From positions 1-64,000 of the forward strand of contig SCNS01000025.1 of assembly GCA_005503215.1 (NCBI GenBank): a DNA stretch of 64,000 nt, given 5' to 3'. A program made the position numbers and the translations under genes. Source of the stretch: Sphingomonadaceae bacterium 3R27C6. GTDB lineage: Bacteria > Pseudomonadota > Alphaproteobacteria > Sphingomonadales > Sphingomonadaceae. Shown here piece after piece: positions 1-64,000 of this stretch. How positions within the stretch are numbered: the first letter of the stretch is position 1; the number at the start of each line of letters is the position of its first letter. The notes beneath the pieces were generated by a model. It ran no database searches. It was not told where the DNA came from and saw nothing but the letters and a program-made list of their open reading frames with translations.

Positions 1-63
1 GTCCCGCCCCCTTCCCGGCCGGACCTTGAACTCACCGTCTTCACCGTTCATCGCGGGCCTGCC

Positions 64-132
64 ATATTACAAGCCACTGAATTTTCTTGGTAATATTCGC
101 CATCATATGGCCAGGCAATTGCGAGCCATATG
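64..132. other. AT-rich inverted repeats, candidate oriT region
   Basis: Bases 1-282 hold no gene I can support. Within them are two nested symmetric elements. ATATTAC (64-70) pairs with GTAATAT (90-96), and CATATGGC (104-111) pairs with GCCATATG (125-132). The segment is clearly more AT-rich than its surroundings. It lies just downstream of the traF/lytic transglycosylase operon, where related ICEs place the relaxase gene and its origin of transfer. An oriT role is inference; the repeats themselves are seen directly. Confidence 0.35.
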
Positions 133-282
133 AATTTTCCGCTGATTTACGCCCCTCATCGACCAAGTGGCTGGCAGCCCTTTTATCTCGCCATACTTCC
201 CTTCCATCCCGGCCAATCCCGCCCTTCCTTGCCGGCTTTACCCGACAAGGCGCAGACAAACGCGGCGGAGCGAAGAAGGTCT

Positions 283-1032
283 TCATCGACGGTCCTTACC
301 GGAAAGCGGGACGAAGAGCGGATGCCGCCCGGCGCCGGTGGCTGGCGCAGCGGCCGTCGGACTATCCGGCAGACTGTTCGAGTCCGGGACGGCCGGCGCG
401 TGGTCTTCGACGACAGAGGCGTTATCGCCCCGCGCGGCAAAGAGTGTCGACCGCTGCCAGCCCGGCGCGGCCGAAGGCGGCGCGGCGGCGCGCGAAGCAA
501 TGCCGGATGCGCCAAGCTCGGGCGCGATCCGCGCGACATAGGCGCGCGTTTCGGCAGGCAGTCCGCGCCGTCCGGACGCAAAAGCGTCGGCGCGGCCCGG
601 TCCCGCATTATAGGCGGCGAGCATCAGCGGCACATCGCGGTAGCGATCCCACATCGCGCGCAGATAAGCGGCACCCGCAAGGATGTTCGAGCGCACATCG
701 AACGGGTCCGCGCCCAAGCCGTGGCGCGCCGACAACATCGCCCAGGTCGCGGGCATGATCTGCATGAGCCCCATCGCGCCGGCGTGCGAGACGGCGCGTG
801 CGTTGCCCCGGCTTTCGGCGTGCATGACGCGCCAGATCCAGCGTTCGGGGATACCGAAACGCTGCGACGCCTCGGCGACCGATGCCGCATAGGGATGGAC
901 ATCGGCGCGCACCGCCGGCGCGGCGATGGCAGCGGATGCGCCGCCGAAGGGCGCGCCGAGTGCGCAGCCGATCGCCGCGCAGCGCAGCGCGAGCGCAATG
1001 GCGGTGCAGGACGATCGCGGCCCGTATGCCAT
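283..1032 (-). CDS. Lytic transglycosylase (SLT domain) of the conjugation module
   Basis: A 249-aa exported peptidoglycan-cleaving enzyme that would open a local gap in the wall for the conjugation apparatus. The N-terminus is hydrophobic and ends in an Ala-rich signal-like stretch (about residues 10-38). The SLT fold follows: catalytic Glu in 'MHAESRGNA', then 'GAMGLMQIMPATW', 'NILAGAAYL' and 'LAAYNAGPG'. The C-terminal 70 residues are low complexity and rich in Ala and Pro. It starts 3 bp after the DUF736 gene upstream and is the last gene of a tightly packed minus-strand operon with traF. The family is VirB1/TrbN-like. The fold assignment is firm; the conjugation role comes from context. 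Confidence 0.9.
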   Translation of the reverse strand: MAYGPRSSCTAIALALRCAAIGCALGAPFGGASAAIAAPAVRADVHPYAASVAEASQRFGIPERWIWRVMHAESRGNARAVSHAGAMGLMQIMPATWAMLSARHGLGADPFDVRSNILAGAAYLRAMWDRYRDVPLMLAAYNAGPGRADAFASGRRGLPAETRAYVARIAPELGASGIASRAAAPPSAAPGWQRSTLFAARGDNASVVEDHAPAVPDSNSLPDSPTAAAPATGAGRHPLFVPLSGKDRR

Positions 1033-1035
1033 GGT

Positions 1036-1368
1036 CTAGCTCCGCTCGCGCGCCGACGGGCGCGACCAGAGCAGATGATGTTCGCCCTCGTTTTGCGACG
1101 CGCGGAGCAGGTTCGCGCGCAGCGGAACCGCGAAGGCGGGGTCGTCGATCTGCACGGCGATGAACGCTCCGGCGCGCTCGCCGGTGCGATTCCAGCCCGC
1201 ACCGATTTCGATTCCGCTTGCAGCGTCGCCGAGGAGCAGCCGCCATTCGGGGGCATTTTCAGCCGCCGATGGCTGCACCCGAACGATGACGATGTCGGCA
1301 TCGCAAGTGAGCGTGCGCAGGCGGCCGGCATAGCCGTCGCCGCGCTTTTCGAAAGTTCCGATAAGCAT
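1036..1368 (-). CDS. DUF736 family protein (copy 1)
   Basis: A 110-aa protein with the DUF736 signature: 'MLIGTFEKRGDGYAGRLRTL' at the N-terminus and 'IEIGAGWNRTGE' in the middle. It ends in the typical strand 'FIAVQIDDPAF' followed by 'LLWSRP'. DUF736 is found almost only on alphaproteobacterial plasmids and ICEs and has no settled biochemical role. I chose ATG 1368 because GGAG lies 8 nt upstream; a GTG at 1377 overlapping the traF stop is the alternative. It sits between traF and the lytic transglycosylase in one operon. Two more DUF736 genes occur in this window, and this copy is the most divergent. Confidence 0.85.
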   Translation of the reverse strand: MLIGTFEKRGDGYAGRLRTLTCDADIVIVRVQPSAAENAPEWRLLLGDAASGIEIGAGWNRTGERAGAFIAVQIDDPAFAVPLRANLLRASQNEGEHHLLWSRPSARERS

Positions 1369-1373
1369 CGATA

Positions 1374-1943
1374 TCACTCCATTTCGCTACGGGGAAAAGC
1401 AAGATCGCGGCCCGAAGGGCGCCAGCGCAGCGGCGCGCCCGGGGCGTCGCGGGTCAGGATCGGGTGCGCCGTTCCGAGCAGGCCGCTGGTCGGAAGCGGC
1501 CCGAAATATCGTCCGTCGAGACTGTCCCGCGCCGCATTGATCAGGAAGATCTCGCGGGGCTGCACGATGCGGCAGCCGAGCCAGGCCGGCAGCGGCCGGC
1601 CGGCCCGGTCGCGCGCCAGCGCGCGGGCGACGGCCCGGCCGTCGACGGTCACGAAGACGCCCGAGCGACAGACCCGCGCGCCGGGGAGCGCAGCGACACG
1701 CTTGAGAAGCGGCACGCCGCGAGGCAGGTAATTGCGCCGCGCCATGTAATCGGCGAGATCAGTCGGCGGCGCGATCGCGACCCAATCGCCCACCACGGGC
1801 GCGGCGCCGGGATCGATGCGATAAAGGCCAACCGGCGCGCTGTGGCTCGCATTCCACAGCAGGCGCGGCGCCGGCGCGAAGCCGGCTGAAAGACCGAGCA
1901 GCGTCACGGCGGCAGCGACAATATGGAGGTAGCGGCGGTTCAT
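1374..1943 (-). CDS. traF: TraF-type S26 signal peptidase
   Basis: A 189-aa conjugative signal peptidase of family S26. TraF enzymes process and cyclise the pilin precursor at the inner membrane. One N-terminal membrane segment (about residues 5-22) is followed by the nucleophile region 'NASHSAPVGLYRI'. The general-base Lys is in 'LLKRVAALPGARV', and the C-terminal box is 'DSLDGRYFGPLP'. ATG 1943 overlaps the DUF2840 stop as ATGA, indicating translational coupling. The longer in-frame start at 1970 adds nine residues without family support. Its neighbours DUF2840 and the RdfS-like gene match the rdfS-traF order known from ICEs of the ICEMlSymR7A group. Confidence 0.92.
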   Translation of the reverse strand: MNRRYLHIVAAAVTLLGLSAGFAPAPRLLWNASHSAPVGLYRIDPGAAPVVGDWVAIAPPTDLADYMARRNYLPRGVPLLKRVAALPGARVCRSGVFVTVDGRAVARALARDRAGRPLPAWLGCRIVQPREIFLINAARDSLDGRYFGPLPTSGLLGTAHPILTRDAPGAPLRWRPSGRDLAFPRSEME

Positions 1944-2449
1944 GATTCGATCGCCCGGCGGCGTAGCCATGCCGCATGGCGCTCTGCGCTATAGGGACGA
2001 AAGGGCAGGCCGGCGGCGAGACGGTCGGCGACATGACGCCAGTGATCGGGCGACGCATCGCACGGATCGACCCCGGCGGCCTCGACCGCATCGACCGCTT
2101 CGAGCACCCGCGACACCTTCGGCCAGCTCTCGATGCTGAGCAGAATTTCGCCGCCGGGCCGGACGAACGGTAGCGCCGTATGGGGCTCGCCGACAGCGAC
2201 CGCGGTGACGATCTGGATACTCGAGTGGATGGTCCCGAAGTCGTTCGACGACCAGCGCAAATAGGCGAAGGTCGCTCCCGGACGAAACATGACGATGCGC
2301 TTGCGGCGGCTGACGATCCGCTCGGCGGCGACGCGGCCAAAGCGGATCCATTGCTCGGTGCGGCCTTCGATCCAGGTCAGTTCGACCTCGGTCAGCGGCA
2401 TGCGCGCCTCTGCCGTGCTCGCCGCCGCGATGCCGTCGCGCGGCATCAT
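1940..2449 (-). CDS. DUF2840 domain protein
   Basis: A 169-aa protein matching DUF2840, a family seen next to traF in alphaproteobacterial ICEs. Its function is unknown. Recognisable parts are 'TEVELTWIEGRTEQWIRFGR' near residue 20, the 'SRRKRIVMFRPGATFAYLRW' core and the tail 'RPYSAERHAAWLRRRAIES'. Several starts are possible: ATG 2449, which overlaps the upstream stop as ATGA, ATG 2446 and ATG 2401. The overlap favours 2449. The protein is probably cytosolic; no signal or membrane segment is visible. Overlaps on both sides show that it is translated with the RdfS-like and traF genes. Confidence 0.85.
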   Translation of the reverse strand: MMPRDGIAAASTAEARMPLTEVELTWIEGRTEQWIRFGRVAAERIVSRRKRIVMFRPGATFAYLRWSSNDFGTIHSSIQIVTAVAVGEPHTALPFVRPGGEILLSIESWPKVSRVLEAVDAVEAAGVDPCDASPDHWRHVADRLAAGLPFRPYSAERHAAWLRRRAIES

Positions 2450-2697
2450 CGGCGCACCGGCCGCGCCGGATGGACGGTGCCCTTGCCCGGATCGGAGGTC
2501 GAAGAGCGGCGACCGATCTCGGCCCAGGCGTCGAGATCCTCGATCCCATAGACGACGCGTCCGCCAAGCTTGCGATAGGCGGGCCCGGTCCCGTAGCAGC
2601 GATGCTTCTCGAGCGTCCGGGCCGACAGCCCGAGGTGCAGGGCAGCGTCGGGCGTTCTGAGATAGCGCGGGCCAAGGGCGGGCAAGGGGGGATTCAT
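2446..2697 (-). CDS. AlpA/RdfS-like excisionase (winged helix)
   Basis: An 83-aa DNA-binding protein with an AlpA/MerR-type helix-turn-helix: 'YLRTPDAALHLGLSARTLEK' (residues 12-31), then the wing 'GPAYRKLGGRVVYGIEDLDAW'. In ICEMlSymR7A the equivalent small protein RdfS is the recombination directionality factor. It drives excision and is co-expressed with traF. A strong AAGGAG lies 8 nt before ATG 2697. The stop overlaps DUF2840 as ATGA. The FseA-like activator lies 97 bp upstream on the same strand, so an activator-to-excisionase relay is likely. The fold is clear; the RdfS role is inferred from context. Confidence 0.85.
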   Translation of the reverse strand: MNPPLPALGPRYLRTPDAALHLGLSARTLEKHRCYGTGPAYRKLGGRVVYGIEDLDAWAEIGRRSSTSDPGKGTVHPARPVRR

Positions 2698-2794
2698 TCG
2701 CGTGCTCCTTCCAGCCGCCGGGCCGAAAAAGCCGGTGCGGCGGGTCGTGGAGCGTGGTGGCGCGAAGAGGAGCGGGAGCCGGAGCGGCTAAAGT

Positions 2795-3457
2795 TCAGGG
2801 CAATTTTTGTCGCCCCGCAGGACCGGCGAGCAGTGCCCGATAACCGCCCTGCATCAAGGCGCGTGCTTCCTCGATCAGCCGCTGCGTCCGCCTTCGCTCG
2901 GGCGAGGACTTCCATTCGGCGCCGCGGCCGACCGACAGGCGGGAGTAGATGATGAGGCGCGCGACATCGTGAGAGGTGACGCCGGCGCCGCCCAGTCCCT
3001 GCAGCAGATCGAGAATGGCGAGCATCATGCCGAGGCGGCGCGCCTGATAGGCGGTCGGCAAGAAACCGGCAGGCGGCGGGCCGGGCGCATCGCCGAGCCA
3101 TCGATCGAACCGCGCAGCCGCCTCGTGACGCAGGCCGACCAGCGAATCGCGCAGGACCAGGTTCGCAAGCGGGACGCCGGGCCCGTCGGTGCGTAGCCAC
3201 AGGCGGTGCCATGCCCGGTCGTCGGCGAAGACGAAGTGCCGGCCATCTTCCAGGCGGCGATCGGCGACGACAAGATGGGGCGGCGGAACCGCAAAGGCTT
3301 CAGCCGCCGGGCATCCCGGCGGCGCCACGTCGAGGATGTTCGTGTAACCGCAGATCGCCGCCGACCAGAGCGCAGGACTTTCGCGCGCCGAGCGGAACGG
3401 CGGGCATGGGAAAGCAAAGACCCCAGCGCCGGGCCATCGCCTCCCGCGCGGCACCAT
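2795..3457 (-). CDS. DUF2285 domain, downstream half of an FseA-like activator
   Basis: This frame carries a DUF2285 domain: 'ILDVAPPGCP', 'VFADDRAWHRLWLRTDG', 'RHEAAARFDRWLGDAPG' and 'YQARRLGMMLAILDLLQG', ending near 'SPERRRTQRLIEEARALM'. The first 30 or so residues drawn from 3457 do not look like a natural N-terminus. Protein-like sequence starts around 'ESPALWSAA' (about 3384). The matching N-terminal half lies upstream in another frame, and a +1 shift joins them. In ICEMlSymR7A the activator FseA is made from two overlapping reading frames by programmed +1 ribosomal frameshifting and ends in DUF2285. This pair has the same architecture and direction. A mutation or sequencing error is the alternative. 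Confidence 0.75.
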   Translation of the reverse strand: MVPRGRRWPGAGVFAFPCPPFRSARESPALWSAAICGYTNILDVAPPGCPAAEAFAVPPPHLVVADRRLEDGRHFVFADDRAWHRLWLRTDGPGVPLANLVLRDSLVGLRHEAAARFDRWLGDAPGPPPAGFLPTAYQARRLGMMLAILDLLQGLGGAGVTSHDVARLIIYSRLSVGRGAEWKSSPERRRTQRLIEEARALMQGGYRALLAGPAGRQKLP

Positions 3458-3605
3458 CGCCGCGGCGCCCGCCGGTCATAACGCAGTCATAGTCGCGGAC
3501 ATAAGCAGGATTGCGGCGCAGAAACTCCTGAGCGAAGCCCGGAAAATCGAGCGGCGCCCGCTGCGTCACCTGTAATCGGGTCGTGCCTGCCACCGCCACC
3601 TCCAT
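3300..3605 (-). CDS. DUF6499-like N-terminal half of the FseA-like activator
   Basis: A 101-aa frame whose first 60 residues match the short N-terminal domain normally fused to DUF2285: 'QRAPLDFPGFAQEFLRRNPAYVRDYD', quoted here in two parts as 'QRAPLDFPGFAQEF' and 'LRRNPAYVRDYD', then 'MARRWGLCFPMP'. After that the frame reads through unrelated residues to a stop at 3300. The DUF2285 part continues in the +1 frame. ATG 3605 was chosen because the family begins shortly before this motif; upstream in-frame residues are not conserved-looking. Alone, this product would lack DUF2285, as expected for the unshifted product of a frameshift-controlled activator gene. Confidence 0.7.
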   Translation of the reverse strand: MEVAVAGTTRLQVTQRAPLDFPGFAQEFLRRNPAYVRDYDCVMTGGRRGDGAAREAMARRWGLCFPMPAVPLGARKSCALVGGDLRLHEHPRRGAAGMPGG

Positions 3606-3681
3606 TGGGATGACGGCAGCATCGCGATCGGATGGGATGGGCCTATTCCCACATCGCGGAAGGCCGATCCCCAGAAATGGG

Positions 3682-3711
3682 TATCCCGCCCGGCTGCTGC
3701 CGGGCGGGATA
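3682..3711 (-). terminator. Strong hairpin after the second DUF736 gene
   Basis: A perfect 13-bp stem (TATCCCGCCCGGC against GCCGGGCGGGATA) closes a 4-nt loop. It lies 10 bp past the stop of the minus-strand DUF736 gene and upstream of the FseA-like gene. No clear T-run follows, so it may act as a terminator or as an insulator between the two transcripts. Confidence 0.6.
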
Positions 3712-3720
3712 CGGGGGCGC

Positions 3721-4038
3721 TCAATCGCCGCCGCGGCGGGCCTGGCGGTTCCAGACCAGATCATGTTCCTCGCCTTCGCCGGCGAAAAGCTGGGCGAAGA
3801 TGGGGGCGGCAAACGTCGGATCGTCGAGCTTGACCGACAGATAGGGGCGCTTGTCCTGCGTCTTCTTCTCCCAGGCGGCGCCGACTTCGGCCTCGCCGAT
3901 GAAGACGCGGTGGCTGGGGGCGTTGCCGCTCGGATTGTCTTCCGGAACGATGCGAACCGATTTCGCCTGCACCGAGAGAGTGACGATCTGTCCCCGATAT
4001 TCGCCGGAAACCTTCTTGAACGTGCCGATCCTGGCCAT
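3721..4038 (-). CDS. DUF736 family protein (copy 2)
   Basis: A 105-aa DUF736 protein beginning 'MARIGTFKKVSGEYRGQIVT', with 'VFIGEAEVGAAWEKKTQDKR' in the middle and 'YLSVKLDDPTFAAPIFAQLF' followed by 'DLVWNR' at the end. This is the canonical form of the family, closer to other ICE copies than the 1036-1368 gene. ATG 4038 has AAAGGA upstream at good spacing; in-frame codons up to 4092 lack family similarity. It is a single gene followed by the 3682-3711 hairpin and preceded by about 320 bp with no supported gene. Its molecular role is unknown. Confidence 0.9.
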   Translation of the reverse strand: MARIGTFKKVSGEYRGQIVTLSVQAKSVRIVPEDNPSGNAPSHRVFIGEAEVGAAWEKKTQDKRPYLSVKLDDPTFAAPIFAQLFAGEGEEHDLVWNRQARRGGD

Positions 4039-4360
4039 GATGCTTGTCCTTTCCTTGGGCTCGGGCCGCACCAGCGCGGCCTCGATGCGCATCGGCGGTC
4101 AGCAAGGGGCCGGTGCCGCAGCCATCAGGCCCGCAGCGCAGCGGAGGACGGACACGGGCCGTCTTTCTTGTCTCGCGAGGAACGGCGGCACGCCGGGGGA
4201 AGAAAGTCGGTCATGGCCGTTGCGGCGTTCCGGACCAGCGCAGCGACTTGCTGACAGATGGCGCATTCCGAGAGGCCGTGCTGGCGTGGCCAGCGACCGG
4301 AAAGCGCAGAATGGCCGGGCCGTCCTCGACGAAGAAACACCGGCGGGTCCGGATATCGCG
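4039..4360. other. Intergenic stretch, nothing recognised
   Basis: About 320 bp between the DUF736 start and the stop of the membrane protein gene. Several frames are open across it on both strands, as expected at this base composition. None shows a ribosome binding site together with protein-like sequence. It presumably holds the DUF736 promoter. Confidence 0.4.
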
Positions 4361-4801
4361 CTATCGAACGGTCGGCCCATCTCGCATCGCGCCCATCGAC
4401 GACCGGTCTGCCGCCAGCGACCGCCAACTCGCGCAGGCCGCTGCAACCCCGACAAGAATCGCGAGACAAGTTCGCCAACCGCCGTCGATACCGAGAAGGT
4501 CCGCCAGCGCCGTTCCCGCTCCCAGGCCCGCAGCGCCCGCCGGAACCATGAAAAGCAATCCGATCAGGAGCCGGATATTTGCCGAGGTCGTTCGAGCAAA
4601 CAGCCACCGCCCCGCCAGATGGAACCCGATTCCGGTAAGCAGTCCCATCGCAAGTGCCGCGGCCCATCCATTGCCTTGATCGCGAAGGAGGAGGAAGGCG
4701 CAAAGGCCGAGGCAGACGGTCAAGGCCAAGGACGCCAGCCGGAACAGCAGCCGGATCAGATAGAGTGCGGCGATACCGCCGAGGATGATCATCAGCGTCA
4801 T
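4361..4801 (-). CDS. Small multi-pass membrane protein, unknown
   Basis: A 146-aa protein whose first two thirds are strongly hydrophobic, with about four membrane segments: residues 2-20, 22-38, 45-63 and 75-100. They include 'MTLMIILGGIAALYLIRLLF' and 'LLIGLLFMVPAGAAGLGAGT'. The tail is short and polar. I do not recognise a named family. ATG 4801 is preferred to the in-frame ATG ten codons upstream because it gives a natural membrane-protein N-terminus. It sits between DUF736 and a 54-residue gene on the same strand within the ICE core. It could be a small conjugation-associated or host-derived inner membrane protein. Confidence 0.6.
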   Translation of the reverse strand: MTLMIILGGIAALYLIRLLFRLASLALTVCLGLCAFLLLRDQGNGWAAALAMGLLTGIGFHLAGRWLFARTTSANIRLLIGLLFMVPAGAAGLGAGTALADLLGIDGGWRTCLAILVGVAAACASWRSLAADRSSMGAMRDGPTVR

Positions 4802-4924
4802 GGGCGTCGCCCCGTTGGGCGCGCCGACCACGACCTCGACGGCGTGATATGCCCGCCTGTCTCCACAGCAATCGGGCCAGGACAGTGCCGCGAGCGGCGC
4901 TGCCCCGGACCGGGATGGGCGCGA

Positions 4925-5089
4925 TCAGCGGCCGAAGGGGTCATATTCGCATACGATCATGTCGGGATCGCCGTCGAACTCGTCGAGCGGCATTACCGAA
5001 TAGCCTTTGGTGGTTTCGATGAGGACGATGATGGTCATCATCGTGCGGGCAAGGTTCCAGCCGAGCGATTGGGCGGTGGAAAGCGGCAT
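4925..5089 (-). CDS. Small ICE protein of 54 residues
   Basis: A short gene with a good AGGAG site about 9 nt before ATG 5089. Its 54-aa product reads as a real protein: 'MPLSTAQSLGWNLARTMMTI' opens an amphipathic to hydrophobic N-terminal helix, and the acidic tail contains 'MPLDEFDGDPDMIVCEYDPF'. It has no stop-rich or repetitive look and ends cleanly at 4925. I cannot name a family. It is on the same strand as the flanking ICE core genes. Function unknown; existence is supported by the ribosome site and protein-like composition only. Confidence 0.55.
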   Translation of the reverse strand: MPLSTAQSLGWNLARTMMTIIVLIETTKGYSVMPLDEFDGDPDMIVCEYDPFGR

Positions 5090-5366
5090 GGGTCAAGCTC
5101 CTGTCGTTGGGAGCGGGCCATTCCCGCTCGACAGTCGCCCCGCCGGTCGGGGACAGGCCGCAATCACCGCGAGCGAAGCTGCGGCCGCACGCGGAGCGTA
5201 GCGGACCCTTTACGGGTTGATTGAAGGAGGCCTGGCCTCGCACCCAGGGATCAGCGGCATTCGAGCGGGGATGGCCCGTTCCCCGTGGGCAGCGCCATGC
5301 CGAACCTGACAAGCCATGCGGAATTTCCCACAGTATGACTTACAAAAACGTCACAATACCAATTAA
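5090..5366. other. Intergenic stretch upstream of hipBA
   Basis: This divergent region separates the minus-strand ICE core from the plus-strand hipBA pair. It turns AT-rich toward its right end (from about 5320) and runs into the hipBA promoter and operator annotated separately. No convincing gene is visible. Confidence 0.4.
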
Positions 5367-5418
5367 GGCTTACGTGTAAGCCATCACCTTGACTTTTGTG
5401 CCGATTGCAGCCTAGAAG
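5367..5418 (+). promoter_or_regulatory. hipBA promoter with palindromic operator
   Basis: GGCTTACGTGTAAGCC at 5367-5382 is a perfect inverted repeat with 7-bp arms and a 2-bp spacer. It sits immediately upstream of a TTGACT -35-like hexamer (5389-5394). A weak TAGAAG lies 18 bp further on. This is the expected position for an operator bound by the HTH protein encoded next. Promoter elements are by eye only. Confidence 0.5.
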
Positions 5419-5434
5419 GCCGAAAGGATGGTCG

Positions 5435-5785
5435 ATGGCCGACGAGACGACAAAAAAGATCCCACGCAGCTATTCGCGCTACACCCGCGAGGCTGTGCGC
5501 CTGCTGGGCGGGCTCATTCGCGCCCGGCGGATCGAACGGCGGCTGAGCGTCGAAGATCTCGCGACGCGCAGCGGCGTGTCGCGCGACATGATGCGCCGTA
5601 TCGAGCAAGGCGACCCGCGCTGCGCCATCGGCCTCGTCTTCGAGGCGGCAGCGATCGTCGGGGTCGCGCTGTTCGACAGCGACCGGGACCGTCTCGCTGG
5701 ACATCTCGCCGAGCAGGAAACGAAGCTGCGCCTGCTTCCCAAGGCCGTTCACAAGCCGCGATCCGAGGTGAAGGATGACTTCTGA
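5435..5785 (+). CDS. hipB: HipB-like Xre antitoxin/repressor
   Basis: A 116-aa cytosolic DNA-binding protein. The Xre helix-turn-helix spans about residues 22-75: 'LGGLIRARRIERRLSVEDLA', 'TRSGVSRDMMRRIEQGDPRC', then the helix 'GLVFEAAAIVGVALF'. In HipBA pairs this partner represses the operon and holds the HipA kinase inactive. GAAAGGA precedes ATG 5435 and decides the start. Its stop lies 11 nt inside hipA, so the two are translationally coupled. A perfect 16-bp palindrome just upstream is the likely autoregulatory site. Confidence 0.85.
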   Translation: MADETTKKIPRSYSRYTREAVRLLGGLIRARRIERRLSVEDLATRSGVSRDMMRRIEQGDPRCAIGLVFEAAAIVGVALFDSDRDRLAGHLAEQETKLRLLPKAVHKPRSEVKDDF

Positions 5786-7049
5786 CGTCGCGCCGGCCGG
5801 CGAAGCCTTCGTCTGGATATGGCTGCCCGGAGCGGCCGAGCCGGTCGTCGCGGGCAGGCTCGCGCGCGCGAGCGATAGCCGGCTCACCTTCAACTATGGC
5901 CAAAGCTATCTGGCCCGCGCGGATGCCATCGCGATCTACGAGCCCGAATTGCCGCTGCGCGCCGGCCTCATCGAGGCGGCGAGCAAGATGCAGTTGCCAA
6001 GCGCGATCCGCGACGGATCGCCTGACGCGTGGGGCCGGCGCGTCATCATCAACCGGATCGGCGGGCGCGACGAAGGCGAGCTGGCTCCAGCCGAGCTCGA
6101 CGAGTTGACCTATCTCCTCGAATCCGGCTCCGACCGCATCGGCATGCTCGATTTCCAGGCGTCGGCCACCGATTATGTACCGCGCCAGCGGCAGAATGCG
6201 ACGCTCGCCGAACTGATGGAGTCGGCCGAACGCGTCGAGCGGGGCGTGCCGCTCACGCCCGAGCTCGACCAGGCGCTGCAACATGGCACATCGCTTGGCG
6301 GCGCCCGCCCCAAGGCGCTGATCGACGATGGCGCGCGAAAATATATCGCCAAATTTTCTGCGGCAGCCGACATCTATAATGTCGTGAAAGCCGAATATGT
6401 CGCGATGCGCCTCGCGGCGCGCGCGGGCCTCGATGTCGCGCCGGTCAAGCTTGCGCGCGCGCTCGGCAAGGATGTGTTGCTGGTCGAGCGTTTCGACCGC
6501 GCGCCCAAGGAGGATGATTGGGTCCGGCGCGGCGTGGTGTCGGCGCTCACTCTTCTTGCTCTCGACGAGACCGAGGCGCGCTATGCGAGCTATGAGGATC
6601 TCGCGACCGTGATACGTCACCGGTTCGTCGATCCCGCAGCGACGCTCGCTGAACTTTACGCGCGCATCATATTCAACATATTGTGCGGAAACACCGACGA
6701 TCATGCGCGCAACCATGCCGCCTTCTGGGACGGCGGGACGCTGGAGCTTACACCCGCCTATGACATCTGCCCGCAAGGCCGCACCGGCGGCGAGGCGACG
6801 CAGGCGATGCTCATCCTCGGCAACCGGCGGTTCAGTCAATTGTCGCTGTGTCTCGAGGCCGCGCCCGTCTTTCACCTCGACGATGCGCGCGCGCGCGCCA
6901 TCGTCGCGGGCCAGCAGGCCGCGATCGAGGCCCATTGGGACGCCGTGTGCGACGAAGCGGCGCTCGGCGGCGCCGAGCGCGCGTTCCTTTGGCGGCGGCA
7001 GTTCCTCAACCCGTTCGCCTTCGAGGGTTTTGCAGCCGCCCCGAACTGA
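5775..7049 (+). CDS. hipA: HipA-family serine/threonine kinase toxin
   Basis: A 424-aa HipA-type kinase; family members phosphorylate translation factors such as glutamyl-tRNA synthetase and cause growth arrest. Visible parts are the N-terminal subdomain with 'GSPDAWGRRVIINR', the Gly-rich loop 'GTSLGGARPKALI', the ATP-binding Lys in 'KYIAKF' and the catalytic loop 'NILCGNTDDHARNHAAFW'. The metal-binding region is 'LTPAYDICPQ'. Length is normal and all key residues are present, so it is probably active. ATG 5775 overlaps hipB by 11 bp. The pair may stabilise the ICE by addiction, which is inference from its position. Confidence 0.9.
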   Translation: MTSDVAPAGEAFVWIWLPGAAEPVVAGRLARASDSRLTFNYGQSYLARADAIAIYEPELPLRAGLIEAASKMQLPSAIRDGSPDAWGRRVIINRIGGRDEGELAPAELDELTYLLESGSDRIGMLDFQASATDYVPRQRQNATLAELMESAERVERGVPLTPELDQALQHGTSLGGARPKALIDDGARKYIAKFSAAADIYNVVKAEYVAMRLAARAGLDVAPVKLARALGKDVLLVERFDRAPKEDDWVRRGVVSALTLLALDETEARYASYEDLATVIRHRFVDPAATLAELYARIIFNILCGNTDDHARNHAAFWDGGTLELTPAYDICPQGRTGGEATQAMLILGNRRFSQLSLCLEAAPVFHLDDARARAIVAGQQAAIEAHWDAVCDEAALGGAERAFLWRRQFLNPFAFEGFAAAPN

Positions 7050-7124
7050 CCGAGATCCCTGCGCACAAGATGCAGTGGCGCAAAGCCGACCGGCCCCGCT
7101 CGAAAGCGGGACCGGTACGGGCTG

Positions 7125-7445
7125 TCACGACGGCGGGTTCCAGATGATGACCTTCTTCATCGCATCGTCGCCCGGCGCATTGGCGATATTGCCGTAGATG
7201 GTGCCGAACTCGGGTGCCGAAAGCGACACCGACACATATTCGGCGCCGGTGTTCTGCGAAAAGCGCTTCCAGCCGGCACCGAGCTCGAAGCCGTTCTTGC
7301 GGCTGACGATGCGGTAATCGGGCTCGCTGTCCTTGGCTTTGCGACCATTCGGGACGATCGCGATCGGCGCGGTGACGTTGAGGGTGGCGAGCGTGCCTTC
7401 GAAGCTGCCGTCCGCCTTGACGGTGAGATTTGCGATGGTGGCCAT
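7125..7445 (-). CDS. DUF736 family protein (copy 3)
   Basis: A 106-aa DUF736 protein beginning 'MATIANLTVKADGSFEGTLA'. It has 'IVPNGRKAKDSEPDYRIV' and 'FELGAGWKRFSQNTG' in the middle, and 'YVSVSLSAPEFGTIYGNI' then 'VIIWNPPS' at the end. It belongs to a DUF736 subgroup distinct from the other two copies here, with no Lys-rich start and with an 'APEFG' turn. ATG 7445 is preceded by an AGGAGAC-like site. It lies convergent to hipA, 75 bp away, as a single gene. Function unknown; the family marks plasmid and ICE backbones. Confidence 0.88.
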   Translation of the reverse strand: MATIANLTVKADGSFEGTLATLNVTAPIAIVPNGRKAKDSEPDYRIVSRKNGFELGAGWKRFSQNTGAEYVSVSLSAPEFGTIYGNIANAPGDDAMKKVIIWNPPS

Positions 7446-7792
7446 GATAAAGTCTCCTGGATTGATCGGGACCATCCCGATGGCGCTTGCACGAGGGGCC
7501 GGGAGCCGCCGTCACCGGAACATCGTGACGGGGAACCCCGAACGGGGTTGACGGCCGGAGGCGATCCGAGGCCCATAGAAAAGCGCCCTAGAGGGGTGGA
7601 CGATCGACCTGGGAGGCTTGCTGCCGCCGTCACTCATCGGCTATTGGACAAGGGCACTTGTGGCATCGCGCGCCACCTGTCTTTCCGCCACGACGATCCG
7701 CTGCAAGGTCGGTAGCGCCTTGAAAGCGGCAGGCGCGTTTAAGGGGTCAGAGCTTGTCCTGACTCATTGTTGCCGGGATTGGGGATGCCGCC
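7446..7792. other. Intergenic stretch, cargo boundary
   Basis: About 350 bp between the last left-core gene (DUF736) and the first cargo gene. Short frames are present on both strands but none has a supporting ribosome site or recognisable protein. This is one plausible junction between ICE backbone and inserted cargo. Confidence 0.4.
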
Positions 7793-8044
7793 ATGGGCAA
7801 ATATGATGCGCTTGGGACCTTTTTGCGAAGGTGGAAAGTCCGCAACGACGCCCCGGGTGTCGAACTGAGCTTTGCCCAGATCGAGAGCATCGTCCGCGGC
7901 TTGTTGCCGCGCGCTGCGGCCGACCCGCAATGGTGGTGCATGAACGAGCAGGCCGAGCCTCCCCACCGACGGGCTTGGCGCGAAGCGGGCTTCGATGCGA
8001 TCGCCGACATGGCGGCCGAGCGTGTCTATTTCCAGCGGCGATAA
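7793..8044 (+). CDS. DUF7662-like small protein
   Basis: An 83-aa protein of the short DUF7662 type. Its features are 'MGKYDALGTFLRRW', 'VELSFAQIESIVRGLLPRAA', 'WWCMNEQ', 'HRRAWREAGFDA' and the closing 'ERVYFQRR'. The pattern of Trp residues and 'AW..AGF' is characteristic. Molecular function is unknown; relatives occur near restriction and mobile genes. GGGGAT lies at good spacing before ATG 7793. It stands alone, 120 bp ahead of the metal regulator dmeR. Confidence 0.7.
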   Translation: MGKYDALGTFLRRWKVRNDAPGVELSFAQIESIVRGLLPRAAADPQWWCMNEQAEPPHRRAWREAGFDAIADMAAERVYFQRR

Positions 8045-8163
8045 GGCCCAGTCCGGAGCCTGACCTCGAATGACACCACATCCGGCTAGGGCTCTTGACT
8101 TCGCCTAAGCCCTCCAAACTCACATCTTGCCCTCAGTGCAATTATACCCTACCCCACTATGCT

Positions 8164-8436
8164 ATGGGCCATCTGAAAGATAATAGCGAGCTTGTCGCGA
8201 GGGTCAGGCGCATTGCCGGACAAGTGACCTCTGTCGAGAAGGCGCTGGTATCCGACGCGCCATGCGCGACGGTTCTTCATCGCGTCGCCGCTGTTCGCGG
8301 CGCGGTGAATGGGCTGCTGGACGAAATCATCGCCCAGCACCTCACCGCGCACGTTGCTGCGGATGGGCTTTCCCATGATGAGCGCGCGGCTGGCGCAGAC
8401 GAGCTGCTTGCCGTCATCCGTCGATATTCCAAATAG
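8164..8436 (+). CDS. dmeR: DmeR-type metal-sensing repressor (CsoR/RcnR family)
   Basis: A 90-aa all-helical repressor. ATG 8164 gives the conserved RcnR-like N-terminus 'MGHLKDN' with the metal-binding His at position 3; upstream in-frame codons from 8095 do not resemble the family. The core reads 'LVARVRRIAGQVTSVEKALV', then the metal-ligand Cys in 'SDAPCATVLHRVAAVRGAVN', and 'IIAQHLTAHV' with further His residues. RcnR/DmeR proteins release DNA on binding Ni or Co. It ends 10 bp before dmeF. A C-tract element (TATACCCTACCCCACTAT, 8143-8160) just before the start resembles RcnR-type operators, which use G/C tracts. Confidence 0.85.
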   Translation: MGHLKDNSELVARVRRIAGQVTSVEKALVSDAPCATVLHRVAAVRGAVNGLLDEIIAQHLTAHVAADGLSHDERAAGADELLAVIRRYSK

Positions 8437-8446
8437 GCGAGACCGC

Positions 8447-9415
8447 ATGACTGCTTCGACAAACGCCGAATATCCGGCACATGATCACGTCTTTCTGGGC
8501 GCAGCCCACGATCGAAACGCCCAGCGAACGCTCTGGGTAGTCGGCCTTACGGCCGTGATGATGATCGCCGAAATCATTGCCGGTTACGTCACCGGCTCGA
8601 TGGCCCTTCTCGCCGATGGCTTCCACATGGCGACCCATGCCGGTGCTCTCGGCCTTGCGGCGGCCGCCTATAGCTATGCCAAAAAACATCGCAATAATCC
8701 CAAATTCAGCTTCGGCACCGGAAAGGTCGGCGACCTGACCGGCTTCGCTTCGGCGCTGATCCTCGGCATTTTTGCGCTCGGTATCGCGAGCGAATCCGTC
8801 ACCCGATTGATCGACCCGGTGCGCGTCGATTTCGGCAATGCCGCGTTGGTCGCGGTACTGGGCCTCCTGGTCAACATCGTGAGCGCGCTGCTGCTGATGG
8901 GAGGTTCCGATCACCATCACCACCATCATCATCACGAACATGCGCACCCCGAGGACGATCATCATCACCCCGGTCACGATCATGGCCACGGCCACGACAA
9001 TAATCTGCGCTCCGCCTATATGCATGTCCTTGCCGACGCACTGACGTCGGTTCTCGCGATCGCGGCGCTTCTCGCGGGGCGGTATCTTGGACTCCATTGG
9101 ATGGACCCTGCGATGGGGATCGTCGGCGCGGTCGTGATCGCACGCTGGTCCTGGTCCTTGATGCGCGACACGGCCGCCGTTTTGCTCGATCGAACCAATG
9201 AGCGAATGGATAAGGCGATCCGCGACCGGGTCGGAAAATTCGGAGACGTTCGTCTCACGGACCTTCATGTGTGGCGTGTGGGGCCGGAGGCCAATGCGGC
9301 GATTGTCGAAGTCGAGGGGGCGATCGATTCAGCCGATCTTCGGCGCGAACTGATCCATATCAGCGGGATCGCCCATCTCACGATCGGGGTGCATCAACCC
9401 CGGCACAGCGCATGA
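8447..9415 (+). CDS. dmeF: DmeF-type cation diffusion facilitator (Co/Ni efflux)
   Basis: A 322-aa inner-membrane metal/proton antiporter with six predicted helices. The TM2 metal site is in 'LLADGFHMATHAGALGL' and the TM5 site in 'YMHVLADALTSVLAI'. A very His-rich cytoplasmic loop lies between TM4 and TM5 at about residues 154-185, with a run of eight His and several HD repeats. The C-terminal cytoplasmic domain holds 'LTDLHVWRVGPEANAAIVEV'. The pairing with an RcnR-like regulator matches dmeRF of alphaproteobacteria, where the substrate is mainly Co and Ni. ATG 8447 follows dmeR closely. The next gene begins within its stop codon region. Confidence 0.9.
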   Translation: MTASTNAEYPAHDHVFLGAAHDRNAQRTLWVVGLTAVMMIAEIIAGYVTGSMALLADGFHMATHAGALGLAAAAYSYAKKHRNNPKFSFGTGKVGDLTGFASALILGIFALGIASESVTRLIDPVRVDFGNAALVAVLGLLVNIVSALLLMGGSDHHHHHHHHEHAHPEDDHHHPGHDHGHGHDNNLRSAYMHVLADALTSVLAIAALLAGRYLGLHWMDPAMGIVGAVVIARWSWSLMRDTAAVLLDRTNERMDKAIRDRVGKFGDVRLTDLHVWRVGPEANAAIVEVEGAIDSADLRRELIHISGIAHLTIGVHQPRHSA

Positions 9416-9930
9416 GGTCGTCGGCAGGACAGTCGAAGGAGAAGCGATCCCTGGCGCTTCGCTTGTCAACGCTGGGGCGCGCAGTTACACGCGGGCGCAT
9501 GCCGAAGCCGCGTTCCTCTCTGCCGGACCGTCTTATCCTGTCACTCTGCGCTTTGCTCATGGCGCTCTATGCGGCCACGATCCCTGCCAAGGCAGCGAAT
9601 CAACTTCAGCATGCGCCGTCCTTCATGATGGCGCACGATCATAAGGACGCCGCCGACGTCTCCGTCGATGTCATTCATGACAGTGTCGATCACCATGCCG
9701 TTCATCATGACGGTGCGCCCGATGGCGACGAAGAACCGGGCGACCCGGCCTCGGGCGGCCATCATCATCATGGCGATAATGGTCCGAATCTGCTCGTTCC
9801 CGATGCGGCAACGGCCCCGACGATTCTATCGTCTTCCCGTTTGCAGGTGGCCGAAAAGGACCGGCATGTTGCCGGCCTGCGATCCATCGGACCCGAACGC
9901 CCGCCCAGAACCGCCTCGCTGAACGCCTGA
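9412..9930 (+). CDS. His-rich exported protein of the metal efflux operon
   Basis: A small secreted or membrane-anchored protein with a hydrophobic segment 'LILSLCALLMALYAATIPA' and a likely cleavage after 'AKA'. The mature part is crowded with His and Asp: 'MMAHDHKDAADVSVDVIHD', 'VDHHAVHHDG' and 'SGGHHHHGDNG'. ATG 9412 overlaps the dmeF stop (ATGA). ATG 9499 gives a more normal signal peptide start and a 143-residue product, and is a serious alternative. No named family is recognised. Context suggests a periplasmic metal-binding or sensing role between dmeF and czcC; this is inference. Confidence 0.65.
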   Translation: MRSSAGQSKEKRSLALRLSTLGRAVTRGRMPKPRSSLPDRLILSLCALLMALYAATIPAKAANQLQHAPSFMMAHDHKDAADVSVDVIHDSVDHHAVHHDGAPDGDEEPGDPASGGHHHHGDNGPNLLVPDAATAPTILSSSRLQVAEKDRHVAGLRSIGPERPPRTASLNA

Positions 9931-9992
9931 GTTCCCGCGCCGTCTGACAAGGCGTGGGATGTTTCCACGCCTTTCAGCGAGGCTGCCATCAC

Positions 9993-11272
9993 ATGTTTTC
10001 AAAATCTCGAGCGCGCACCGGCGCGCGTGCCGTCCGCAGAGCCATGTTCTGCGGAGGTGTCCTGCTGGCTGCCGCCGCGCAGCCCGCATGGGCGCAAAAT
10101 CTAAGTCTCGACGAGGCGCTGTCGCGGGTCGCGACACGCGATCCCGCCATCGCCGCCAGCGCCGCGCGTCTCGAAGCCGCGGATGCGGCCGTCTTGCAGG
10201 CCGACGTCCGGCCGCGCGATGTCGTTGGCGCAGACTTCGAGGATTTCGCGGGCACCGGTTCCTATTCGCCGCTGAACCGGTCACAGACCACCGGCTGGTA
10301 CGAGCGAACCTGGGAGCGCGGCGGCAAGCGCGAGGCGCGCATCGGCGCCGCGCGCGCCGATGTCGCCGTGGTCGGCGCACAGAACCGCGTCCGCCTGCTC
10401 GATCGCCTCGCGCGGGTTCAGGCAGCGTGGATCGATGCCCTTGCCGCCGAAGCGGCGATCCCCGTCGCCGAGACGCGGCTCGCCGACCTCCAGCGTGTCG
10501 AACTCGACGTCGTAAAGCGCGTCACCGGCGCGCTCGATCCCTGGTTCGCAGCCGAGCGCGCGCGGACCAACGTCGCGCAGGCCGAGATCGCACTCGAACA
10601 GGCGCGCGAAGCCGCGCGCATCGCGCGGACGAATCTTGCCACATGGTGGGGTGGGAGCAGCGACTTCAAGCTCGATCCGGCGATATTCCAGACGCTCGAT
10701 GTCACCGTGCCGACGGCCGGAGAGTCCGCCGAGGTCGCGATGCTCACGGCGGAACGCGCGGCGGCCGAAGCGAAGGTCAGGCTCGCCGAGACCGGCAATA
10801 TCGCCGATCCAAGCGGCCGCGTCGGGCTTCGCCACTTCGGCCAAGGCAACGACTTTGCCGTGATGGTCGGAGGCTCGATCCCGCTGGGGGCCAAGAGCGC
10901 CAACCGAGGCAATGTCGTTCGGGCGCAAGCCGAGCAGCGCGCGATCGAGGCGGACATCGCCGTGGCGCGCGTCGAGGTCGATCGCGAGATCGACAGGCTC
11001 GTCGCCGACCGCGGCCTCATCGCGGCCGAGATCAAGCGGATCGATGCCGAGGTGCTGCCAAGCGCCAGCCGCGCGGTCCGGCTGATCCAGGACGGGCTTG
11101 CACGCGGCGGCACCGCCTTCACCTTCCTCGAATTTGCGCAAGCTCAGACCGCGGTCAATGACGCGCGCTCGCGCCGCGTCGACCTGCTGCGGCGCTTTCA
11201 CCTTCTGGGGGTGCGGCTTGACCGGTTGACCGGCCGCCACGCCCCGCTGCTCGCCAATATGGAGAATGTTCG

Positions 11273-11276
<4 letters not shown>
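9993..11276 (+). CDS. czcC: CzcC-type outer membrane efflux protein
   Basis: A 427-aa TolC-family outer-membrane channel for heavy-metal efflux. A signal peptide ends near 'AAAAQPAWAQ', followed by 'LSLDEALSRVATRDPAIAAS', typical of this family. Two repeats of long Ala-rich helices and 'VMVGGSIPLGAKSANRGNVV' follow. ATG 9993 was chosen because it starts the positively charged signal region; ATG 9954 is in frame but adds an unlikely leader. The gene overlaps czcB by 4 bp. It forms czcCBA with the two genes that follow, exporting divalent cations (Co, Zn, Cd or Ni) from the periplasm or cytoplasm. Confidence 0.9.
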
Positions 11277-15755
<4,479 letters not shown>

Positions 15756-15795
15756 TGCAAAAGCCCCGCGCGCGATCGCGCGCGGGGCTTTTGCA
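15756..15795. terminator. 40-bp perfect palindrome, bidirectional terminator
   Basis: The first 20 bases, TGCAAAAGCCCCGCGCGCGA, are exactly mirrored by the next 20, with no loop bases. The GC-rich core is flanked by AAAA on the left and TTTT on the right, so it can end transcripts from both sides. It begins directly after the czcA stop codon (TGA, 15753-15755). The S1/P1 nuclease gene converges from the right. Confidence 0.85.
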
Positions 15796-15952
15796 TTCAT
15801 GAAGATCACCCGCATGTTCATGCGCACCATCGCTTACCAGGGGCGACCACCCGAAGGCTCATGCTCACCCTGAGCCTGATCATCCTCACGCTCGCCGCAG
15901 GCGCCGATGCCGCCAACAATGCGCGTCGCGTCCATTGGACCGGCGGCTGTCG

Positions 15953-16942
15953 TCAGGTCGGGCCGCCATAAGCGGGATCGAGCGCGAGATTGAGAAGATG
16001 CGCGAGGCGAAAGCCCGCTTTGGCAACCTGTTCGGATGCGGCACCCTGATAGGCTGCGAGATAGGCCTGATCGATCCGTTGGACACGTTTCGGGTTGGTC
16101 TGCTTCAGCGCAGCGGCCGAATATTGGCAGTTCGCCCCGACGATGGTGCAATAGGCGGTCGCGGGCGCGAGGGTGATCGAATAGGACTCATTGGCCCAGT
16201 CCGCCGGTGCCGTCGCGACCCAGTTCTTCACCGCGACAAGATTGCGATTGGCCTGGAGCGTATCGACCGCGCGATAGGTGATGGTAAAGCGGCTCCATTG
16301 CGGCTTGTAGTCGGCGCGCTTGCGCACGCGCTCGAAAAGGCCGGCATCGAGCAGGCATTTGTCCCAGACCGCGTGGAGATTGTCGGGTTTCGCCTCGCGC
16401 GACGTCCCGCATCTGCCGACAAGATCGATGTCGATTCCATTGCCGCCGCGATCGTCGGCGAAGGAGACATGAAGCGGCTGGTGGATATCGCCGATCCAGT
16501 GACCGAGCGCCATCAGTGCGAAGGCCCGCTCCTCGCGCGGCTTCGTCCGGTCCTTGAGGATCGCGCGGTCGCGATCAATGCCGGCGAGGATGCAGCTCGT
16601 GCTGGTCGGGCAGGCCGTGCCGACCTGCCGGACGTCGCGATCGACGTTGATGAAATGGTCGTCGGGGTTGCGGCGCGGGACCTCATCCTCTTCGAGGCAG
16701 CCATAGTTGAAGGCGGTATAATGCTGATCGGGCATACGCCCGCGACCGCGCACCGTAATGCCGCCGCTGCGGCTCTGGAGAATTTCACCGACCGCGGCCC
16801 GGCTCGCAGGTGTGAGATTACGGTAAGCGAGATCGCAGATGGTCAGATGGCCGAACTTGCCCCAAGCCATCGCTGGCTCTGGCGCGGCAACCGACAGGCC
16901 CGTCCCAAGGGCCGCCATGGCGGACATGATGATGCGCTTCAT
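15953..16942 (-). CDS. S1/P1 family secreted nuclease
   Basis: A 329-aa zinc-dependent nuclease acting on single-stranded nucleic acids outside the cytoplasm. The signal peptide (residues 1-26) ends 'AAPEPAMA', leaving mature Trp-1 in 'WGKFGH', the N-terminal zinc ligand of this family. Further ligands are in 'DDHFINVDRD', 'ALMALGHWIGDIHQPLHV' and 'GNGIDIDLVGR', with 'NLHAVWDKCLL' after them. ATG 16942 gives the proper signal peptide; an upstream start adds 13 unlikely residues. It lies between the czc operon and the Ssp locus. The family often scavenges phosphate or nucleotides, and no link to defence is shown. Confidence 0.9.
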   Translation of the reverse strand: MKRIIMSAMAALGTGLSVAAPEPAMAWGKFGHLTICDLAYRNLTPASRAAVGEILQSRSGGITVRGRGRMPDQHYTAFNYGCLEEDEVPRRNPDDHFINVDRDVRQVGTACPTSTSCILAGIDRDRAILKDRTKPREERAFALMALGHWIGDIHQPLHVSFADDRGGNGIDIDLVGRCGTSREAKPDNLHAVWDKCLLDAGLFERVRKRADYKPQWSRFTITYRAVDTLQANRNLVAVKNWVATAPADWANESYSITLAPATAYCTIVGANCQYSAAALKQTNPKRVQRIDQAYLAAYQGAASEQVAKAGFRLAHLLNLALDPAYGGPT

Positions 16943-17021
16943 TGATCCCTCCCCCGTTTCTCTGTTCCTCGATATAATCACTCCAGCTTCAATGCGGCCT
17001 TGCCGCAGTTATCGCTTCATA

Positions 17022-17125
17022 GCGCTGTCCGGCTGGCGGCGACAATGCAATCGCGGCCATATTGAACCGATCGCCATCGCCGAATCCCACGCGTGCCGCC
17101 GATCACCAAAGCGACCTTGTCGGCC
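17022..17125 (-). pseudogene. Remnant of a short-chain dehydrogenase gene
   Basis: Read on the minus strand, this stretch encodes 'DKVALVIGGTRGI', the nucleotide-binding start of an SDR enzyme. After a frame change come 'MAIGSIWPR' and, back in the first frame, 'DCIVAASRTA', which is what the next SDR strand should look like. No intact frame exists and nothing follows. It is best read as a decayed gene fragment at the left border of the Ssp locus. Confidence 0.4.
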
Positions 17126-17413
17126 GAGCCCGATAGCTCGTGCTGCCGCTAGCAAGCGCTACCTCCGCGGGGTCCACCATCCCTAGTCGGTTTGGCCGAT
17201 TTCGGACCGGCGGCTTTAAAGCCGGTATAAGAAAAAGCCGCCGCTGAGGGCTGACCTTGCGTTCCCCCTTGTTGGCTCATGGTATCGAACCTTCACCACA
17301 GCTCGTATATTCTTTTGATCGGATGTTTCACCAGCTACACCTATCTTCATGAATCACGCTTCCCTCTCGACGATACACAATCTGATGCGCTCGCACACGC
17401 TCGTGGGGGCTTG
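17126..17413. other. Leader region of the Ssp locus with hairpin
   Basis: A lower-GC stretch ahead of sspA. GGCGGCTTT (17209-17217) pairs with AAAGCCGCC (17234-17242) across a 16-base loop. A 12-bp palindrome, GGCTTTAAAGCC, overlaps the left arm. The sspA promoter should lie between here and 17414. An in-frame ATG at 17279 would extend sspA by 45 residues that do not look like a desulfurase. Confidence 0.4.
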
Positions 17414-18586
17414 GTGAGCGACCTGCCGATTTATCTCGACGGGTTCGCAACGCTGCCCTTAGCGCCCGAAGCGCGGGATGCGATGCTTGAGGTTTGGAGC
17501 CGACCTGGCAATGCAGGTTCGCCCAATGCCTCGGGCGAACGCGCGGCCCGCTACATCGCGGATGGACGCGCGGATGTCGCTGCGCTAATTGGAGCCGCAC
17601 CCGCCGAGATATTCTTTACCGGAGGCGCGACCGAAGCCAATAATCTGGCCGTTCTTGGTGCCGTTCGCCGCGCTGCACCCCTGTTTCCCGGCCGGCGGCG
17701 GATCGTCGTATCGGCGATCGAGCATAAGGCTGTGCTCGAGCCGGCGCGAATTCTGGAAAATGAGGGCTTCACGCTCACCTTCGCGCCCGTCGATGATGTC
17801 GGCCGCCTCGACCTTGATGCTTTCGAAGCACTGCTCGGAGAGGATGTACTGCTAGCTTCGATTATGATGGTCAACAACGAGACCGGCGTAATTCAACCAG
17901 TTGCCGAAGCTGCGGCGCTAGTGCACCGTGTCGGCGGCCTTTTTCATAGCGACGCTGCGCAGGCAGCTGGGAAGGTCGAAATCGACGTCCTCGATCTCGA
18001 TCTCGACTATCTCAGCCTGTCGGCGCACAAATGCTACGGCCCGATGGGAGTTGGCGCATTATACGTTGCCGCCCATGCACCGAAACCGTTACCGCTCATT
18101 CATGGAGGCGGGCAGCAGGATGCCGTGCGCCCGGGGACCGAGCCCGTCGCGTTGATTGCCGGTTTTGGAGCTGCAGCTAAGGCCGCGCAGCAAAGTCTAG
18201 AGCGCGATCGCCGCCATGGCGAAACGCTCGTCGCGGCGCTGCTCGAAGCCCTCTCGTCCCGGCAATTGCGCTTTCGTCGAGTTACCGGCGACGCCCAAGT
18301 CGTTGCCGGCAGCGTCACAATCCAGCTCGTCGGTGTGGATGCGGATCGCCTGTGCGCCACCGCAGCGCGTTACGTATCGCTCTCGACCGGATCAGCGTGT
18401 ACCTCGGGACAAATAAAGCGGTCCCATGTCCTTGAAGCAATTGGACTTTCTGAATCAGATTCTGCGCAGGTAGTTCGTATCTTCTGCCACCGATATCAGG
18501 AGATCGATGATATTAAGGCGGCAGCGGAGCGGATTGCTACCGCTGCGGCTCGATCGCGCCTTGCAACTGGAGAGGTTCGCCAGTAG
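17414..18586 (+). CDS. sspA: Cysteine desulfurase of the phosphorothioation system (SspA/DndA)
   Basis: A 390-aa PLP enzyme that takes sulfur from cysteine to feed DNA backbone sulfur modification. It starts 'MSDLPIYLDGFATLPLAPEA' like IscS/DndA proteins. The PLP Lys is in 'LSLSAHKCYGPMGVGAL', 'FFTGGATEANNLAV' binds cofactor phosphate, and the persulfide-forming Cys is in 'STGSACTSG'. GTG 17414 is preferred because protein similarity begins there; ATG 17279 and TTG 17411 are alternatives. It ends 9 bp before sspB. Adjacency to DUF4007, a large ATPase and a PAPS-reductase-like protein identifies it as the sulfur donor of an Ssp system rather than a housekeeping IscS. Confidence 0.92.
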   Translation: MSDLPIYLDGFATLPLAPEARDAMLEVWSRPGNAGSPNASGERAARYIADGRADVAALIGAAPAEIFFTGGATEANNLAVLGAVRRAAPLFPGRRRIVVSAIEHKAVLEPARILENEGFTLTFAPVDDVGRLDLDAFEALLGEDVLLASIMMVNNETGVIQPVAEAAALVHRVGGLFHSDAAQAAGKVEIDVLDLDLDYLSLSAHKCYGPMGVGALYVAAHAPKPLPLIHGGGQQDAVRPGTEPVALIAGFGAAAKAAQQSLERDRRHGETLVAALLEALSSRQLRFRRVTGDAQVVAGSVTIQLVGVDADRLCATAARYVSLSTGSACTSGQIKRSHVLEAIGLSESDSAQVVRIFCHRYQEIDDIKAAAERIATAAARSRLATGEVRQ

Positions 18587-18595
18587 CATATCCGC

Positions 18596-19519
18596 ATGCG
18601 GCGGGGTTCTATAAAACTTGATTCGAGGGGGCAGTTTGCGGGTCACGAAACCTTTCCGCTGCGCCTGTTATGGCTGAAAAAGGCATTTGATGCCGTCGGC
18701 GATGGGGTTGACGCGAGAACATTTCAAGAACAATCTGCTATTACACGCTTCGGGGTCGGGCGCAACATGGCGGCATCAATCCGCTATTGGGCGCTCGCCA
18801 GCGGCTATTTCCATGAGCAGGACCGTGTGATCGCACCCACTGCGCTGGGCTTGGCTGTCCTCGCCGATAATGGCCTCGATCCCTATCTCGAGCAGGCTGC
18901 GACTGTATGGCTCGCCCATTGGCATGTCGCGGCCACGCCGGAAATGACCACTACGGCCTATTATGCGTTCAATCTGTTGAGTGCGATCGAGTTCGACCCA
19001 GCCATATTACTTGAGGAAGTCTTCGCGCTCGTCGAAGACAATAGCTGGCGGGCAACGCGCGGGACGTTGAAGCGCGATATCGAGGTTTTCCTCCGCAGCT
19101 ACGTCCGTCGGGGCGATGCGCTCAACGAAGACGCCGCGGAGCCGCTTCTCGCTGAGCTTGCGATCATTCGCGAAGCGCGGTTAGGAGGCTGGTACGAGTT
19201 TGTCCGCGGTCCCAAGCCAAGCCTTCACGATGCCGTCTTTACTTATGCGCTCGGCGACTTTTGGAAACGCAGCGGCGGCGCGACGACGCTGACGGCCGAG
19301 CAGATATGTTATGCGCCGGGCTCTCCCGGCCGCGTGTTCAAGCTTGATGAGGACAGCGTGATCACCCGGCTGATGCGGTTGGACGACATCACCAACGGCG
19401 CCTGGCTCTGGGTCGATACTGCCGGCCTCCGCCAGATCCAGCGCACATCGCCCTTCGATCCGCTCAAGACACTGTCCCTAGCCTATCCGCAAGGCGCTGG
19501 ACTGGAGGCAGCGGCGTGA
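18596..19519 (+). CDS. sspB: SspB-like DUF4007 protein of DNA phosphorothioation
   Basis: A 307-aa DUF4007 protein. The opening motif 'GQFAGHETFPLRLLWLKKAF' is diagnostic. It is followed by 'VGRNMAASIRYWALASGYF', 'PTALGLAVLADNGLDPYLE' and 'TVWLAHWHVA'. In the Ssp system the DUF4007 protein SspB nicks DNA and works with the SspC ATPase and SspD to place sulfur on one strand. ATG 18596 has no strong ribosome site but begins close to the conserved motif. The stop overlaps the GTG start of the ATPase gene. The match to Ssp rather than Dnd rests on DUF4007 together with the absence of DndB- and DndE-like genes nearby. Confidence 0.88.
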   Translation: MRRGSIKLDSRGQFAGHETFPLRLLWLKKAFDAVGDGVDARTFQEQSAITRFGVGRNMAASIRYWALASGYFHEQDRVIAPTALGLAVLADNGLDPYLEQAATVWLAHWHVAATPEMTTTAYYAFNLLSAIEFDPAILLEEVFALVEDNSWRATRGTLKRDIEVFLRSYVRRGDALNEDAAEPLLAELAIIREARLGGWYEFVRGPKPSLHDAVFTYALGDFWKRSGGATTLTAEQICYAPGSPGRVFKLDEDSVITRLMRLDDITNGAWLWVDTAGLRQIQRTSPFDPLKTLSLAYPQGAGLEAAA

Positions 19520-22500
19520 CCAAATTGTCATCGATCGTTACTATCGATCGCCGCTTTGCCCGATCGGCTCGACTCGATGCCGATCTCAACGGTACGCCGC
19601 CGCTGATCGGCTATGTTATGCAGGCGAGCGTCGCCAAGGCTCTCAAGACGCTGGGCGACAGCCAGTGCGAAAGTTACCAGGGCGCGTTCACTTGGACCGG
19701 CCCCTATGGCGGCGGCAAATCGAGCGCGGCGCTTCTCCTCGCCAATCTCGTCGCAGGTTCTAAAGGCAATCGAAAAATTGCCGGCGATATCGCGGGCGAG
19801 GCGCTGACCCGACTCTATACCGAGGCATTTCCCGAGCCTGACGGCGGTTGGAAAGTGGTGGCGGTCACCGGCAGCCGGCAGCGGCTGCGCGATGCGATAA
19901 TCGAGGCCGCTACGATCGCGCTTGACTGGAGTTCGGCCGACGTCGCCAACCATGCAGCAAGCGACGACCGACTGATCGCCGCGTTGATTGCGGGTGGCAA
20001 ATCGGCATCGAGCGGAACGCTTCTGATCCTCGACGAGCTTGGCAAGCTACTTGAGTATGAAGCGCTGGAAGGCGGAGATGTCCACCTGCTTCAGGATCTT
20101 GCGGAGCATGCGACGCGTAGCAAGGGTCGGCTGGTCGTCATCGGCATCCTCCATCAATCGTTCGAACAATATGCCGCGCGCGCCGCGCGCGATGCGCGGC
20201 AGGAATGGGCGAAGGTCCAAGGACGCTTCCACGATATCGCCTTCCTGTCAGGCCCCGATGAAACGGTGGCACTGCTCGGTAAGGCGATTTCTGCCGAGCA
20301 TCCACGAAGTGCTGAAGGCGCAGCGCAGACAATCGCCGGCGAAGTCGCAAAGCGGCGGCCGACCGACGCCGGACTGCTCGCCAAGGCCCTAGCCGACACC
20401 TGGCCGCTCAACCCGGTGACCGCTCTGTTGCTGGGACCTGTATCGCGCGCGCGCTTCGCCCAGAACGAACGGAGCGTGTTTGGATTTCTCAGTTCGGCAG
20501 AACCATCTGGCTTCCAGGAGTTTCTCGAACATAGCGGCGATAAGGGCGCAACTTATGACCCCGCTTTGCTCTGGGACTATCTGGCGGCCAATTTCGGCAT
20601 GGCGCTCGCCGGCGGCAGCGACGGCGGCCGGTTCAGCCTTGCCTATGAGGCGATCGAACGCGCGGGCGCGAAAGGCGATGGCCTTCATGTCGAATTGACC
20701 AAAGCTGCTGCGGTCATCGAATTCTTCCGCAATGGATCTGGCGTCACGCTTTCTGACGAATTCCTGATCGCATCGGTGCCGCAAGCGAGCCCCAAGATCG
20801 TCAAAGCCGCAATCGCGGATTTGCTAGATTGGGCGGTATTGATCCGCCAGCCGCGGCTTGGCGGCTATGCACTGTTCGCGGGCAGCGATTTCGACCTCGA
20901 AGAAGCGATTGGCCGCGCCGTCGTGCCCGTCGACAATATTCAGCTCGAAGGCATTCCGAACCGGGTTGGCTTCGGCTTCGCGACCGCAAAGCGCCATTAT
21001 TTCCTCACCGGAGCCCTTCGAACGTTCGAAATCGCGCTGCAGGTGATTTCACCGGACGATTCGACCGAAAGCCTCGTGGCACGAATCGAAGCACGGACAC
21101 CGCGCGGCAGCGGCTTGCTGCTGCTCTTCCTCGCCGACGGTACATTGCCAAGGCAAGCCGTGGAGGCCAAAGCCAAGGCCGCAGCGAAGGCGCTCAAGGC
21201 CAGCGGCCGGATCGTTGCGCTCGGCAGCGCCAGCGAGAGCTTTGCGCTTCGCACCGCGGCGGCCGAGCTTATCGCGGTCGAGCGGGTCTTCCACGAGCAT
21301 CCGCAGCTCGAGGGCGACCGGATAGCGCGCCGCGAGATCGCCGCGCGCCAGTCGCGCTGCATCGACGAACTGCACCGTAAACTTGAAGCGGCACTCGAAG
21401 GTGCCAAATGGTATTTGGCCCCTGCGCCGGGCCGCGCGCACAGCGACCCGCTCGCGATCATTGCGAGCGCGCTTGCGGACGCAGGTTATTCGCAGGCTCC
21501 CATTCTCAAGAGCGAACTCCTCCAACGCGATAAGCCCTCACCGAACTCGATGGCGGCGCTTCGCGACCTCGCGCATGCGATGGTAAGCGCCGGCGAGCAC
21601 GAGCAGCTTGGCATGACCCAATATCCGGCAGAGCTCGGTCTCTATCTCACGGTCATCAAGCCGTTCGGCCTCCATCGCGAGATCCATCCCGGTCAATATG
21701 AGTTCAGCGATCCCGACGACAGCGCAGCGGGCCGGTCACTCCGGCCTGCCTGGGATGTCATCGACGAGGCAGGTGACGATCCACTCGATTGCATCTATGC
21801 GCGCTGGGCCACGGCCCCTTTCGGGATCAAGGCCGGGGTCATGCCGGCAATCGCGCTCGCCTATATGCTCGCGAAGCGCAACAGCGTCGCCATCTATATC
21901 GACGGCATCTATCAAACCCAGATCGATGATGTGGTCGTAGACAAGCTCCTCCAGAGGCCAGCGAGCTTCCGGATGCGCAAGATCGACCGCTCGGTCCGCG
22001 AGATGGCTTTTCTGAGCGGTCTCGCCAAGCTTATGGGCGTCGAAGAAACCGGCGCGTCGTTGCCGATCGCGGCCGCCCTGTTCCAGCGTTTCGAGGCTCT
22101 TTCGAGCTTCGCCAGGCGCACGCAGCGGATCGACAAGCAGGCCCGCGCAGTGCGCTCCGTTGTCCTCAAGGCGGACGACCCCGAGAAACTGCTCTTCGAT
22201 GACCTGCCCGCGACGCTCGGCGAGGCGCTCACGCCCGAGGCGGTGCATGCAGCCATCCTCGCCGCTGAAGAAAGCTATCCCGCCCTCCTCGCCGAGCTCC
22301 GGCTTGCCCTCGGTCGCGCTCTCGGCATCGACCCCGCAGACTTCGGCGGCATCGGCGAAAGAACGGCCGCGATCAGGGGGCTGACCAACGATTATAATTT
22401 CGATGCGTTCGCCGATCGCGCCGCGGCGATCGAACAGGGTAACGGCGATATCGAGAGCCTGGTCAGCGTTCTTCTGCACCGCCCTGCCCGCAACTGGTCC

Positions 22501-22824
22501 GATCGCGACCGCGAAGAAGCGCTGACCGAGATCGCGCGCTTTGGCCGTCGGTTCCGCGAACTCGAAGCATTGGCAGTCGTGCGCGACAGGCAATCGCACA
22601 CAGAGGCGCTGGCCCTGGTGGTCGGCCTCGATCCCAAGACGCCGCCGCTGATGCGCAGCTTCGTACTCAACGAACAGGAAAAGCAGGCGGCTGCCGGCAT
22701 GGCGGACCGGCTGGTTGCGACGCTGCGCGCCGATGACGGGGGCGGCAGGCTCCAACTCGCCGCGCTGGCACGCGCCGTCGCGATGCTCGCGGCGGACAGC
22801 GAAGAAGAGGCGGTAGCCGCATGA
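19516..22824 (+). CDS. sspC: SspC-like large P-loop ATPase
   Basis: A 1102-aa cytosolic ATPase. Walker A is 'TGPYGGGKSSAALLLANLV' near residue 62, and Walker B is 'SSGTLLILDELGKLLEYEA' near 160. A sensor-like 'VVIGILHQSFEQYAARAAR' follows. The remaining 800 residues have winged-helix-like and helical segments with no named domain that I can place. Length and position between DUF4007 and the PAPS-reductase-like gene fit SspC, the ATPase of the single-strand phosphorothioation complex. The start is GTG 19516, supported by GGAGG and by the GTGA overlap with sspB. The stop overlaps sspD as ATGA, so sspBCD is one coupled operon. Confidence 0.88.
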   Translation: MTKLSSIVTIDRRFARSARLDADLNGTPPLIGYVMQASVAKALKTLGDSQCESYQGAFTWTGPYGGGKSSAALLLANLVAGSKGNRKIAGDIAGEALTRLYTEAFPEPDGGWKVVAVTGSRQRLRDAIIEAATIALDWSSADVANHAASDDRLIAALIAGGKSASSGTLLILDELGKLLEYEALEGGDVHLLQDLAEHATRSKGRLVVIGILHQSFEQYAARAARDARQEWAKVQGRFHDIAFLSGPDETVALLGKAISAEHPRSAEGAAQTIAGEVAKRRPTDAGLLAKALADTWPLNPVTALLLGPVSRARFAQNERSVFGFLSSAEPSGFQEFLEHSGDKGATYDPALLWDYLAANFGMALAGGSDGGRFSLAYEAIERAGAKGDGLHVELTKAAAVIEFFRNGSGVTLSDEFLIASVPQASPKIVKAAIADLLDWAVLIRQPRLGGYALFAGSDFDLEEAIGRAVVPVDNIQLEGIPNRVGFGFATAKRHYFLTGALRTFEIALQVISPDDSTESLVARIEARTPRGSGLLLLFLADGTLPRQAVEAKAKAAAKALKASGRIVALGSASESFALRTAAAELIAVERVFHEHPQLEGDRIARREIAARQSRCIDELHRKLEAALEGAKWYLAPAPGRAHSDPLAIIASALADAGYSQAPILKSELLQRDKPSPNSMAALRDLAHAMVSAGEHEQLGMTQYPAELGLYLTVIKPFGLHREIHPGQYEFSDPDDSAAGRSLRPAWDVIDEAGDDPLDCIYARWATAPFGIKAGVMPAIALAYMLAKRNSVAIYIDGIYQTQIDDVVVDKLLQRPASFRMRKIDRSVREMAFLSGLAKLMGVEETGASLPIAAALFQRFEALSSFARRTQRIDKQARAVRSVVLKADDPEKLLFDDLPATLGEALTPEAVHAAILAAEESYPALLAELRLALGRALGIDPADFGGIGERTAAIRGLTNDYNFDAFADRAAAIEQGNGDIESLVSVLLHRPARNWSDRDREEALTEIARFGRRFRELEALAVVRDRQSHTEALALVVGLDPKTPPLMRSFVLNEQEKQAAAGMADRLVATLRADDGGGRLQLAALARAVAMLAADSEEEAVAA

Positions 22825-23660
22825 CAGGTGAGCGCCATATTCTCGGGCTTTCGGGCGGCCGCGACAGCGCCGCGCTCGCAGTTTATATGCGGCAACATCA
22901 TTCGGGTCTGCCGCTTGAATATTTCTTCACCGACACCGGCAAAGAACTCCCAGAAGTCTACAGCTTCCTCGACCGGCTCGAGGGGTTTCTCGGCAAGCCG
23001 ATCCAGCGACTTAATCCCGATCGCGATTTCGATTTCTGGCTCGACGAATATGGCAATTTCCTCCCCTCACCGCGCACGCGCTGGTGCACGCGGCAGCTCA
23101 AACTTCGCCCGCTCGAACGTTGGCTCAGAGCTGATCTCGAGGCAGGAACGACGGTTCATAGCTATGTTGCAATCCGCGCCGACGAACCGACCCGCGAGGG
23201 GTATCAGGCGACGCATCCCAATATGCGCGTGCATCTGCCGCTGCGCGAAGCCGGTATCGACCGTGCCGGGGTGATCGAGATTCTCGAGCAATCCGACGTC
23301 GGCGAACCTGCTTATTATCAGTGGCGGTCGCGTTCGGGTTGCACCTTCTGCTTTTTCCAACAAAAGATCGAGTGGGTCCGGCTCGCCGAAAATCATCCCG
23401 ATCGCTTTGCCGAGGCGGTCGATTATGAAAAGACCGCCCTCAAGGATGGCTCACCCTTCACCTGGAGCCAGGGCGAAAGCCTGACGGAGTTGATCGAGCC
23501 CGCACGCGTCGCAGCAATCAAAGCCGATTATGAAAAGCGGCGCGAGCGCCTGCGCCGCAATCGCCGGGTCAATCCTCTGTCGGCCAACAGCGCCGAGACG
23601 ATCGACGATGTTTACGGGGTCGACGAGGGGTCGAGCAGCTGCGTGATCTGCCACAAATAG
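22821..23660 (+). CDS. sspD: SspD-like PAPS-reductase-family ATP pyrophosphatase
   Basis: A 279-aa PP-loop enzyme that activates the DNA phosphate with ATP for sulfur insertion. The PP-loop is 'ILGLSGGRDSAALAVYM' at residues 7-23, and 'YFFTDTGKELPEVYSFLDRL' continues the fold. Cys residues that could hold an Fe-S cluster or Zn are in 'RTRWCTRQLK', 'SRSGCTFCFFQQ' and the C-terminal 'SSSCVICHK'. This resembles DndC and SspD, which carry Cys clusters. ATG 22821 overlaps sspC by 4 bp. Its stop lies 8 bp from the stop of the convergent kinase gene. Confidence 0.9.
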   Translation: MTGERHILGLSGGRDSAALAVYMRQHHSGLPLEYFFTDTGKELPEVYSFLDRLEGFLGKPIQRLNPDRDFDFWLDEYGNFLPSPRTRWCTRQLKLRPLERWLRADLEAGTTVHSYVAIRADEPTREGYQATHPNMRVHLPLREAGIDRAGVIEILEQSDVGEPAYYQWRSRSGCTFCFFQQKIEWVRLAENHPDRFAEAVDYEKTALKDGSPFTWSQGESLTELIEPARVAAIKADYEKRRERLRRNRRVNPLSANSAETIDDVYGVDEGSSSCVICHK

Positions 23661-23668
23661 GGCAGCAT

Positions 23669-24544
23669 CTATCCCACGATCGCCGCTTCTATTTCATCGG
23701 CGAAAGCGCGCCCGTCAGCGGGACGTATCGCGGTGCGATGATGAAGAGCCCGATAGATCGGATCGAAAAGCGCCTCCGGCCCTGACCAGTCGTCGCGAGA
23801 CAGTATGCCGGTCGGATGACTTCGATTGACGACGAACCAGAAGACCGATGCGAGCTGGAAGACGTCCGAGGCTGCATCGATCCGGTCATCGCGCCCGATG
23901 CTTCGGTTGTTCGCCTCGGGCGACATCCAGAAACGTGGCCCGACGATCTGCCAGTCGGGCGTCACGCGCTCTTCAGGCGGCAGTCCCAGCACATCGCAAA
24001 GACCATAATCGCTGAGCACCCATCTATCGCCGACGACAAGGATATTGTCCGGCTTGATGTCTCGGTGGATGGCTTTGGTGTGAAGTTCGCCCAACCCTTG
24101 TGCAAGACCGCGAAACTGCGCTTGAAAAACCTCGCTCGGGACATCGGCCCGCCGCACGAGGTCCGTCAGCGCCTCGGTCGCAAGGACCATGATGATGAAG
24201 GGGACGCTCTTGGTGGTCGATGTGTTTGACCCGCGCTTCCTGAATTCGCCATCAACAGCACCTGCATCCTTGTAAACGATCAGATGCTCATGCTTGAGAT
24301 CGGCCAATAGCTCGCGTTCCCGCTCGAACCGCGCGCGCCGGTCCACCCGAAGGTCGAGTAGGAATTTTACGGCATATTCAACGCCATCGGCAAGATCGGT
24401 GCATCGATGGACAACCCCGTTGCCACCCGCCGCTATGCGGTCCCCGACCTCATACGCATGTCCCGCCTGCGTGCGAAGTTCGTCTGGGATGACGATCGTC
24501 TCGCGTGGCTGAGTGTCGCCCCTGCCGGCGAAAAGCACGGCCAT
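23669..24544 (-). CDS. Hanks-type Ser/Thr protein kinase in the defence locus
   Basis: A 291-aa soluble kinase without a membrane segment or extracellular sensor. All key motifs are present: Gly-rich loop 'IAAGGNGVVHRC', Lys in 'VEYAVKFLL', Glu in the next helix, catalytic loop 'HRDIKPDNILVV', metal-binding 'LSDYGLCDVLG' (DYG for DFG) and 'MSPEANNRS'. It should be active. ATG 24544 is 1 bp past the stop of the DUF262 gene, so the two form an operon; longer in-frame starts inside that gene are less natural. Kinases occur in other anti-phage systems (PglW of BREX type 2, Stk2), so a signalling role here is reasonable inference. Confidence 0.85.
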   Translation of the reverse strand: MAVLFAGRGDTQPRETIVIPDELRTQAGHAYEVGDRIAAGGNGVVHRCTDLADGVEYAVKFLLDLRVDRRARFERERELLADLKHEHLIVYKDAGAVDGEFRKRGSNTSTTKSVPFIIMVLATEALTDLVRRADVPSEVFQAQFRGLAQGLGELHTKAIHRDIKPDNILVVGDRWVLSDYGLCDVLGLPPEERVTPDWQIVGPRFWMSPEANNRSIGRDDRIDAASDVFQLASVFWFVVNRSHPTGILSRDDWSGPEALFDPIYRALHHRTAIRPADGRAFADEIEAAIVG

Positions 24545-24545
24545 G

Positions 24546-25790
24546 TCACGCCGCCCCGCCGCAGCCGGCGATCCGCCAGCAAGCATTGGAAAGCTGGAAT
24601 ACCGCCGCGTCGGCTGGCCAGTCGAGAACACGCTCCTTGCTCTGGTGATCATGCAGAGGCTCTCCGCATGCTACACAATCGTCGAACAACCGGCCACGGG
24701 CGCTGAAGTCGAGCTGCTGCGCCATCGCCTCGAAGCGTTCGCGAACCGGCTCTTCAGGCCGCCGCTGCCGATAGGTGCCCGACAATATGTCCATGAGGAA
24801 GTTCTTGCGCCAGGACCGGCTGGCGATCGTGTTGGCCTGCGACACGCATTTGATCGCATATTCGCTCAGAATATCGACCTCGGATTCGGGTGCGATATTT
24901 TCATCGAGCAGGCGCAGATCGCCGCGGAGCGGTTCCAGATCCTGATCTAGCAGAGCGTGGCCGGCCCGGTGAAATTCATGAACCGAAAGGAACAGCGAGT
25001 AGAAATCGGATTTCTGCTTGAACCGCGTCCGCCCCAGCGGGAAGCGATCGGGCGCGAAGATGGTGTGAAAGTCATCGAGGACGGCCATGAACTCGCGCCG
25101 AGTGGCTGCCTCGCTCTCCGCGTCCCATTCGGCGTATCGGGCGTAGAAATAATCGAGGTCGCCCTTCTTGTCCTGCGGGCCCTCGAGCATGCCGGCGAGG
25201 ACCTCCGAGACGAACTCGACATCGCCCATCCGCCGCCGCTGGCCGACCGTGAACACGCGCGAATCGTCAAGATATTCGTCGAGCGAAAGATCGGTCGCGA
25301 GATCGAGAAACCGGCCCGGGAAATCGGCCCTGCGTAATTCCTGCTTGTTGAGCGGGAGGGAGTATTTGTTCACGCGCGAGTAGACCTCGCGCACCTCCTC
25401 TTCGGTGAAGCCGATCGCCTCATTATAGTCGATCTTGTACTGTAAAATCTTGTTTCGCACTTCGGCGGGGAGTTCGGAGAATTTCTTTCCGGCAAAGGGC
25501 CCGGAATAGGGCTCGTCGAGCGCGAACTCGTCGCGCAGAAAAGCCAGAATTGCCGAAATGCGCTGCTGTCCGTCGATGACCTGCCGGTAGGTCTGCTCGT
25601 TGCGGATTTCATTCCAAAGGAACATCTTGGGCATCGGCACCTGACGCAGGATCGTATCGATGAGCATGATGCGCGCAGCCGGGTTCCAAACCTCCTTACG
25701 CTGGAACGAGGGCCGCAATTCCAGTCGACCGTTCGTGCTCCAGTCACGCAGGTCCGAGATGGGATGCGGGCTGCTGTTCCAAGTCCCCAC
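24546..25790 (-). CDS. DUF262 (ParB-like nucleotidase) protein
   Basis: A 414-aa protein with an N-terminal DUF262 domain: 'LELRPSFQRKEVWNPAARIM', 'IDTILRQVPMPKMFLW' and the signature 'VIDGQQRISAILAFL' near residue 75. The helical middle is unassigned. The C-terminus has a possible zinc site 'DDCVACGEPLHDHQ' but no full HNH nuclease motif. DUF262 proteins include the GmrSD and SspE restriction factors, where NTP hydrolysis controls DNA cleavage. The start is GTG 25790 with AGGA 8 nt upstream. It is followed at 1 bp by the kinase gene. Whether it is an SspE-type effector without DUF1524 or a regulator is open. Confidence 0.82.
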   Translation of the reverse strand: MGTWNSSPHPISDLRDWSTNGRLELRPSFQRKEVWNPAARIMLIDTILRQVPMPKMFLWNEIRNEQTYRQVIDGQQRISAILAFLRDEFALDEPYSGPFAGKKFSELPAEVRNKILQYKIDYNEAIGFTEEEVREVYSRVNKYSLPLNKQELRRADFPGRFLDLATDLSLDEYLDDSRVFTVGQRRRMGDVEFVSEVLAGMLEGPQDKKGDLDYFYARYAEWDAESEAATRREFMAVLDDFHTIFAPDRFPLGRTRFKQKSDFYSLFLSVHEFHRAGHALLDQDLEPLRGDLRLLDENIAPESEVDILSEYAIKCVSQANTIASRSWRKNFLMDILSGTYRQRRPEEPVRERFEAMAQQLDFSARGRLFDDCVACGEPLHDHQSKERVLDWPADAAVFQLSNACWRIAGCGGAA

Positions 25791-25956
25791 TATATATTCC
25801 TCAACATTGAAAGATTATTCCGCTGGGCGTGTGCGGTAACGCGCACCCGGACGGAAGGCGAGACATCGCGAAGGCGCGCACTCCGCCGCGGCGGGTAGCG
25901 CATCCGTTTCGAGGTTCCAGCAGGCATGTTCGGGTGCGGCTCACGTCTGAAAGGGA

Positions 25957-26409
25957 TCAAAGCATTCCGACGAGCTCATCGCTGAGCCCGAACATCTCGT
26001 CATCGCAGCTCTGCTCCAGAATTTCGATGAGGCGCGGCATCCCCGCAAAGGCGAGACCATTGGCGATCCGCATCATCCGCCGGGGATCCTGGACGACGTC
26101 GGTCTCGCCGGTCTCGCTGATTGCGATCAGCCGCAGGGCATCGGCGCGCCACTCGGGCGAGACAACCGCCGAGCCCTCAATGGCCTTGTAGGTTTCCCGG
26201 GCTTCGAGATCGGCGGGTTTGAGCTTGAGCTTCACCGCGACGCAGATGGCGAGGAACCAGAAATCGACCATGCGCGGAAAGGGCTTGCGGTCGAGATCAG
26301 CAACGCTCGACGCGCCTGTGCTCTGCGAATAGCGCTGAAAATACTCGCGAAACTCGACCGGCGCATTCACTTCGACGCCGGCGAAGGAGGTGTTGATATC
26401 GTCGCTCAT
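25957..26409 (-). CDS. Unknown 150-aa protein of the Ssp restriction operon
   Basis: A 150-aa soluble protein I cannot assign. It starts 'MSDDINTSFAGVEVNAPVEF' and then 'REYFQRYSQSTGA'. A mostly helical region includes 'FPRMVDFWFLAICVAVKLKL', and it ends 'ILEQSCDDEMFGLSDELVGM'. ATG 26409 overlaps the stop of the Rad50-like ATPase as ATGA, which ties it tightly to that protein. Small proteins paired with SMC/DndD-like ATPases can be subunits such as the middle components of ABC three-component systems. That comparison is inference. About 165 bp with promoter-like AT-rich sequence separate it from the DUF262 gene. Confidence 0.7.
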   Translation of the reverse strand: MSDDINTSFAGVEVNAPVEFREYFQRYSQSTGASSVADLDRKPFPRMVDFWFLAICVAVKLKLKPADLEARETYKAIEGSAVVSPEWRADALRLIAISETGETDVVQDPRRMMRIANGLAFAGMPRLIEILEQSCDDEMFGLSDELVGML

Positions 26410-28538
26410 GCCATAACCTCCCGGGACGCGGCGGCGGACTCAACTTCCATTTTTCGCGCGCAGGTGTGGCAGCTTTCGTCATAGGAGCAGTCGCACCGGA
26501 CAACCTCGATCCTCTCCGAGGGCGGCGCATGGAGCAGCATGCGCGGATAATGGGCCGGATTGGTGAGCGTGATGACCTTGCCAGCATGATTCGCGAGCAG
26601 CGTCTCGGTGCCGGCGATTTCGGAGCGGGTGAGGAAGAGGATAAGCTGCGAGCTGTAACGGGCCGCAACCCGAACCACCGAGCTTTTTACGTAGCCGCTC
26701 ATCATTCCGAGTGGCGTATCGATAATATTCGGGGCTTCGACGCCACTTACCCGGGTCAGCGCAAGGATGAACGCAAGCGTAAGCGCGCGACGCGATGCGC
26801 CGTTCAGATCACGATCGGGACTGAGCAGCCGGTCGTCGGGGCCAAAAACTAGAATGTCGAAGTCTTGGCTGATTTCTGCACGGCGGATGATCGCACCCTG
26901 CTCGGCGTCGGCGCCAATCATTTCAAGAAATATCTCGTTCATCAACGTGCTGACGCGGCCAAGCTCGTCGGACTTCAGCCGGTCGAGCGCCCGTTCGAAA
27001 ACCCTAAGCACATCCTGCCCGGCAAGTAGCTCGGCGGCGAGCTGCTGTCCTTTCGTTTCGGCTTTCAAGAAGTCGTCGCGCTCCCTGACCGCCGCCGCAC
27101 GCTCCGCGCGCGCCGCCTCAATCCGGAACGCTGCGCGCGCCGCTTCGTCGCCGTAGTCGTCGGCATGCTTTCGGGCGATTTTCTTTTGTTCGCGTAGCCG
27201 CTGGATGTCGACGTCAGGCACCAGCGCGATCTTCGCTTCAATCTGCGCTTCTTCCGCCGCGAAATCCTTGATCGCCTGAGCCGCCGCGTTCCGGCGCTTC
27301 ATGAGATCAGCATAAAGGTCGCGCCAGCTATCGGCTTCGCTAGGCTGCATCAAGTCGCGAGCGCCATAATAAAGTTCGGTGATCGTCTTCTGGACCGCGT
27401 CGGCGGCGCGGCTCGCCTCGATCATGTCGTTGATATGCTTGTGCCGCCGGGCGCCGTCGGTATCCGTCACATCGAGAGTCTCGCCGCAGATACAGAGCTT
27501 CTGCCCCAGGCATTCGTTCAGCACCGGGATTGTCTGATTAGGGATGCGGCCCTTGGCCTTTAGTGCTTCGAGCTTGCCGGTGGCGACGGCCACGGCACCG
27601 GCAAGCAGCTGCTTGGCGAGAAGCTTGGATTTAAGCAATTCGCCCTGCTCCTTGGCCAGGGCTAGTTCGGCTGCGTCGCCCCGCTTGCGGTTTTCCTTCG
27701 TCCGCTTGAGCTGCGAGGCAAGCTCGGATCGATCGCCCTGCGCAAGCGCTTGTTCGATCTGCTTGGTGAGCAGCTCATATTGCTCTTCGCTTCGCGCCCG
27801 GTTCGCGGTCGCCTCGGCCTGCTTGGGTTCGAGCGTAGCGAGTTCGAGATCGAGCGCCTCAATCCGCGATGAGGCTTCGCGGGCGAGGCTTCCCGCATCA
27901 GATTCGCGGACGCGCTTGTTGACGTCAGCCGCCGCCTGCTTGACGTGACGTTGTGCACTCTCAACGATCGACAGTCCGAGCAGTGCCTTGATCGCATTCT
28001 CAACGCGTTGCCGCTTCACCGTCACGCTGTCGGCGTCAATGAAACTCAGCGCGCGATCGCCGTCAGTGAAGAATACCTCGCGCAGCTCAGGCGGCAGTTC
28101 GGTGCGAACGCGGTTTTCGCCATATTCTTGTGGGTCGCTTCCTTTCGCGGCCAGGTCATACAGACGGAGCGTTGGCTCTCCCCTCCGCCAGCCGGTCGCG
28201 CTCACAGTCTCAGTCACCGTTCGAACAACGCGGTAGCGTCGCAAAGTAGATACGACACGGTTGCTGCGCAGAGCAGGAACGGTCTCGAAATCCACTTCGA
28301 CCACCGTGCGGACGGTGCCACTCTCGGTGTCGATCGGATGGAGGCGATAAGTTTTGGCATCGCCGGGCAATGCTTCGTCGCCGTAAAGCGCCCATTGCAG
28401 CGCAGTCAGCATCGTCGTCTTGCCGGTTTCGTTCTCTGCCCGAATGACCGTCAGATTTTGATCGGGATCGGTTGAGAATTCGATCTCGAGATCCCGAAGC
28501 AGGCGGAAATTCTCGAATTTCGCTCGCAAGAGCTTCAT
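26406..28538 (-). CDS. Rad50/DndD-like SMC ATPase of the defence locus
   Basis: A 710-aa ABC-type ATPase with long central coiled coils. It opens 'MKLLRAKFENFRLLRDLEIE'. Walker A is 'AENETGKTTMLTALQWALYG'. A hinge-like CxC element 'QKLCICGETLDVTD' near residue 350 sits between two coiled-coil arms. The signature and Walker B region are in 'SRRALTLAFILALTRVSG' and 'NIIDTPLGMMSG'. The C-terminus has a Cys cluster 'CDCSYDESCHTCARKM'. It resembles DndD and Rad50, which bind DNA ends or couple ATP use to nuclease action. It overlaps genes on both sides by 4 bp, forming one operon with the PLD-helicase. Confidence 0.85.
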   Translation of the reverse strand: MKLLRAKFENFRLLRDLEIEFSTDPDQNLTVIRAENETGKTTMLTALQWALYGDEALPGDAKTYRLHPIDTESGTVRTVVEVDFETVPALRSNRVVSTLRRYRVVRTVTETVSATGWRRGEPTLRLYDLAAKGSDPQEYGENRVRTELPPELREVFFTDGDRALSFIDADSVTVKRQRVENAIKALLGLSIVESAQRHVKQAAADVNKRVRESDAGSLAREASSRIEALDLELATLEPKQAEATANRARSEEQYELLTKQIEQALAQGDRSELASQLKRTKENRKRGDAAELALAKEQGELLKSKLLAKQLLAGAVAVATGKLEALKAKGRIPNQTIPVLNECLGQKLCICGETLDVTDTDGARRHKHINDMIEASRAADAVQKTITELYYGARDLMQPSEADSWRDLYADLMKRRNAAAQAIKDFAAEEAQIEAKIALVPDVDIQRLREQKKIARKHADDYGDEAARAAFRIEAARAERAAAVRERDDFLKAETKGQQLAAELLAGQDVLRVFERALDRLKSDELGRVSTLMNEIFLEMIGADAEQGAIIRRAEISQDFDILVFGPDDRLLSPDRDLNGASRRALTLAFILALTRVSGVEAPNIIDTPLGMMSGYVKSSVVRVAARYSSQLILFLTRSEIAGTETLLANHAGKVITLTNPAHYPRMLLHAPPSERIEVVRCDCSYDESCHTCARKMEVESAAASREVMA

Positions 28539-28756
28539 TGGAACTGCTCCGCGAGCTTCGCAGCGAGATCGACTCCGAGAGTGTTGATTTGGGCAGCGAT
28601 GTCCTGCTTGACATTGCGGGCTGCAAATCGGTGCTGGCGCTCGATATTGACAATTTCAGCGACGACTTCGCACACATCATCCGCGTAGGATGGATAGCGT
28701 GCTTCCGTCTTGCGCGCTTCTTCTAATATGATCTCGACGACCCGCTGCGTGTCCAT
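28535..28756 (-). CDS. Unknown 73-aa helical protein of the defence operon
   Basis: A 73-aa protein, helical throughout and without hydrophobic segments: 'MDTQRVVEIILEEARKTEAR', then 'YADDVCEVVAEIVNIERQHR', ending 'GVDLAAKLAEQFQ'. No family is recognised. ATG 28756 follows the PLD-helicase stop by 15 bp with GGAGG-like sequence between. The stop overlaps the SMC ATPase start as ATGA. The strict coupling on the ATPase side suggests it is a subunit or chaperone of that protein. Confidence 0.72.
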   Translation of the reverse strand: MDTQRVVEIILEEARKTEARYPSYADDVCEVVAEIVNIERQHRFAARNVKQDIAAQINTLGVDLAAKLAEQFQ

Positions 28757-28771
28757 CCGCCCCCTCCTTCT

Positions 28772-31012
28772 TTAGACGTACACCATTGCCTGCATTTGCT
28801 TAAGCATTGTCAACGGACCGTCCTCCGCGCCATAATTTCTTGCAAGTCGTGCGAACTCTTCGACCCGTTTCAACTCACCCCTCACAAGTTGCCGCGCATC
28901 TGCATCAATGACAAGTTCTCCAGGCGGCATGGCAACAAAGTCATGGATAATTCCATGATCCTTGCCGATGGATTCGCAGCGCCTCAATATTCTACCGCGC
29001 CGCTGCACCCATTGGCGCTCTACGGTAGTGCTTGCAAGTATGAAGGCCCGTTTAATTTCAGGAACATTGACCCCTTCGTCAAGGACCCGCTTGGCCGTGA
29101 GGACCTGAATTTCGCCCTTTTGAAACGCATGGAGAATACGCGCGACAGCTGCGCGGTCACCTGTCTCTTCCGCGGTGAGCTGATGGAACAGAAGTCCGCG
29201 CTCGCGCAATAATTCATTCACCTCGCCCAGCTGCCCCGGCCCCTTGTCGGTCGCATAGATTAGGTCGTATCGGATGTCAGACTTGGGAACGCGGTCAATC
29301 AATGCGGCTAGCGCATCAATTTTGCCGCGCGCACGTTCCACGATAAGCCGCCGGCGGCGGAGCAGATCGTCGAGCTGCGGGTCGTCGATCTTGGCCTCGA
29401 ATTTCCAGCTGAGCTTTCGGATTTTCTCGGACAGGTCCCGAAACTCCTCCATCTCCTCCTCATCGAGTTCGACGCGGTGGACATGATAGTCATAAGGCAC
29501 GAGGCAGAGGCCGATGGCATCATCGAGCAAGAATTCGAAACAGGGTTTGCCGAAGAAATCGAACAGCTTGTCGGTGCCCTCGGGATCATATTGACGGATC
29601 GGAGTCGCAGAAAGTCCGAGGCGGTATTCGAAGAAATCGGGCGGGTTCTTCAGGAATGCCGGGCCGCCGAGATTGTGCATCTCGTCGGCAATCAGGACCC
29701 GGGGAACCGAAAGCCTTGCGAGCGCCGACGCCAGGCCTGGATCGGTGAGCGTATCATGGCTGACGATGAGAACTTCGATGTCGGAAAGGCCGAGTGCAAG
29801 CCGCCGCCCCGCTTCGGCTATCTCGCGCCGCCGCGCGGATGGCCCGCCAGAAGCGGTGAGATTATGCGGTTCCACACCAAATAGTCGGACTTCATCGCAC
29901 CATTGCATAACCAGCGGAATATAAGGCGCCGCGATGACGACGAGGAGTGGCCCCGTCCGAGCGCGAAGCTCATGACACGCGACAAGTGACGTGAGTGTCT
30001 TTCCCGAACCGGTTGCCATGGCCAAAATGCCACGCCCCTCGGCAACGAGCCAGGCATCGACCGCGCTCCCCTGATGCGCGAACGGCCCGTCGCGCCAGCG
30101 CAACCACGAGGGAATGTGGAAGCCATCCGGCGGAGAACTCGCTGCGCCGTCCATTTCGTCGGCGGGAGGAGCCTCCTGCCCGCCGGGGCGCCTCTGCGCG
30201 CGCAGCCACAACTCCGCCGCCTCAACTTCGGTGGGACGCTCACCCTCCCCATAGGCATTGACGAGCTTTTCCCTGAGCGCGCGCGGCAGATCGACGACTA
30301 CGCAGTCCTCGTCGTCGCCGTCCCAAAGTTCTATGAAATCTTCTCGCAAACATCGTTCGGTATCGGCCTGGATCGGATCCATCCATGCTCGAGTCAGTGC
30401 CATCTGCTCCCGGTTGCGGCTGAGTCCTGCGGCGGTGAGATTGCTAGACCCGTGGAAGGCAAGACGCTGGCCTTCGATATTGAGAAGCCAGACCTTGGGA
30501 TGAAAGAGGCCATCTTTCAGGAAGGCGAATCGCAAATCGAGCCGCTCTTCCCGTATCAGCCAAGCCAGGCAGGAAAGCGTGTGGCGAGATAGCGCATCCG
30601 CATCAGGAAGGGCGCCCTCGAAATGCCGCTCGATGAGAATAGTAGGATCAAGACCTTCTCGAAGAGCTACTTGGTCAGTTTCCGAAATCGTCGGACTGAC
30701 GATCAGTCGCATGGTAGCATCGGTCGAAGCGAGATAGGTTGCGAGCCCAGGCGCTATTTCGGCAAGTGACGAGCTGGCGAAGAAGCCCATCATGCAATCT
30801 AGCATCGATGACACGCCGATCGATGGCACAAGGGTAGGGAGAAAATTGTCGCGCGGCAGCACGAACATCGGCTTTGCGACTTCGAGCATTTTCAATGTCT
30901 GTTGTTTCGCGCTTAACGCCATAACAACTAGCACAGCCCCCTCCGCGATAGGCTTCGCGGCCAAAATCCTATCCAAGCCACTAAATAGCGTGCCGGATTC
31001 ATGCGTACGCAT
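28772..31012 (-). CDS. PLD-nuclease and superfamily 2 helicase fusion
   Basis: A 746-aa protein combining a phospholipase-D nuclease-like domain and an SF2 helicase. The PLD site is 'LFHPKVWLLNIEGQRLAFHG', continuing 'SSNLTAAGL' (about residues 180-210), which is one HKD-like half. The helicase has motif I 'MATGSGKTLTSLVA', a DEAH-box variant 'VLIADEMHNLGGP', motif III 'GLSATPIR' and motif VI 'QWVQRRGRILRR'. Such fusions act as DNA-cleaving translocases in several defence systems. ATG 31012 is preferred over a TTG at 31066. It is the first gene of the minus-strand operon with the 73-aa, SMC and 150-aa proteins. Confidence 0.87.
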   Translation of the reverse strand: MRTHESGTLFSGLDRILAAKPIAEGAVLVVMALSAKQQTLKMLEVAKPMFVLPRDNFLPTLVPSIGVSSMLDCMMGFFASSSLAEIAPGLATYLASTDATMRLIVSPTISETDQVALREGLDPTILIERHFEGALPDADALSRHTLSCLAWLIREERLDLRFAFLKDGLFHPKVWLLNIEGQRLAFHGSSNLTAAGLSRNREQMALTRAWMDPIQADTERCLREDFIELWDGDDEDCVVVDLPRALREKLVNAYGEGERPTEVEAAELWLRAQRRPGGQEAPPADEMDGAASSPPDGFHIPSWLRWRDGPFAHQGSAVDAWLVAEGRGILAMATGSGKTLTSLVACHELRARTGPLLVVIAAPYIPLVMQWCDEVRLFGVEPHNLTASGGPSARRREIAEAGRRLALGLSDIEVLIVSHDTLTDPGLASALARLSVPRVLIADEMHNLGGPAFLKNPPDFFEYRLGLSATPIRQYDPEGTDKLFDFFGKPCFEFLLDDAIGLCLVPYDYHVHRVELDEEEMEEFRDLSEKIRKLSWKFEAKIDDPQLDDLLRRRRLIVERARGKIDALAALIDRVPKSDIRYDLIYATDKGPGQLGEVNELLRERGLLFHQLTAEETGDRAAVARILHAFQKGEIQVLTAKRVLDEGVNVPEIKRAFILASTTVERQWVQRRGRILRRCESIGKDHGIIHDFVAMPPGELVIDADARQLVRGELKRVEEFARLARNYGAEDGPLTMLKQMQAMVYV

Positions 31013-31157
31013 TCCACGACAGGACGAGCGCCGCAAGCTTAACCTTTGGATGCAGGCTATGAGCAAGCAAGTTGTATAACGTCAGCTTAAGGGCTCCGAT
31101 CGGCTCGTCTTGCTTGGCCGACATTAGGCGAAACCGACCGCATCCGTATCATAACAT

Positions 31158-32609
31158 TTAAAGACCGAGTGTTGGCCCTCCGGTACAATTTGGACCACCC
31201 ACCCCCTCACAAACCTCCCAGCCCCCGCCGAGAGCGCGGTGGATTTCGACCACAGACAAGAGATGATCTGTGCGCGCCGCGACGAGCGTGGCTTCGGCAT
31301 CGTACAGGCTGCGTTCGGCATCAAGAACGTCCAGATATTGACCCTCACCCTCGCGAAAGCGAACCGACGCCATCCGCGCCGCCTCGCGGCTGGCGCCGAC
31401 CTGCTGGTCGCGCATCGCAAGACCGGTCCGGACTGCGCCATAGGCCGTCAGCGCGTCCTCGACATCGCGAAGGGCGATCAGGACGGTCCGGTGGTAATCG
31501 ATCAGCGCCGCATCAGTGCGAGCATCGGCGACGCGCACCTGTGCGCGCAGACGCGGCATATCGAACACGCCCCAATCGAGGCTGGGGCCGCCCGAGAAAG
31601 CGAACGCGCCGCCAGTGAACAGCGACTCAAATCCGCCGGCGAGGAGGCCGATGAAGCCGGAAAGCCGCACCGTCGGGAACAGATCGGCCTCGGCAACGCC
31701 CCGCCGCGCGGTGGCGGCGGCGAGTGCGCGTTCGGCTGCGGCAATATCGGGCCGCCGCCGCAACAGATCGGCCGGCGAGCCGACGCCGATCTGCGCGATC
31801 TGCGGCAGGCTGGCTGTTGTCGCGGCGGCGGGGCCGACGAAGCTTTGCGGTGCCTGGCCAAGCAGCACGGCAAGGGCGTGACGCGCGGTGCCGATGCGCT
31901 GTTCGATCCCAGGCAGCGTCGCTTCGACGGCGGACAGCGCAGCCTCGGCGCGGACGATGTCGAAGCGCGCACCCGCGCCAGCGCGCTCGAGCTTGCGCGT
32001 GACGTCGAGCGAACGCCGTTGAATCTCGATCTGGCGTCGCGCGATCGCGAGCGCAGCCTCGCTTCCCCGCAATTCGAAATAATGGCTGGCGACATCGGCG
32101 GTGACCGCCGCGCGAGCCGAGCGCAGCAGCGCTTCGGCGCCGCCGACCTCGGCTTCGGCGGCTTCGACCCCGCGGCGAACACGGCCGAACAGATCGATCT
32201 CCCACGACGCTTCCGCTCCGAGGCGCAGCGCGTCACCCTCACGTGGCTGACCGCCCGGACGCTCGCCATCGGCCAGACGGCGGCGCTGATAGGAGGCATC
32301 GATACCGCCGCCGGGGAGCCGCCCCGCGCGTGATACGCCGGCAAGTGCGCGCGCCTCCTCAAGCCGCGCGAGGGCGAGCCGCGCGTCCAAGTTGGCCGCG
32401 AGCGCCTCGGCGATCAGACCATCGAGCGCCGGGTCGCCGAACAGTTTCCACCAGGCGGTCTCGACAGCGGCATCCCCCACGCCCACCGGCTGCGCGGCAT
32501 AGGCACCGGGTGCCTCGATCGGCGGCGGAATATAGTGGGAGCCGGCGGTGGCGCACCCGGCGAGGCCGAGAAGCAGGACGGCGGGCGAAAGTTTGGCGAT
32601 CGATGTCAT
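31158..32609 (-). CDS. NodT-family outer membrane channel of an RND pump
   Basis: A 483-aa TolC-like outer-membrane lipoprotein. The lipobox is 'LLLGLAGCATAG' and the family start 'AAVETAWWKLFGDPALDGLI' follows. Two outer-membrane efflux repeats contain 'LGAEASWEIDLFGRVRRGVE' and 'PSLDWGVFDMPRLRAQVRVA'. It is last in an adaptor-pump-channel operon and its ATG overlaps the pump stop as ATGA. The complex would export compounds from the periplasm to the outside. Full length, no defect seen. Confidence 0.9.
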   Translation of the reverse strand: MTSIAKLSPAVLLLGLAGCATAGSHYIPPPIEAPGAYAAQPVGVGDAAVETAWWKLFGDPALDGLIAEALAANLDARLALARLEEARALAGVSRAGRLPGGGIDASYQRRRLADGERPGGQPREGDALRLGAEASWEIDLFGRVRRGVEAAEAEVGGAEALLRSARAAVTADVASHYFELRGSEAALAIARRQIEIQRRSLDVTRKLERAGAGARFDIVRAEAALSAVEATLPGIEQRIGTARHALAVLLGQAPQSFVGPAAATTASLPQIAQIGVGSPADLLRRRPDIAAAERALAAATARRGVAEADLFPTVRLSGFIGLLAGGFESLFTGGAFAFSGGPSLDWGVFDMPRLRAQVRVADARTDAALIDYHRTVLIALRDVEDALTAYGAVRTGLAMRDQQVGASREAARMASVRFREGEGQYLDVLDAERSLYDAEATLVAARTDHLLSVVEIHRALGGGWEVCEGVGGPNCTGGPTLGL

Positions 32610-35600
32610 TGGGTCAATTCCTGCGGCTGGGTGTCCGGGCTTGAAGGGCGCCGCGCCTCGCGCCGCAGAACGGCCTTGCGGATCACGACGTAGAAGAGCG
32701 GGGTCAGGAAGAGGCCGAAGAGCGTCACCCCGAGCATGCCGGCGAACACCGCGATACCCATCGCCTGCCGCATTTCGGCGCCCGCGCCCGCGGCGATCGC
32801 CAGCGGAACCGCGCCGGCCACGAAGGCGATCGACGTCATCAGGATCGGACGGAGTCTCAACCGGCAGGCCTCGAGCGCTGCATCAAGCGGATCGAGACCT
32901 TCATGCTCCTGCGCACGCGCGAACTCGACGATCAGGATCGCATTCTTTGCGGCCAGCCCCACGAGCACCACAAAGGCGATCTGCGTGAAGATGTTGATGT
33001 CGCCCCCGGTCAGCCAGACGCCGACAAGCGCGCTGAGCAGACACATGGGCACGATGAGCAGGACCGCGAGCGGCAGCGTCCAGCTGTTATATTGCGCCGC
33101 GAGGATCAGGAAGGCGAGCAGCACCGCGATCGGGAAGACATAGAGCGCGGCATTGCCCGCGGTCTTTTCCTGATAGGTGAGGTCGGTCCACTCGAACGTT
33201 ATGCCCTCCGGCAATTCGGCGCGCGCGATCCGTTCCATCGCTGCAACCGCCTGCCCCGAGCTGAAGCCCGGCGCGGGGCCGCCGCTGATATCGGCCGAGG
33301 GAAAGCCGTTATAGTGGATGACACGGTCTGGCCCGGCGCCCGGAGAGGTGGTGACCAGTGTCGCGAGCGGCACCATGTCGCCCTGCGCGTTGCGGAGTTG
33401 AAGCCGTCCGACCGCATCGGGCTGCGCCCGCGCGTCGGCTTCGGCTTGGGCATAGACCTGATAAGTTCGGCCGAAGCGGTTGAAGTCGTTGACGTAGAGC
33501 GAGCCGAGATAGACCTGCATCGTCTCGAACACATCGGTCATGGCGACCCCCTGGGCCGCCGCTTTGGTCCGGTCGACATCGACCGAAAGTTCGGGCGAGG
33601 CGACATTATAGCTGGTCATCAACCCGGCGAGCGCGGGTTCCTTGGCGGCGGCGGCCATCAACTTGGCACTCGCTGCGGCGAGCGCTTCATAGCCCGCGCC
33701 CGAACGATCCTCGATCTGCATCTTGAACCCGCCGGTGGCGCCCAGACCGGGAACCGGCGGCGGCGGGAATACGCCGACGAACCCGTCGGGGACCGCCGCA
33801 TATTTGCCCTGCAGCCGCCCGGCGATCGCCCCCGCCGCCATGTCCGGCGTGGTGCGCTGCGAGAAGGGATCGAGCATTACGAACATGACGGCGGCGTTGG
33901 GCACGTTGACGAAGCCGTTGATCGACAGGCCCGGAAAAGCGACGACGCTTTCGACGCCCGGCTCGGCCAGTGCGATCTTCGAGACCTGCTCGGCCACCGC
34001 CTGCGTGCGGTCGAGCGACGCACCGTTCGGCAGCTGCACGATGCCGACGAGATAATATTTATCCTGCGCGGGCACGAAACCGGCGGGCAGCTTGTCAAAG
34101 GCAACCCATGTCAGGCCGAGCAACCCGGCATAGGTGAGCCCCGCGACCGCACCCCGCCGGATGACGCGCTGCACGCCACCGACATAGGCGAGCGAGCCGC
34201 GATCGAAGGCGCGATTGAACGGCCGGAACAGCCAGCTAAAGCCTTTGTCGATCGCACGTTGGAGGCCGTCGCGCGGCGCATCATGACGCTTGAGCAATAT
34301 CGCAGCGAGTGCGGGCGATAGCGTCAGCGAATTGACCGCCGACAAGATGGTCGAGATCGCGACGGTCAGCGCGAACTGACGATAAAATTCGCCCTGCAAC
34401 CCGCCCAGAAAGGCGGTGGGAATGAACACCGCGGCGAGGACCGAGGTGATCGCGATGATCGGGCCGGTGACTTCCGCCATCGCCTTGCGCGCGGCTTCGC
34501 GCGGGGATTCGCCAAGGCCGATATGGCGCTCGACATTCTCGACGACGACGATCGCGTCATCGACGACGATGCCGATCGACAGCACCAGTCCGAACAGCGA
34601 CAGCGTGTTCAGCGAAAAGCCGAACAGATACATGACCGCCAATGTCCCGACCAACGAAACGGGCACCGCGACAAGTGGAATGATCGACGCGCGCCACGTC
34701 TGGAGAAAGAGGATCACGACGAGAACGACGAGCAGGGTCGCCTCGATCAGCGTAACGATCACGCTTTCGATCGACGCCTCGACAAAGATCGTCGGATCAT
34801 AAGCGATACGATGCTTCAGCCCGTCGGGAAACTCGCCTGAGAGCCGCTCCATCGTCGCCCGGACCTCGGCCGCGGTGTCGAGCGCGTTGGCGCCGGGGCT
34901 TTGCAATATCTGCAGCGCGATCGCGGGTTCGCCGTCGAGCAGCGAACGCAGCGCATAGTCATTGGCGCCCATTTCGATCCGGGCGACCTCGCCGAGCCGG
35001 GTAAGCTGGCCGTCGGCGCCGGTCTTGACGACGATCGCGGCAAATTCCTCTTCGGTCGCGAGGCGGCCTTTGACGTCGAGCGCGACCTGCTGCGCCGCGG
35101 CGGGATTGGGCTGGCGCCCGACGCTGCCCGCGGCGACCTCGACATTCTGCGCGCGGATCGCGGCGACGATATCGCTCGCGGTCAGCCCGCGCGAGGCAAT
35201 CCGCGCCGGGTCGAGCCAGACGCGCATCGAATATTCGCCGGCCCCCCAGACAACCACATCGGCGATCCCGGGAATGCGCGCGATTTCGTCGCGGACTTGA
35301 AGCAGCGCATAGTTGGAGATGAAGAGCGGGTCATAGCGCTTCGATGGCGAGAGAAGATGCACGACCATCAGCGCGTCGGGCGCGACCTTTTGCGTGGTGA
35401 CGCCAAGCCGCTGCACCGTCTCGGGCAGCCGCGGCAGCGCGCGCGATACGCGGTTCTGGACCTGAACCTGCGCGATGTCGGGATCGGTCCCTTGCGCGAA
35501 GGTGACGGTGAGCGTCATCCGGCCGTCGGTGGCGGCCTGGCTCGACATATAGAGCATGCCTTCGACGCCGTTGACGGCTTGCTCGATCGGGCTCGCGACC

Positions 35601-35785
35601 GTCTCGGCGATGACGTCGGGCGACGCGCCCGGATAGGCCGCAACGACGGTCACCGTCGGCGGCGCCACCGCCGGATATTCGCTGAGCGGAAGCCGAAGGA
35701 GCGCGAGCAGTCCCGCGATCAGCAGGAGCACCGACAGCACGATCGCGAAGATCGGCCGGTCGATGAAAAACCGGGGGAAGTTCAT
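32606..35785 (-). CDS. HAE1-type RND multidrug efflux pump
   Basis: A 1059-aa inner-membrane proton antiporter of the AcrB/HAE1 type. It begins 'MNFPRFFIDRPIFAIVLSVL' like AcrB and has the plug region 'PAVAPPTVTVVAAYPGASPD'. The TM4 proton-relay pair is in 'SIGIVVDDAIVVVENVERHI', with the DD that marks drug pumps rather than metal pumps, and the second half contains 'AAQYNSWTLPLAVLLIVPM'. Overlaps of 4 bp on both sides couple it to adaptor and channel. The promoter ahead of the operon resembles CueR operators. So this pump may respond to copper although its family usually moves organic molecules. Confidence 0.93.
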   Translation of the reverse strand: MNFPRFFIDRPIFAIVLSVLLLIAGLLALLRLPLSEYPAVAPPTVTVVAAYPGASPDVIAETVASPIEQAVNGVEGMLYMSSQAATDGRMTLTVTFAQGTDPDIAQVQVQNRVSRALPRLPETVQRLGVTTQKVAPDALMVVHLLSPSKRYDPLFISNYALLQVRDEIARIPGIADVVVWGAGEYSMRVWLDPARIASRGLTASDIVAAIRAQNVEVAAGSVGRQPNPAAAQQVALDVKGRLATEEEFAAIVVKTGADGQLTRLGEVARIEMGANDYALRSLLDGEPAIALQILQSPGANALDTAAEVRATMERLSGEFPDGLKHRIAYDPTIFVEASIESVIVTLIEATLLVVLVVILFLQTWRASIIPLVAVPVSLVGTLAVMYLFGFSLNTLSLFGLVLSIGIVVDDAIVVVENVERHIGLGESPREAARKAMAEVTGPIIAITSVLAAVFIPTAFLGGLQGEFYRQFALTVAISTILSAVNSLTLSPALAAILLKRHDAPRDGLQRAIDKGFSWLFRPFNRAFDRGSLAYVGGVQRVIRRGAVAGLTYAGLLGLTWVAFDKLPAGFVPAQDKYYLVGIVQLPNGASLDRTQAVAEQVSKIALAEPGVESVVAFPGLSINGFVNVPNAAVMFVMLDPFSQRTTPDMAAGAIAGRLQGKYAAVPDGFVGVFPPPPVPGLGATGGFKMQIEDRSGAGYEALAAASAKLMAAAAKEPALAGLMTSYNVASPELSVDVDRTKAAAQGVAMTDVFETMQVYLGSLYVNDFNRFGRTYQVYAQAEADARAQPDAVGRLQLRNAQGDMVPLATLVTTSPGAGPDRVIHYNGFPSADISGGPAPGFSSGQAVAAMERIARAELPEGITFEWTDLTYQEKTAGNAALYVFPIAVLLAFLILAAQYNSWTLPLAVLLIVPMCLLSALVGVWLTGGDINIFTQIAFVVLVGLAAKNAILIVEFARAQEHEGLDPLDAALEACRLRLRPILMTSIAFVAGAVPLAIAAGAGAEMRQAMGIAVFAGMLGVTLFGLFLTPLFYVVIRKAVLRREARRPSSPDTQPQELTQ

Positions 35786-36948
35786 CGTGCCGCCTCCCGC
35801 TGGACGCTGGCTTTCTGGACGCCATTGCCGCGCGGCATCGGCACGATCTGGGGTTTGACCGCCATGCCGGGGCCAGCGAGCCCCTTGACGACGACGCGGT
35901 CGCCGGGCCGCAAGCCCGTCTCGACGACGCGCAGGCCATCGACGACGGGGCCGAGTGTCACGGGCCGATATTCGGTCATATTCTTTGCGCCCAGCACGAG
36001 GACGAAGCGCCGCCCCTGTTCGACACCGATCGCGAGGTCGCTGACGAGGATCGCCGAGCGGGCATTATCGGTCGCGACATCGACTTCGGCGAACAGGCCC
36101 GGCGCCAGACGCCCGCCCGGATTGGGCAGGACCGCGCGCGCGCGGATCGTCCCCGTCGCGCGGTCGAGGCGGTTGCCGATGAAGTCCAGCCGCGCCGCTC
36201 GGGTGCTTCCATCTTCGAGGCGAACGCCGACCTTGGCCTCGGCACCGTGGCCGCGACGATCGGCGAGCGAGCGAAGATAGGTCGCCTCGTCGACATCGAA
36301 TTCGACGTGGAGCGGATCGACCGAGACGATGGTGGTGAGCGGCGTCGCCGCCTCGCCGCCAGCGACCAGATTGCCGCGGGTGACGAGAATCTGGCCGACC
36401 CGGCCCGCGATAGGCGCCTCGACGCCGGCATAGCGAAGGTCGAGCGCGGCCAGCCGTTCGGCGGCGCGCGCCGACGCGACCTGCGCTTCGCGTTCGCGCA
36501 AGGTCGCGGTCGTCACGTCCGAGCGTTCGCGCGCGGCGACCCCCTCGGCGACCAACTTGCGCGCGCGCGCATCCTCGGCCTGCGCGAGGCCCAGTCGCGC
36601 TTCGGCTTCGCGCGTCGCCGCGCGTGCCGCGGCGTGCCGCGCCGCGAAGGGCGCGTTATCGAGGCGAAAAAGGATCTGCCCGCGCCGGACGATCTGCCCC
36701 TCGGGAACGCTGACGTCGGCAATATAGCCCGAGACGCGCGGCTTGAGATCGACCGTCTCGACCGCGGTCAAGCGACCGGTATAGGTCGAACGCGGCACAT
36801 GATCCTGCACGACGACCGATGCGGCGAGCACCATCGGCGGCCCCGGCGCAGTGGCCTGTTCGCCGCCTTCCGGCCCGCGCACCCAAAGCACCACCAGCCC
36901 CGTCGCCAATATCGCGCCCAGCGCCGCGGCGACCCTCGATTTCCGCAT
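35782..36948 (-). CDS. RND periplasmic adaptor subunit
   Basis: A 388-aa membrane fusion protein with an uncleaved-type N-terminal anchor (residues 5-24). Adaptor motifs are 'SGYIADVSVPEGQIVRRGQI', 'LFRLDNAPF', a coiled hairpin rich in Ala and Arg, 'LRYAGVEAPIAGRVGQILV' and the C-terminal 'LRPGDRVVVKGL'. It is the first gene of the adaptor-pump-channel operon and overlaps the pump by ATGA. Upstream (37004-37034) is a promoter with long spacing and a dyad similar to those of copA and copZ, which suggests control by the nearby CueR-type protein. Confidence 0.9.
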   Translation of the reverse strand: MRKSRVAAALGAILATGLVVLWVRGPEGGEQATAPGPPMVLAASVVVQDHVPRSTYTGRLTAVETVDLKPRVSGYIADVSVPEGQIVRRGQILFRLDNAPFAARHAAARAATREAEARLGLAQAEDARARKLVAEGVAARERSDVTTATLREREAQVASARAAERLAALDLRYAGVEAPIAGRVGQILVTRGNLVAGGEAATPLTTIVSVDPLHVEFDVDEATYLRSLADRRGHGAEAKVGVRLEDGSTRAARLDFIGNRLDRATGTIRARAVLPNPGGRLAPGLFAEVDVATDNARSAILVSDLAIGVEQGRRFVLVLGAKNMTEYRPVTLGPVVDGLRVVETGLRPGDRVVVKGLAGPGMAVKPQIVPMPRGNGVQKASVQREAAR

Positions 36949-37003
36949 CTCAACCTCCGAATCCTCGCTCGCCGATCCGGGTGGATTGGGAGCTCATGAT
37001 CGG

Positions 37004-37034
37004 CGGATGCGGTTTTCCATCGTTGGAGGGTCAA
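37004..37034 (-). promoter_or_regulatory. CueR-type promoter of the RND operon
   Basis: On the minus strand TTGACC (37029-37034) is followed by a 19-bp spacer and CATCCG. The spacer carries the imperfect dyad TCC-AACGAT-GGA. The half-sites and inner bases are nearly those of the copA promoter. Long-spacer promoters with an internal dyad are the hallmark of MerR-family control. Confidence 0.55.
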
Positions 37035-37172
37035 GAGATTTTCTTCGTCGGCGTCGAATGCACATGAAACCATAGAAGACACCGCGCCTATCAGTGGGCG
37101 GAGCCCCGCGGTTATAGTAATCCGGCGTGCGGCGACCGCGTTGGTCAGGGCTATGTCCCGCGAAGAATCAGG

Positions 37173-37199
37173 AAAAGCCCCTCCGCATGCGGAAGGGCC
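37173..37199 (-). terminator. Terminator after cueR
   Basis: Read on the minus strand, GGCCCTTCCGCATGCGGAGG forms a stem and is followed by GGCTTTT. The stem has one internal mismatch and the T-run lies directly after it. It stands 20 bp past the cueR stop and closes the copA-cueR transcript. Confidence 0.75.
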
Positions 37200-37218
37200 A
37201 AATGATCCCGAGGCCAGG

Positions 37219-37713
37219 CTAGTGCGTGCGGTTCGATGAACTCGCGGCATGGCGCCGGGCGGATTGTCCGCCGGACCTGCCGAAGCGCCGCGGTTCGCGC
37301 GGTTGGAGGCGCGGCGTCGCGCCCCCCTCTTCCGCCAGCCCCTCAATGATCGGGCAATCGGGCCTATCGTCACCGTGGCAATGATCGGCCAGCGTCTCAA
37401 GCGTCCGCACCATGGCTTCGATCTCGGCCATTTTTTCCTTGAGCCGCTCGATATGTTCGAGCGCGAAAGCCTTGACGTCGGCGCTGGCGCGGCTTCGGTC
37501 GGACCAGAGACCCAGCAATTCGCCGATCTGCTCCACGGTAAAGCCGAGATCGCGCGCGCGCCGAATGAAGCGCAGGCGGTGCACGTCGGCGTCGTCATAG
37601 TCGCGGTAACCCGAGTCCTGACGCGCAGCCTTGGGGATGAGACCCGTCTGCTCGTAATAGCGGATCATCTTTGGAGAGACGCCCGATATTTTCGCGGCGC
37701 GGCCGATGTTCAT
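37219..37713 (-). CDS. cueR: CueR-like copper-responsive MerR regulator
   Basis: A 164-aa MerR-family activator. The winged helix begins '[20 protein letters not shown]' and '[20 protein letters not shown]'. The dimer helix follows, and the metal loop is '[13 protein letters not shown]', with two Cys spaced as in CueR for Cu(I). A 35-residue Arg-rich tail past the metal loop is longer than in Escherichia coli CueR and is probably disordered. ATG 37713 overlaps the copA stop, so the regulator is co-expressed with the pump. It likely acts on the three long-spacer promoters at 37004-37034, 40278-40308 and 40334-40364. Confidence 0.88.
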
Positions 37714-40247
37714 GCCGCCTCTCCTTCTTTTCCCTTGTCGGCAGCGATCACCGGCCGGAAGGTCTTCAACCTGAGTGCGTTGCTTAGCACGAAGACGCTC
37801 GACAACGCCATCGCGCCGGCGGCGAACACCGGCGACAGCAACGTATCGTTCAGCGGATAGAGCGCCCCCGCGGCGACGGGAATCAGCGCCGCATTATAGC
37901 CGAATGCCCAGAAGAGGTTCTGCTGGATGTTGCGGATCGTCGCCTTCGACAGCGCAATTGCGTTGACCACTCTTCGCAGGTCACCTGACATCAGCACGAC
38001 GTCGGCGGACTCGATCGCGACATCGGTGCCGGTGCCGATCGCCAGGCCGACGTCGGCCTCGGCAAGCGCGGGGGCGTCGTTAATGCCGTCGCCGACGAAC
38101 GCAACCTTGCGGCCGCCAGCACGCAGCCGGTTCATCGCATCGACCTTGCCGTCTGGCAGCACTTCGCCGACGACTTCGTCGATCCCGAGCGTGTGCGCGA
38201 CGGCATCGGCCGTCGCCTGATTGTCGCCGGTGATCATCGCGACCTTGAGCCCGAGGGCGTGGAGTGCCCGGATCGCCTCGGGCGTCGTGTGCTTGACCGG
38301 ATCGGCGACCGCGATCACCGCGGCGAGCTTGCCGTCAATCGCGGCATAGAGCGGAGACTTGCCCTGCGCGCCGAGTTCGCGGACCTTGGCGGCAAGGGCT
38401 GACACATCATGGCCCAGCCTGGTCATGAACCGGTCGGCGCCGACCTGAACCTCACGGCCGCCGACCTTTGCCGATACGCCGTAACCGGGGATGGCTTCGA
38501 ACGCCGCAGGCGATGGAACGTCAAGCCCCCGCGCGTTCGCGGCCGCCACAATGGCTTCGGCTATCGGATGCTCGGACTGGCTTTCGACGCTGGCGACCAG
38601 CGTCAGCACTTCATCGCGCCCGAAGCCCGCGGCCGGCTCAAGGTCGGTCAGTTCGGGGTGACCTTTGGTCAGCGTGCCCGTCTTGTCGAGCGCGATGACG
38701 GTCACGTCGCGCAGCGTCTGAAGCGCCTCGCCCTTGCGGAACAGCACGCCCAGTTCGGCGGCGCGTCCGGTGCCGACCATGATCGAGGTCGGGGTCGCGA
38801 GACCCATCGCGCACGGGCAGGCGATAATCAGCACCGCGACCGCATTCACCAAGGCGAAGGTCAGCGCCGGATCGGGGCCGAAGATGAGCCAGACGAGGAA
38901 GGTCAGTCCTGCGATCCCCATTACCGCGGGGACGAACCAGGCGGTGACTTTGTCGACCATTGCCTGGATCGGCAGCTTCGACCCTTGCGCCTGCTCGACC
39001 ATGCGAATGATCTGCGCCAGCACCGTGTCAGCGCCGACCTTGGTCGCGCGGAAGGTGAAGGCGCCGGTCTTGTTGATCGTGCCGCCGACGACGGCTGCGC
39101 CTGCCGCCTTGGCGACCGGAACCGGCTCGCCAGTGATCATCGACTCGTCGACATAGGAATTTCCGTCGACGACTTCGCCATCGACCGGCACGCGTTCGCC
39201 CGGACGGACCTGGACGATGTCGCCGGTTCGGACGTCGGCGAGCGCGACTTCCAGCGCCGTGCCATCGCGCACGACGCGCGCGGTTTTCGCCTGAAGCCCG
39301 ACCAGCCGCTTGATCGCCTCCGACGTCCGCCCCTTCGCCTTGGCCTCGAGGTAGCGACCGAGCAGGATCAGCGCGACGATCACCGCCGCGGCTTCATAAT
39401 AGACGTTGGCGGTGCCGGGCGGCAGGACGCCGGGGGCAAAGGTCGCGACGAGCGAATAGCCCCAAGCGGCGCTTGTCCCCAGCGTGACGAGCGAGTTCAT
39501 ATCAGGGGTGCCGCGCAGGATCGCGGGAATGCCCTTCTGGAAAAAGCGCAGCCCGGGCCCGAAGAGCACCAGTGTGGTGAGGACGAACTGGATCAGCCAG
39601 CTCGTCTGCATCCCGATCGTACCCATGACGAAATCATGGACGGCTGGGATGAGGTGCGAGCCCATCTCGAGGATGAACACCGGCAGTGCCAACACCGCCG
39701 CGAGAAACAGCGAACGGCGCAGGCTATCCAGTTCCTGCTCGCGCGCCGAAGCTTCCTGGTCGGACGATGTGCTGTCGCTCTCAATCCGGCGCGGTTCATA
39801 ACCGGCGCCACGGATCGCCGCCTCCAGATCTTCCAGCGACGCGATGCTGGCGCGATAACGAATGCTGGCCTTTTCGGTCGCCAGATTGACGGTGGCGCTA
39901 CTCACGCCCGGCACCTTGGACAGCGCCTTTTCGACATGCCCGACGCACGACGCGCAGGTCATGCCCGCGACGCCGATTTCCACATCGGCCTCGGGCACCT
40001 CGTAGCCGGCGCGCTCGACTGCTTGCACGACAGCGCCGGGATCGGACGCTCCAGCGAATGTCACGTCGGCGCGGTTGGTCGCCAGATTGACGGCGACCCC
40101 GGTTACGCCCGGCAACTTGCCGATCGCCTTTTCGACGTGGCCGACGCAGGAGGCGCAGGTCATGCCGGCGACGGCGACGCTCAGACGCCCCGGCCCCGTG
40201 GTGGGAACATCGCGCTTCCGCCTCAACTCGATAACATCGGACATCAT
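37710..40247 (-). CDS. copA: CopA-type copper-exporting P1B ATPase
   Basis: An 845-aa inner-membrane ATPase that exports Cu(I). Two N-terminal metal-binding domains each carry '[14 protein letters not shown]' (about residues 28 and 99). Then come eight membrane segments with the ion site '[17 protein letters not shown]', the phosphorylation motif '[19 protein letters not shown]', the nucleotide-domain '[10 protein letters not shown]' and the hinge '[20 protein letters not shown]'. Length is typical. ATG 40247 is preceded at 31 bp by a CueR-type promoter. It is followed by cueR with a 4-bp overlap and faces copZ divergently. Confidence 0.95.
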
Positions 40248-40277
40248 ATTTTTCTCCGGATCTGCTCGTTCGACCGG

Positions 40278-40308
40278 AATGTGGGGCTTCCAACGATGGG
40301 AAGGTCAA
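40278..40308 (-). promoter_or_regulatory. CueR-type promoter of copA
   Basis: On the minus strand TTGACC (40303-40308) and CACATT (40278-40283) are separated by 19 bp. The spacer and adjoining base contain the perfect dyad CTTCC-N7-GGAAG (40287-40303). Spacing and dyad fit CueR-activated copA promoters. Confidence 0.7.
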
Positions 40309-40333
40309 GGGAAGAAAATGCACTTCGGGGGCA

Positions 40334-40364
40334 TTGACCTTGTCACGATGGCAAGCCCCATCTT
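40334..40364 (+). promoter_or_regulatory. CueR-type promoter of copZ
   Basis: TTGACC (40334-40339) and CATCTT (40359-40364) flank a 19-bp spacer. The dyad CTTG-N9-CAAG (40339-40355) spans most of that spacer. It is divergent from the copA promoter 25 bp away and shares its TTGACCTT start, so one regulator could serve both. Confidence 0.6.
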
Positions 40365-40392
40365 CGAGCTTCAATCGAAGTTTGGAGGCATT

Positions 40393-40593
40393 ATGACTAT
40401 CCGTTTCAATATCCCCGGGATGACATGCGGCGGGTGCGCGCGCTCGATCACCAAAGCGATCCAGGGCATCGATACCGCGGCCAAGGTCGAAACCGACATT
40501 CCCGAAAGGCGGGTCAGCGTCGAGACCGGCGCGGACAGCGCGTCGCTCATCGCGGCGATCCGCGAAGTCGGCTATGAAGCGCAGGCGGCATAG
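40393..40593 (+). CDS. copZ: CopZ-like copper chaperone
   Basis: A 66-aa heavy-metal-associated domain protein that carries Cu(I) in the cytosol to CopA. The metal site is 'IPGMTCGGCARSITKAIQGI' at residues 6-25, and the rest is the ferredoxin-like fold ending 'IAAIREVGYEAQAA'. GGAGG lies 6 nt before ATG 40393, which decides the start. It is divergent from copA and has its own CueR-type promoter. The gene is complete despite its size. Confidence 0.88.
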   Translation: MTIRFNIPGMTCGGCARSITKAIQGIDTAAKVETDIPERRVSVETGADSASLIAAIREVGYEAQAA

Positions 40594-40709
40594 GAAGGGC
40601 GGACCAAGAGACTGATCGACCTGGGGAAATAGAACCAGATCTGGTTCCAGTTCGCCTTTCGCCCAAGGTCTTGGCGGGTATATTCTCCTTCCCATTTTCT
40701 GGCTGGAGA

Positions 40710-40940
40710 ATGAATTTGCGACATTCCGCTATCCTGTCACTCGGGTTGATCCTGTCCGCCTGCGGCCAAAGCGAGCCGCGCAGCACCCAATATTTCGAGG
40801 CGAATCTCGACGAGGCGCGAAAGGTCGTCGCCGACTGCCGGGCCGGCTCGACGCGCGGCGATGAATGCACGAACGCCGACGTCGCGGTGCAAACGGTCGA
40901 AGGCCGCGAGCGTTTCAAGCGGTTCATGGGCAAGGATTAG
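40710..40940 (+). CDS. EexN-like entry exclusion lipoprotein
   Basis: A 76-aa small lipoprotein with signal 'MNLRHSAILSLGLILSACGQ' (lipobox LSAC). The mature part has the EexN/TrbK pattern: 'STQYFEANLDEARKVVADCR', a second Cys in 'GDECTNADVAVQTV', and ends 'ERFKRFMGKD'. Such lipoproteins stop a cell that already carries the element from receiving a second copy. GGAGA directly precedes ATG 40710. It stands alone, away from any trb/T4SS genes, at the right end of the copper cargo. The family call is from pattern only. Confidence 0.72.
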   Translation: MNLRHSAILSLGLILSACGQSEPRSTQYFEANLDEARKVVADCRAGSTRGDECTNADVAVQTVEGRERFKRFMGKD

Positions 40941-41041
40941 CCAAACACGATCGCCGCACCTAACCGTTGGCGATTGCTAGTCGCTGCGATGATCGCCGAC
41001 GCCTTGCGAAAGGCGGAAAGCACCGCCGACTAGCCCGGCGA

Positions 41042-41968
41042 TCATGCCGGGCGGCACTGCTCCTCAAGCTCGGCGATGCGCTCCGAGCAAATCGCATGGA
41101 CTGCACGCCCCAGTTCCTCGACGCAGCCGCCGAGCCAAAGCAGCTCTTCTTCGGTGATGCGGTAATGCTTCGAATAGCGCGCCTTCACATAGGCTTCCTT
41201 CAGCTTCTCGAAGCGGGCGCGATCGGCGCGCGTCTCGCGCGGCCAAGCATTGACCAGTCGCATATCGATGCGTTCGGCCTGTGTCCGCAGGAAGCCGAGG
41301 TTGTGAACATGCGGGGTGTAAAAGGTGCAGACCAGCAAAACGCAGTGATAGAGGAATTCGGCGGCTTGATGCGTGTCGAACGCAGCTTCCTTTAAGCGGC
41401 CTTTCTCCCGAGTGTATTTCGCTGTGTCTAGCCGGCCAGCGGCAGTTGGATACCACTCGTCGAAATATTCCTTCGCCATCGCCACCGCCTGCTCGGACGT
41501 CTTCGGTTTCGGCTTGTGCAATTCCTTGTCGTCATATGCGTAGAGCGCGATCCCGTCCTTCGCGACATCCATGAAGAAATAGCGGCCGTGCGCGAGCCCG
41601 TCGTTCACCTCCTGCAGCGTGTGGACGATGAAATTGACCGGCGTGTGCAGCGTCTTGTCGATCGCCAGCTCGCGGATGAGCCGGTCCTCGAGCTTCAGCC
41701 AGAAATCGACGCGTTCGGTCAGGCGCTTGTCGTTGACGATGATGAGCAAATCAAAATCGGACCGATAGCCCTTGGCGGTATGCGGCTCGTCGACCCAGCC
41801 GCCGCGGGCATAGCTGCCGTAAAGGATGAGCTTTTCGATCCGGCCCTTCTTCTTCCAGCCCATCGTCGCCAGCGCGATCGCATCCTCGAATTCTTCGAAG
41901 ATAATCGCCTTCACGCGTTCGAGTTCGCGCTGCTTGTTGGCCGGTAGATGATCGAGATCGGTTCGCAT
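41042..41968 (-). CDS. Nucleotidyltransferase fused to a HEPN domain
   Basis: A 308-aa protein combining two domains that are usually separate toxin-antitoxin partners. The MNT-type nucleotidyltransferase has 'KLILYGSYARGGWVDEPHTA' and the acidic pair in 'YRSDFDLLIIVNDKRLTERV'. The HEPN domain has 'FDTHQAAEFLYHCVLLVCTF' near residue 210. ATG 41968 is preferred; ATG 42007 adds 13 residues. Separate MNT proteins can AMPylate HEPN RNases, so a self-regulated fusion is possible. I do not see the canonical RNase RX4-6H motif clearly. It lies at the start of the right ICE core on the minus strand. Confidence 0.82.
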   Translation of the reverse strand: MRTDLDHLPANKQRELERVKAIIFEEFEDAIALATMGWKKKGRIEKLILYGSYARGGWVDEPHTAKGYRSDFDLLIIVNDKRLTERVDFWLKLEDRLIRELAIDKTLHTPVNFIVHTLQEVNDGLAHGRYFFMDVAKDGIALYAYDDKELHKPKPKTSEQAVAMAKEYFDEWYPTAAGRLDTAKYTREKGRLKEAAFDTHQAAEFLYHCVLLVCTFYTPHVHNLGFLRTQAERIDMRLVNAWPRETRADRARFEKLKEAYVKARYSKHYRITEEELLWLGGCVEELGRAVHAICSERIAELEEQCRPA

Positions 41969-42031
41969 GACTATTCTCACCCTGTAAGTCCGCTCGCCCG
42001 ATGGCAAGCTATGTTGCAGTCAAATTTGCCG

Positions 42032-42973
42032 TCAAGTTTCGGGCGGCACACGAAAATCCCAGACGGGGATGCCGAACGCGCGCGCCTTGTCGACGAGATT
42101 GTCCTGAATGCCGGTGCCCGAAAAGACGACCAGCCCGGCGGGCATCGCGTCGATCATCCGGTCGTTGCGCTTGAACGGGGCCGCCTTCTTGTGGCGGTTC
42201 CAGTCGGGCCGGAAAGCGACCTGCGGCACGCGGCGGGTGTCGGCCCAGCAGGCGGCGGCGCGCTCGGCCCCGGTGGGCGTTGCGCCATGCATCAGCACCA
42301 TGTCGGGGTGGCGGGCATGGATACGATCGAGCGCGGCCCAGATATGCTGATGATCATTGCAGGCGGGACCGCCGCTGAAGGCGACACGGGTGCCTTCGGG
42401 GATCAGCGCCGCGGCCTTTTCGCGCAGCCTCTTGTCCATGAAGTCGCGGCTGTCGATCATCGACGCGGTCAGCGTCTTGTGCTGGGCGCGCGATCCGGTG
42501 CGCGGCATCCAGGCTTTGCGGACATGAAGGCGGAACTGCTCGGCGGCGCATTCGCGGAAAAATTCCATGGTGTCGCGGCGCTCGATCAGCGTGATGCCTT
42601 CGGCGATCTTGCGTTCGAGTTCGACCGAGCGGATTTCGCTGCCGTCCTGCTCGCGCTGCTGCTCGCGCTGCGCCTGTTCGTTGCGATCGAGGTCGCGTTC
42701 GATCCGCTCGCCGGCACGGTGGAAGATATTGACGATGTTCCAGAGCAGGTCTTCAAGATCGGGCTCGATGCGCGTGTCGACGAGGCAGCCGGCCATCGCG
42801 TCGAAGATGTCGGCTACGGCGCCGCCGGCGAGGCGGTAGTCGGGAAGCGGCCTGCCATCGGGCTCGTCGTCATAGGGACGGTGACCGTAAAGCTGCATTT
42901 CCTGAAGAAGATAAGCGCTGGCGCCGGGTTCATGCGGTTCGCCGCGTTCGGGAAAGTCGGACAGGTCGGTCAT
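42032..42973 (-). CDS. DUF2493 domain protein of the ICE core
   Basis: A 313-aa cytosolic protein. The N-terminal half is polar and helical: 'EPGASAYLLQEMQLYGHRPY', 'ERIERDLDRNEQAQREQQRE'. The C-terminal third is the DUF2493 (SLOG-like, DprA/YspA-related) fold with 'RVAFSGGPACNDHQHIWAAL', 'MVLMHGATPTGAERAAACWA' and 'RNDRMIDAMPAGLVVFSGTG'. The Gly-rich and Asn motifs suggest nucleotide binding. ATG 42973 is selected; upstream frame to 43057 is low-complexity Arg/Ala. It is a regular backbone gene of this ICE type. Role unknown. Confidence 0.85.
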   Translation of the reverse strand: MTDLSDFPERGEPHEPGASAYLLQEMQLYGHRPYDDEPDGRPLPDYRLAGGAVADIFDAMAGCLVDTRIEPDLEDLLWNIVNIFHRAGERIERDLDRNEQAQREQQREQDGSEIRSVELERKIAEGITLIERRDTMEFFRECAAEQFRLHVRKAWMPRTGSRAQHKTLTASMIDSRDFMDKRLREKAAALIPEGTRVAFSGGPACNDHQHIWAALDRIHARHPDMVLMHGATPTGAERAAACWADTRRVPQVAFRPDWNRHKKAAPFKRNDRMIDAMPAGLVVFSGTGIQDNLVDKARAFGIPVWDFRVPPET

Positions 42974-43317
42974 GGCGTCTCTCGCATCTGGCGGCCGCGC
43001 CTCTCGCGGCCTTCGCGGCGACGCCTCCGCGGCGGCGGGTGCGGGTCCGCACCGCACGGACAGAGTCCGGGCGGCCGAAGCGCAGCGAAGGATGGCGGGC
43101 GAAGGCTATTTTGCCTCGCGATGCAAAGGGGCAGAGCCCCGGCGGAAAATAGCCGCACGCCAGGCCATTGCGAGGCCCGCGCGCGCTGCCGCAGTCGCCC
43201 TCCAGCGAAGGCCGGAGGCGCGGGCTCTGCCGGGATGGGGCGAAGACCAACCTGTTCACCCGGAGGATGGTGGACCCGGTCAGGGGCGCGAGTCAGTGTA
43301 TCTTTTCGGAGGAAATA
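42974..43317. other. GC-rich intergenic stretch
   Basis: About 340 very GC-rich bases between divergent DUF2493 and the Xre/RES pair. Frames are open by composition only and none shows a ribosome site with protein-like sequence. It must contain the DUF2493 promoter. Nothing else is recognised. Confidence 0.4.
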
Positions 43318-43346
43318 TTGACTTTTGTTCAATAAAGGAACATATG
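43318..43346 (+). promoter_or_regulatory. Promoter/operator of the Xre-RES pair
   Basis: TTGACT (43318-43323) and CATATG (43341-43346) with a 17-bp spacer suggest a promoter. The perfect dyad TGTTC-N7-GAACA (43326-43342) fills the spacer. Its position would block RNA polymerase when bound, as expected for autoregulation by an antitoxin. The region is AT-rich inside very GC-rich surroundings. Confidence 0.6.
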
Positions 43347-43366
43347 GGCCATGAAAGGAGCCCGAC

Positions 43367-43750
43367 ATGGCAACGGCCGTAGCCAAGATGATCGATCGGA
43401 AGGATCTTACCGGTCCGGCGCTGCGCACCTTTTTCAACATCGCCGAGGCGTGGAAGCTCAGCGAAAGCGAGCAGATGGCGGTCCTGGGGCTCGACAGCCG
43501 TTCGACGCTGCATAATTGGAAACGCGGCGAGGTCGCGGCGCTTTCGAAGGATGCGCTCGAGCGGATTTCCTATGTCATGGGCATCTACAAGGGCTTGCAG
43601 ATCCTCGTGCCGCAGACCGCGGACGAATGGGTCCGCAAGCCGAACAAGGCGAAGAGCTTCGCTGGCAAGTCCGCCCTCGACCGGATGGTGTCCGGCAATG
43701 TCTCGGACCTTTATGTCGTGCGGCAATATATCGACGGGCAGCGCGGCTAA
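43367..43750 (+). CDS. Xre-type antitoxin with toxin-binding domain
   Basis: A 127-aa antitoxin of the Xre/MbcA/ParS group. The N-terminal helix-turn-helix region is 'ALRTFFNIAEAWKLSESEQM' and 'AVLGLDSRSTLHNWKRGEVA'. The C-terminal toxin-binding part has 'ERISYVMGIYKGLQILV' and 'FAGKSALDRMVSGNVSDLYV', the usual 'DGKSPLDRM'-like motif. GAAAGGAG is well placed before ATG 43367. The RES toxin gene begins 4 bp after its stop. It would bind and mask the toxin and repress the operon through the dyad upstream. Confidence 0.88.
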   Translation: MATAVAKMIDRKDLTGPALRTFFNIAEAWKLSESEQMAVLGLDSRSTLHNWKRGEVAALSKDALERISYVMGIYKGLQILVPQTADEWVRKPNKAKSFAGKSALDRMVSGNVSDLYVVRQYIDGQRG

Positions 43751-43754
43751 GCCC

Positions 43755-44444
43755 ATGCCGCTCGACATTCCGGTGGCGGCGACGAGCTGGACGCCCTGCT
43801 ACCGCATCATCCCCAGCCGCTTCCCGCCGATCGGCCTGTTCGAGAAGGTCGCCGATCCGGACGATCTCGAGGCGGTCTTCCAGATCGAGGCGATGACCAA
43901 CGATCGCCTCCGCGACGAAGTCGGCGTGCTCGCGCTCGTGCCGCCCGAGGACCGTGTTTCGGGTCCCGGCACGACACCGATCATGGCGGCCTTCACCCAT
44001 CTCAATCCCGAGGGCAGCCGTTTTACCGACGGCAGCTTCGGCGTCTTTTATGCGGGCCTGACGCTGGACACCGCGATCGCGGAAACGCGGCACCACCGCG
44101 CCAGATTTCTCGCCGCGACCGACGAGCCCGCCCAGGAGATCGACATGCGCGTCTATGCCATCGACCTCGAGGCCGGTCTCCACGACATTCGCGGTCTCGC
44201 GGACAGCCACGCGCATCTCTACGATCCCGACAGCTATATCCATGCCCAAGGGCTCGGGGCCGAACTGCGCGATGCGGGCTCGGACGGCATCCTCTATCAG
44301 AGCGTCCGCCATCCCGGCGGCGAATGCGCCGCTGCCTTCCGGCCGCGCCTCCTGTCCAATTGCCGGCAGGAACGGCATCTCTGCTATATGTGGGACGGCA
44401 CGGCCATCACGACCATCTATGAAAAGAAGAGCCTCGATAGCTGA
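43755..44444 (+). CDS. RES-domain toxin (NAD-degrading)
   Basis: A 229-aa toxin with a RES fold, related to ADP-ribosyltransferases; characterised members deplete NAD and stop growth. Likely catalytic residues sit in 'CYRIIPSRFPPIGLF' (Arg), 'FGVFYAGLTLDTAIAETRHH' (Glu) and 'GSDGILYQSVRHPGGECAA' (Ser). All three motifs are intact. ATG 43755 immediately follows the antitoxin. The pair on the ICE would penalise loss of the element. Confidence 0.88.
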   Translation: MPLDIPVAATSWTPCYRIIPSRFPPIGLFEKVADPDDLEAVFQIEAMTNDRLRDEVGVLALVPPEDRVSGPGTTPIMAAFTHLNPEGSRFTDGSFGVFYAGLTLDTAIAETRHHRARFLAATDEPAQEIDMRVYAIDLEAGLHDIRGLADSHAHLYDPDSYIHAQGLGAELRDAGSDGILYQSVRHPGGECAAAFRPRLLSNCRQERHLCYMWDGTAITTIYEKKSLDS

Positions 44445-44486
44445 AAGAGCGCGATCGCGTCCTAGCCCCGAGCCGAACCCATTTCG

Positions 44487-45470
44487 TCAGCGATCATCGT
44501 CCAAGAAATCTCGGCGAAGATCGGTGTTGAGATCGTCACGCTGCGGCTCGAGCGGGTGGACCGCGATGCCGAGCGGCAAGGCGCGTTCGTTCAGCGCCGC
44601 CCAGGCGGCGCGCCCGGCGGGATCATCCTCGCGCGCGACATAGAGCCGCCGCAGGCCTGCCGGAAACAGAAGTGCCGCAAGATGGGCGGCGGAGAGACCG
44701 GCCACGAGCGGCAATGCTGGAGCGACCTCGCGCAGTGACAACATGGTCTCGATGCCCTCGCCGAAGGCCATGACGTCTCCCGCCAGCCCGAAGCGCACGC
44801 CATGCCCCAGGAGATGTCCCATCGCGCGGCGCGGATAGGCCATCGGCGCCTTGGCCGGCCGTGCCGGATCGAGCCAGGTGCGATGGACGCCGGTGAGCGA
44901 GCCGCCCAAATCGGTCACCGCCGCGATCATCGCCGGGAATGCCGGCTTGACCGAAGGGGCATCCTCGTCGGACCGGCGATAATAACAATGCGGATGATAT
45001 CGCAGCGCCGGCAAATCCCCGCCACGCCGAAGCGCGCGGTCCGCGAGGTAGGTTCGCACCAGCGTCCCGGCGATGGGATTGGATGCCGCCCAAAGCCGCG
45101 CGGCCGCCTCCCTGCTTCCCGGGCTCGCCCGCCGCGGACGCGGGTTGCGCTTCACCGGATCAGGCGGAGGCAGGCTCAGGAAGCGCCGCGCCTCGGCAAG
45201 CGTGTCGCCGAGGCTCATATGCGCGCAGCTCGCGGCGATGATGTCGAGCAGATCGCCATGATCGCCGGTCGCCGCATCGGTCCATTTTCCGGCGCGCGGC
45301 TTGCTCTCGCTGCCGCTGAGGCGGACGTAGAGACTTCGCCCCGGTGCATTATGCACATCGCCGACCAGCCAATAATGGCCTTCGCGGCGACCGTTCGAGA
45401 GATAGTGGCGGCACACCGCCTCGGCATTCTCACCGAGACGGCGCGCAAGTTCACGGGCTGGGCTTTCCAT
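44487..45470 (-). CDS. Toprim-domain, primase-like protein
   Basis: A 327-aa protein with a DnaG/phage-primase-like layout. The N-terminal region includes 'HYWLVGDVHNAPGRSLYVRL' and 'GKWTDAATGDHGDLLDIIAA', which normally follows a zinc motif; no CHC2 zinc finger is visible. The C-terminal Toprim domain has the catalytic Glu in 'VMAFGEGIETMLSLREVAPA' and the acidic motif 'YVAREDDPAGRAAW'. Such proteins are common on plasmids and ICEs and may make primers after transfer. It starts 11 bp after the small 80-aa gene and ends the ParB operon. Confidence 0.87.
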   Translation of the reverse strand: MESPARELARRLGENAEAVCRHYLSNGRREGHYWLVGDVHNAPGRSLYVRLSGSESKPRAGKWTDAATGDHGDLLDIIAASCAHMSLGDTLAEARRFLSLPPPDPVKRNPRPRRASPGSREAAARLWAASNPIAGTLVRTYLADRALRRGGDLPALRYHPHCYYRRSDEDAPSVKPAFPAMIAAVTDLGGSLTGVHRTWLDPARPAKAPMAYPRRAMGHLLGHGVRFGLAGDVMAFGEGIETMLSLREVAPALPLVAGLSAAHLAALLFPAGLRRLYVAREDDPAGRAAWAALNERALPLGIAVHPLEPQRDDLNTDLRRDFLDDDR

Positions 45471-45481
45471 GCGGGGCTCCT

Positions 45482-45724
45482 TCAGGCGGCCTTGCGATCC
45501 GAGACCCGCTCAATCGGAAACCGATCGACGAGCCGCGCGAACACATCGGCGCCAGCAGCCCCTGCCGGCACGTAGAGCTTCAATTTCTGTGCGCCGATGA
45601 CCAAAATCAAGCCCATCGCCCCGATCAGGCGACGGCGATACCATCGAAATGGCGCAATTCGGTGGGCGCGCGTCGATAGGGCGCACGATTTGCCCGTCGG
45701 CGGCAGGGGCCGCAGGTTAGGCAT
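45482..45724 (-). CDS. Small protein of 80 residues, unknown
   Basis: An 80-aa basic protein that begins 'MPNLRPLPPTGKSCALSTRA' and ends 'ADVFARLVDRFPIERVSDRK'. One short hydrophobic stretch is 'LIGAMGLILVIGAQKL'. ATG 45724 overlaps the stop of the peptidase gene by one base (TGATG), and it ends 11 bp before the Toprim gene, so it fits an operon without gaps. No family is recognised and there is no clear ribosome site of its own, so translation would rely on coupling. Confidence 0.5.
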   Translation of the reverse strand: MPNLRPLPPTGKSCALSTRAHRIAPFRWYRRRLIGAMGLILVIGAQKLKLYVPAGAAGADVFARLVDRFPIERVSDRKAA

Positions 45725-46689
45725 CAGGACGCCATCAGCGGACGATAACCTCCATCCTCGTCCATCTCCTCGGCCCACAGCGCCATCTGGAAATCATCGT
45801 AGGAGACGCCGCATTGCTCAAGCATCCAGGCCGCAAGGTCCGGATGATCGGCAACCGCTTCGGCGAAACTGTCGCAGCGACCGCGACCCCGGTCGAACCA
45901 CCAGCGATCATCGTCCTCCCGGACGGCAGGATCGCGTTCGATCACCAGCCGCGACGCATCGAGCTCGAGCATCGCGGCGAGCAGCTTCTCGCAATGAACG
46001 ACATCGAGCGTCTCACGCGGTCCGTGCTGGCGTTCATAGCCGACCGACAGGTTGGTGCATTCGGGGATGATGCCCGCATATTCATTGGTGTCGGTATAGA
46101 CCCCCGTGTCGTCGGGCGCGTAACGGAAGCCCGCGTTCTGCTGGTTGAGTGCCGACGCGAGGCTCGTCGCAAAGGCGTCGGAGCAGGTCCGGCCATAGCT
46201 TTGATGGGTGATGACATCGCCGAGCCCGGCGCGGTCGAAGGCGATCGCCGCATCGATATTCGCGAGCAGTTCGGGCGTATGGCGCTCGATCCAGCGCGAC
46301 CCGAGACAGCCCTGCTCCTCGCCGCGATGGAAGAGGTAGAGGCCAGGACACGCGGCCGCGATCATGCCGAGCATGATCCACAGCCCCGCGCCGTCGTCGG
46401 CGCCGAGCGACATGCCAGCCTTGCCGTCGCAGAGATGCGCGACGCCATGCGCGTCGATGCCCACCGCCTGCGCTCCGCCCACCGCTGCGACCGTGTCGAC
46501 ATGGCAGCTCCACAGGGTGCGGGGACGACCCCCAATGGTGATCATCCGGTTGCCGAAGGCATCGGAACGCATGCCGGGAATCCGGTCGAGATATTCGCGG
46601 CAGAAGGCGCGTTCGGTGGCGCTGTCATGGGGCCGCGCCCAGGACAGGATTTCGAGCAGGCCGGCCCGGCCCGTCAGTTCATAGTTCAT
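45724..46689 (-). CDS. M20/M28-like zinc metallopeptidase
   Basis: A 321-aa protein with a complete set of co-catalytic zinc peptidase ligands: His in 'RTLWSCHVDTVAAVGG', Asp in 'GMSLGADDGAGLWIMLGMI', the Glu pair in 'LYLFHRGEEQGCLGSRW', Asp in 'AIAFDRAGL' and a final His in 'ETLDVVHCEKLLA'. The last 70 residues are acidic. It looks like an active aminopeptidase- or deacylase-type enzyme. It sits in the ICE ParB-to-Toprim operon, 4 bp after the zinc-cluster protein. The substrate is unknown, and its link to conjugation is not evident from sequence. Confidence 0.82.
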   Translation of the reverse strand: MNYELTGRAGLLEILSWARPHDSATERAFCREYLDRIPGMRSDAFGNRMITIGGRPRTLWSCHVDTVAAVGGAQAVGIDAHGVAHLCDGKAGMSLGADDGAGLWIMLGMIAAACPGLYLFHRGEEQGCLGSRWIERHTPELLANIDAAIAFDRAGLGDVITHQSYGRTCSDAFATSLASALNQQNAGFRYAPDDTGVYTDTNEYAGIIPECTNLSVGYERQHGPRETLDVVHCEKLLAAMLELDASRLVIERDPAVREDDDRWWFDRGRGRCDSFAEAVADHPDLAAWMLEQCGVSYDDFQMALWAEEMDEDGGYRPLMAS

Positions 46690-46693
46690 GGGA

Positions 46694-48298
46694 TCAGGCT
46701 CCTGTATGCGAGGGGGTAGCGGCAGGGGCTGAGGCGCCTGCAGCGGCAGGGACGAGGCTATCGGCTAGCCCCGGTGCTTCGAGAGAATTGCGGTGCGCGC
46801 GCCCACAATTGCAGGGTTCGAAAGGCTGGCGACGCAAGGTTTCGAGGCGAAGGCGCTCCGCTTCCTCCCGCTCGCGCCTCAGCCGCTCGTCGCGGGCACG
46901 CTCCCCGGCCGCCTGCCATTTGGCGACCTCGATCGCGATCGCGGCCATTTCATATCGAAACCAGTCATGGGCGAGGACATGGGCGTTGGCGAGCGACGGG
47001 TCGTCATCGTCGAAGGGCTCGGGAAGATGATCGGCGCAGAGCCATTCGCCATGATATTCGGTGAGATCGTCGGCGTGGAACCATTGGCCGGAGGCGTCGC
47101 ACCGGCGGCAGCAGCTTTCGATCCACCATTCGCCGCGATCGTCGAGATAGACCGCGCCAAATGCTTCCACATCGTCTTCGAGAACATCATGCTCGTCGCC
47201 ATCGGCGAGAACCGTGATGAAGGTTTCGGCGTCGCTGTACGAGCGCCCGTTGTGATCACAGAAGACGGAGTGATCGGTGAAGCAGCTGTAGCACCACTCT
47301 TCCGATGAGCCGTCGCGGTAATAGACCTCGTCGTGCGCGGTCGTTTCGCGGTCGCACCGCGGGCAGTACCAGCATCGATTTCCGAGCCCATTGGTGTTCT
47401 CGGACGGGATGCTGCCGCGTCCGATGATGAGATATTCGCCATCGTCAGCGAGGTCATCGCCCGCATCGATATAGGGAACGACGAAGCTGTCGCCGTCGAC
47501 GATCCGCCGGATGCGCGCGCCGTTCAGCCCGCCCTTGGCGTAGCCGGCATTTTCGAGAAGCAACCTGAGGCGCGACACATCGCCATAGAGGCTGGTGTAG
47601 ATCTTGCGCTCGGGCCACACCACGCTGCGCGCCCGGGCATCGTCACGAGGTCCGATATAGGCGATGGCCGTATCGGGACCGGCATAGACGCGCGTCGGGT
47701 GACAGAAGCTGTCGAACTCGCTTGCGTCATGCGCCATGCAGCTACCGGGACCGCCGACATAGACATCTTCGATCTCATCGGCATCCTGGGTGATCTTGAG
47801 CGCATCTTCCTCGAGCTGCACCGAGAGCCGGGCGCACCAGCCCTCGATCGCATTGTTGTCGAGATGAGCCGAGAAGAAGCGATGGAGGTAGCGGCCGGGT
47901 GACATCACGAGCTGGCGGTCGATCTGGCCCTTGGCGGCATTTTCGGTGAAGGCGATCTTGCCGGCCTGCTCGGTCGAGACATGGCAGAAATGCTCGTCGT
48001 GCTTTTCCCGGTACCAGGGCTCGTCGTGCCAGGGCGTCGGCGCATAGCTGCCGTCGGCGAAGCGCAGCTTCTCGCGGACCGGCCAGTCGACATCGCCGAT
48101 ATCGGCGCCGGCAAGCGCGATACGAAGCTGCACATCGGGCGCGCGGAGGAGCAGTTGCTTCCGCGCTGCTTCGGCTTCCTCGAAGGAGGGCCAGAGATAT
48201 TGCTGGTCGCCGTTGGGCGCGAAAATGAATTCGATCGTGATCGGCCGCCACTCGGCTTCCGAGTGCGGACACAAGATTTGGAACTGTGCCATGGACAT
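46694..48298 (-). CDS. Large zinc-cluster protein of the ICE core, unknown
   Basis: A 534-aa acidic protein with no family I can name. The first 300 residues include 'LCPHSEAEWRPITIEFIFAP' and many aromatic and acidic positions. From about residue 325 there are several Cys/His clusters: 'RCWYCPRCDRETTAHDE', 'EEWCYSCF', 'FCDHNGR', 'CCRRCDASGQWFH', 'WLCADHL' and 'CNCGRAHRN'. These look like treble-clef or RING-like zinc ribbons. A Glu/Arg-rich coil lies before the tail. ATG 48298 or ATG 48292 may be the start. It lies between the ParB-like gene and the peptidase in one operon. Confidence 0.72.
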   Translation of the reverse strand: MSMAQFQILCPHSEAEWRPITIEFIFAPNGDQQYLWPSFEEAEAARKQLLLRAPDVQLRIALAGADIGDVDWPVREKLRFADGSYAPTPWHDEPWYREKHDEHFCHVSTEQAGKIAFTENAAKGQIDRQLVMSPGRYLHRFFSAHLDNNAIEGWCARLSVQLEEDALKITQDADEIEDVYVGGPGSCMAHDASEFDSFCHPTRVYAGPDTAIAYIGPRDDARARSVVWPERKIYTSLYGDVSRLRLLLENAGYAKGGLNGARIRRIVDGDSFVVPYIDAGDDLADDGEYLIIGRGSIPSENTNGLGNRCWYCPRCDRETTAHDEVYYRDGSSEEWCYSCFTDHSVFCDHNGRSYSDAETFITVLADGDEHDVLEDDVEAFGAVYLDDRGEWWIESCCRRCDASGQWFHADDLTEYHGEWLCADHLPEPFDDDDPSLANAHVLAHDWFRYEMAAIAIEVAKWQAAGERARDERLRREREEAERLRLETLRRQPFEPCNCGRAHRNSLEAPGLADSLVPAAAGASAPAATPSHTGA

Positions 48299-48507
48299 GA
48301 CTCCACGCAGCCGCGCGCGTCCCCCGGAGCGGAGGCGCGGGCTGGATTGTTGGGAAATGGCGCAGGGTCGGCGAGGGTCCGGCATCAGCGCCCTGGCTGG
48401 GGGCGATGGTCGGTCTCGGGTCGCTTCAAGCCGCCCAAGGGCGACTTTCCAAACGCCGCTGCGCCGTATCGAAAGGTCCGGCGGGGTTCATGGCCCCGCC
48501 AGCCGTA

Positions 48508-50562
48508 TCACTCGGCCGCGACGGGAAGCTCGATGTCACCGGCCTCGGCCGCGTCGTCGGGCTCGTCATCGAGCCCCGGCGTGCGCATCGGCGCCGGAAG
48601 CCAGCGCGTCTCCTCGACCAGCCGCTCGGCCTCGCGCGCCATGTCGGCCTTCTTCAAATGGTCGATCATCCTGGCGAAGGCCTCGCCGCGCGCCTCGGCG
48701 ACATCGGCAAGGATCCGCGGCTTGGTGACGCTGCGGAAATAATCATCGGCGGTCGGCCGCCAGCCCGCGCCATGAACATCGAGCCCCACAGCGCGCGCCA
48801 GGATATGGCTGTGCGCGATCCGGCGCTCGACGCCGTGCGCCGAAATCCGGCCATTGTCATATTTGGGCACGATCTCGGCCTGCGCGTTGACGCAGAGCGA
48901 CGCGCAATGCGCGAACAGCTTCGTCTGCTCCTCGCCATCGAGCGTGAGCAAATAGTCCCACACCTCTTTGTCCGACTGCGGGAGCCGCTCTTTCCATTCG
49001 GCCGCGCGCGCATCGATCGCCTGTGCCGGACCGCAATCGCGAAGATTGGTCGGCGCGTTCGTGAAATAGACGCGGTTCGGCGACACCTGAACGCAGCTTT
49101 CCCTGCTGCTCGAATAGAAGCAGCCGAGCACCAGGGCATGGAGAACCGAAGCGAAGGCGGTCGCCGGATCCTGCGCGAAGGCGTCCTGAAGCGCGAGCGT
49201 GCGCCACGCCGTCAGATCCGACACGAGCCGATCGGGAAGGGGCCGGAGTGTCTCCACCTCCTCGTCCTCCCCGGCGTCCGCCGACACCGCGGCTTCGCCG
49301 CCCGCGTCCGGGCCGGCGGACCGGGCATCGCCGTCCGCGGCCGAATGCGCTTCGTCTTCGGACGCTTCCGCCTTCGGCTCGTCCTCGGGCTTCACGAATC
49401 CACGCTCGACCCGCACCGAACCATCGCGATCGATCGAGACGAAGGCACCGGCGATCGCCATTTCGGCCGGGTCGAACAGCTCCGGCCGGTCCGCGAGCGT
49501 ACCGAGCTCGGTCTCGACTGCATCGAGACGCGCGTGGACCTCGGCCGGAACCTCCGGGGCATCGGCCCATTCACCCTCGAGTTCCTCGGCTTCGGCCTCG
49601 AGCGTGGCGACGCGCGCCAGCTCGTCCTCGCTCATCGGGGTCACCTCGCGGTCGATTTCGCGGAGGCCGCGCGTGGCGTCCCACGGCAGGTCGATCGAGG
49701 TCGTCACCCATTTCCAGCCCTCGGCAAGGACGCGCTCGCCTTCCGCCTTCAGCTTCTCGTCGACCAGCCGATCGAGAAGCGCCGGATCGGTGAGCCAGCC
49801 GCCGCCGTCGGCTTCGAACAGGTCGCGCACGACGCCGCCACCGGCTTCGACATAGGCGCCCAGACCGACGAAGCATGTCCGTTTGTCGGCGGCGCGCACG
49901 CTGTTCTCGGTCAGCTTCTGCCGAATATAGGCCGCCGATTTGTTGAAGCTGTGTTCGAGCTGGTCCCACAGCTCTTCCTGGCGCGCATGGTCGTCCGACA
50001 CGGTGAACGCCATCAGCTGGTCGAGCGTCATCGCATCGTCGGCGTAGAGGGTGTGAAGCTTCGGCGAGACACCCGCGAGCTTGAGCCGCTGGCGCACCGC
50101 GGCCGGCGTGGTGTGGAAGTGCGCGGCGATTTCCTCGATGCCGGTGTCCTTCTCGACCATCGCCAGCATCGCACGAAACTCGTCGAGCGGATGAAGCTGC
50201 TCGCGAAAGCTGTTTTCGGCGAGACTGTCCTCCTCGGCGAGGATATCATTGTCGGCAGCGCGCACGACGCAGGGGATCGGCGCATCCTTCGCGAGCCTTT
50301 TGCGCTTCACCAACAGTTCCAGCGCGCGGTGGCGGCGCCCGCCGGCCGGTATCTCATACCGGCCGGTTTCCTGGCCGTCGGCACCCAGCAGCGGCCGGAC
50401 GTTGAGGCTCTGGAGCAGCCCGCGCCGGTCGATGTCGTCGGCCAGCGCGTCGATCGACACGCCGGCCTTCACACGCCGGACATTGGACTGCGACAGGACC
50501 AGCCGGTCGAGCGGGATGTCGCGCGACGGGCTGAGGGTGATTTTGGCGGCAGTTCTGGCCAT
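48508..50562 (-). CDS. Large ParB/Spo0J-like DNA-binding protein
   Basis: A 684-aa ParB-family protein. The N-terminal ParB domain has 'DIPLDRLVLSQSNVRRVKAG', 'IDRRGLLQSLNVRPL', 'YEIPAGGRRHRALELLVKRK' and 'DNDILAEEDSLAENSFREQL'. The HTH follows with 'IAAHFHTTPAAVRQRLKLAG'. The long C-terminal half, acidic and Ala-rich around residues 370-440, is typical of ICE and plasmid versions. They are twice the size of chromosomal ParB and may bind CTP and DNA without a ParA partner. ATG 50562 is chosen because GGAGA lies 6 nt upstream; ATG 50568 is too close to it. It leads the operon to Toprim. Confidence 0.88.
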   Translation of the reverse strand: MARTAAKITLSPSRDIPLDRLVLSQSNVRRVKAGVSIDALADDIDRRGLLQSLNVRPLLGADGQETGRYEIPAGGRRHRALELLVKRKRLAKDAPIPCVVRAADNDILAEEDSLAENSFREQLHPLDEFRAMLAMVEKDTGIEEIAAHFHTTPAAVRQRLKLAGVSPKLHTLYADDAMTLDQLMAFTVSDDHARQEELWDQLEHSFNKSAAYIRQKLTENSVRAADKRTCFVGLGAYVEAGGGVVRDLFEADGGGWLTDPALLDRLVDEKLKAEGERVLAEGWKWVTTSIDLPWDATRGLREIDREVTPMSEDELARVATLEAEAEELEGEWADAPEVPAEVHARLDAVETELGTLADRPELFDPAEMAIAGAFVSIDRDGSVRVERGFVKPEDEPKAEASEDEAHSAADGDARSAGPDAGGEAAVSADAGEDEEVETLRPLPDRLVSDLTAWRTLALQDAFAQDPATAFASVLHALVLGCFYSSSRESCVQVSPNRVYFTNAPTNLRDCGPAQAIDARAAEWKERLPQSDKEVWDYLLTLDGEEQTKLFAHCASLCVNAQAEIVPKYDNGRISAHGVERRIAHSHILARAVGLDVHGAGWRPTADDYFRSVTKPRILADVAEARGEAFARMIDHLKKADMAREAERLVEETRWLPAPMRTPGLDDEPDDAAEAGDIELPVAAE

Positions 50563-50663
50563 GGCCATTCTCCATGACGGGCCGCCGCGAGACACTCTCC
50601 CGGCTTTCAAGCCCGTCACGAAAACCCGGCCCTCCTCTCCCTTTGGGGCCGCCGCAGGCGGAC

Positions 50664-51086
50664 CTATCCGCACCCGGAAATCCGGCAGCCACGCCCGCTC
50701 ATCCGCGCTGCCGCTTCGCGCAAACGCCGCTCGCCGAGCAGGATCGAGCCCGCGCTGCGAGCCGCCGCGGCATAGACCGAGAGCGGATGATGCGGCGTGA
50801 AGCCGAGATCACGCTCGATACCAAGGCCGAACGGCAGCCGGACCGCTTCGAGTTCGGCCAGCGCGAAGCTGCCGAGCTCGGGGCATCCGAAGCCAAGGTC
50901 GGCAAGGCCGAACAATATGCCGTCCTCGTCCATCTCGGTCGCGAGCCAGGTCGCCGACCCGACCGGGTTGAAGAAGCGCACGACGGGCGCCGGATCGGGC
51001 TCGCGCCCGCCGCGCGCGACGGCGGCACGCCGGGCGGCGTCGTTGGCGCGCAGGCGCGCCGCGAGATCGGGGGTCAGGAGTTTCAT
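50664..51086 (-). CDS. DUF2958 domain protein
   Basis: A 140-aa protein of the DUF2958 family. It begins 'MKLLTPDLAARLRANDAARR', with the core 'PVVRFFNPVGSATWLATEMD', 'DGILFGLADLGFGCPELGSF' and 'GLGIERDLGFTPHHPLSVYA', all diagnostic. The family is carried on plasmids and ICEs and has no known activity. ATG 51086 overlaps the stop of a 33-residue frame upstream as ATGA. It lies 100 bp before the ParB-like gene. Confidence 0.88.
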   Translation of the reverse strand: MKLLTPDLAARLRANDAARRAAVARGGREPDPAPVVRFFNPVGSATWLATEMDEDGILFGLADLGFGCPELGSFALAELEAVRLPFGLGIERDLGFTPHHPLSVYAAAARSAGSILLGERRLREAAARMSGRGCRISGCG

Positions 51087-51184
51087 GCCGCCGCCCTCCG
51101 CGCCAGGGTTGGGGCGTACACGCCGGTCGGGCGGACGCCGGGCCGCGCGAACGCCCAGTGCGGGAAGAAGGAATGATATGTCAT
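51083..51184 (-). CDS. Short 33-residue frame coupled to DUF2958
   Basis: A 33-aa frame from ATG 51184 with GGAGA 6 nt upstream. It begins 'MTYHSFFPHWAFARPGVRPT' and stops at 51083, overlapping the DUF2958 start by 4 bp. The aromatic N-terminus and Arg/Ala tail look protein-like but no family is known. It may be a leader whose translation opens the DUF2958 start, or a real micro-protein. Confidence 0.45.
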   Translation of the reverse strand: MTYHSFFPHWAFARPGVRPTGVYAPTLARRAAA

Positions 51185-51574
51185 GCAAGGTCTCCGCAGC
51201 GGACCGGAGGCAGGGCCACTCCCGCCTCCTTCGATCCGCTCGCAAGATTTCATGCCTTCCTCTCGCTCTATTTCCGGCGCCGCGCGGCAGCGCCCGACGA
51301 CCGGAATATAGATGCAGATCTGGGGCCAATTTTCCGGGGCCCGCGCCTTTCCCGTTTCCGGCCAATCGATTAGGACCGGGAGGCGATCGCCGTCGCGCAG
51401 CAGGGGCCAGGGCAAAAGCCCGCCTCGCCGAGGGCCGGGACCAGTCGCATAATGTCCCATCTGTCGTCCGTGCCGGAGAGGAACCGGGACCGGCGACCCA
51501 GGGAGCGGCTCGCGGGATCGACGGGTTGGGAACGTGCCGGCGACCGGACGGTCACAGTGAAGCATTTTTGTTTG
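51185..51574. other. Intergenic stretch between DUF2958 and luxR
   Basis: About 390 bp separating divergent transcripts. The luxR gene may begin inside it (ATG 51452 or GTG 51557 are in frame). No other gene is supported. Promoters for both sides should lie here; I did not find a clear 18-bp tra/lux-box dyad by eye. Confidence 0.35.
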
Positions 51575-52309
51575 ATGGAGGAACTCGCCCTCGAAATTTC
51601 CACGGCGACGAATGAGGACGGGCTCTTCGAAGCCCTCGCGCGCGCATCGATGCGCCTCGGCTTCGACCATTTCGCGCTCGCCTATGACCGGCGCGGCAAT
51701 GCCGAGCCGGCATCCCTGCTGGTTCACAATTACCCCGATGCCTGGGCCAAGGTCTATGTCGGTTTCGATCTTGGCGGTGCCGATCCGGTGCGCCGCGCCG
51801 GCGAACGGTCGATGACCGGCTTCCGCTGGGACGAGATCGAAAGCTACATCCCGCTGACCCGCAGCGACCGGCAAATGCTCCATGTCGGCCGCGAATATGG
51901 TCTCGCCGACGGCTATACGGTGCCGCGCCACCTCCCTGGCGAGGCCAGCGGCGCCTGCTCTTTCGTCCTGCGCCCGCAAAGCGAGCTTCAGGACGATATG
52001 CTCCGCATTGCCGAAATCATCGGCGCGCTCGCGATCGTCTCGGCACGCCAGCTCGTCGGCGCCGTGCCGCTAAAAAGCAAAGCGACGCTGAGCGAACGGC
52101 AGCGCGAGTGCGTATTATGGACCGCACGCGGCAAGACCGCGGCCGAAGTGGCGGTCATTCTCGGGATCGGCGAAGTGACGGTCGTCCAGCATCTCAAGAC
52201 CGCGCGCGACCGCTATGACGTGCATTGCGGCCAGATGCTGACCCTCTGCGCGCTGTTCGATGGCCTCATCGGATTCGGGGACGTCTATGACTGGTGGCAC
52301 GCGCGCTGA
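51575..52309 (+). CDS. LuxR/TraR-type quorum-sensing regulator
   Basis: A 244-aa (or longer) acyl-homoserine-lactone receptor and DNA-binding regulator. The ligand domain has 'FDHFALAYDRRG', 'YPDAWAKVYVGFDLGGADPV' and 'FRWDEIE', with the Trp, Tyr and Asp pattern of the family. The C-terminal GerE-type HTH is 'ATLSERQRECVLWTARGKTA' and 'AEVAVILGIGEVTVVQHLKT'. ATG 51575 fits the family start, but GTG 51557 or ATG 51452 cannot be excluded; no strong ribosome site decides. The AHL synthase gene lies 1.3 kb downstream, with the mercury genes between. In related ICEs a TraR/TraI pair triggers excision and transfer. Confidence 0.85.
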   Translation: MEELALEISTATNEDGLFEALARASMRLGFDHFALAYDRRGNAEPASLLVHNYPDAWAKVYVGFDLGGADPVRRAGERSMTGFRWDEIESYIPLTRSDRQMLHVGREYGLADGYTVPRHLPGEASGACSFVLRPQSELQDDMLRIAEIIGALAIVSARQLVGAVPLKSKATLSERQRECVLWTARGKTAAEVAVILGIGEVTVVQHLKTARDRYDVHCGQMLTLCALFDGLIGFGDVYDWWHAR

Positions 52310-52390
52310 CCGCGTCAACGACGACTTGTCCGGAAATTCAGCAAGGAGGCAGGCACGCCCGGAATGACAGCCGAGGCAAGGGCGTGCCGC

Positions 52391-52615
52391 TCAGTCGCAG
52401 CACGCGCCCTTGCCTCCGATCTGGATCGGAGGGCAGGGCGTGGTTCCATAAGAGCAGAACACGCAGCAGTCGCCGGGCTCGGGCCTCAGCACGGCACCGC
52501 AGCCCTTGCAGTCATAGAAGAACTGACAGGCGTCGGTCGGCATCGTTTCCGTCTCGCGATGGCCGCACTGCGGACAGGTGATCGTCGAACGAAGGTCGGG
52601 GCCGGCATCAGACAT
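52391..52615 (-). CDS. GDCCVxC-motif protein of the mercury module
   Basis: A 74-aa cysteine-rich protein named for its 'PGDCCVFCSYGTTPCPPIQ' segment near residues 45-63. An N-terminal zinc-ribbon-like part has 'TCPQCGHRETETM' and 'CKGCGAVL'. Family members, some of them selenoproteins, are found beside MerT-type transporters; here the motif has Cys throughout. ATG 52615 lies 8 bp inside the merT gene end, so the two are coupled. A role in binding Hg(II) delivered by MerT is inferred from context. Confidence 0.82.
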   Translation of the reverse strand: MSDAGPDLRSTITCPQCGHRETETMPTDACQFFYDCKGCGAVLRPEPGDCCVFCSYGTTPCPPIQIGGKGACCD

Positions 52616-52958
52616 AATGGTAGCCCGCCCACAGCAGCGCCGCGCCAAGCAGGAGGCCGGCAAGCGTCAGGATGCGCACCCAGCGGGGCGTGCAGGCACC
52701 GCCGGGGCCACAGCGCGCGGCCGCGCGCTGCTGGCGGAACAGCAGGAAGGCGCCGAGAATGAGGCATGCCGCCCCGATCAGAAGAAGCGGCGTGCGATAG
52801 GGCATGGCGACCATCGCGATGCCGCCGAGCCATGCGGCTCCGATCCCCGCAGAGGCCAGCAGGAAGGGCAGCGCGCAACAGGATGCAACGCCGAAAGCCG
52901 CGGCGATGCCGGCTAAGGTGAACGCGCCGGCGTCGATACCCTTGGGGCGATTCTGCAT
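52608..52958 (-). CDS. merT: MerT-like mercuric ion transporter
   Basis: A 116-aa inner-membrane protein with three membrane helices that takes up Hg(II). The vicinal cysteines of helix 1 are in 'AFGVASCCALPFLLASAGIG'. A second Cys pair lies in the cytoplasmic loop 'RCGPGGACTPRW', and helix 3 is 'ILTLAGLLLGAALLWAGYHY'. ATG 52958 starts a normal MerT N-terminus; ATG 53000 in the same frame is less natural. It is divergent from merR with a MerR-type promoter between. No merP or merA is present nearby. Confidence 0.87.
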   Translation of the reverse strand: MQNRPKGIDAGAFTLAGIAAAFGVASCCALPFLLASAGIGAAWLGGIAMVAMPYRTPLLLIGAACLILGAFLLFRQQRAAARCGPGGACTPRWVRILTLAGLLLGAALLWAGYHYV

Positions 52959-52990
52959 TGGGATCGGTTCCTTGTGCGGTGTGAGGGGAC

Positions 52991-53021
52991 GCCGTAGCAT
53001 CTGTAGCAGCTACAGACTCAA
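52991..53021 (-). promoter_or_regulatory. MerR-type merT promoter with 15-bp dyad
   Basis: On the minus strand TTGAGT (53016-53021) and TACGGC (52991-52996) are separated by 19 bp. The spacer contains the perfect dyad CTGTAG-N3-CTACAG (53001-53015). This is the classic arrangement in which MerR twists an overlong spacer to activate transcription. It lies between divergent merT and merR. Confidence 0.7.
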
Positions 53022-53035
53022 GAGGTATTTTTGCG

Positions 53036-53452
53036 ATGGCCGCAACCAGAGCGATGCAGATCGGCGAACTCTCGCGCCGCACAGGCTGCAACATCGAAAC
53101 GATCCGCTATTATGAGCGGATCGGCGTCCTCGACGTTCCGCTCCGGCGCGGTCGCTACCGCAACTATGGCGAGGAGGATGTAGGGCGCCTCGGCTTCGTG
53201 CGCCGGGCCCGAGAGCTCGGTTTCACCCTCGACGAGGTGCGGGCGCTGCTCCAACTCGCGACTGGAGGCCAGGCTGCCTGCGCCGAGGTGCGCGACGTCG
53301 CCTCGTCGCACCTTGCGGATGTGCGCGCGAAGATCGCCGATCTCAAGCGGATGGAGCGTGTGCTCGCCGCTTCGGTACGGGCTTGCGAGGCCGGCGACGA
53401 TCCCGCCTGTCCGCTGCTCCAGACGCTTCGGGCCGGTACACCGCACGGCTGA
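53036..53452 (+). CDS. merR: MerR mercury-responsive regulator
   Basis: A 138-aa MerR-family regulator. The winged helix is 'MQIGELSRRTGCNIETIRYY' and 'ERIGVLDVPLRRGRYRNYGE'. Three Hg(II)-binding cysteines are placed as in MerR: one in 'GGQAACAEVRDVASSHL' before the dimer helix, and two in 'RACEAGDDPACPLLQTL'. GAGG lies 10 nt before ATG 53036; ATG 53054 is the alternative and matches other MerR starts. It is divergent from merT across a MerR-type dyad. Confidence 0.88.
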   Translation: MAATRAMQIGELSRRTGCNIETIRYYERIGVLDVPLRRGRYRNYGEEDVGRLGFVRRARELGFTLDEVRALLQLATGGQAACAEVRDVASSHLADVRAKIADLKRMERVLAASVRACEAGDDPACPLLQTLRAGTPHG

Positions 53453-53598
53453 TCGTCCGGATGACACCCGCGTGACGACGAGCGACAGGCTCAACTATCA
53501 AGAGCTTCTGGAATCGCGCGGATCATCCTCATATCTGGGGATACGCGCAGTCCACGGAAAATGATTTGATTCCCGGCACCAACAGCCGAGGAATCATC

Positions 53599-54225
53599 AT
53601 GATCGACACGACCCCGCGGGCGCCCGCCGCGCCCGGGAACGCGGCGCTGCGCGCCATGTTCGCCGCGCGCAAGAGCGTCTTCATCGACCTGCTCAAATGG
53701 GACCTGCCAGTACTCGCCGGCCAATATGAGCTCGACCATTTCGACACGCCGGCGGCGCGCTATCTCATCCTGCTCGACGCCGATGGCCGCCACCGCGCCT
53801 CGGCGCGGCTGCTCCCGACCGAGGGCGCACATCTCCTTGGCGATCATTTTGCGCATCTGTGCGCCGGCGACGTGCCGCGCGGCCCCACCGTGTGCGAGAT
53901 CAGCCGCTTCTGCCTCGACCGGGACCAGGACGCAGCATCGCGCCGCGCCGCGCGCGACCAGCTGGTGACCGCCCTTGCAGAGCATGCGCTGCGCGAAGGC
54001 ATCACCGATTATACCGGCGTCGCCGACCTATGCTGGTTCGATCAGGTCCGGGAGTTCGGCTGGAGATGCGACGCGCTCGGGCCGAAGGCCGCGGATCCGG
54101 GTGGGAGATTGATGGCATTGCACATCCATATCGACGCGCATGTGCTCGACGACCTCAAGCGCGGCGGCGTCTATGCGCCGCTCTCGTTCCGCCTCGCCGA
54201 CGACGATGGGGAGGCGGAAGCATGA
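53599..54225 (+). CDS. LuxI-type acyl-homoserine-lactone synthase
   Basis: A 208-aa enzyme making an AHL signal from S-adenosylmethionine and an acyl donor. Invariant residues are visible: Arg, Phe and Trp in 'FAARKSVFIDLLKWDLPVLA', Asp residues in 'QYELDHFDTPAARYLIL', Arg in 'RASARLLPTEGAHLLG', and Glu and Arg in 'TVCEISRFCLDRDQ'. GAGGAATC precedes ATG 53599 at good spacing. The stop overlaps the PhyH gene as ATGA. It is the signal source for the LuxR protein encoded at 51.6-52.3 kb. Which acyl chain it makes cannot be told from sequence. Confidence 0.9.
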   Translation: MIDTTPRAPAAPGNAALRAMFAARKSVFIDLLKWDLPVLAGQYELDHFDTPAARYLILLDADGRHRASARLLPTEGAHLLGDHFAHLCAGDVPRGPTVCEISRFCLDRDQDAASRRAARDQLVTALAEHALREGITDYTGVADLCWFDQVREFGWRCDALGPKAADPGGRLMALHIHIDAHVLDDLKRGGVYAPLSFRLADDDGEAEA

Positions 54226-55088
54226 CCGGTCTTGCGTCCGATGATCTTGCCCGGGAACTGCGCGAGACGGGATACTGCATCGTCCCCGACCTGATGCCGC
54301 CGGATGCGATTGGGGCGCTCGACGCCGATCTCGATCCGGTCTTCGCCGCGACACCGTTCGGGCGCGGGGATTTCTACGGTCATCGCACCAAAAGATTCGG
54401 CGCGCTGATGAAGCGCTCGGCCTGGGCGCAGGCATTGGCGCTCGAACCCACAATTCTCGCGGCGGTCGAATCCATTCTCGGCGATGCCTGCGAGAGCATC
54501 CAGCTCAATGTCGCGCAGGCGATCGAAATCCATCCGGGCGAGATCCGGCAGTTTCCGCACCGCGACCATGACATGTGGGCGGGAGAAAAAGGCGCGCATG
54601 AGTATCTGGTCAACATCATCTGGCCGCTCACCCCCTTCACCGCCGACAATGGCGCGACGCACATCTATCCGCACAGTCATGGCGCGGACGGCATGGCAAA
54701 GACGGATCCCGGCGAGCCGATCGTCGCGGCGTGCGACCCGGGCGCCGCGATCTGTTTTCTGGGCTCGACCGCACATGGCGCCGGCGCCAATATCACCGAC
54801 CAGGTGCGGCGCGGCGTCGTGATCGGCTACAGTCTCGGCTGGCTCAAACCCTATGAGAATTTGTGGCTCGCCTATCCGCCCGAGGTCGCACGCGGGTTCC
54901 CGCCCGAGCTCGCCGCGCTCGCGGGCTATCGCCAGCACCGTCCCAATCTCGGCAATTATGAAGGCCAATGTCCTTCGATCCTGCTCGGAGGCGAAGTCCC
55001 GGAACATGTCGGCGCCGTCGATGGGCTGCGTCCCGACCAGATGGAGATGCTCGCAGGCTTTGCGGCGGCCGAGCGGAACAGCGCATGA
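54222..55088 (+). CDS. Phytanoyl-CoA dioxygenase (PhyH) family oxygenase
   Basis: A 288-aa Fe(II)/2-oxoglutarate-dependent oxygenase. The iron ligands appear in 'IRQFPHRDHDMWAGEKG' (HxD) and 'FLGSTAHGAGAN' (distal His), and 'QVRRGVVIGYS' supplies the Arg that binds 2-oxoglutarate. Start and end overlap neighbours by 4 bp, giving luxI-phyH-gntR as one coupled operon. A PhyH enzyme made with an AHL synthase could hydroxylate the acyl chain of the signal or of its precursor. This is inference; it could equally act on another small molecule. Confidence 0.85.
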   Translation: MTGLASDDLARELRETGYCIVPDLMPPDAIGALDADLDPVFAATPFGRGDFYGHRTKRFGALMKRSAWAQALALEPTILAAVESILGDACESIQLNVAQAIEIHPGEIRQFPHRDHDMWAGEKGAHEYLVNIIWPLTPFTADNGATHIYPHSHGADGMAKTDPGEPIVAACDPGAAICFLGSTAHGAGANITDQVRRGVVIGYSLGWLKPYENLWLAYPPEVARGFPPELAALAGYRQHRPNLGNYEGQCPSILLGGEVPEHVGAVDGLRPDQMEMLAGFAAAERNSA

Positions 55089-55681
55089 GTCCCGCGCATG
55101 TCGTCGAGCCGACTTATGAAGCGATCAAGCGCCGGTTGATGGCGGGCGGCTGGACGCCCGGCAGCCGCTTGGAATCGGCGAAGATCGCCGATCAGCTCGG
55201 CGTCAGCGTGACGCCGGTGCGCGACTGCCTCTACCGCCTGGCGGGCGAGCGCATGGTCGATTTCACCCATGGCGACGGATTTCACGCGCATAGCCTTTCC
55301 GAGACCGAATATCGCGACATGCTCGAACTCCACCTCATCCTGCTGCTCGCGGCGCTTGCGACGACCCCGCGCGGGCGCGCGGCGCCGGATCCGCGGGATG
55401 GCGACTATCCCGACCGACCCGCCGGGCTGTTCATCGAAATGGCAGCGCGGTCGGGCAATGGCGAACTGGTCGCGAGCATCACCGCGCTCGGCGACCGCCT
55501 CCATCTGGCGCGGCACCTCGACGAACAGCTTGTCGGCGAAACAGTCGCCGAACTGGATGCGCTCGCGGCCGCGCTGACAAGCGGCCCGCCGCATGAGACG
55601 CGCAACCTTCTGTTCCGCTATCACGAACGCCGCGCCGGCGAAGCGGCCAGCTATGCCCGGCTACTCGGAGGCGCGTCATAG
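55085..55681 (+). CDS. GntR-family regulator in the AHL operon
   Basis: A 198-aa regulator with an N-terminal GntR winged helix: 'PTYEAIKRRLMAGGWTPGSR' and 'LESAKIADQLGVSVTPVRDC', then 'LYRLAGERMVDFTHGDGFHA'. The helical C-terminal effector domain is short and FCD-like: 'HLILLLAALATTPRGRAAPD', with no complete set of FCD metal-binding His visible. ATG 55085 overlaps the PhyH stop as ATGA. It is the last gene of the quorum-sensing operon and the last gene that I can assign to the ICE. Confidence 0.85.
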   Translation: MSPAHVVEPTYEAIKRRLMAGGWTPGSRLESAKIADQLGVSVTPVRDCLYRLAGERMVDFTHGDGFHAHSLSETEYRDMLELHLILLLAALATTPRGRAAPDPRDGDYPDRPAGLFIEMAARSGNGELVASITALGDRLHLARHLDEQLVGETVAELDALAAALTSGPPHETRNLLFRYHERRAGEAASYARLLGGAS

Positions 55682-56034
55682 AGCCGGACCCGGCGCCCAG
55701 CGCCTGATTCTACCCATAATCCTTGTCTTTGCGCGGCCATGCTGACATGATTCGGGGTGCGGGATCGATCTGGCAACGCCCGCGCGATAATATCGCCAGC
55801 CATTATGAACGCCCGTCCTTGCCGGACAGGCGGCCGATCCGGACCAGGTCGCCCTCGCGCGGCCCAACGACGGCACAGCGTTGGGAGATCGACAGCCCGG
55901 CAAGCGCCGGACTGCTGTCTCGTGCCGGTCGGCTGTGCCCCTTGTCTTCCTTTTCCTCCAAGAAATTGTCGCAGCAGCGCCACCCCTTTTCGGTGTCGTC
56001 GGCCTGTCACGCGCATCCCGACGACCGGCCCATC
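55682..56034. other. Intergenic stretch between ICE and lasso locus
   Basis: About 350 bp without a supported gene. It contains the promoter of the sigma-factor operon and may contain the ICE right boundary. I see no tRNA gene or direct repeat here that would serve as an attachment site within the window. Confidence 0.4.
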
Positions 56035-56541
56035 ATGGCACCGGCGGAAGCTTGCGACCTTGATGACGCCTTTCGGGCGCATGGACATTGGCTCTTTCAT
56101 TTTCTTCGCCGAAAGGCGGGGCCTGAAGAAGCGCCGGATCTCGTGCAGGAAGTTTTCGCGCGCGCGGCGGGCAGCGAGCAGCGCCACAGCCTCGCCAATC
56201 CCGGCGGCTTCCTTCGCCGCATAGCGCAGAATCTGCTGATCGACCGCGCCCGGAGGCAGCGGCGCAATCCCGCGCTCTTCTTTTCCTTTCAGGAGGAAAG
56301 CGACGCCGCCAGCCCGCCGCAGCAGGAATGGAATATGGAAGCCGACGACCTTCTCCGGCTGTATGAAGAGGCGGTCGACGCCATGCCGCCAAAGACACGC
56401 CGGGTGTTTCTGATGCACCGGGTCGACGAACTCAGCTATCGTGAGATACATGAATGCCTCGGCATCAGCATCGCGACGGTGGAATATCATATGATGAGGG
56501 CGCTCGGCTTTATCGCAAAGGTGGTGGACGGCGGCCGATGA
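56035..56541 (+). CDS. FecI-like ECF sigma factor
   Basis: A 168-aa extracytoplasmic-function sigma factor. Region 2 is 'FRAHGHWLFHFLRRKAGPEE', 'APDLVQEVFARAAG' and 'FLRRIAQNLLIDRARRQRRN'. Region 4 is 'MPPKTRRVFLMHRVDELSYR' and 'EIHECLGISIATVEYHMMRA'. It lacks the C-terminal extension of other ECF groups and fits the FecI type that is switched on through a TonB receptor. ATG 56035 gives a normal start; no strong ribosome site is visible. The stop overlaps fecR as ATGA. Confidence 0.9.
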   Translation: MAPAEACDLDDAFRAHGHWLFHFLRRKAGPEEAPDLVQEVFARAAGSEQRHSLANPGGFLRRIAQNLLIDRARRQRRNPALFFSFQEESDAASPPQQEWNMEADDLLRLYEEAVDAMPPKTRRVFLMHRVDELSYREIHECLGISIATVEYHMMRALGFIAKVVDGGR

Positions 56542-57539
56542 GTGAGGCGTCTGACGACTATCCGGTCGACACGGTCGCGCACGCCTGGCTCGTGAAGATG
56601 CGCGGCGAGAACCCCGATGCGCACCGCGGCGAGTTCGACGCCTGGCTTTCGGCCTCGCCAGACCACAAGGCGGCCTATGAACGGATCACGAAGAAGCTCG
56701 CCGCCTCGGCGATCCTGAAATCCTCGCCGCGTCACGGCACTGCGCAAACCGAACAGCGCAGCGGCCGACGTCGGGCCGGGCGACGCTGGCTGTCGGCGGG
56801 AGCCGTGATCGCCGCCGCCGCGGTGGTATTACTGGCTTTCGGCGCCGGCGGGGCTCCGCTTTCCGGTCCGCTCGGAGACGGTGCGCTAACGGCGCGCGCG
56901 GCCGAGCCGCTGGTAACCCGCCGCGGGGAGATCCGCAGCTTCCGCTTTGCCGATGGTTCCACCGCAGTCCTCGACACCGATAGCCGGCTCGAAGTCTCAT
57001 TTGCGCAAGCAGCCCGTCGTCTCCGGCTTGCCAAAGGGCGCGTCCGGCTTTCGGTGACCAAGAATGAACGGCCGCTTCGCGTCGAGGCCGGCGACGGCAT
57101 CGTCACGGCCGAGGATGCGGCATTCGATATCGGTTTCGAGGAAAATGGCGCGCTCAGCGTGACGATGCTGCGCGGCGAGGCCGATATTCGCTTTGGCGGC
57201 GCCCCTGAACGCGCCCAGACCCTGCCATCGGGACGGTTCGTGACCTATGATCCTGGCGGCAAGGAGCAGCCACCGGCCGCATCGCCGAGACAGCAAGACA
57301 GCCGCGAATGGCCGTCGGGCTGGGCGAACTATCGCTCGGTCCGGCTCGATCAGCTCATTGCCGAAACCAATCGCTACGCCGCGAAGCCGATCGTCATCGA
57401 CGACGCAAGAACCGCGGGCCTCGAGGCGTCGGGCCGGTTCAGGATCAGCCAGCCCGAGACAGTGGCCGAGCGGCTCGCCCAATTGTTCGATCTGGAGATC
57501 ACCAAGCGTGCCGACGGCACCCACCTCCGCCAACGATAA
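56538..57539 (+). CDS. FecR-like anti-sigma/signal relay protein
   Basis: A 333-aa inner-membrane protein. The N-terminal cytoplasmic domain binds the sigma factor: 'DTVAHAWLVKMRGENPDAHR', 'EFDAWLSASPDHKAAYERI'. One membrane helix follows, 'WLSAGAVIAAAAVVLLAFGA'. The periplasmic FecR domain has 'LVTRRGEIRSFRFADGSTAV', 'LDTDSRLEVSF' and 'FDIGFEENGALSVTMLRGEA', and ends in an STN-like segment with 'ETVAERLAQLFDLEITKR'. It couples the TonB receptor next door to the ECF sigma factor, so the operon senses its own ligand. Confidence 0.9.
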   Translation: MSEASDDYPVDTVAHAWLVKMRGENPDAHRGEFDAWLSASPDHKAAYERITKKLAASAILKSSPRHGTAQTEQRSGRRRAGRRWLSAGAVIAAAAVVLLAFGAGGAPLSGPLGDGALTARAAEPLVTRRGEIRSFRFADGSTAVLDTDSRLEVSFAQAARRLRLAKGRVRLSVTKNERPLRVEAGDGIVTAEDAAFDIGFEENGALSVTMLRGEADIRFGGAPERAQTLPSGRFVTYDPGGKEQPPAASPRQQDSREWPSGWANYRSVRLDQLIAETNRYAAKPIVIDDARTAGLEASGRFRISQPETVAERLAQLFDLEITKRADGTHLRQR

Positions 57540-57634
57540 TTAATTCACTGCTCCACTAAGGCGGTCGACCAACTGGCGTCATCGCTCCCCCACAGGCCGT
57601 GTGCCCAAGCATCCGGTCACAACCCAGGGGGAGT

Positions 57635-60166
57635 ATGATGATGTCCGGAAAGTCTCGTTTTTGCCTGTCGCTGATGGTCGGTATAGCCTGTCTGCATCCC
57701 ATCGCCGCCGCGGCTCAGATGCAGGATCGCCAGAGCTTCGACCTGCCGACGCAGGATCTCGGCGATGCTTTGCGAAAAGTGGCCGAGCAAGCCGGGATCG
57801 AACTTTACGCGTCGAGTGCCGATCTCGCGGGCCGTAGGACCGGGCCGCTCAAGGGCGACATCACCCCGCGCGAAGCCATCGAGACCCTGCTGCGCGGGAC
57901 CGGGCTGACCCCGCGCTTCGAGCGCGGTTCGGTCATCATTTTGGGGAGAGCGCAGTCCGCGAGCAGTCCGGCGCAAGAAGACATCGTCGTGACCGGCAGC
58001 CGGGTCTCCGGCGCCCCGTCCGCAGCCCCGGTGATCCGCGTGACGAGCGAAGATATCCGCAACGGCGGTCAAGCCGATCTCGGCGAGGTCGCGCGCAGTC
58101 TCCCGCAGAATTTCGGCGGCGGGCAGAACCCCGGCATCGGTTCGGGCCAAGGCACCCAGAACCAGAATGTCAACGTTAACGGGGCGTCGACCTTCAACCT
58201 GAGAGGCATCGGACCCAGCGCAACGCTGACGCTGCTCAACGGCAACCGGTTTGCCTACAGCGGCACGCAAAGCGTGATCGATATCAGCGCGATACCTGCT
58301 GCGGCGGTCGAACGGATCGAGATCGTCGCCGACGGTGCTTCGGCCATCTATGGCGCCGATGCCGTCGCGGGGGTCGTCAACATCCTCCTCCGCAAGGACT
58401 ATGAGGGCGTCACCACGAGCGCTCGGCTCGGCGGCTCCACCGACGGCGGCAATTTCCAGCAGCAATATAATCTGCTCGGCGGTGCCAAATGGTCAGGCGG
58501 CGGATTCATGGCGACCTACGACTATTTCGACAACAGCGCGATTCTCGCGCGCGACCGCAGCTACACCGCGACCAGCAACCCCGCCTCGACCCTTTATCCC
58601 AGTCTGAAGCGGCACAGCCTGCTATTGAGCGGGCACCAGGAATTGACGCCCAGCCTTCGGCTGAAAGCTGATGTCATCTACAAACGCGGCGACATGCAAT
58701 CGGTGCGCGGGCTGCTCGCCGACCGGCCGATTACGACTCGGGGTCTCGTTGTCGACAATGAATTCGAGACCTTCGGCATGGCGCCGACGCTGGAAGCCGA
58801 AATCGGCGGTGCGTGGACTGCTAGGCTCACCGGCTTTTACGGCACCGACAAGACCTATGGCGTCACCCAGAACTTCACCAACGACGTCGAAGCTCGATCG
58901 ATCCGGATTTTCGACAATCGGAGCGTCAGTGTCGAAGCGGGCATCGAGGGTCCGCTGTTCACCCTTCCCGGGGGTGACGTGCGGCTCGCGGCAGGCGGCG
59001 GCTGGCGAAGCAACCGCATCGTGGCACTGGTTGCAGGGCGCAACTTCGCACCGACGCGCGAAAACCGCTTCGCTTACGGCGAACTTTTCGTGCCGCTCGC
59101 CGGCCCTGCGCAGGACCTCGCTTTCGCGCATCGCGCGTCGATTACCGCCGCACTCCGCTGGGAGGATTACTCCGACTCAGGCAGCATCGTCACGCCAAAG
59201 CTCGGTTTTGTTTATGCACCAGCGCCTGAGCTCAGCCTCGGCGTTTCATGGGGGCGCTCCTTCAAGATGCCGACGCTCAATCAGCAATATAGCGGCTATA
59301 CGCCCGTGCTGTTGCCAGTGACGGGATATGGCACGCTTTTTCCGCCCGGCGCGACCTATCTCTATATCGGCGGGCCGAACCCCGACGTCGGCCCCGAGCG
59401 CTCGGAGAATATGACGCTGAGCGCGACCTTCCAGCCTTCGCCGCGGCTGCAGATCGTGACGAGCCTGTTCCGGATCGATTATCGCGACCGTGTCGCCCCG
59501 CCCTTCGGTTCACCGCTGGGGATATTGACCAATCCCCTCTTCACGAGCCTGGTGACCTTCAATCCTTCCGCAGCCCAGCTCGACGCGGCGATCGTCCGTG
59601 CATCGGACCCGCTCGGGAACGCAACCGGCGGGCCCTATAATCCCGCCAACGTCATCGCGCTCATCGATGGTCGCGACCGCAATATCGCATCGCAACGCTA
59701 TGAGGGGGCCGACCTCTCGCTTCGCTACCGCGCGCCTGTGGGCGGCGGGCGGACGCTGACCGTCACGGTCAATGCGACCTGGCTCGACAGCCGGCAGCAA
59801 TTGCTGCCCGGCCTTCCGGTCACCGACCTCGCGGGCACGATCTTCAATTCGCCGCACTTTCGCGCACGCGGAGGCGCGACCTTCGGCGACGAACGCTTCA
59901 CGATCGCGTCCTTCGTGAATTTTACCGGCGGGGTAACAGACCGCCGGCGCGCGGTGCCGGCAAAGGTTTCGCCTGTGGCCACCGTCGATCTCGCGGGCCG
60001 CATCAAGATCAGCGGCCTCGCCGAGCTATCCGTAAACGCGCTCAATATCTTCAACGCGAAGCCTGACAGGACGGCGGTAGCATCGCCCAGCGACACGCCC
60101 TTTGATTCCACCAACTATTCGGCGATCGGCCGCTTTTTCGGGCTCACGATCAGCCGTGACTGGTGA
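57635..60166 (+). CDS. TonB-dependent receptor with STN signalling domain
   Basis: An 843-aa outer-membrane receptor. The signal peptide ends 'PIAAAAQ'. The STN domain for FecR signalling is 'SFDLPTQDLGDALRKVAEQA' through 'PREAIETLLRGTGLTPRF'. The plug starts 'EDIVVTGSRVSGAPSAAPV' with 'NLRGIGPSATLTLLNGNRF'. The barrel runs to 'FFGLTISRDW', ending in an aromatic residue as needed for assembly. GGGGGAG precedes three consecutive ATGs at 57635, 57638 and 57641; the third has the best spacing. In sphingomonad and caulobacter lasso clusters such a receptor imports the lasso peptide. Confidence 0.9.
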   Translation: MMMSGKSRFCLSLMVGIACLHPIAAAAQMQDRQSFDLPTQDLGDALRKVAEQAGIELYASSADLAGRRTGPLKGDITPREAIETLLRGTGLTPRFERGSVIILGRAQSASSPAQEDIVVTGSRVSGAPSAAPVIRVTSEDIRNGGQADLGEVARSLPQNFGGGQNPGIGSGQGTQNQNVNVNGASTFNLRGIGPSATLTLLNGNRFAYSGTQSVIDISAIPAAAVERIEIVADGASAIYGADAVAGVVNILLRKDYEGVTTSARLGGSTDGGNFQQQYNLLGGAKWSGGGFMATYDYFDNSAILARDRSYTATSNPASTLYPSLKRHSLLLSGHQELTPSLRLKADVIYKRGDMQSVRGLLADRPITTRGLVVDNEFETFGMAPTLEAEIGGAWTARLTGFYGTDKTYGVTQNFTNDVEARSIRIFDNRSVSVEAGIEGPLFTLPGGDVRLAAGGGWRSNRIVALVAGRNFAPTRENRFAYGELFVPLAGPAQDLAFAHRASITAALRWEDYSDSGSIVTPKLGFVYAPAPELSLGVSWGRSFKMPTLNQQYSGYTPVLLPVTGYGTLFPPGATYLYIGGPNPDVGPERSENMTLSATFQPSPRLQIVTSLFRIDYRDRVAPPFGSPLGILTNPLFTSLVTFNPSAAQLDAAIVRASDPLGNATGGPYNPANVIALIDGRDRNIASQRYEGADLSLRYRAPVGGGRTLTVTVNATWLDSRQQLLPGLPVTDLAGTIFNSPHFRARGGATFGDERFTIASFVNFTGGVTDRRRAVPAKVSPVATVDLAGRIKISGLAELSVNALNIFNAKPDRTAVASPSDTPFDSTNYSAIGRFFGLTISRDW

Positions 60167-60176
60167 GGAGGGCGGC

Positions 60177-62363
60177 ATGATGTATGCCTTCAAAACCGGT
60201 TTGTCCGTTGCGACGACCCTTGCCGCCGCAGCGCTCTCCCCTGCTGTAGCGGCAGGGGAGAGCATCGGGCGTCCATGGACACTCGAGGATATTCTCCTAG
60301 TTCCGGAAGTGAACGAGATCGCGCTTTCGCGCGACGGGCGCCTCGCGATTTATGCTGCGGAAATTGCAGATGAGAAGGCTGGAAGACCGCAGGCCGTGAT
60401 CCGGCTTGTCGATATTGCCAGCGGAGCGCAGCGTGACCTGCGACACGCAAACATCGCGAAATTATTCCAACGCATTCCGGGAACGAACGATTGGAGCGGT
60501 CTTCTCGACATCGGCGGAGGGCTGCAACTGTACCGGATCGACAACGCGGGATCGATCGCACCCCTGATCGTCAATCCGGCGACCGTAGCAGTCGGCCGCG
60601 CGGACCTGTCGCTGCCCGTGGGCGGTGGGGCCGTTCCACATCATGTGGGCGTATTGGCCTATGCCTGGTCGCCTGATGGGCAATGGCTCTGGTATTCATT
60701 CCTCAAGGCCAGACCGACATCGCCGCGCGTCCGGTTCGATGAAGAAGTCAGCGCGATGAGCAATCGGCGGCGATCGACGACCGAGGCCGAAGTCGAATTC
60801 TATTTGCGCGGCCCGGATGGGCAAAGCGTCAAGGTCATGACGCGGCCCTCAAGCGACCGCATGGCAATGTACGCTGGCGCCAATATCCTCTGGCGCGGCG
60901 ACGAGATTCAGTTTCGGGTCGAGAAGCCTGGTGGCACCGGCGGGGGCGAATTCGAAGTCCGCGCATGGGATCGTCGTACCGGAAAGATGCGCATCCTCGC
61001 GAACGAACGGGATCTGCAAACCCTCTGGCTTCTCAAAGGCCCGCGTGGCGGCGAACTTGTCACATCGGGAATCGGAGACCAGCCCGAACTGACCGAAACG
61101 CGCCCCGGCGGAAAACGCCATAGCTACGGCCGGGTTGGCTTCACGATCGGCGATCTCCGGTCCGCCGGCATCAAGATCAGCCGGGATGAGCAACATGTCG
61201 TCCTCGGGACGCGAAGCTTCGGCAATCCGCGATACGGCCTTGCGATGCTCGACAAGCAAGGTGTTCGGGAGATTACGGGTCAAGGGAGCCTGACGCGATG
61301 CGGGTTCGACGATGATTTGACGCTGGCGCTTTGCGTCCAGGAAAGCATGACGCGACCGCCTGCGCTCGTCCGGGTCAATCTCGCCAATGGAAAGATCGCA
61401 CCCGTCGCGTCGATATCGCCACGGCATGACGAGATCGCGCCGCTGTCCGTGCAGCCACGCACTTGGGTCAACCGGCATGGCTACAAGGCGACGGGCTATG
61501 TCATCCTCCCGCGCGCGTATCGCGAGGGGCAGCGCTACCCGGCGATCATCGTGACGCATGGCAGCGACGCCGATGACCGCTTCTTCAACCACGGAAATCA
61601 GTGGAATTATCCGGTTCAGCTGTTCGCGGAGCGCGGCTATGTCGTCCTGCTCATCAACGACCCCAAGCCGCAGCAGGCCGAAGCGTTGCTGGCGGCCTAT
61701 AAAGCCTGGATCCGCGGGAGTGGGCCGCCTGAACCCGAAACATTGCAGCGCCTCATCTGGATCAACGGCGTTCACAGTTTCGAGGATGCGGTGACCGAGT
61801 TGGCCGTCGAAGGGCTTGTCGATCCGGACCGGGTCGGCATCGCGGGCTACAGCCGCGGATCGCAGATGGTCAATGTCGCCGTCACTCAGTCGACGATGTT
61901 TCGGGCGGCGTCGAGCGGCGACGGCGGCTTCCTGGAGCCAGCGGGTTACGCGTCGTCGGGGGACAGCTATAACCCTGTGTATGGCGGCCCGCCGCTCAGT
62001 GACCATATCGTTCAATATCGCCGCTTTGCGCCATCATTGAATGCCGCCAAGATCTGCACGCCCGTGTTGCAACAAGTGGCCTCGGCATCCCCATCGCAGG
62101 CCCAACTATTCGAAGCGTTGCGCCGCGAGCGTGTGCCGACGCAGATCAGCTACTATCCCGGAGCGAGCGCGGCCTCGGACGAGACGCATCTGTTTCATAT
62201 ACCGTCGAACCGACTTCTGGCGATGCGCGAGAATATGGTCTGGTTCGACTATTGGCTGCTCGGCACCCGCGACAGCGACGTCCCTTTTCCGGAGCGACTG
62301 GCCGAATGGGACCGAATGGCGAAGGAGGCCCTTCGCACCTGCCGCCCGCCACCTAAATCTTAG
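60177..62363 (+). CDS. Lasso peptide isopeptidase (Atxe2-like)
   Basis: A 728-aa enzyme of the prolyl-oligopeptidase type that opens the isopeptide ring of a lasso peptide. It has a signal peptide ending 'SPAVAAGES', a beta-propeller-like half, and an alpha/beta hydrolase half. The nucleophile is in 'VGIAGYSRGSQMVNVAVTQS' (GYSRG), the catalytic His probably in 'ASDETHLFHIPSNRLLAM', and the oxyanion region in 'YPAIIVTHGSDADDRFF'. GAGGAGGGCGGC before ATG 60177 is a strong start. It follows the receptor by 10 bp and converges on the lasso cyclase with an 11-bp overlap of ends. Function is assigned by family and neighbours. Confidence 0.87.
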   Translation: MMYAFKTGLSVATTLAAAALSPAVAAGESIGRPWTLEDILLVPEVNEIALSRDGRLAIYAAEIADEKAGRPQAVIRLVDIASGAQRDLRHANIAKLFQRIPGTNDWSGLLDIGGGLQLYRIDNAGSIAPLIVNPATVAVGRADLSLPVGGGAVPHHVGVLAYAWSPDGQWLWYSFLKARPTSPRVRFDEEVSAMSNRRRSTTEAEVEFYLRGPDGQSVKVMTRPSSDRMAMYAGANILWRGDEIQFRVEKPGGTGGGEFEVRAWDRRTGKMRILANERDLQTLWLLKGPRGGELVTSGIGDQPELTETRPGGKRHSYGRVGFTIGDLRSAGIKISRDEQHVVLGTRSFGNPRYGLAMLDKQGVREITGQGSLTRCGFDDDLTLALCVQESMTRPPALVRVNLANGKIAPVASISPRHDEIAPLSVQPRTWVNRHGYKATGYVILPRAYREGQRYPAIIVTHGSDADDRFFNHGNQWNYPVQLFAERGYVVLLINDPKPQQAEALLAAYKAWIRGSGPPEPETLQRLIWINGVHSFEDAVTELAVEGLVDPDRVGIAGYSRGSQMVNVAVTQSTMFRAASSGDGGFLEPAGYASSGDSYNPVYGGPPLSDHIVQYRRFAPSLNAAKICTPVLQQVASASPSQAQLFEALRRERVPTQISYYPGASAASDETHLFHIPSNRLLAMRENMVWFDYWLLGTRDSDVPFPERLAEWDRMAKEALRTCRPPPKS

Positions 62364-64000
62364 AAGTGCTCCACCAACGCGCCCAACTCTCGGCAGCACC
62401 TAGTGCCAGAATATGCTGAATGCGTTCGATGCCGCGCCAGCTGGGGTCCTCGGGTGCGTCGAGTAGCGTCATATCGAGAACCCCAGCGTCAGCGAGGAGA
62501 CCGCCACGCAGATGCTCGTGGAGTGCGCTTCGGTGCCGACGATAAATTGCAAGGTCGAAGCCCCCGGGACCGCCCTTCTGGGTCCGTCGCGTTATGATTT
62601 CGGGAAGCCATCCCTCGAAGGCTTTCCGGGCGACCGCGCGGTTGAGGCCACCCGATATCCACATCCAGGTCGGAATGGAAAGGCAAAGCTCGACGATGGG
62701 CTGCGATAGCAGCGGCGCGATATGCGGGGGCGAAACGGCGCGGGGATAGAGTTCCACGCCTTGCTGCGTGCGCATCAGATAAGCAGTGTGAACCGTTTTT
62801 CCCGGCAAGACGTCGTCCGGCGCCGCGAGCCAGGGATGCATGGCACCGTTTGTCTCGATCCGCGCAACGACATCTGCGCAGAGGCCGGAGGCACTATATT
62901 GCACCCCGTGCCGGCCTCCATCGCGGCGATACCGGCGCCACGCATGGCGCAGGACCGTAATCTTGTCGGCGCCAGTCAGGACGCAGATATCGCGAAGCGT
63001 ATCAGACAGCGCCGAACTCGGCCCCTCCGCTAGAAACCGATCGAGAAAAGGCACCGCGCTGCGGATGCTGCACAGGATGCCGTCGCCGCCATTTCCGGAA
63101 AAATGCGCGTCAATCGAAAGCTCCTGTTGCAACCGACGATGAATCGCGTCGTTCGTTTGCGCGCCCAGCGGGACGACCGGCCAAGGATGATGCGGTCTGG
63201 CGGTGCGGGTGATATCGACGTCCTCGATCTCGCGCGACGCTTCGCGAAGATCGAGCCCCAAGAAGTCAGCGAGCGCGGCGGCGTAGCGACGTTCGTCGCC
63301 GTCGAAATCAGGTCCGAATAGTGTCAGGCAAGTAAGGCGGCCCGCCGTCGGCGCGGCGGTCGCAGCGACGATCGACGAGTCTAGGCCACCCGATGATCCG
63401 AGCAGGATTGACGAAAAGCAGCTTGCCCAGGTTCCTACGCAGTCCGTTATAGTCTCGCGAAGCCGAACCGCCGCTTCGGGAAAATTCATCTCGGGCGGCG
63501 GATCAATATGATCCCATGGCGACCACCAAGGTTTGATCGATACATGGCTCCGATCAATGACGAGGCATTCCCCGGCGATGAGTTCGTCGATGCCCTTGAG
63601 GCAGGTTCTTCGCCCCCGCGCATCGCCGCTGGCAATGACGCGTGCGATCTCTTCGAAATCAACCTGGCCGGACGCGGGCGACGCGAGGTCGGCGATGTCA
63701 CCCGCAAGAATGACACGATCCGTCTCACGCAGGAAATAGCATGGAAGCGCGCCGGACGGATCTCGCAGGACGTTCACAGTGCCCGCCTCATCGATGCGAA
63801 CCATCACATAACCGCCCCAGTAGGCAGTAAGCAGCAGCCGCGCCTTGTCGGCCGCTAGCCGCCGGCCGTCGCCGGGACTAAGGCTGACAATCCGCCTGCT
63901 TGGCGGACCTCGCGAAAATAGATGACCGATGATGATGGTTTGCGGATCGATCTGGATTATTGGCTCGTCAGACCAAAGGCGGACGCCAGCAAATGCAAAG
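62353..64000 (-). CDS. Lasso peptide cyclase (asparagine synthase-like), 5' end cut by window edge
   Basis: This minus-strand frame stays open to the last base, so the start lies outside the window. At least 548 residues are seen. The N-terminal glutaminase-like part reads 'LLLTAYWGGYVMVRIDEAG' and 'VLRDPSGALPCYFLRETDRV'. The synthetase part has the ATP-binding PP-loop 'SILLGSSGGLDSSIVAATAA' and 'DAHFSGNGGDGILCSIRSAV'. The C-terminus has 'TQKGGPGGFDLAIYRRHRSA'. This enzyme (AtxC/McjC type) adenylates an Asp or Glu side chain and closes the lasso ring. Proteins starting at 63807 would be too short at the N-terminus. The precursor and leader peptidase genes should lie to the right. Confidence 0.87.
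   Translation of the reverse strand, partial: FAFAGVRLWSDEPIIQIDPQTIIIGHLFSRGPPSRRIVSLSPGDGRRLAADKARLLLTAYWGGYVMVRIDEAGTVNVLRDPSGALPCYFLRETDRVILAGDIADLASPASGQVDFEEIARVIASGDARGRRTCLKGIDELIAGECLVIDRSHVSIKPWWSPWDHIDPPPEMNFPEAAVRLRETITDCVGTWASCFSSILLGSSGGLDSSIVAATAAPTAGRLTCLTLFGPDFDGDERRYAAALADFLGLDLREASREIEDVDITRTARPHHPWPVVPLGAQTNDAIHRRLQQELSIDAHFSGNGGDGILCSIRSAVPFLDRFLAEGPSSALSDTLRDICVLTGADKITVLRHAWRRYRRDGGRHGVQYSASGLCADVVARIETNGAMHPWLAAPDDVLPGKTVHTAYLMRTQQGVELYPRAVSPPHIAPLLSQPIVELCLSIPTWMWISGGLNRAVARKAFEGWLPEIITRRTQKGGPGGFDLAIYRRHRSALHEHLRGGLLADAGVLDMTLLDAPEDPSWRGIERIQHILALGAAESWARWWSTSKI

Follow-up and report, generated by a model that had tools for sequence, protein, structure and literature searches.

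The frameshift in fseA was reportedly first described by Ramsay and others in PNAS in 2015. In ICEMlSymR7A of Mesorhizobium (R7A), FseA is encoded by two open reading frames (msi172–msi171), and the available portions of the published accounts describe +1 frameshifting between them and an FseA box upstream of rdfS (PMC10359603, PMC5882170), the box being reported as two inverted hexamers 15–16 bp apart (PMC10359603). The available text of the same report counts 4,709 homologues, about 61% of which are split, has the W-G-L motif at the shift encoded by a ribosome-binding-site-like UGGGGG, and names Yersinia RovC as an activator of a type VI secretion system, with no frameshift mentioned for RovC in that text (PMC10359603). 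Split genes of this kind, how widely they occur and their joining by a +1 shift are already published as FseA. What is specific to the locus described here is its precise site, the weak Shine–Dalgarno (SD)-like element of its clade, a compact quorum-sensing/fseA/rdfS arrangement and a likely plasmid setting.

We analysed a 64,000-nucleotide stretch, here called the window, with which the 74,442-base contig C17 of a sphingomonad genome begins. Two overlapping open reading frames on its minus strand form, with high probability in our judgement, one fseA-type gene in which ribosomes would slip at UUU_C, which would be controlled by a LuxR/LuxI pair and whose product would activate the adjoining rdfS-like, DUF2840 and traF genes. 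The features concerned are the following.

283–1032, minus strand: SLT-type lytic transglycosylase gene, part of the transfer block (family search)
1374–1970, minus strand: TraF-like S26 signal peptidase gene (family search)
1940–2449, minus strand: DUF2840 gene (family search)
2446–2697, minus strand: RdfS-like HTH gene (P0001; HTH_17, E = 1.2 × 10−7; phmmer match to RdfS, PDB 8dgl)
2781–2816, minus strand: candidate FseA operator, dyad GGGGCGACA-N18-AGCCGCTCC, spanning the fseA 3′ end, upstream of rdfS
2795–3605, minus strand: fseA-like gene (P0002), for which a +1 shift would give a single 269-aa protein
2795–3457, minus strand: +1-frame open reading frame with the middle region and DUF2285 (PF10074, E = 2.3 × 10−23; domain about 2828–3148)
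3300–3605, minus strand: frame-0 open reading frame with DUF6499 (PF20109, E = 1.1 × 10−16), from ATG 3605 to the stop at 3302–3300
3410–3413, minus strand: putative shift site UUU_C, within UGG GGU CUU UGC UUU CCC AUG, placed by conservation among relatives
3667–3684, minus strand: lux-type box ATACCCATTTCTGGGGAT, its centre 70 bp upstream of ATG 3605
3721–4092, minus strand: DUF736 gene, directly upstream of fseA as on plasmid pMC4 (family search)
51452–52306, plus strand: LuxR/TraR-type autoinducer-binding regulator (PF03472, E = 6.5 × 10−32)
53525–53542, plus strand: second, 3-mismatch copy of the lux-type box, its centre about 66 bp upstream of the luxI start codon
53599–54225, plus strand: LuxI/TraI-type acyl-homoserine-lactone synthase (PF00765, E = 5.6 × 10−19)

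The locus is like FseA of R7A in having DUF6499 and DUF2285 domains in two open reading frames, a +1 site near W-G-L and an rdfS-type gene, here the putative target. Unlike in R7A, where fseA follows traI2 in another operon, the window gene lies directly before rdfS and is preceded by DUF736 rather than traI2; the SD-like UGGGGG reads UGGGGU, and the element is probably a plasmid. The initial annotation had proposed that DUF6499-like and DUF2285 halves of an FseA-type protein lie in frames overlapping at 3300–3457, and the family searches agree: both domains are recognized, the +1 site falls after W-G-L, and passage from frame 0 into the second open reading frame requires a +1 shift. Its skip of a single base thus stands, and the position it gave, 3375–3400, has to be moved 10–35 nt upstream in the gene sense, to 3413–3410. 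The N-terminal half carries the AWEFLRRN-like motif of DUF6499 as FAQEFLRRN, and an alternative frame-0 start, GTG 3593 with GGAGG at 3603–3599, can be read from the sequence. A profile of the joined protein, built from P0002 and 44 relatives (42 of them natural single-frame forms), matched RovC (PDB 6xz5; E = 1.8 × 10−22, profile positions 5–240 of 245) and, marginally, the FseA antiactivator QseM (7uqt; E = 0.07); phmmer with the joined protein alone found neither at E 1.

Both halves of the gene are constrained, each in its own frame. In pairwise comparisons of the window with its relatives L006 and L007, dN is lower than dS throughout, with dN/dS of 0.33–0.55 for the N-terminal half (only moderately below 1, with few changes) and 0.19–0.36 for the C-terminal half. 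Per pair, the C-terminal half shows 13–19 synonymous and 11–14 non-synonymous codon changes when read in the +1 frame, and 2–4 synonymous and 23–28 non-synonymous changes when read in frame 0. The frame-0 tail past the slip is 36 aa long in the window, meets an early stop in L007 and has a median length of 16 codons across 165 loci; it looks unconstrained.

To place the split in a wider context, we gathered 239 loci from the window's own genome and from its family, order, class and phylum; these were drawn from among the matches listed and are not exhaustive, and 120 places were fetched beyond those delivered with the searches. Locus classes were assigned with HMMs built from the collected loci. 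Three of the 239 loci (L056, L058 and L059) had no DUF6499 match and were dropped, 237 DUF6499 matches reduced to 228 unique ones, and six had no DUF2285 match. Among the 222 unique loci sampled, 171 are +1, 49 are single-frame, two are +2 (third frame) and none resumes in the same frame behind a stop; of the two +2 loci, L069 has TTT_C plus further disruption and L215 is open in frame 0 beyond the site. Uninterrupted frames in close relatives had been named in the initial annotation as the finding that would count against it: all 14 rows of the window's clade are split, and 6 of the 49 rows of a wider clade around it are single-frame. In a FastTree tree with many open forks and an arbitrary root, from which the two +2 loci and the short row L066 were left out, the split or single label changes at least 13 times over 219 rows, with at least 8 changes forced by well-supported branches.

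The shift site varies little among these loci. UUU_C (3413–3410) sits just past the W-G-L codons, of which TGG is at 3425–3423. Of the 171 +1 loci, 168 have the W-G landmark. In 165 of those 168, TTT is the fourth codon past TGG, invariably with a pyrimidine as the next base (157 C, 8 T). Two of the three +1 loci that lack the landmark have TTT_C at the site, which brings the total with TTT_Y at this codon to 167 of 171; in L053 TTT_C is displaced downstream by one codon and in L207 by two, and L041 (TGT_C) and L110 (AGT_C), 2 of the 171 split loci, are without TTT_Y altogether. When the sequences are limited to less than 60% identity, TTT occupies the site in 89 of 92 split loci; TTT accounts for 176 of the 584 Phe codons at other positions in these genes (30%). 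A one-base skip leaves the protein in register with single-frame relatives, as judged by the distance between W-G-L and D-P. UUU_C alone is insufficient as a signal, because the window open reading frame has a second in-frame UUU_C at F21 and TTT_C also occupies the site in 3 of 41 single-frame relatives. A slip on the next codon, CCC_A, would give the same window protein; we passed it over, preferring UUU_C, because TTT_Y is nearly fixed across relatives and the following codon varies (CCC in 71 and CGC in 70 of 168). The slippery heptamer that the initial annotation had expected was not found as a conserved element among these loci; the conserved signal is the tetranucleotide UUU_Y, that is, UUU plus a pyrimidine. 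Separately, L110 (G1278:C1, about 906773), in which the slip codon is AGT rather than TTT, is a possible natural slip-site mutant.

A split gene can also arise by accident. A one-base indel might have broken an FseA gene in this lineage and left the halves as remnants, a reading with which the existence of single-frame homologues is consistent (49 of 222, including the six in the wider clade), and a sequencing or assembly error at 3410–3413 might be suspected in a draft genome of 53 contigs at a site that adjoins a short TTTCCC run. However, the split is kept in the close relatives L006 and L007 (94–95% protein identity) and in the titled records L256–L259, and it recurs in independently sequenced genomes and plasmids of several genera. 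Of the 67 loci in titled records (named genomes, metagenome bins and plasmids), 64 are +1, all with TTT_Y at the site (58 C, 6 T), and the other three have no detectable DUF2285, figures that show presence rather than frequency because the search patterns for 63 of the 67 contained WGL[SCA]FP. Split loci are found throughout the tree, and decay would be expected to scatter over both shifted frames and stops, producing −1 shifts and in-frame stops as well; the classes observed do not scatter in this way, which places the split beyond chance. We therefore regard a pseudogene as very improbable and an error as scarcely credible. Judged by these comparisons, the fseA split is real and conserved, rather than a sequencing error or a recent mutation, and it is very likely to be used.

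The conserved halves might instead be made as two separate proteins, either DUF6499 and DUF2285 products in trans or a QseM-like antiactivator that consists of DUF2285 only. The window's +1 open reading frame has its own ATG at 3457, 80 of the 165 split loci have a +1-frame ATG or GTG before the slip, accompanied in 8 of them by an SD-like motif, and the antiactivator QseM is described as a lone DUF2285 protein in the available part of the FseA report (PMC10359603). Yet the remaining 85 of the 165 loci have no such ATG or GTG (TTG was left out of this count), an independent second open reading frame would give no reason for TTT_Y to be fixed at a single codon of the first, and in single-frame homologues these domains are joined with an unchanged W-G-L to D-P spacing. 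All four PF10074 matches in the genome pair with a nearby PF20109 match and are thus of the DUF6499-bearing type, leaving no QseM candidate at that sensitivity, at which a diverged QseM could be missed; within the window, a search for a second DUF2285 with a profile built for this analysis gave nothing but a weak match (E = 0.001) to the RdfS-like open reading frame. We consider two separate proteins improbable and favour a single fseA-type gene joined by a +1 slip.

Codon preferences around the site point to further elements in many members of the family. Among non-redundant split loci, GGG encodes the Gly of W-G in 56 of 89, against an expectation of 14% from the same genes; UUR encodes the Leu in 45 of 85 (expectation 12%), and an Arg directly before UUU is encoded by CGA in 31 of 34 (10% of Arg codons elsewhere); CGA in this position could be a slow codon acting in the E site. 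GGG and a following U go together (U in 39 of 56 loci with GGG versus 6 of 33 without), which suggests selection for a longer anti-Shine–Dalgarno duplex, GGGGGU. Duplex energies in split loci average −7.84 kcal/mol versus −5.92 kcal/mol for recoded sequence (P = 3 × 10−10), and for the 33 split sites that lack GGG the duplex is, if anything, weaker than in recoded sequence (−5.31 versus −5.97). The excess in 17 single-frame loci is not significant (−6.64 versus −6.05, P = 0.11), nor is the direct comparison of GGG frequency between split and single-frame loci (56 of 89 versus 7 of 17, P = 0.11). RF2 (prfB) shifts at CUU_U before a stop codon, with a 3-nt SD spacing. FseA relatives are like RF2 in the +1 shift and, for the most part, in an SD-like G run upstream; unlike RF2, the GGG type has 6 nt between the G run and UUU, and in the window the putative shift is at UUU_C, there is no stop and the SD-like element is weak.

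The weakness of this element extends across the window's relatives. With SD-strong defined as a duplex energy of −8 or below, 103 of 122 split sites outside the 49-row clade are SD-strong versus 15 of 42 inside it, and in the 14-row window clade the element is weak in 12 and strong in 2. The window site itself, with UGGGGU instead of UGGGGG, has a duplex energy of −5.9; the published UGGGGG feature fits the majority of members and not the window's gene. Within the 49-row clade, UUU is followed by CCC, CCT or TCC in all 27 SD-weak split sites and by CCC (8) or CGC (7) in the 15 SD-strong sites, a pattern to which no statistical test was applied because the members are related. Downstream RNA structure was rejected as a shared stimulator: in 60 sampled loci of the 165 split loci there was no enrichment, with a mean z of −0.22 versus −0.17 and −0.10 in control stretches, and no structure was found downstream of the window site (z = 0.44) or, at about −0.4, in L006 and L007. 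One tentative reading, which we think possible but hold with less than even confidence, is that this clade frameshifts without the SD-like stimulator that most relatives have and relies on UUU_Y and a C-rich codon, in a series that would run from stimulated to bare to no slippage, with some members of the wider clade now single-frame. FseA overexpression is bacteriostatic in R7A, according to the available part of the report (PMC10359603), and by analogy a low unassisted slippage rate may therefore be sufficient. The window's genome also has a split copy (L003, contig C20) with an SD-strong site, TGG GGG TTG GTC TTT_C.

Directly downstream of fseA, as the initial annotation had stated, is an RdfS-like gene, which matches RdfS (PDB 8dgl) over residues 9–73 (phmmer, E = 9.6 × 10−12); the term excisionase applied to it is apt as a description of this homology and not of a role here. 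It is the first of a set of same-strand genes with overlapping ends, followed by the DUF2840 and S26 peptidase genes (a putative operon), and the order 3′ of fseA is HTH (RdfS-like), DUF2840, S26 TraF-type peptidase, DUF736 and lytic transglycosylase. A profile grown from the window gene finds an RdfS-like gene no further than 1.4 kb downstream of 118 of 171 split and of 32 of 49 single-frame loci. In the window clade, 13 of the 14 loci have one, and the contig of the fourteenth ends first.

The candidate operator between the two genes, GGGGCGACA-N18-AGCCGCTCC, occurs once in the window, the next best match having three mismatches, and its core is present without mismatch in 28 of 64 related loci from titled records, a descriptive count since the motif was derived from the same clade. 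In distant loci both arms change together, for example to GGGGTGACA/TGTCACTCC and GGGGTGGGG/CCCCATCCC. A first scan for dyads with 6-bp arms and 15–16 bp spacing, for which the rdfS start codons were rough guesses, found 6 of 6 pairs matched in 24, versus 10 of 151 for shuffled sequence, a modest excess; in a 9-bp scan, 44 of 151 reached 8 or 9 matched pairs, versus 8 of 151 after shuffling. This general 9-bp scan picked GCAGGGCGG/CGGCCCTGC as best in L006 and L007, not the 2781–2816 dyad, and a frequent-word count in the operator search gave nothing clear. In layout, the dyad is like the FseA box as described (PMC10359603).

The lux-type box before fseA would link the gene to the quorum-sensing pair in the distal part of the window, in which the LuxI-type gene is also matched by NCBIfam TraI-type models, below their cut-offs. 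At up to three mismatches, the copy before luxI is the sole other match to the box in the window (0.01 expected by chance). On pMC4 the fseA box is unchanged, and a copy with three mismatches again precedes luxI. Of 17 related loci inspected, 13 have the box upstream of fseA at this threshold, and it was not found there in L250, L252, L271 and L275. In R7A, one tra-box is reported 69 bp upstream of traI1 and another 67 bp upstream of the traI2-msi172-msi171 operon (PMC5882170), similar to the 70 bp before fseA here. Together, the candidate operator and the box shared with luxI would recreate the circuit of R7A in a form in which fseA adjoins its putative target. A perfect GC-rich hairpin, GTATCCCGCCCGGC-AGCA-GCCGGGCGGGATAC, at 3681–3712 between DUF736 and fseA overlaps the lux-type box by four bases and is perhaps a terminator or attenuator.

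The initial annotation had assigned the locus to an ICE; a conjugative plasmid is the more likely setting, given that no integrase was found on C17 and that the closest syntenic record is a circular plasmid. The integrase family PF00589 has 13 matches in the genome and none on C17, which is an incomplete contig, and the genome's single match to the RPA family (PF10134) is on another contig. There is no tRNA within the window, and the C17 open reading frames that were searched (the last 10 kb lying outside) include no transfer genes beyond the fseA–rdfS–traF block. The closest syntenic record, pMC4 (NZ_CP076395.1), is a complete 404-kb circular conjugative plasmid of Sphingopyxis indica with trb and MobF annotated. 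It is like the window in carrying DUF736, the DUF6499/DUF2285 split (site TGG GGC CTC TGC TTT_C), HTH, DUF2840, S26 peptidase and SLT genes in the same order; it differs in the sequence of the +1 half, which has about 52% protein identity. A LuxR–LuxI/ParB/toprim/HEPN block is common to both (37% of a 20-kb query at 81% identity), and pMC4 carries its own annotated site-specific integrase. Records from Blastomonas and Novosphingobium (H2 and H3) that have the split gene are circular plasmids, and genes of the RdfS type have been reported from plasmids and ICEs alike (PMC11963761).

Several other features of this element and genome deserve record. At 18596–31066 there is a phosphorothioation-type anti-phage defence island with SspB, SspC and SspD homologues (18596–23660), a protein-kinase gene and GmrSD/NsnA-like, PbeC/DndD-like and PbeA-like genes. 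A protein encoded at 41045–42007 combines nucleotidyltransferase (Polbeta) and HEPN domains, and similar DNA is present on pMC4 and other plasmids. Three long open reading frames at 57599–63807 resemble, by order and size only, the TonB receptor, prolyl oligopeptidase and asparagine-synthase genes of pMC4, where the counterparts adjoin a lasso-peptide gene. Elsewhere in the genome (L001, contig C4, 54201–54953), a single-frame FseA-type gene is about 500 bp from an RPA-family replication gene.

In the mechanism that we propose for the single fseA-type gene, ribosomes would translate the DUF6499 half in frame 0 and, at UUU_C (3413–3410) with tRNA-Phe in the P site, a minority would slip +1 and re-pair on UUC, continuing into the DUF2285 half to make the 269-aa activator. 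Ribosomes that do not slip would stop 36 codons on and release a short DUF6499 protein. The LuxR/LuxI pair on the same contig probably turns on fseA in response to AHL through the lux-type box at 3667–3684, and the joined FseA probably binds the dyad at 2781–2816 and activates the rdfS-like, DUF2840 and traF transfer genes just downstream. The initial annotation had seen in this arrangement a conserved translational brake on transfer in sphingomonads; conservation of the split is borne out, and the brake itself is the published R7A model, which we infer to apply here.

This independent sample supports the view that a programmed +1 frameshift in a master regulator of conjugation has persisted in a broad span of bacteria, and it narrows the shared signal to UUU plus a pyrimidine, with upstream help being optional. 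In practice, annotation presents genes of this kind as a pair or as defective, and the transfer regulators of many elements are overlooked as a result. The element described here offers a complete circuit that can be tested, comprising AHL, lux box, split fseA, operator, rdfS and traF, on what is probably a conjugative plasmid.
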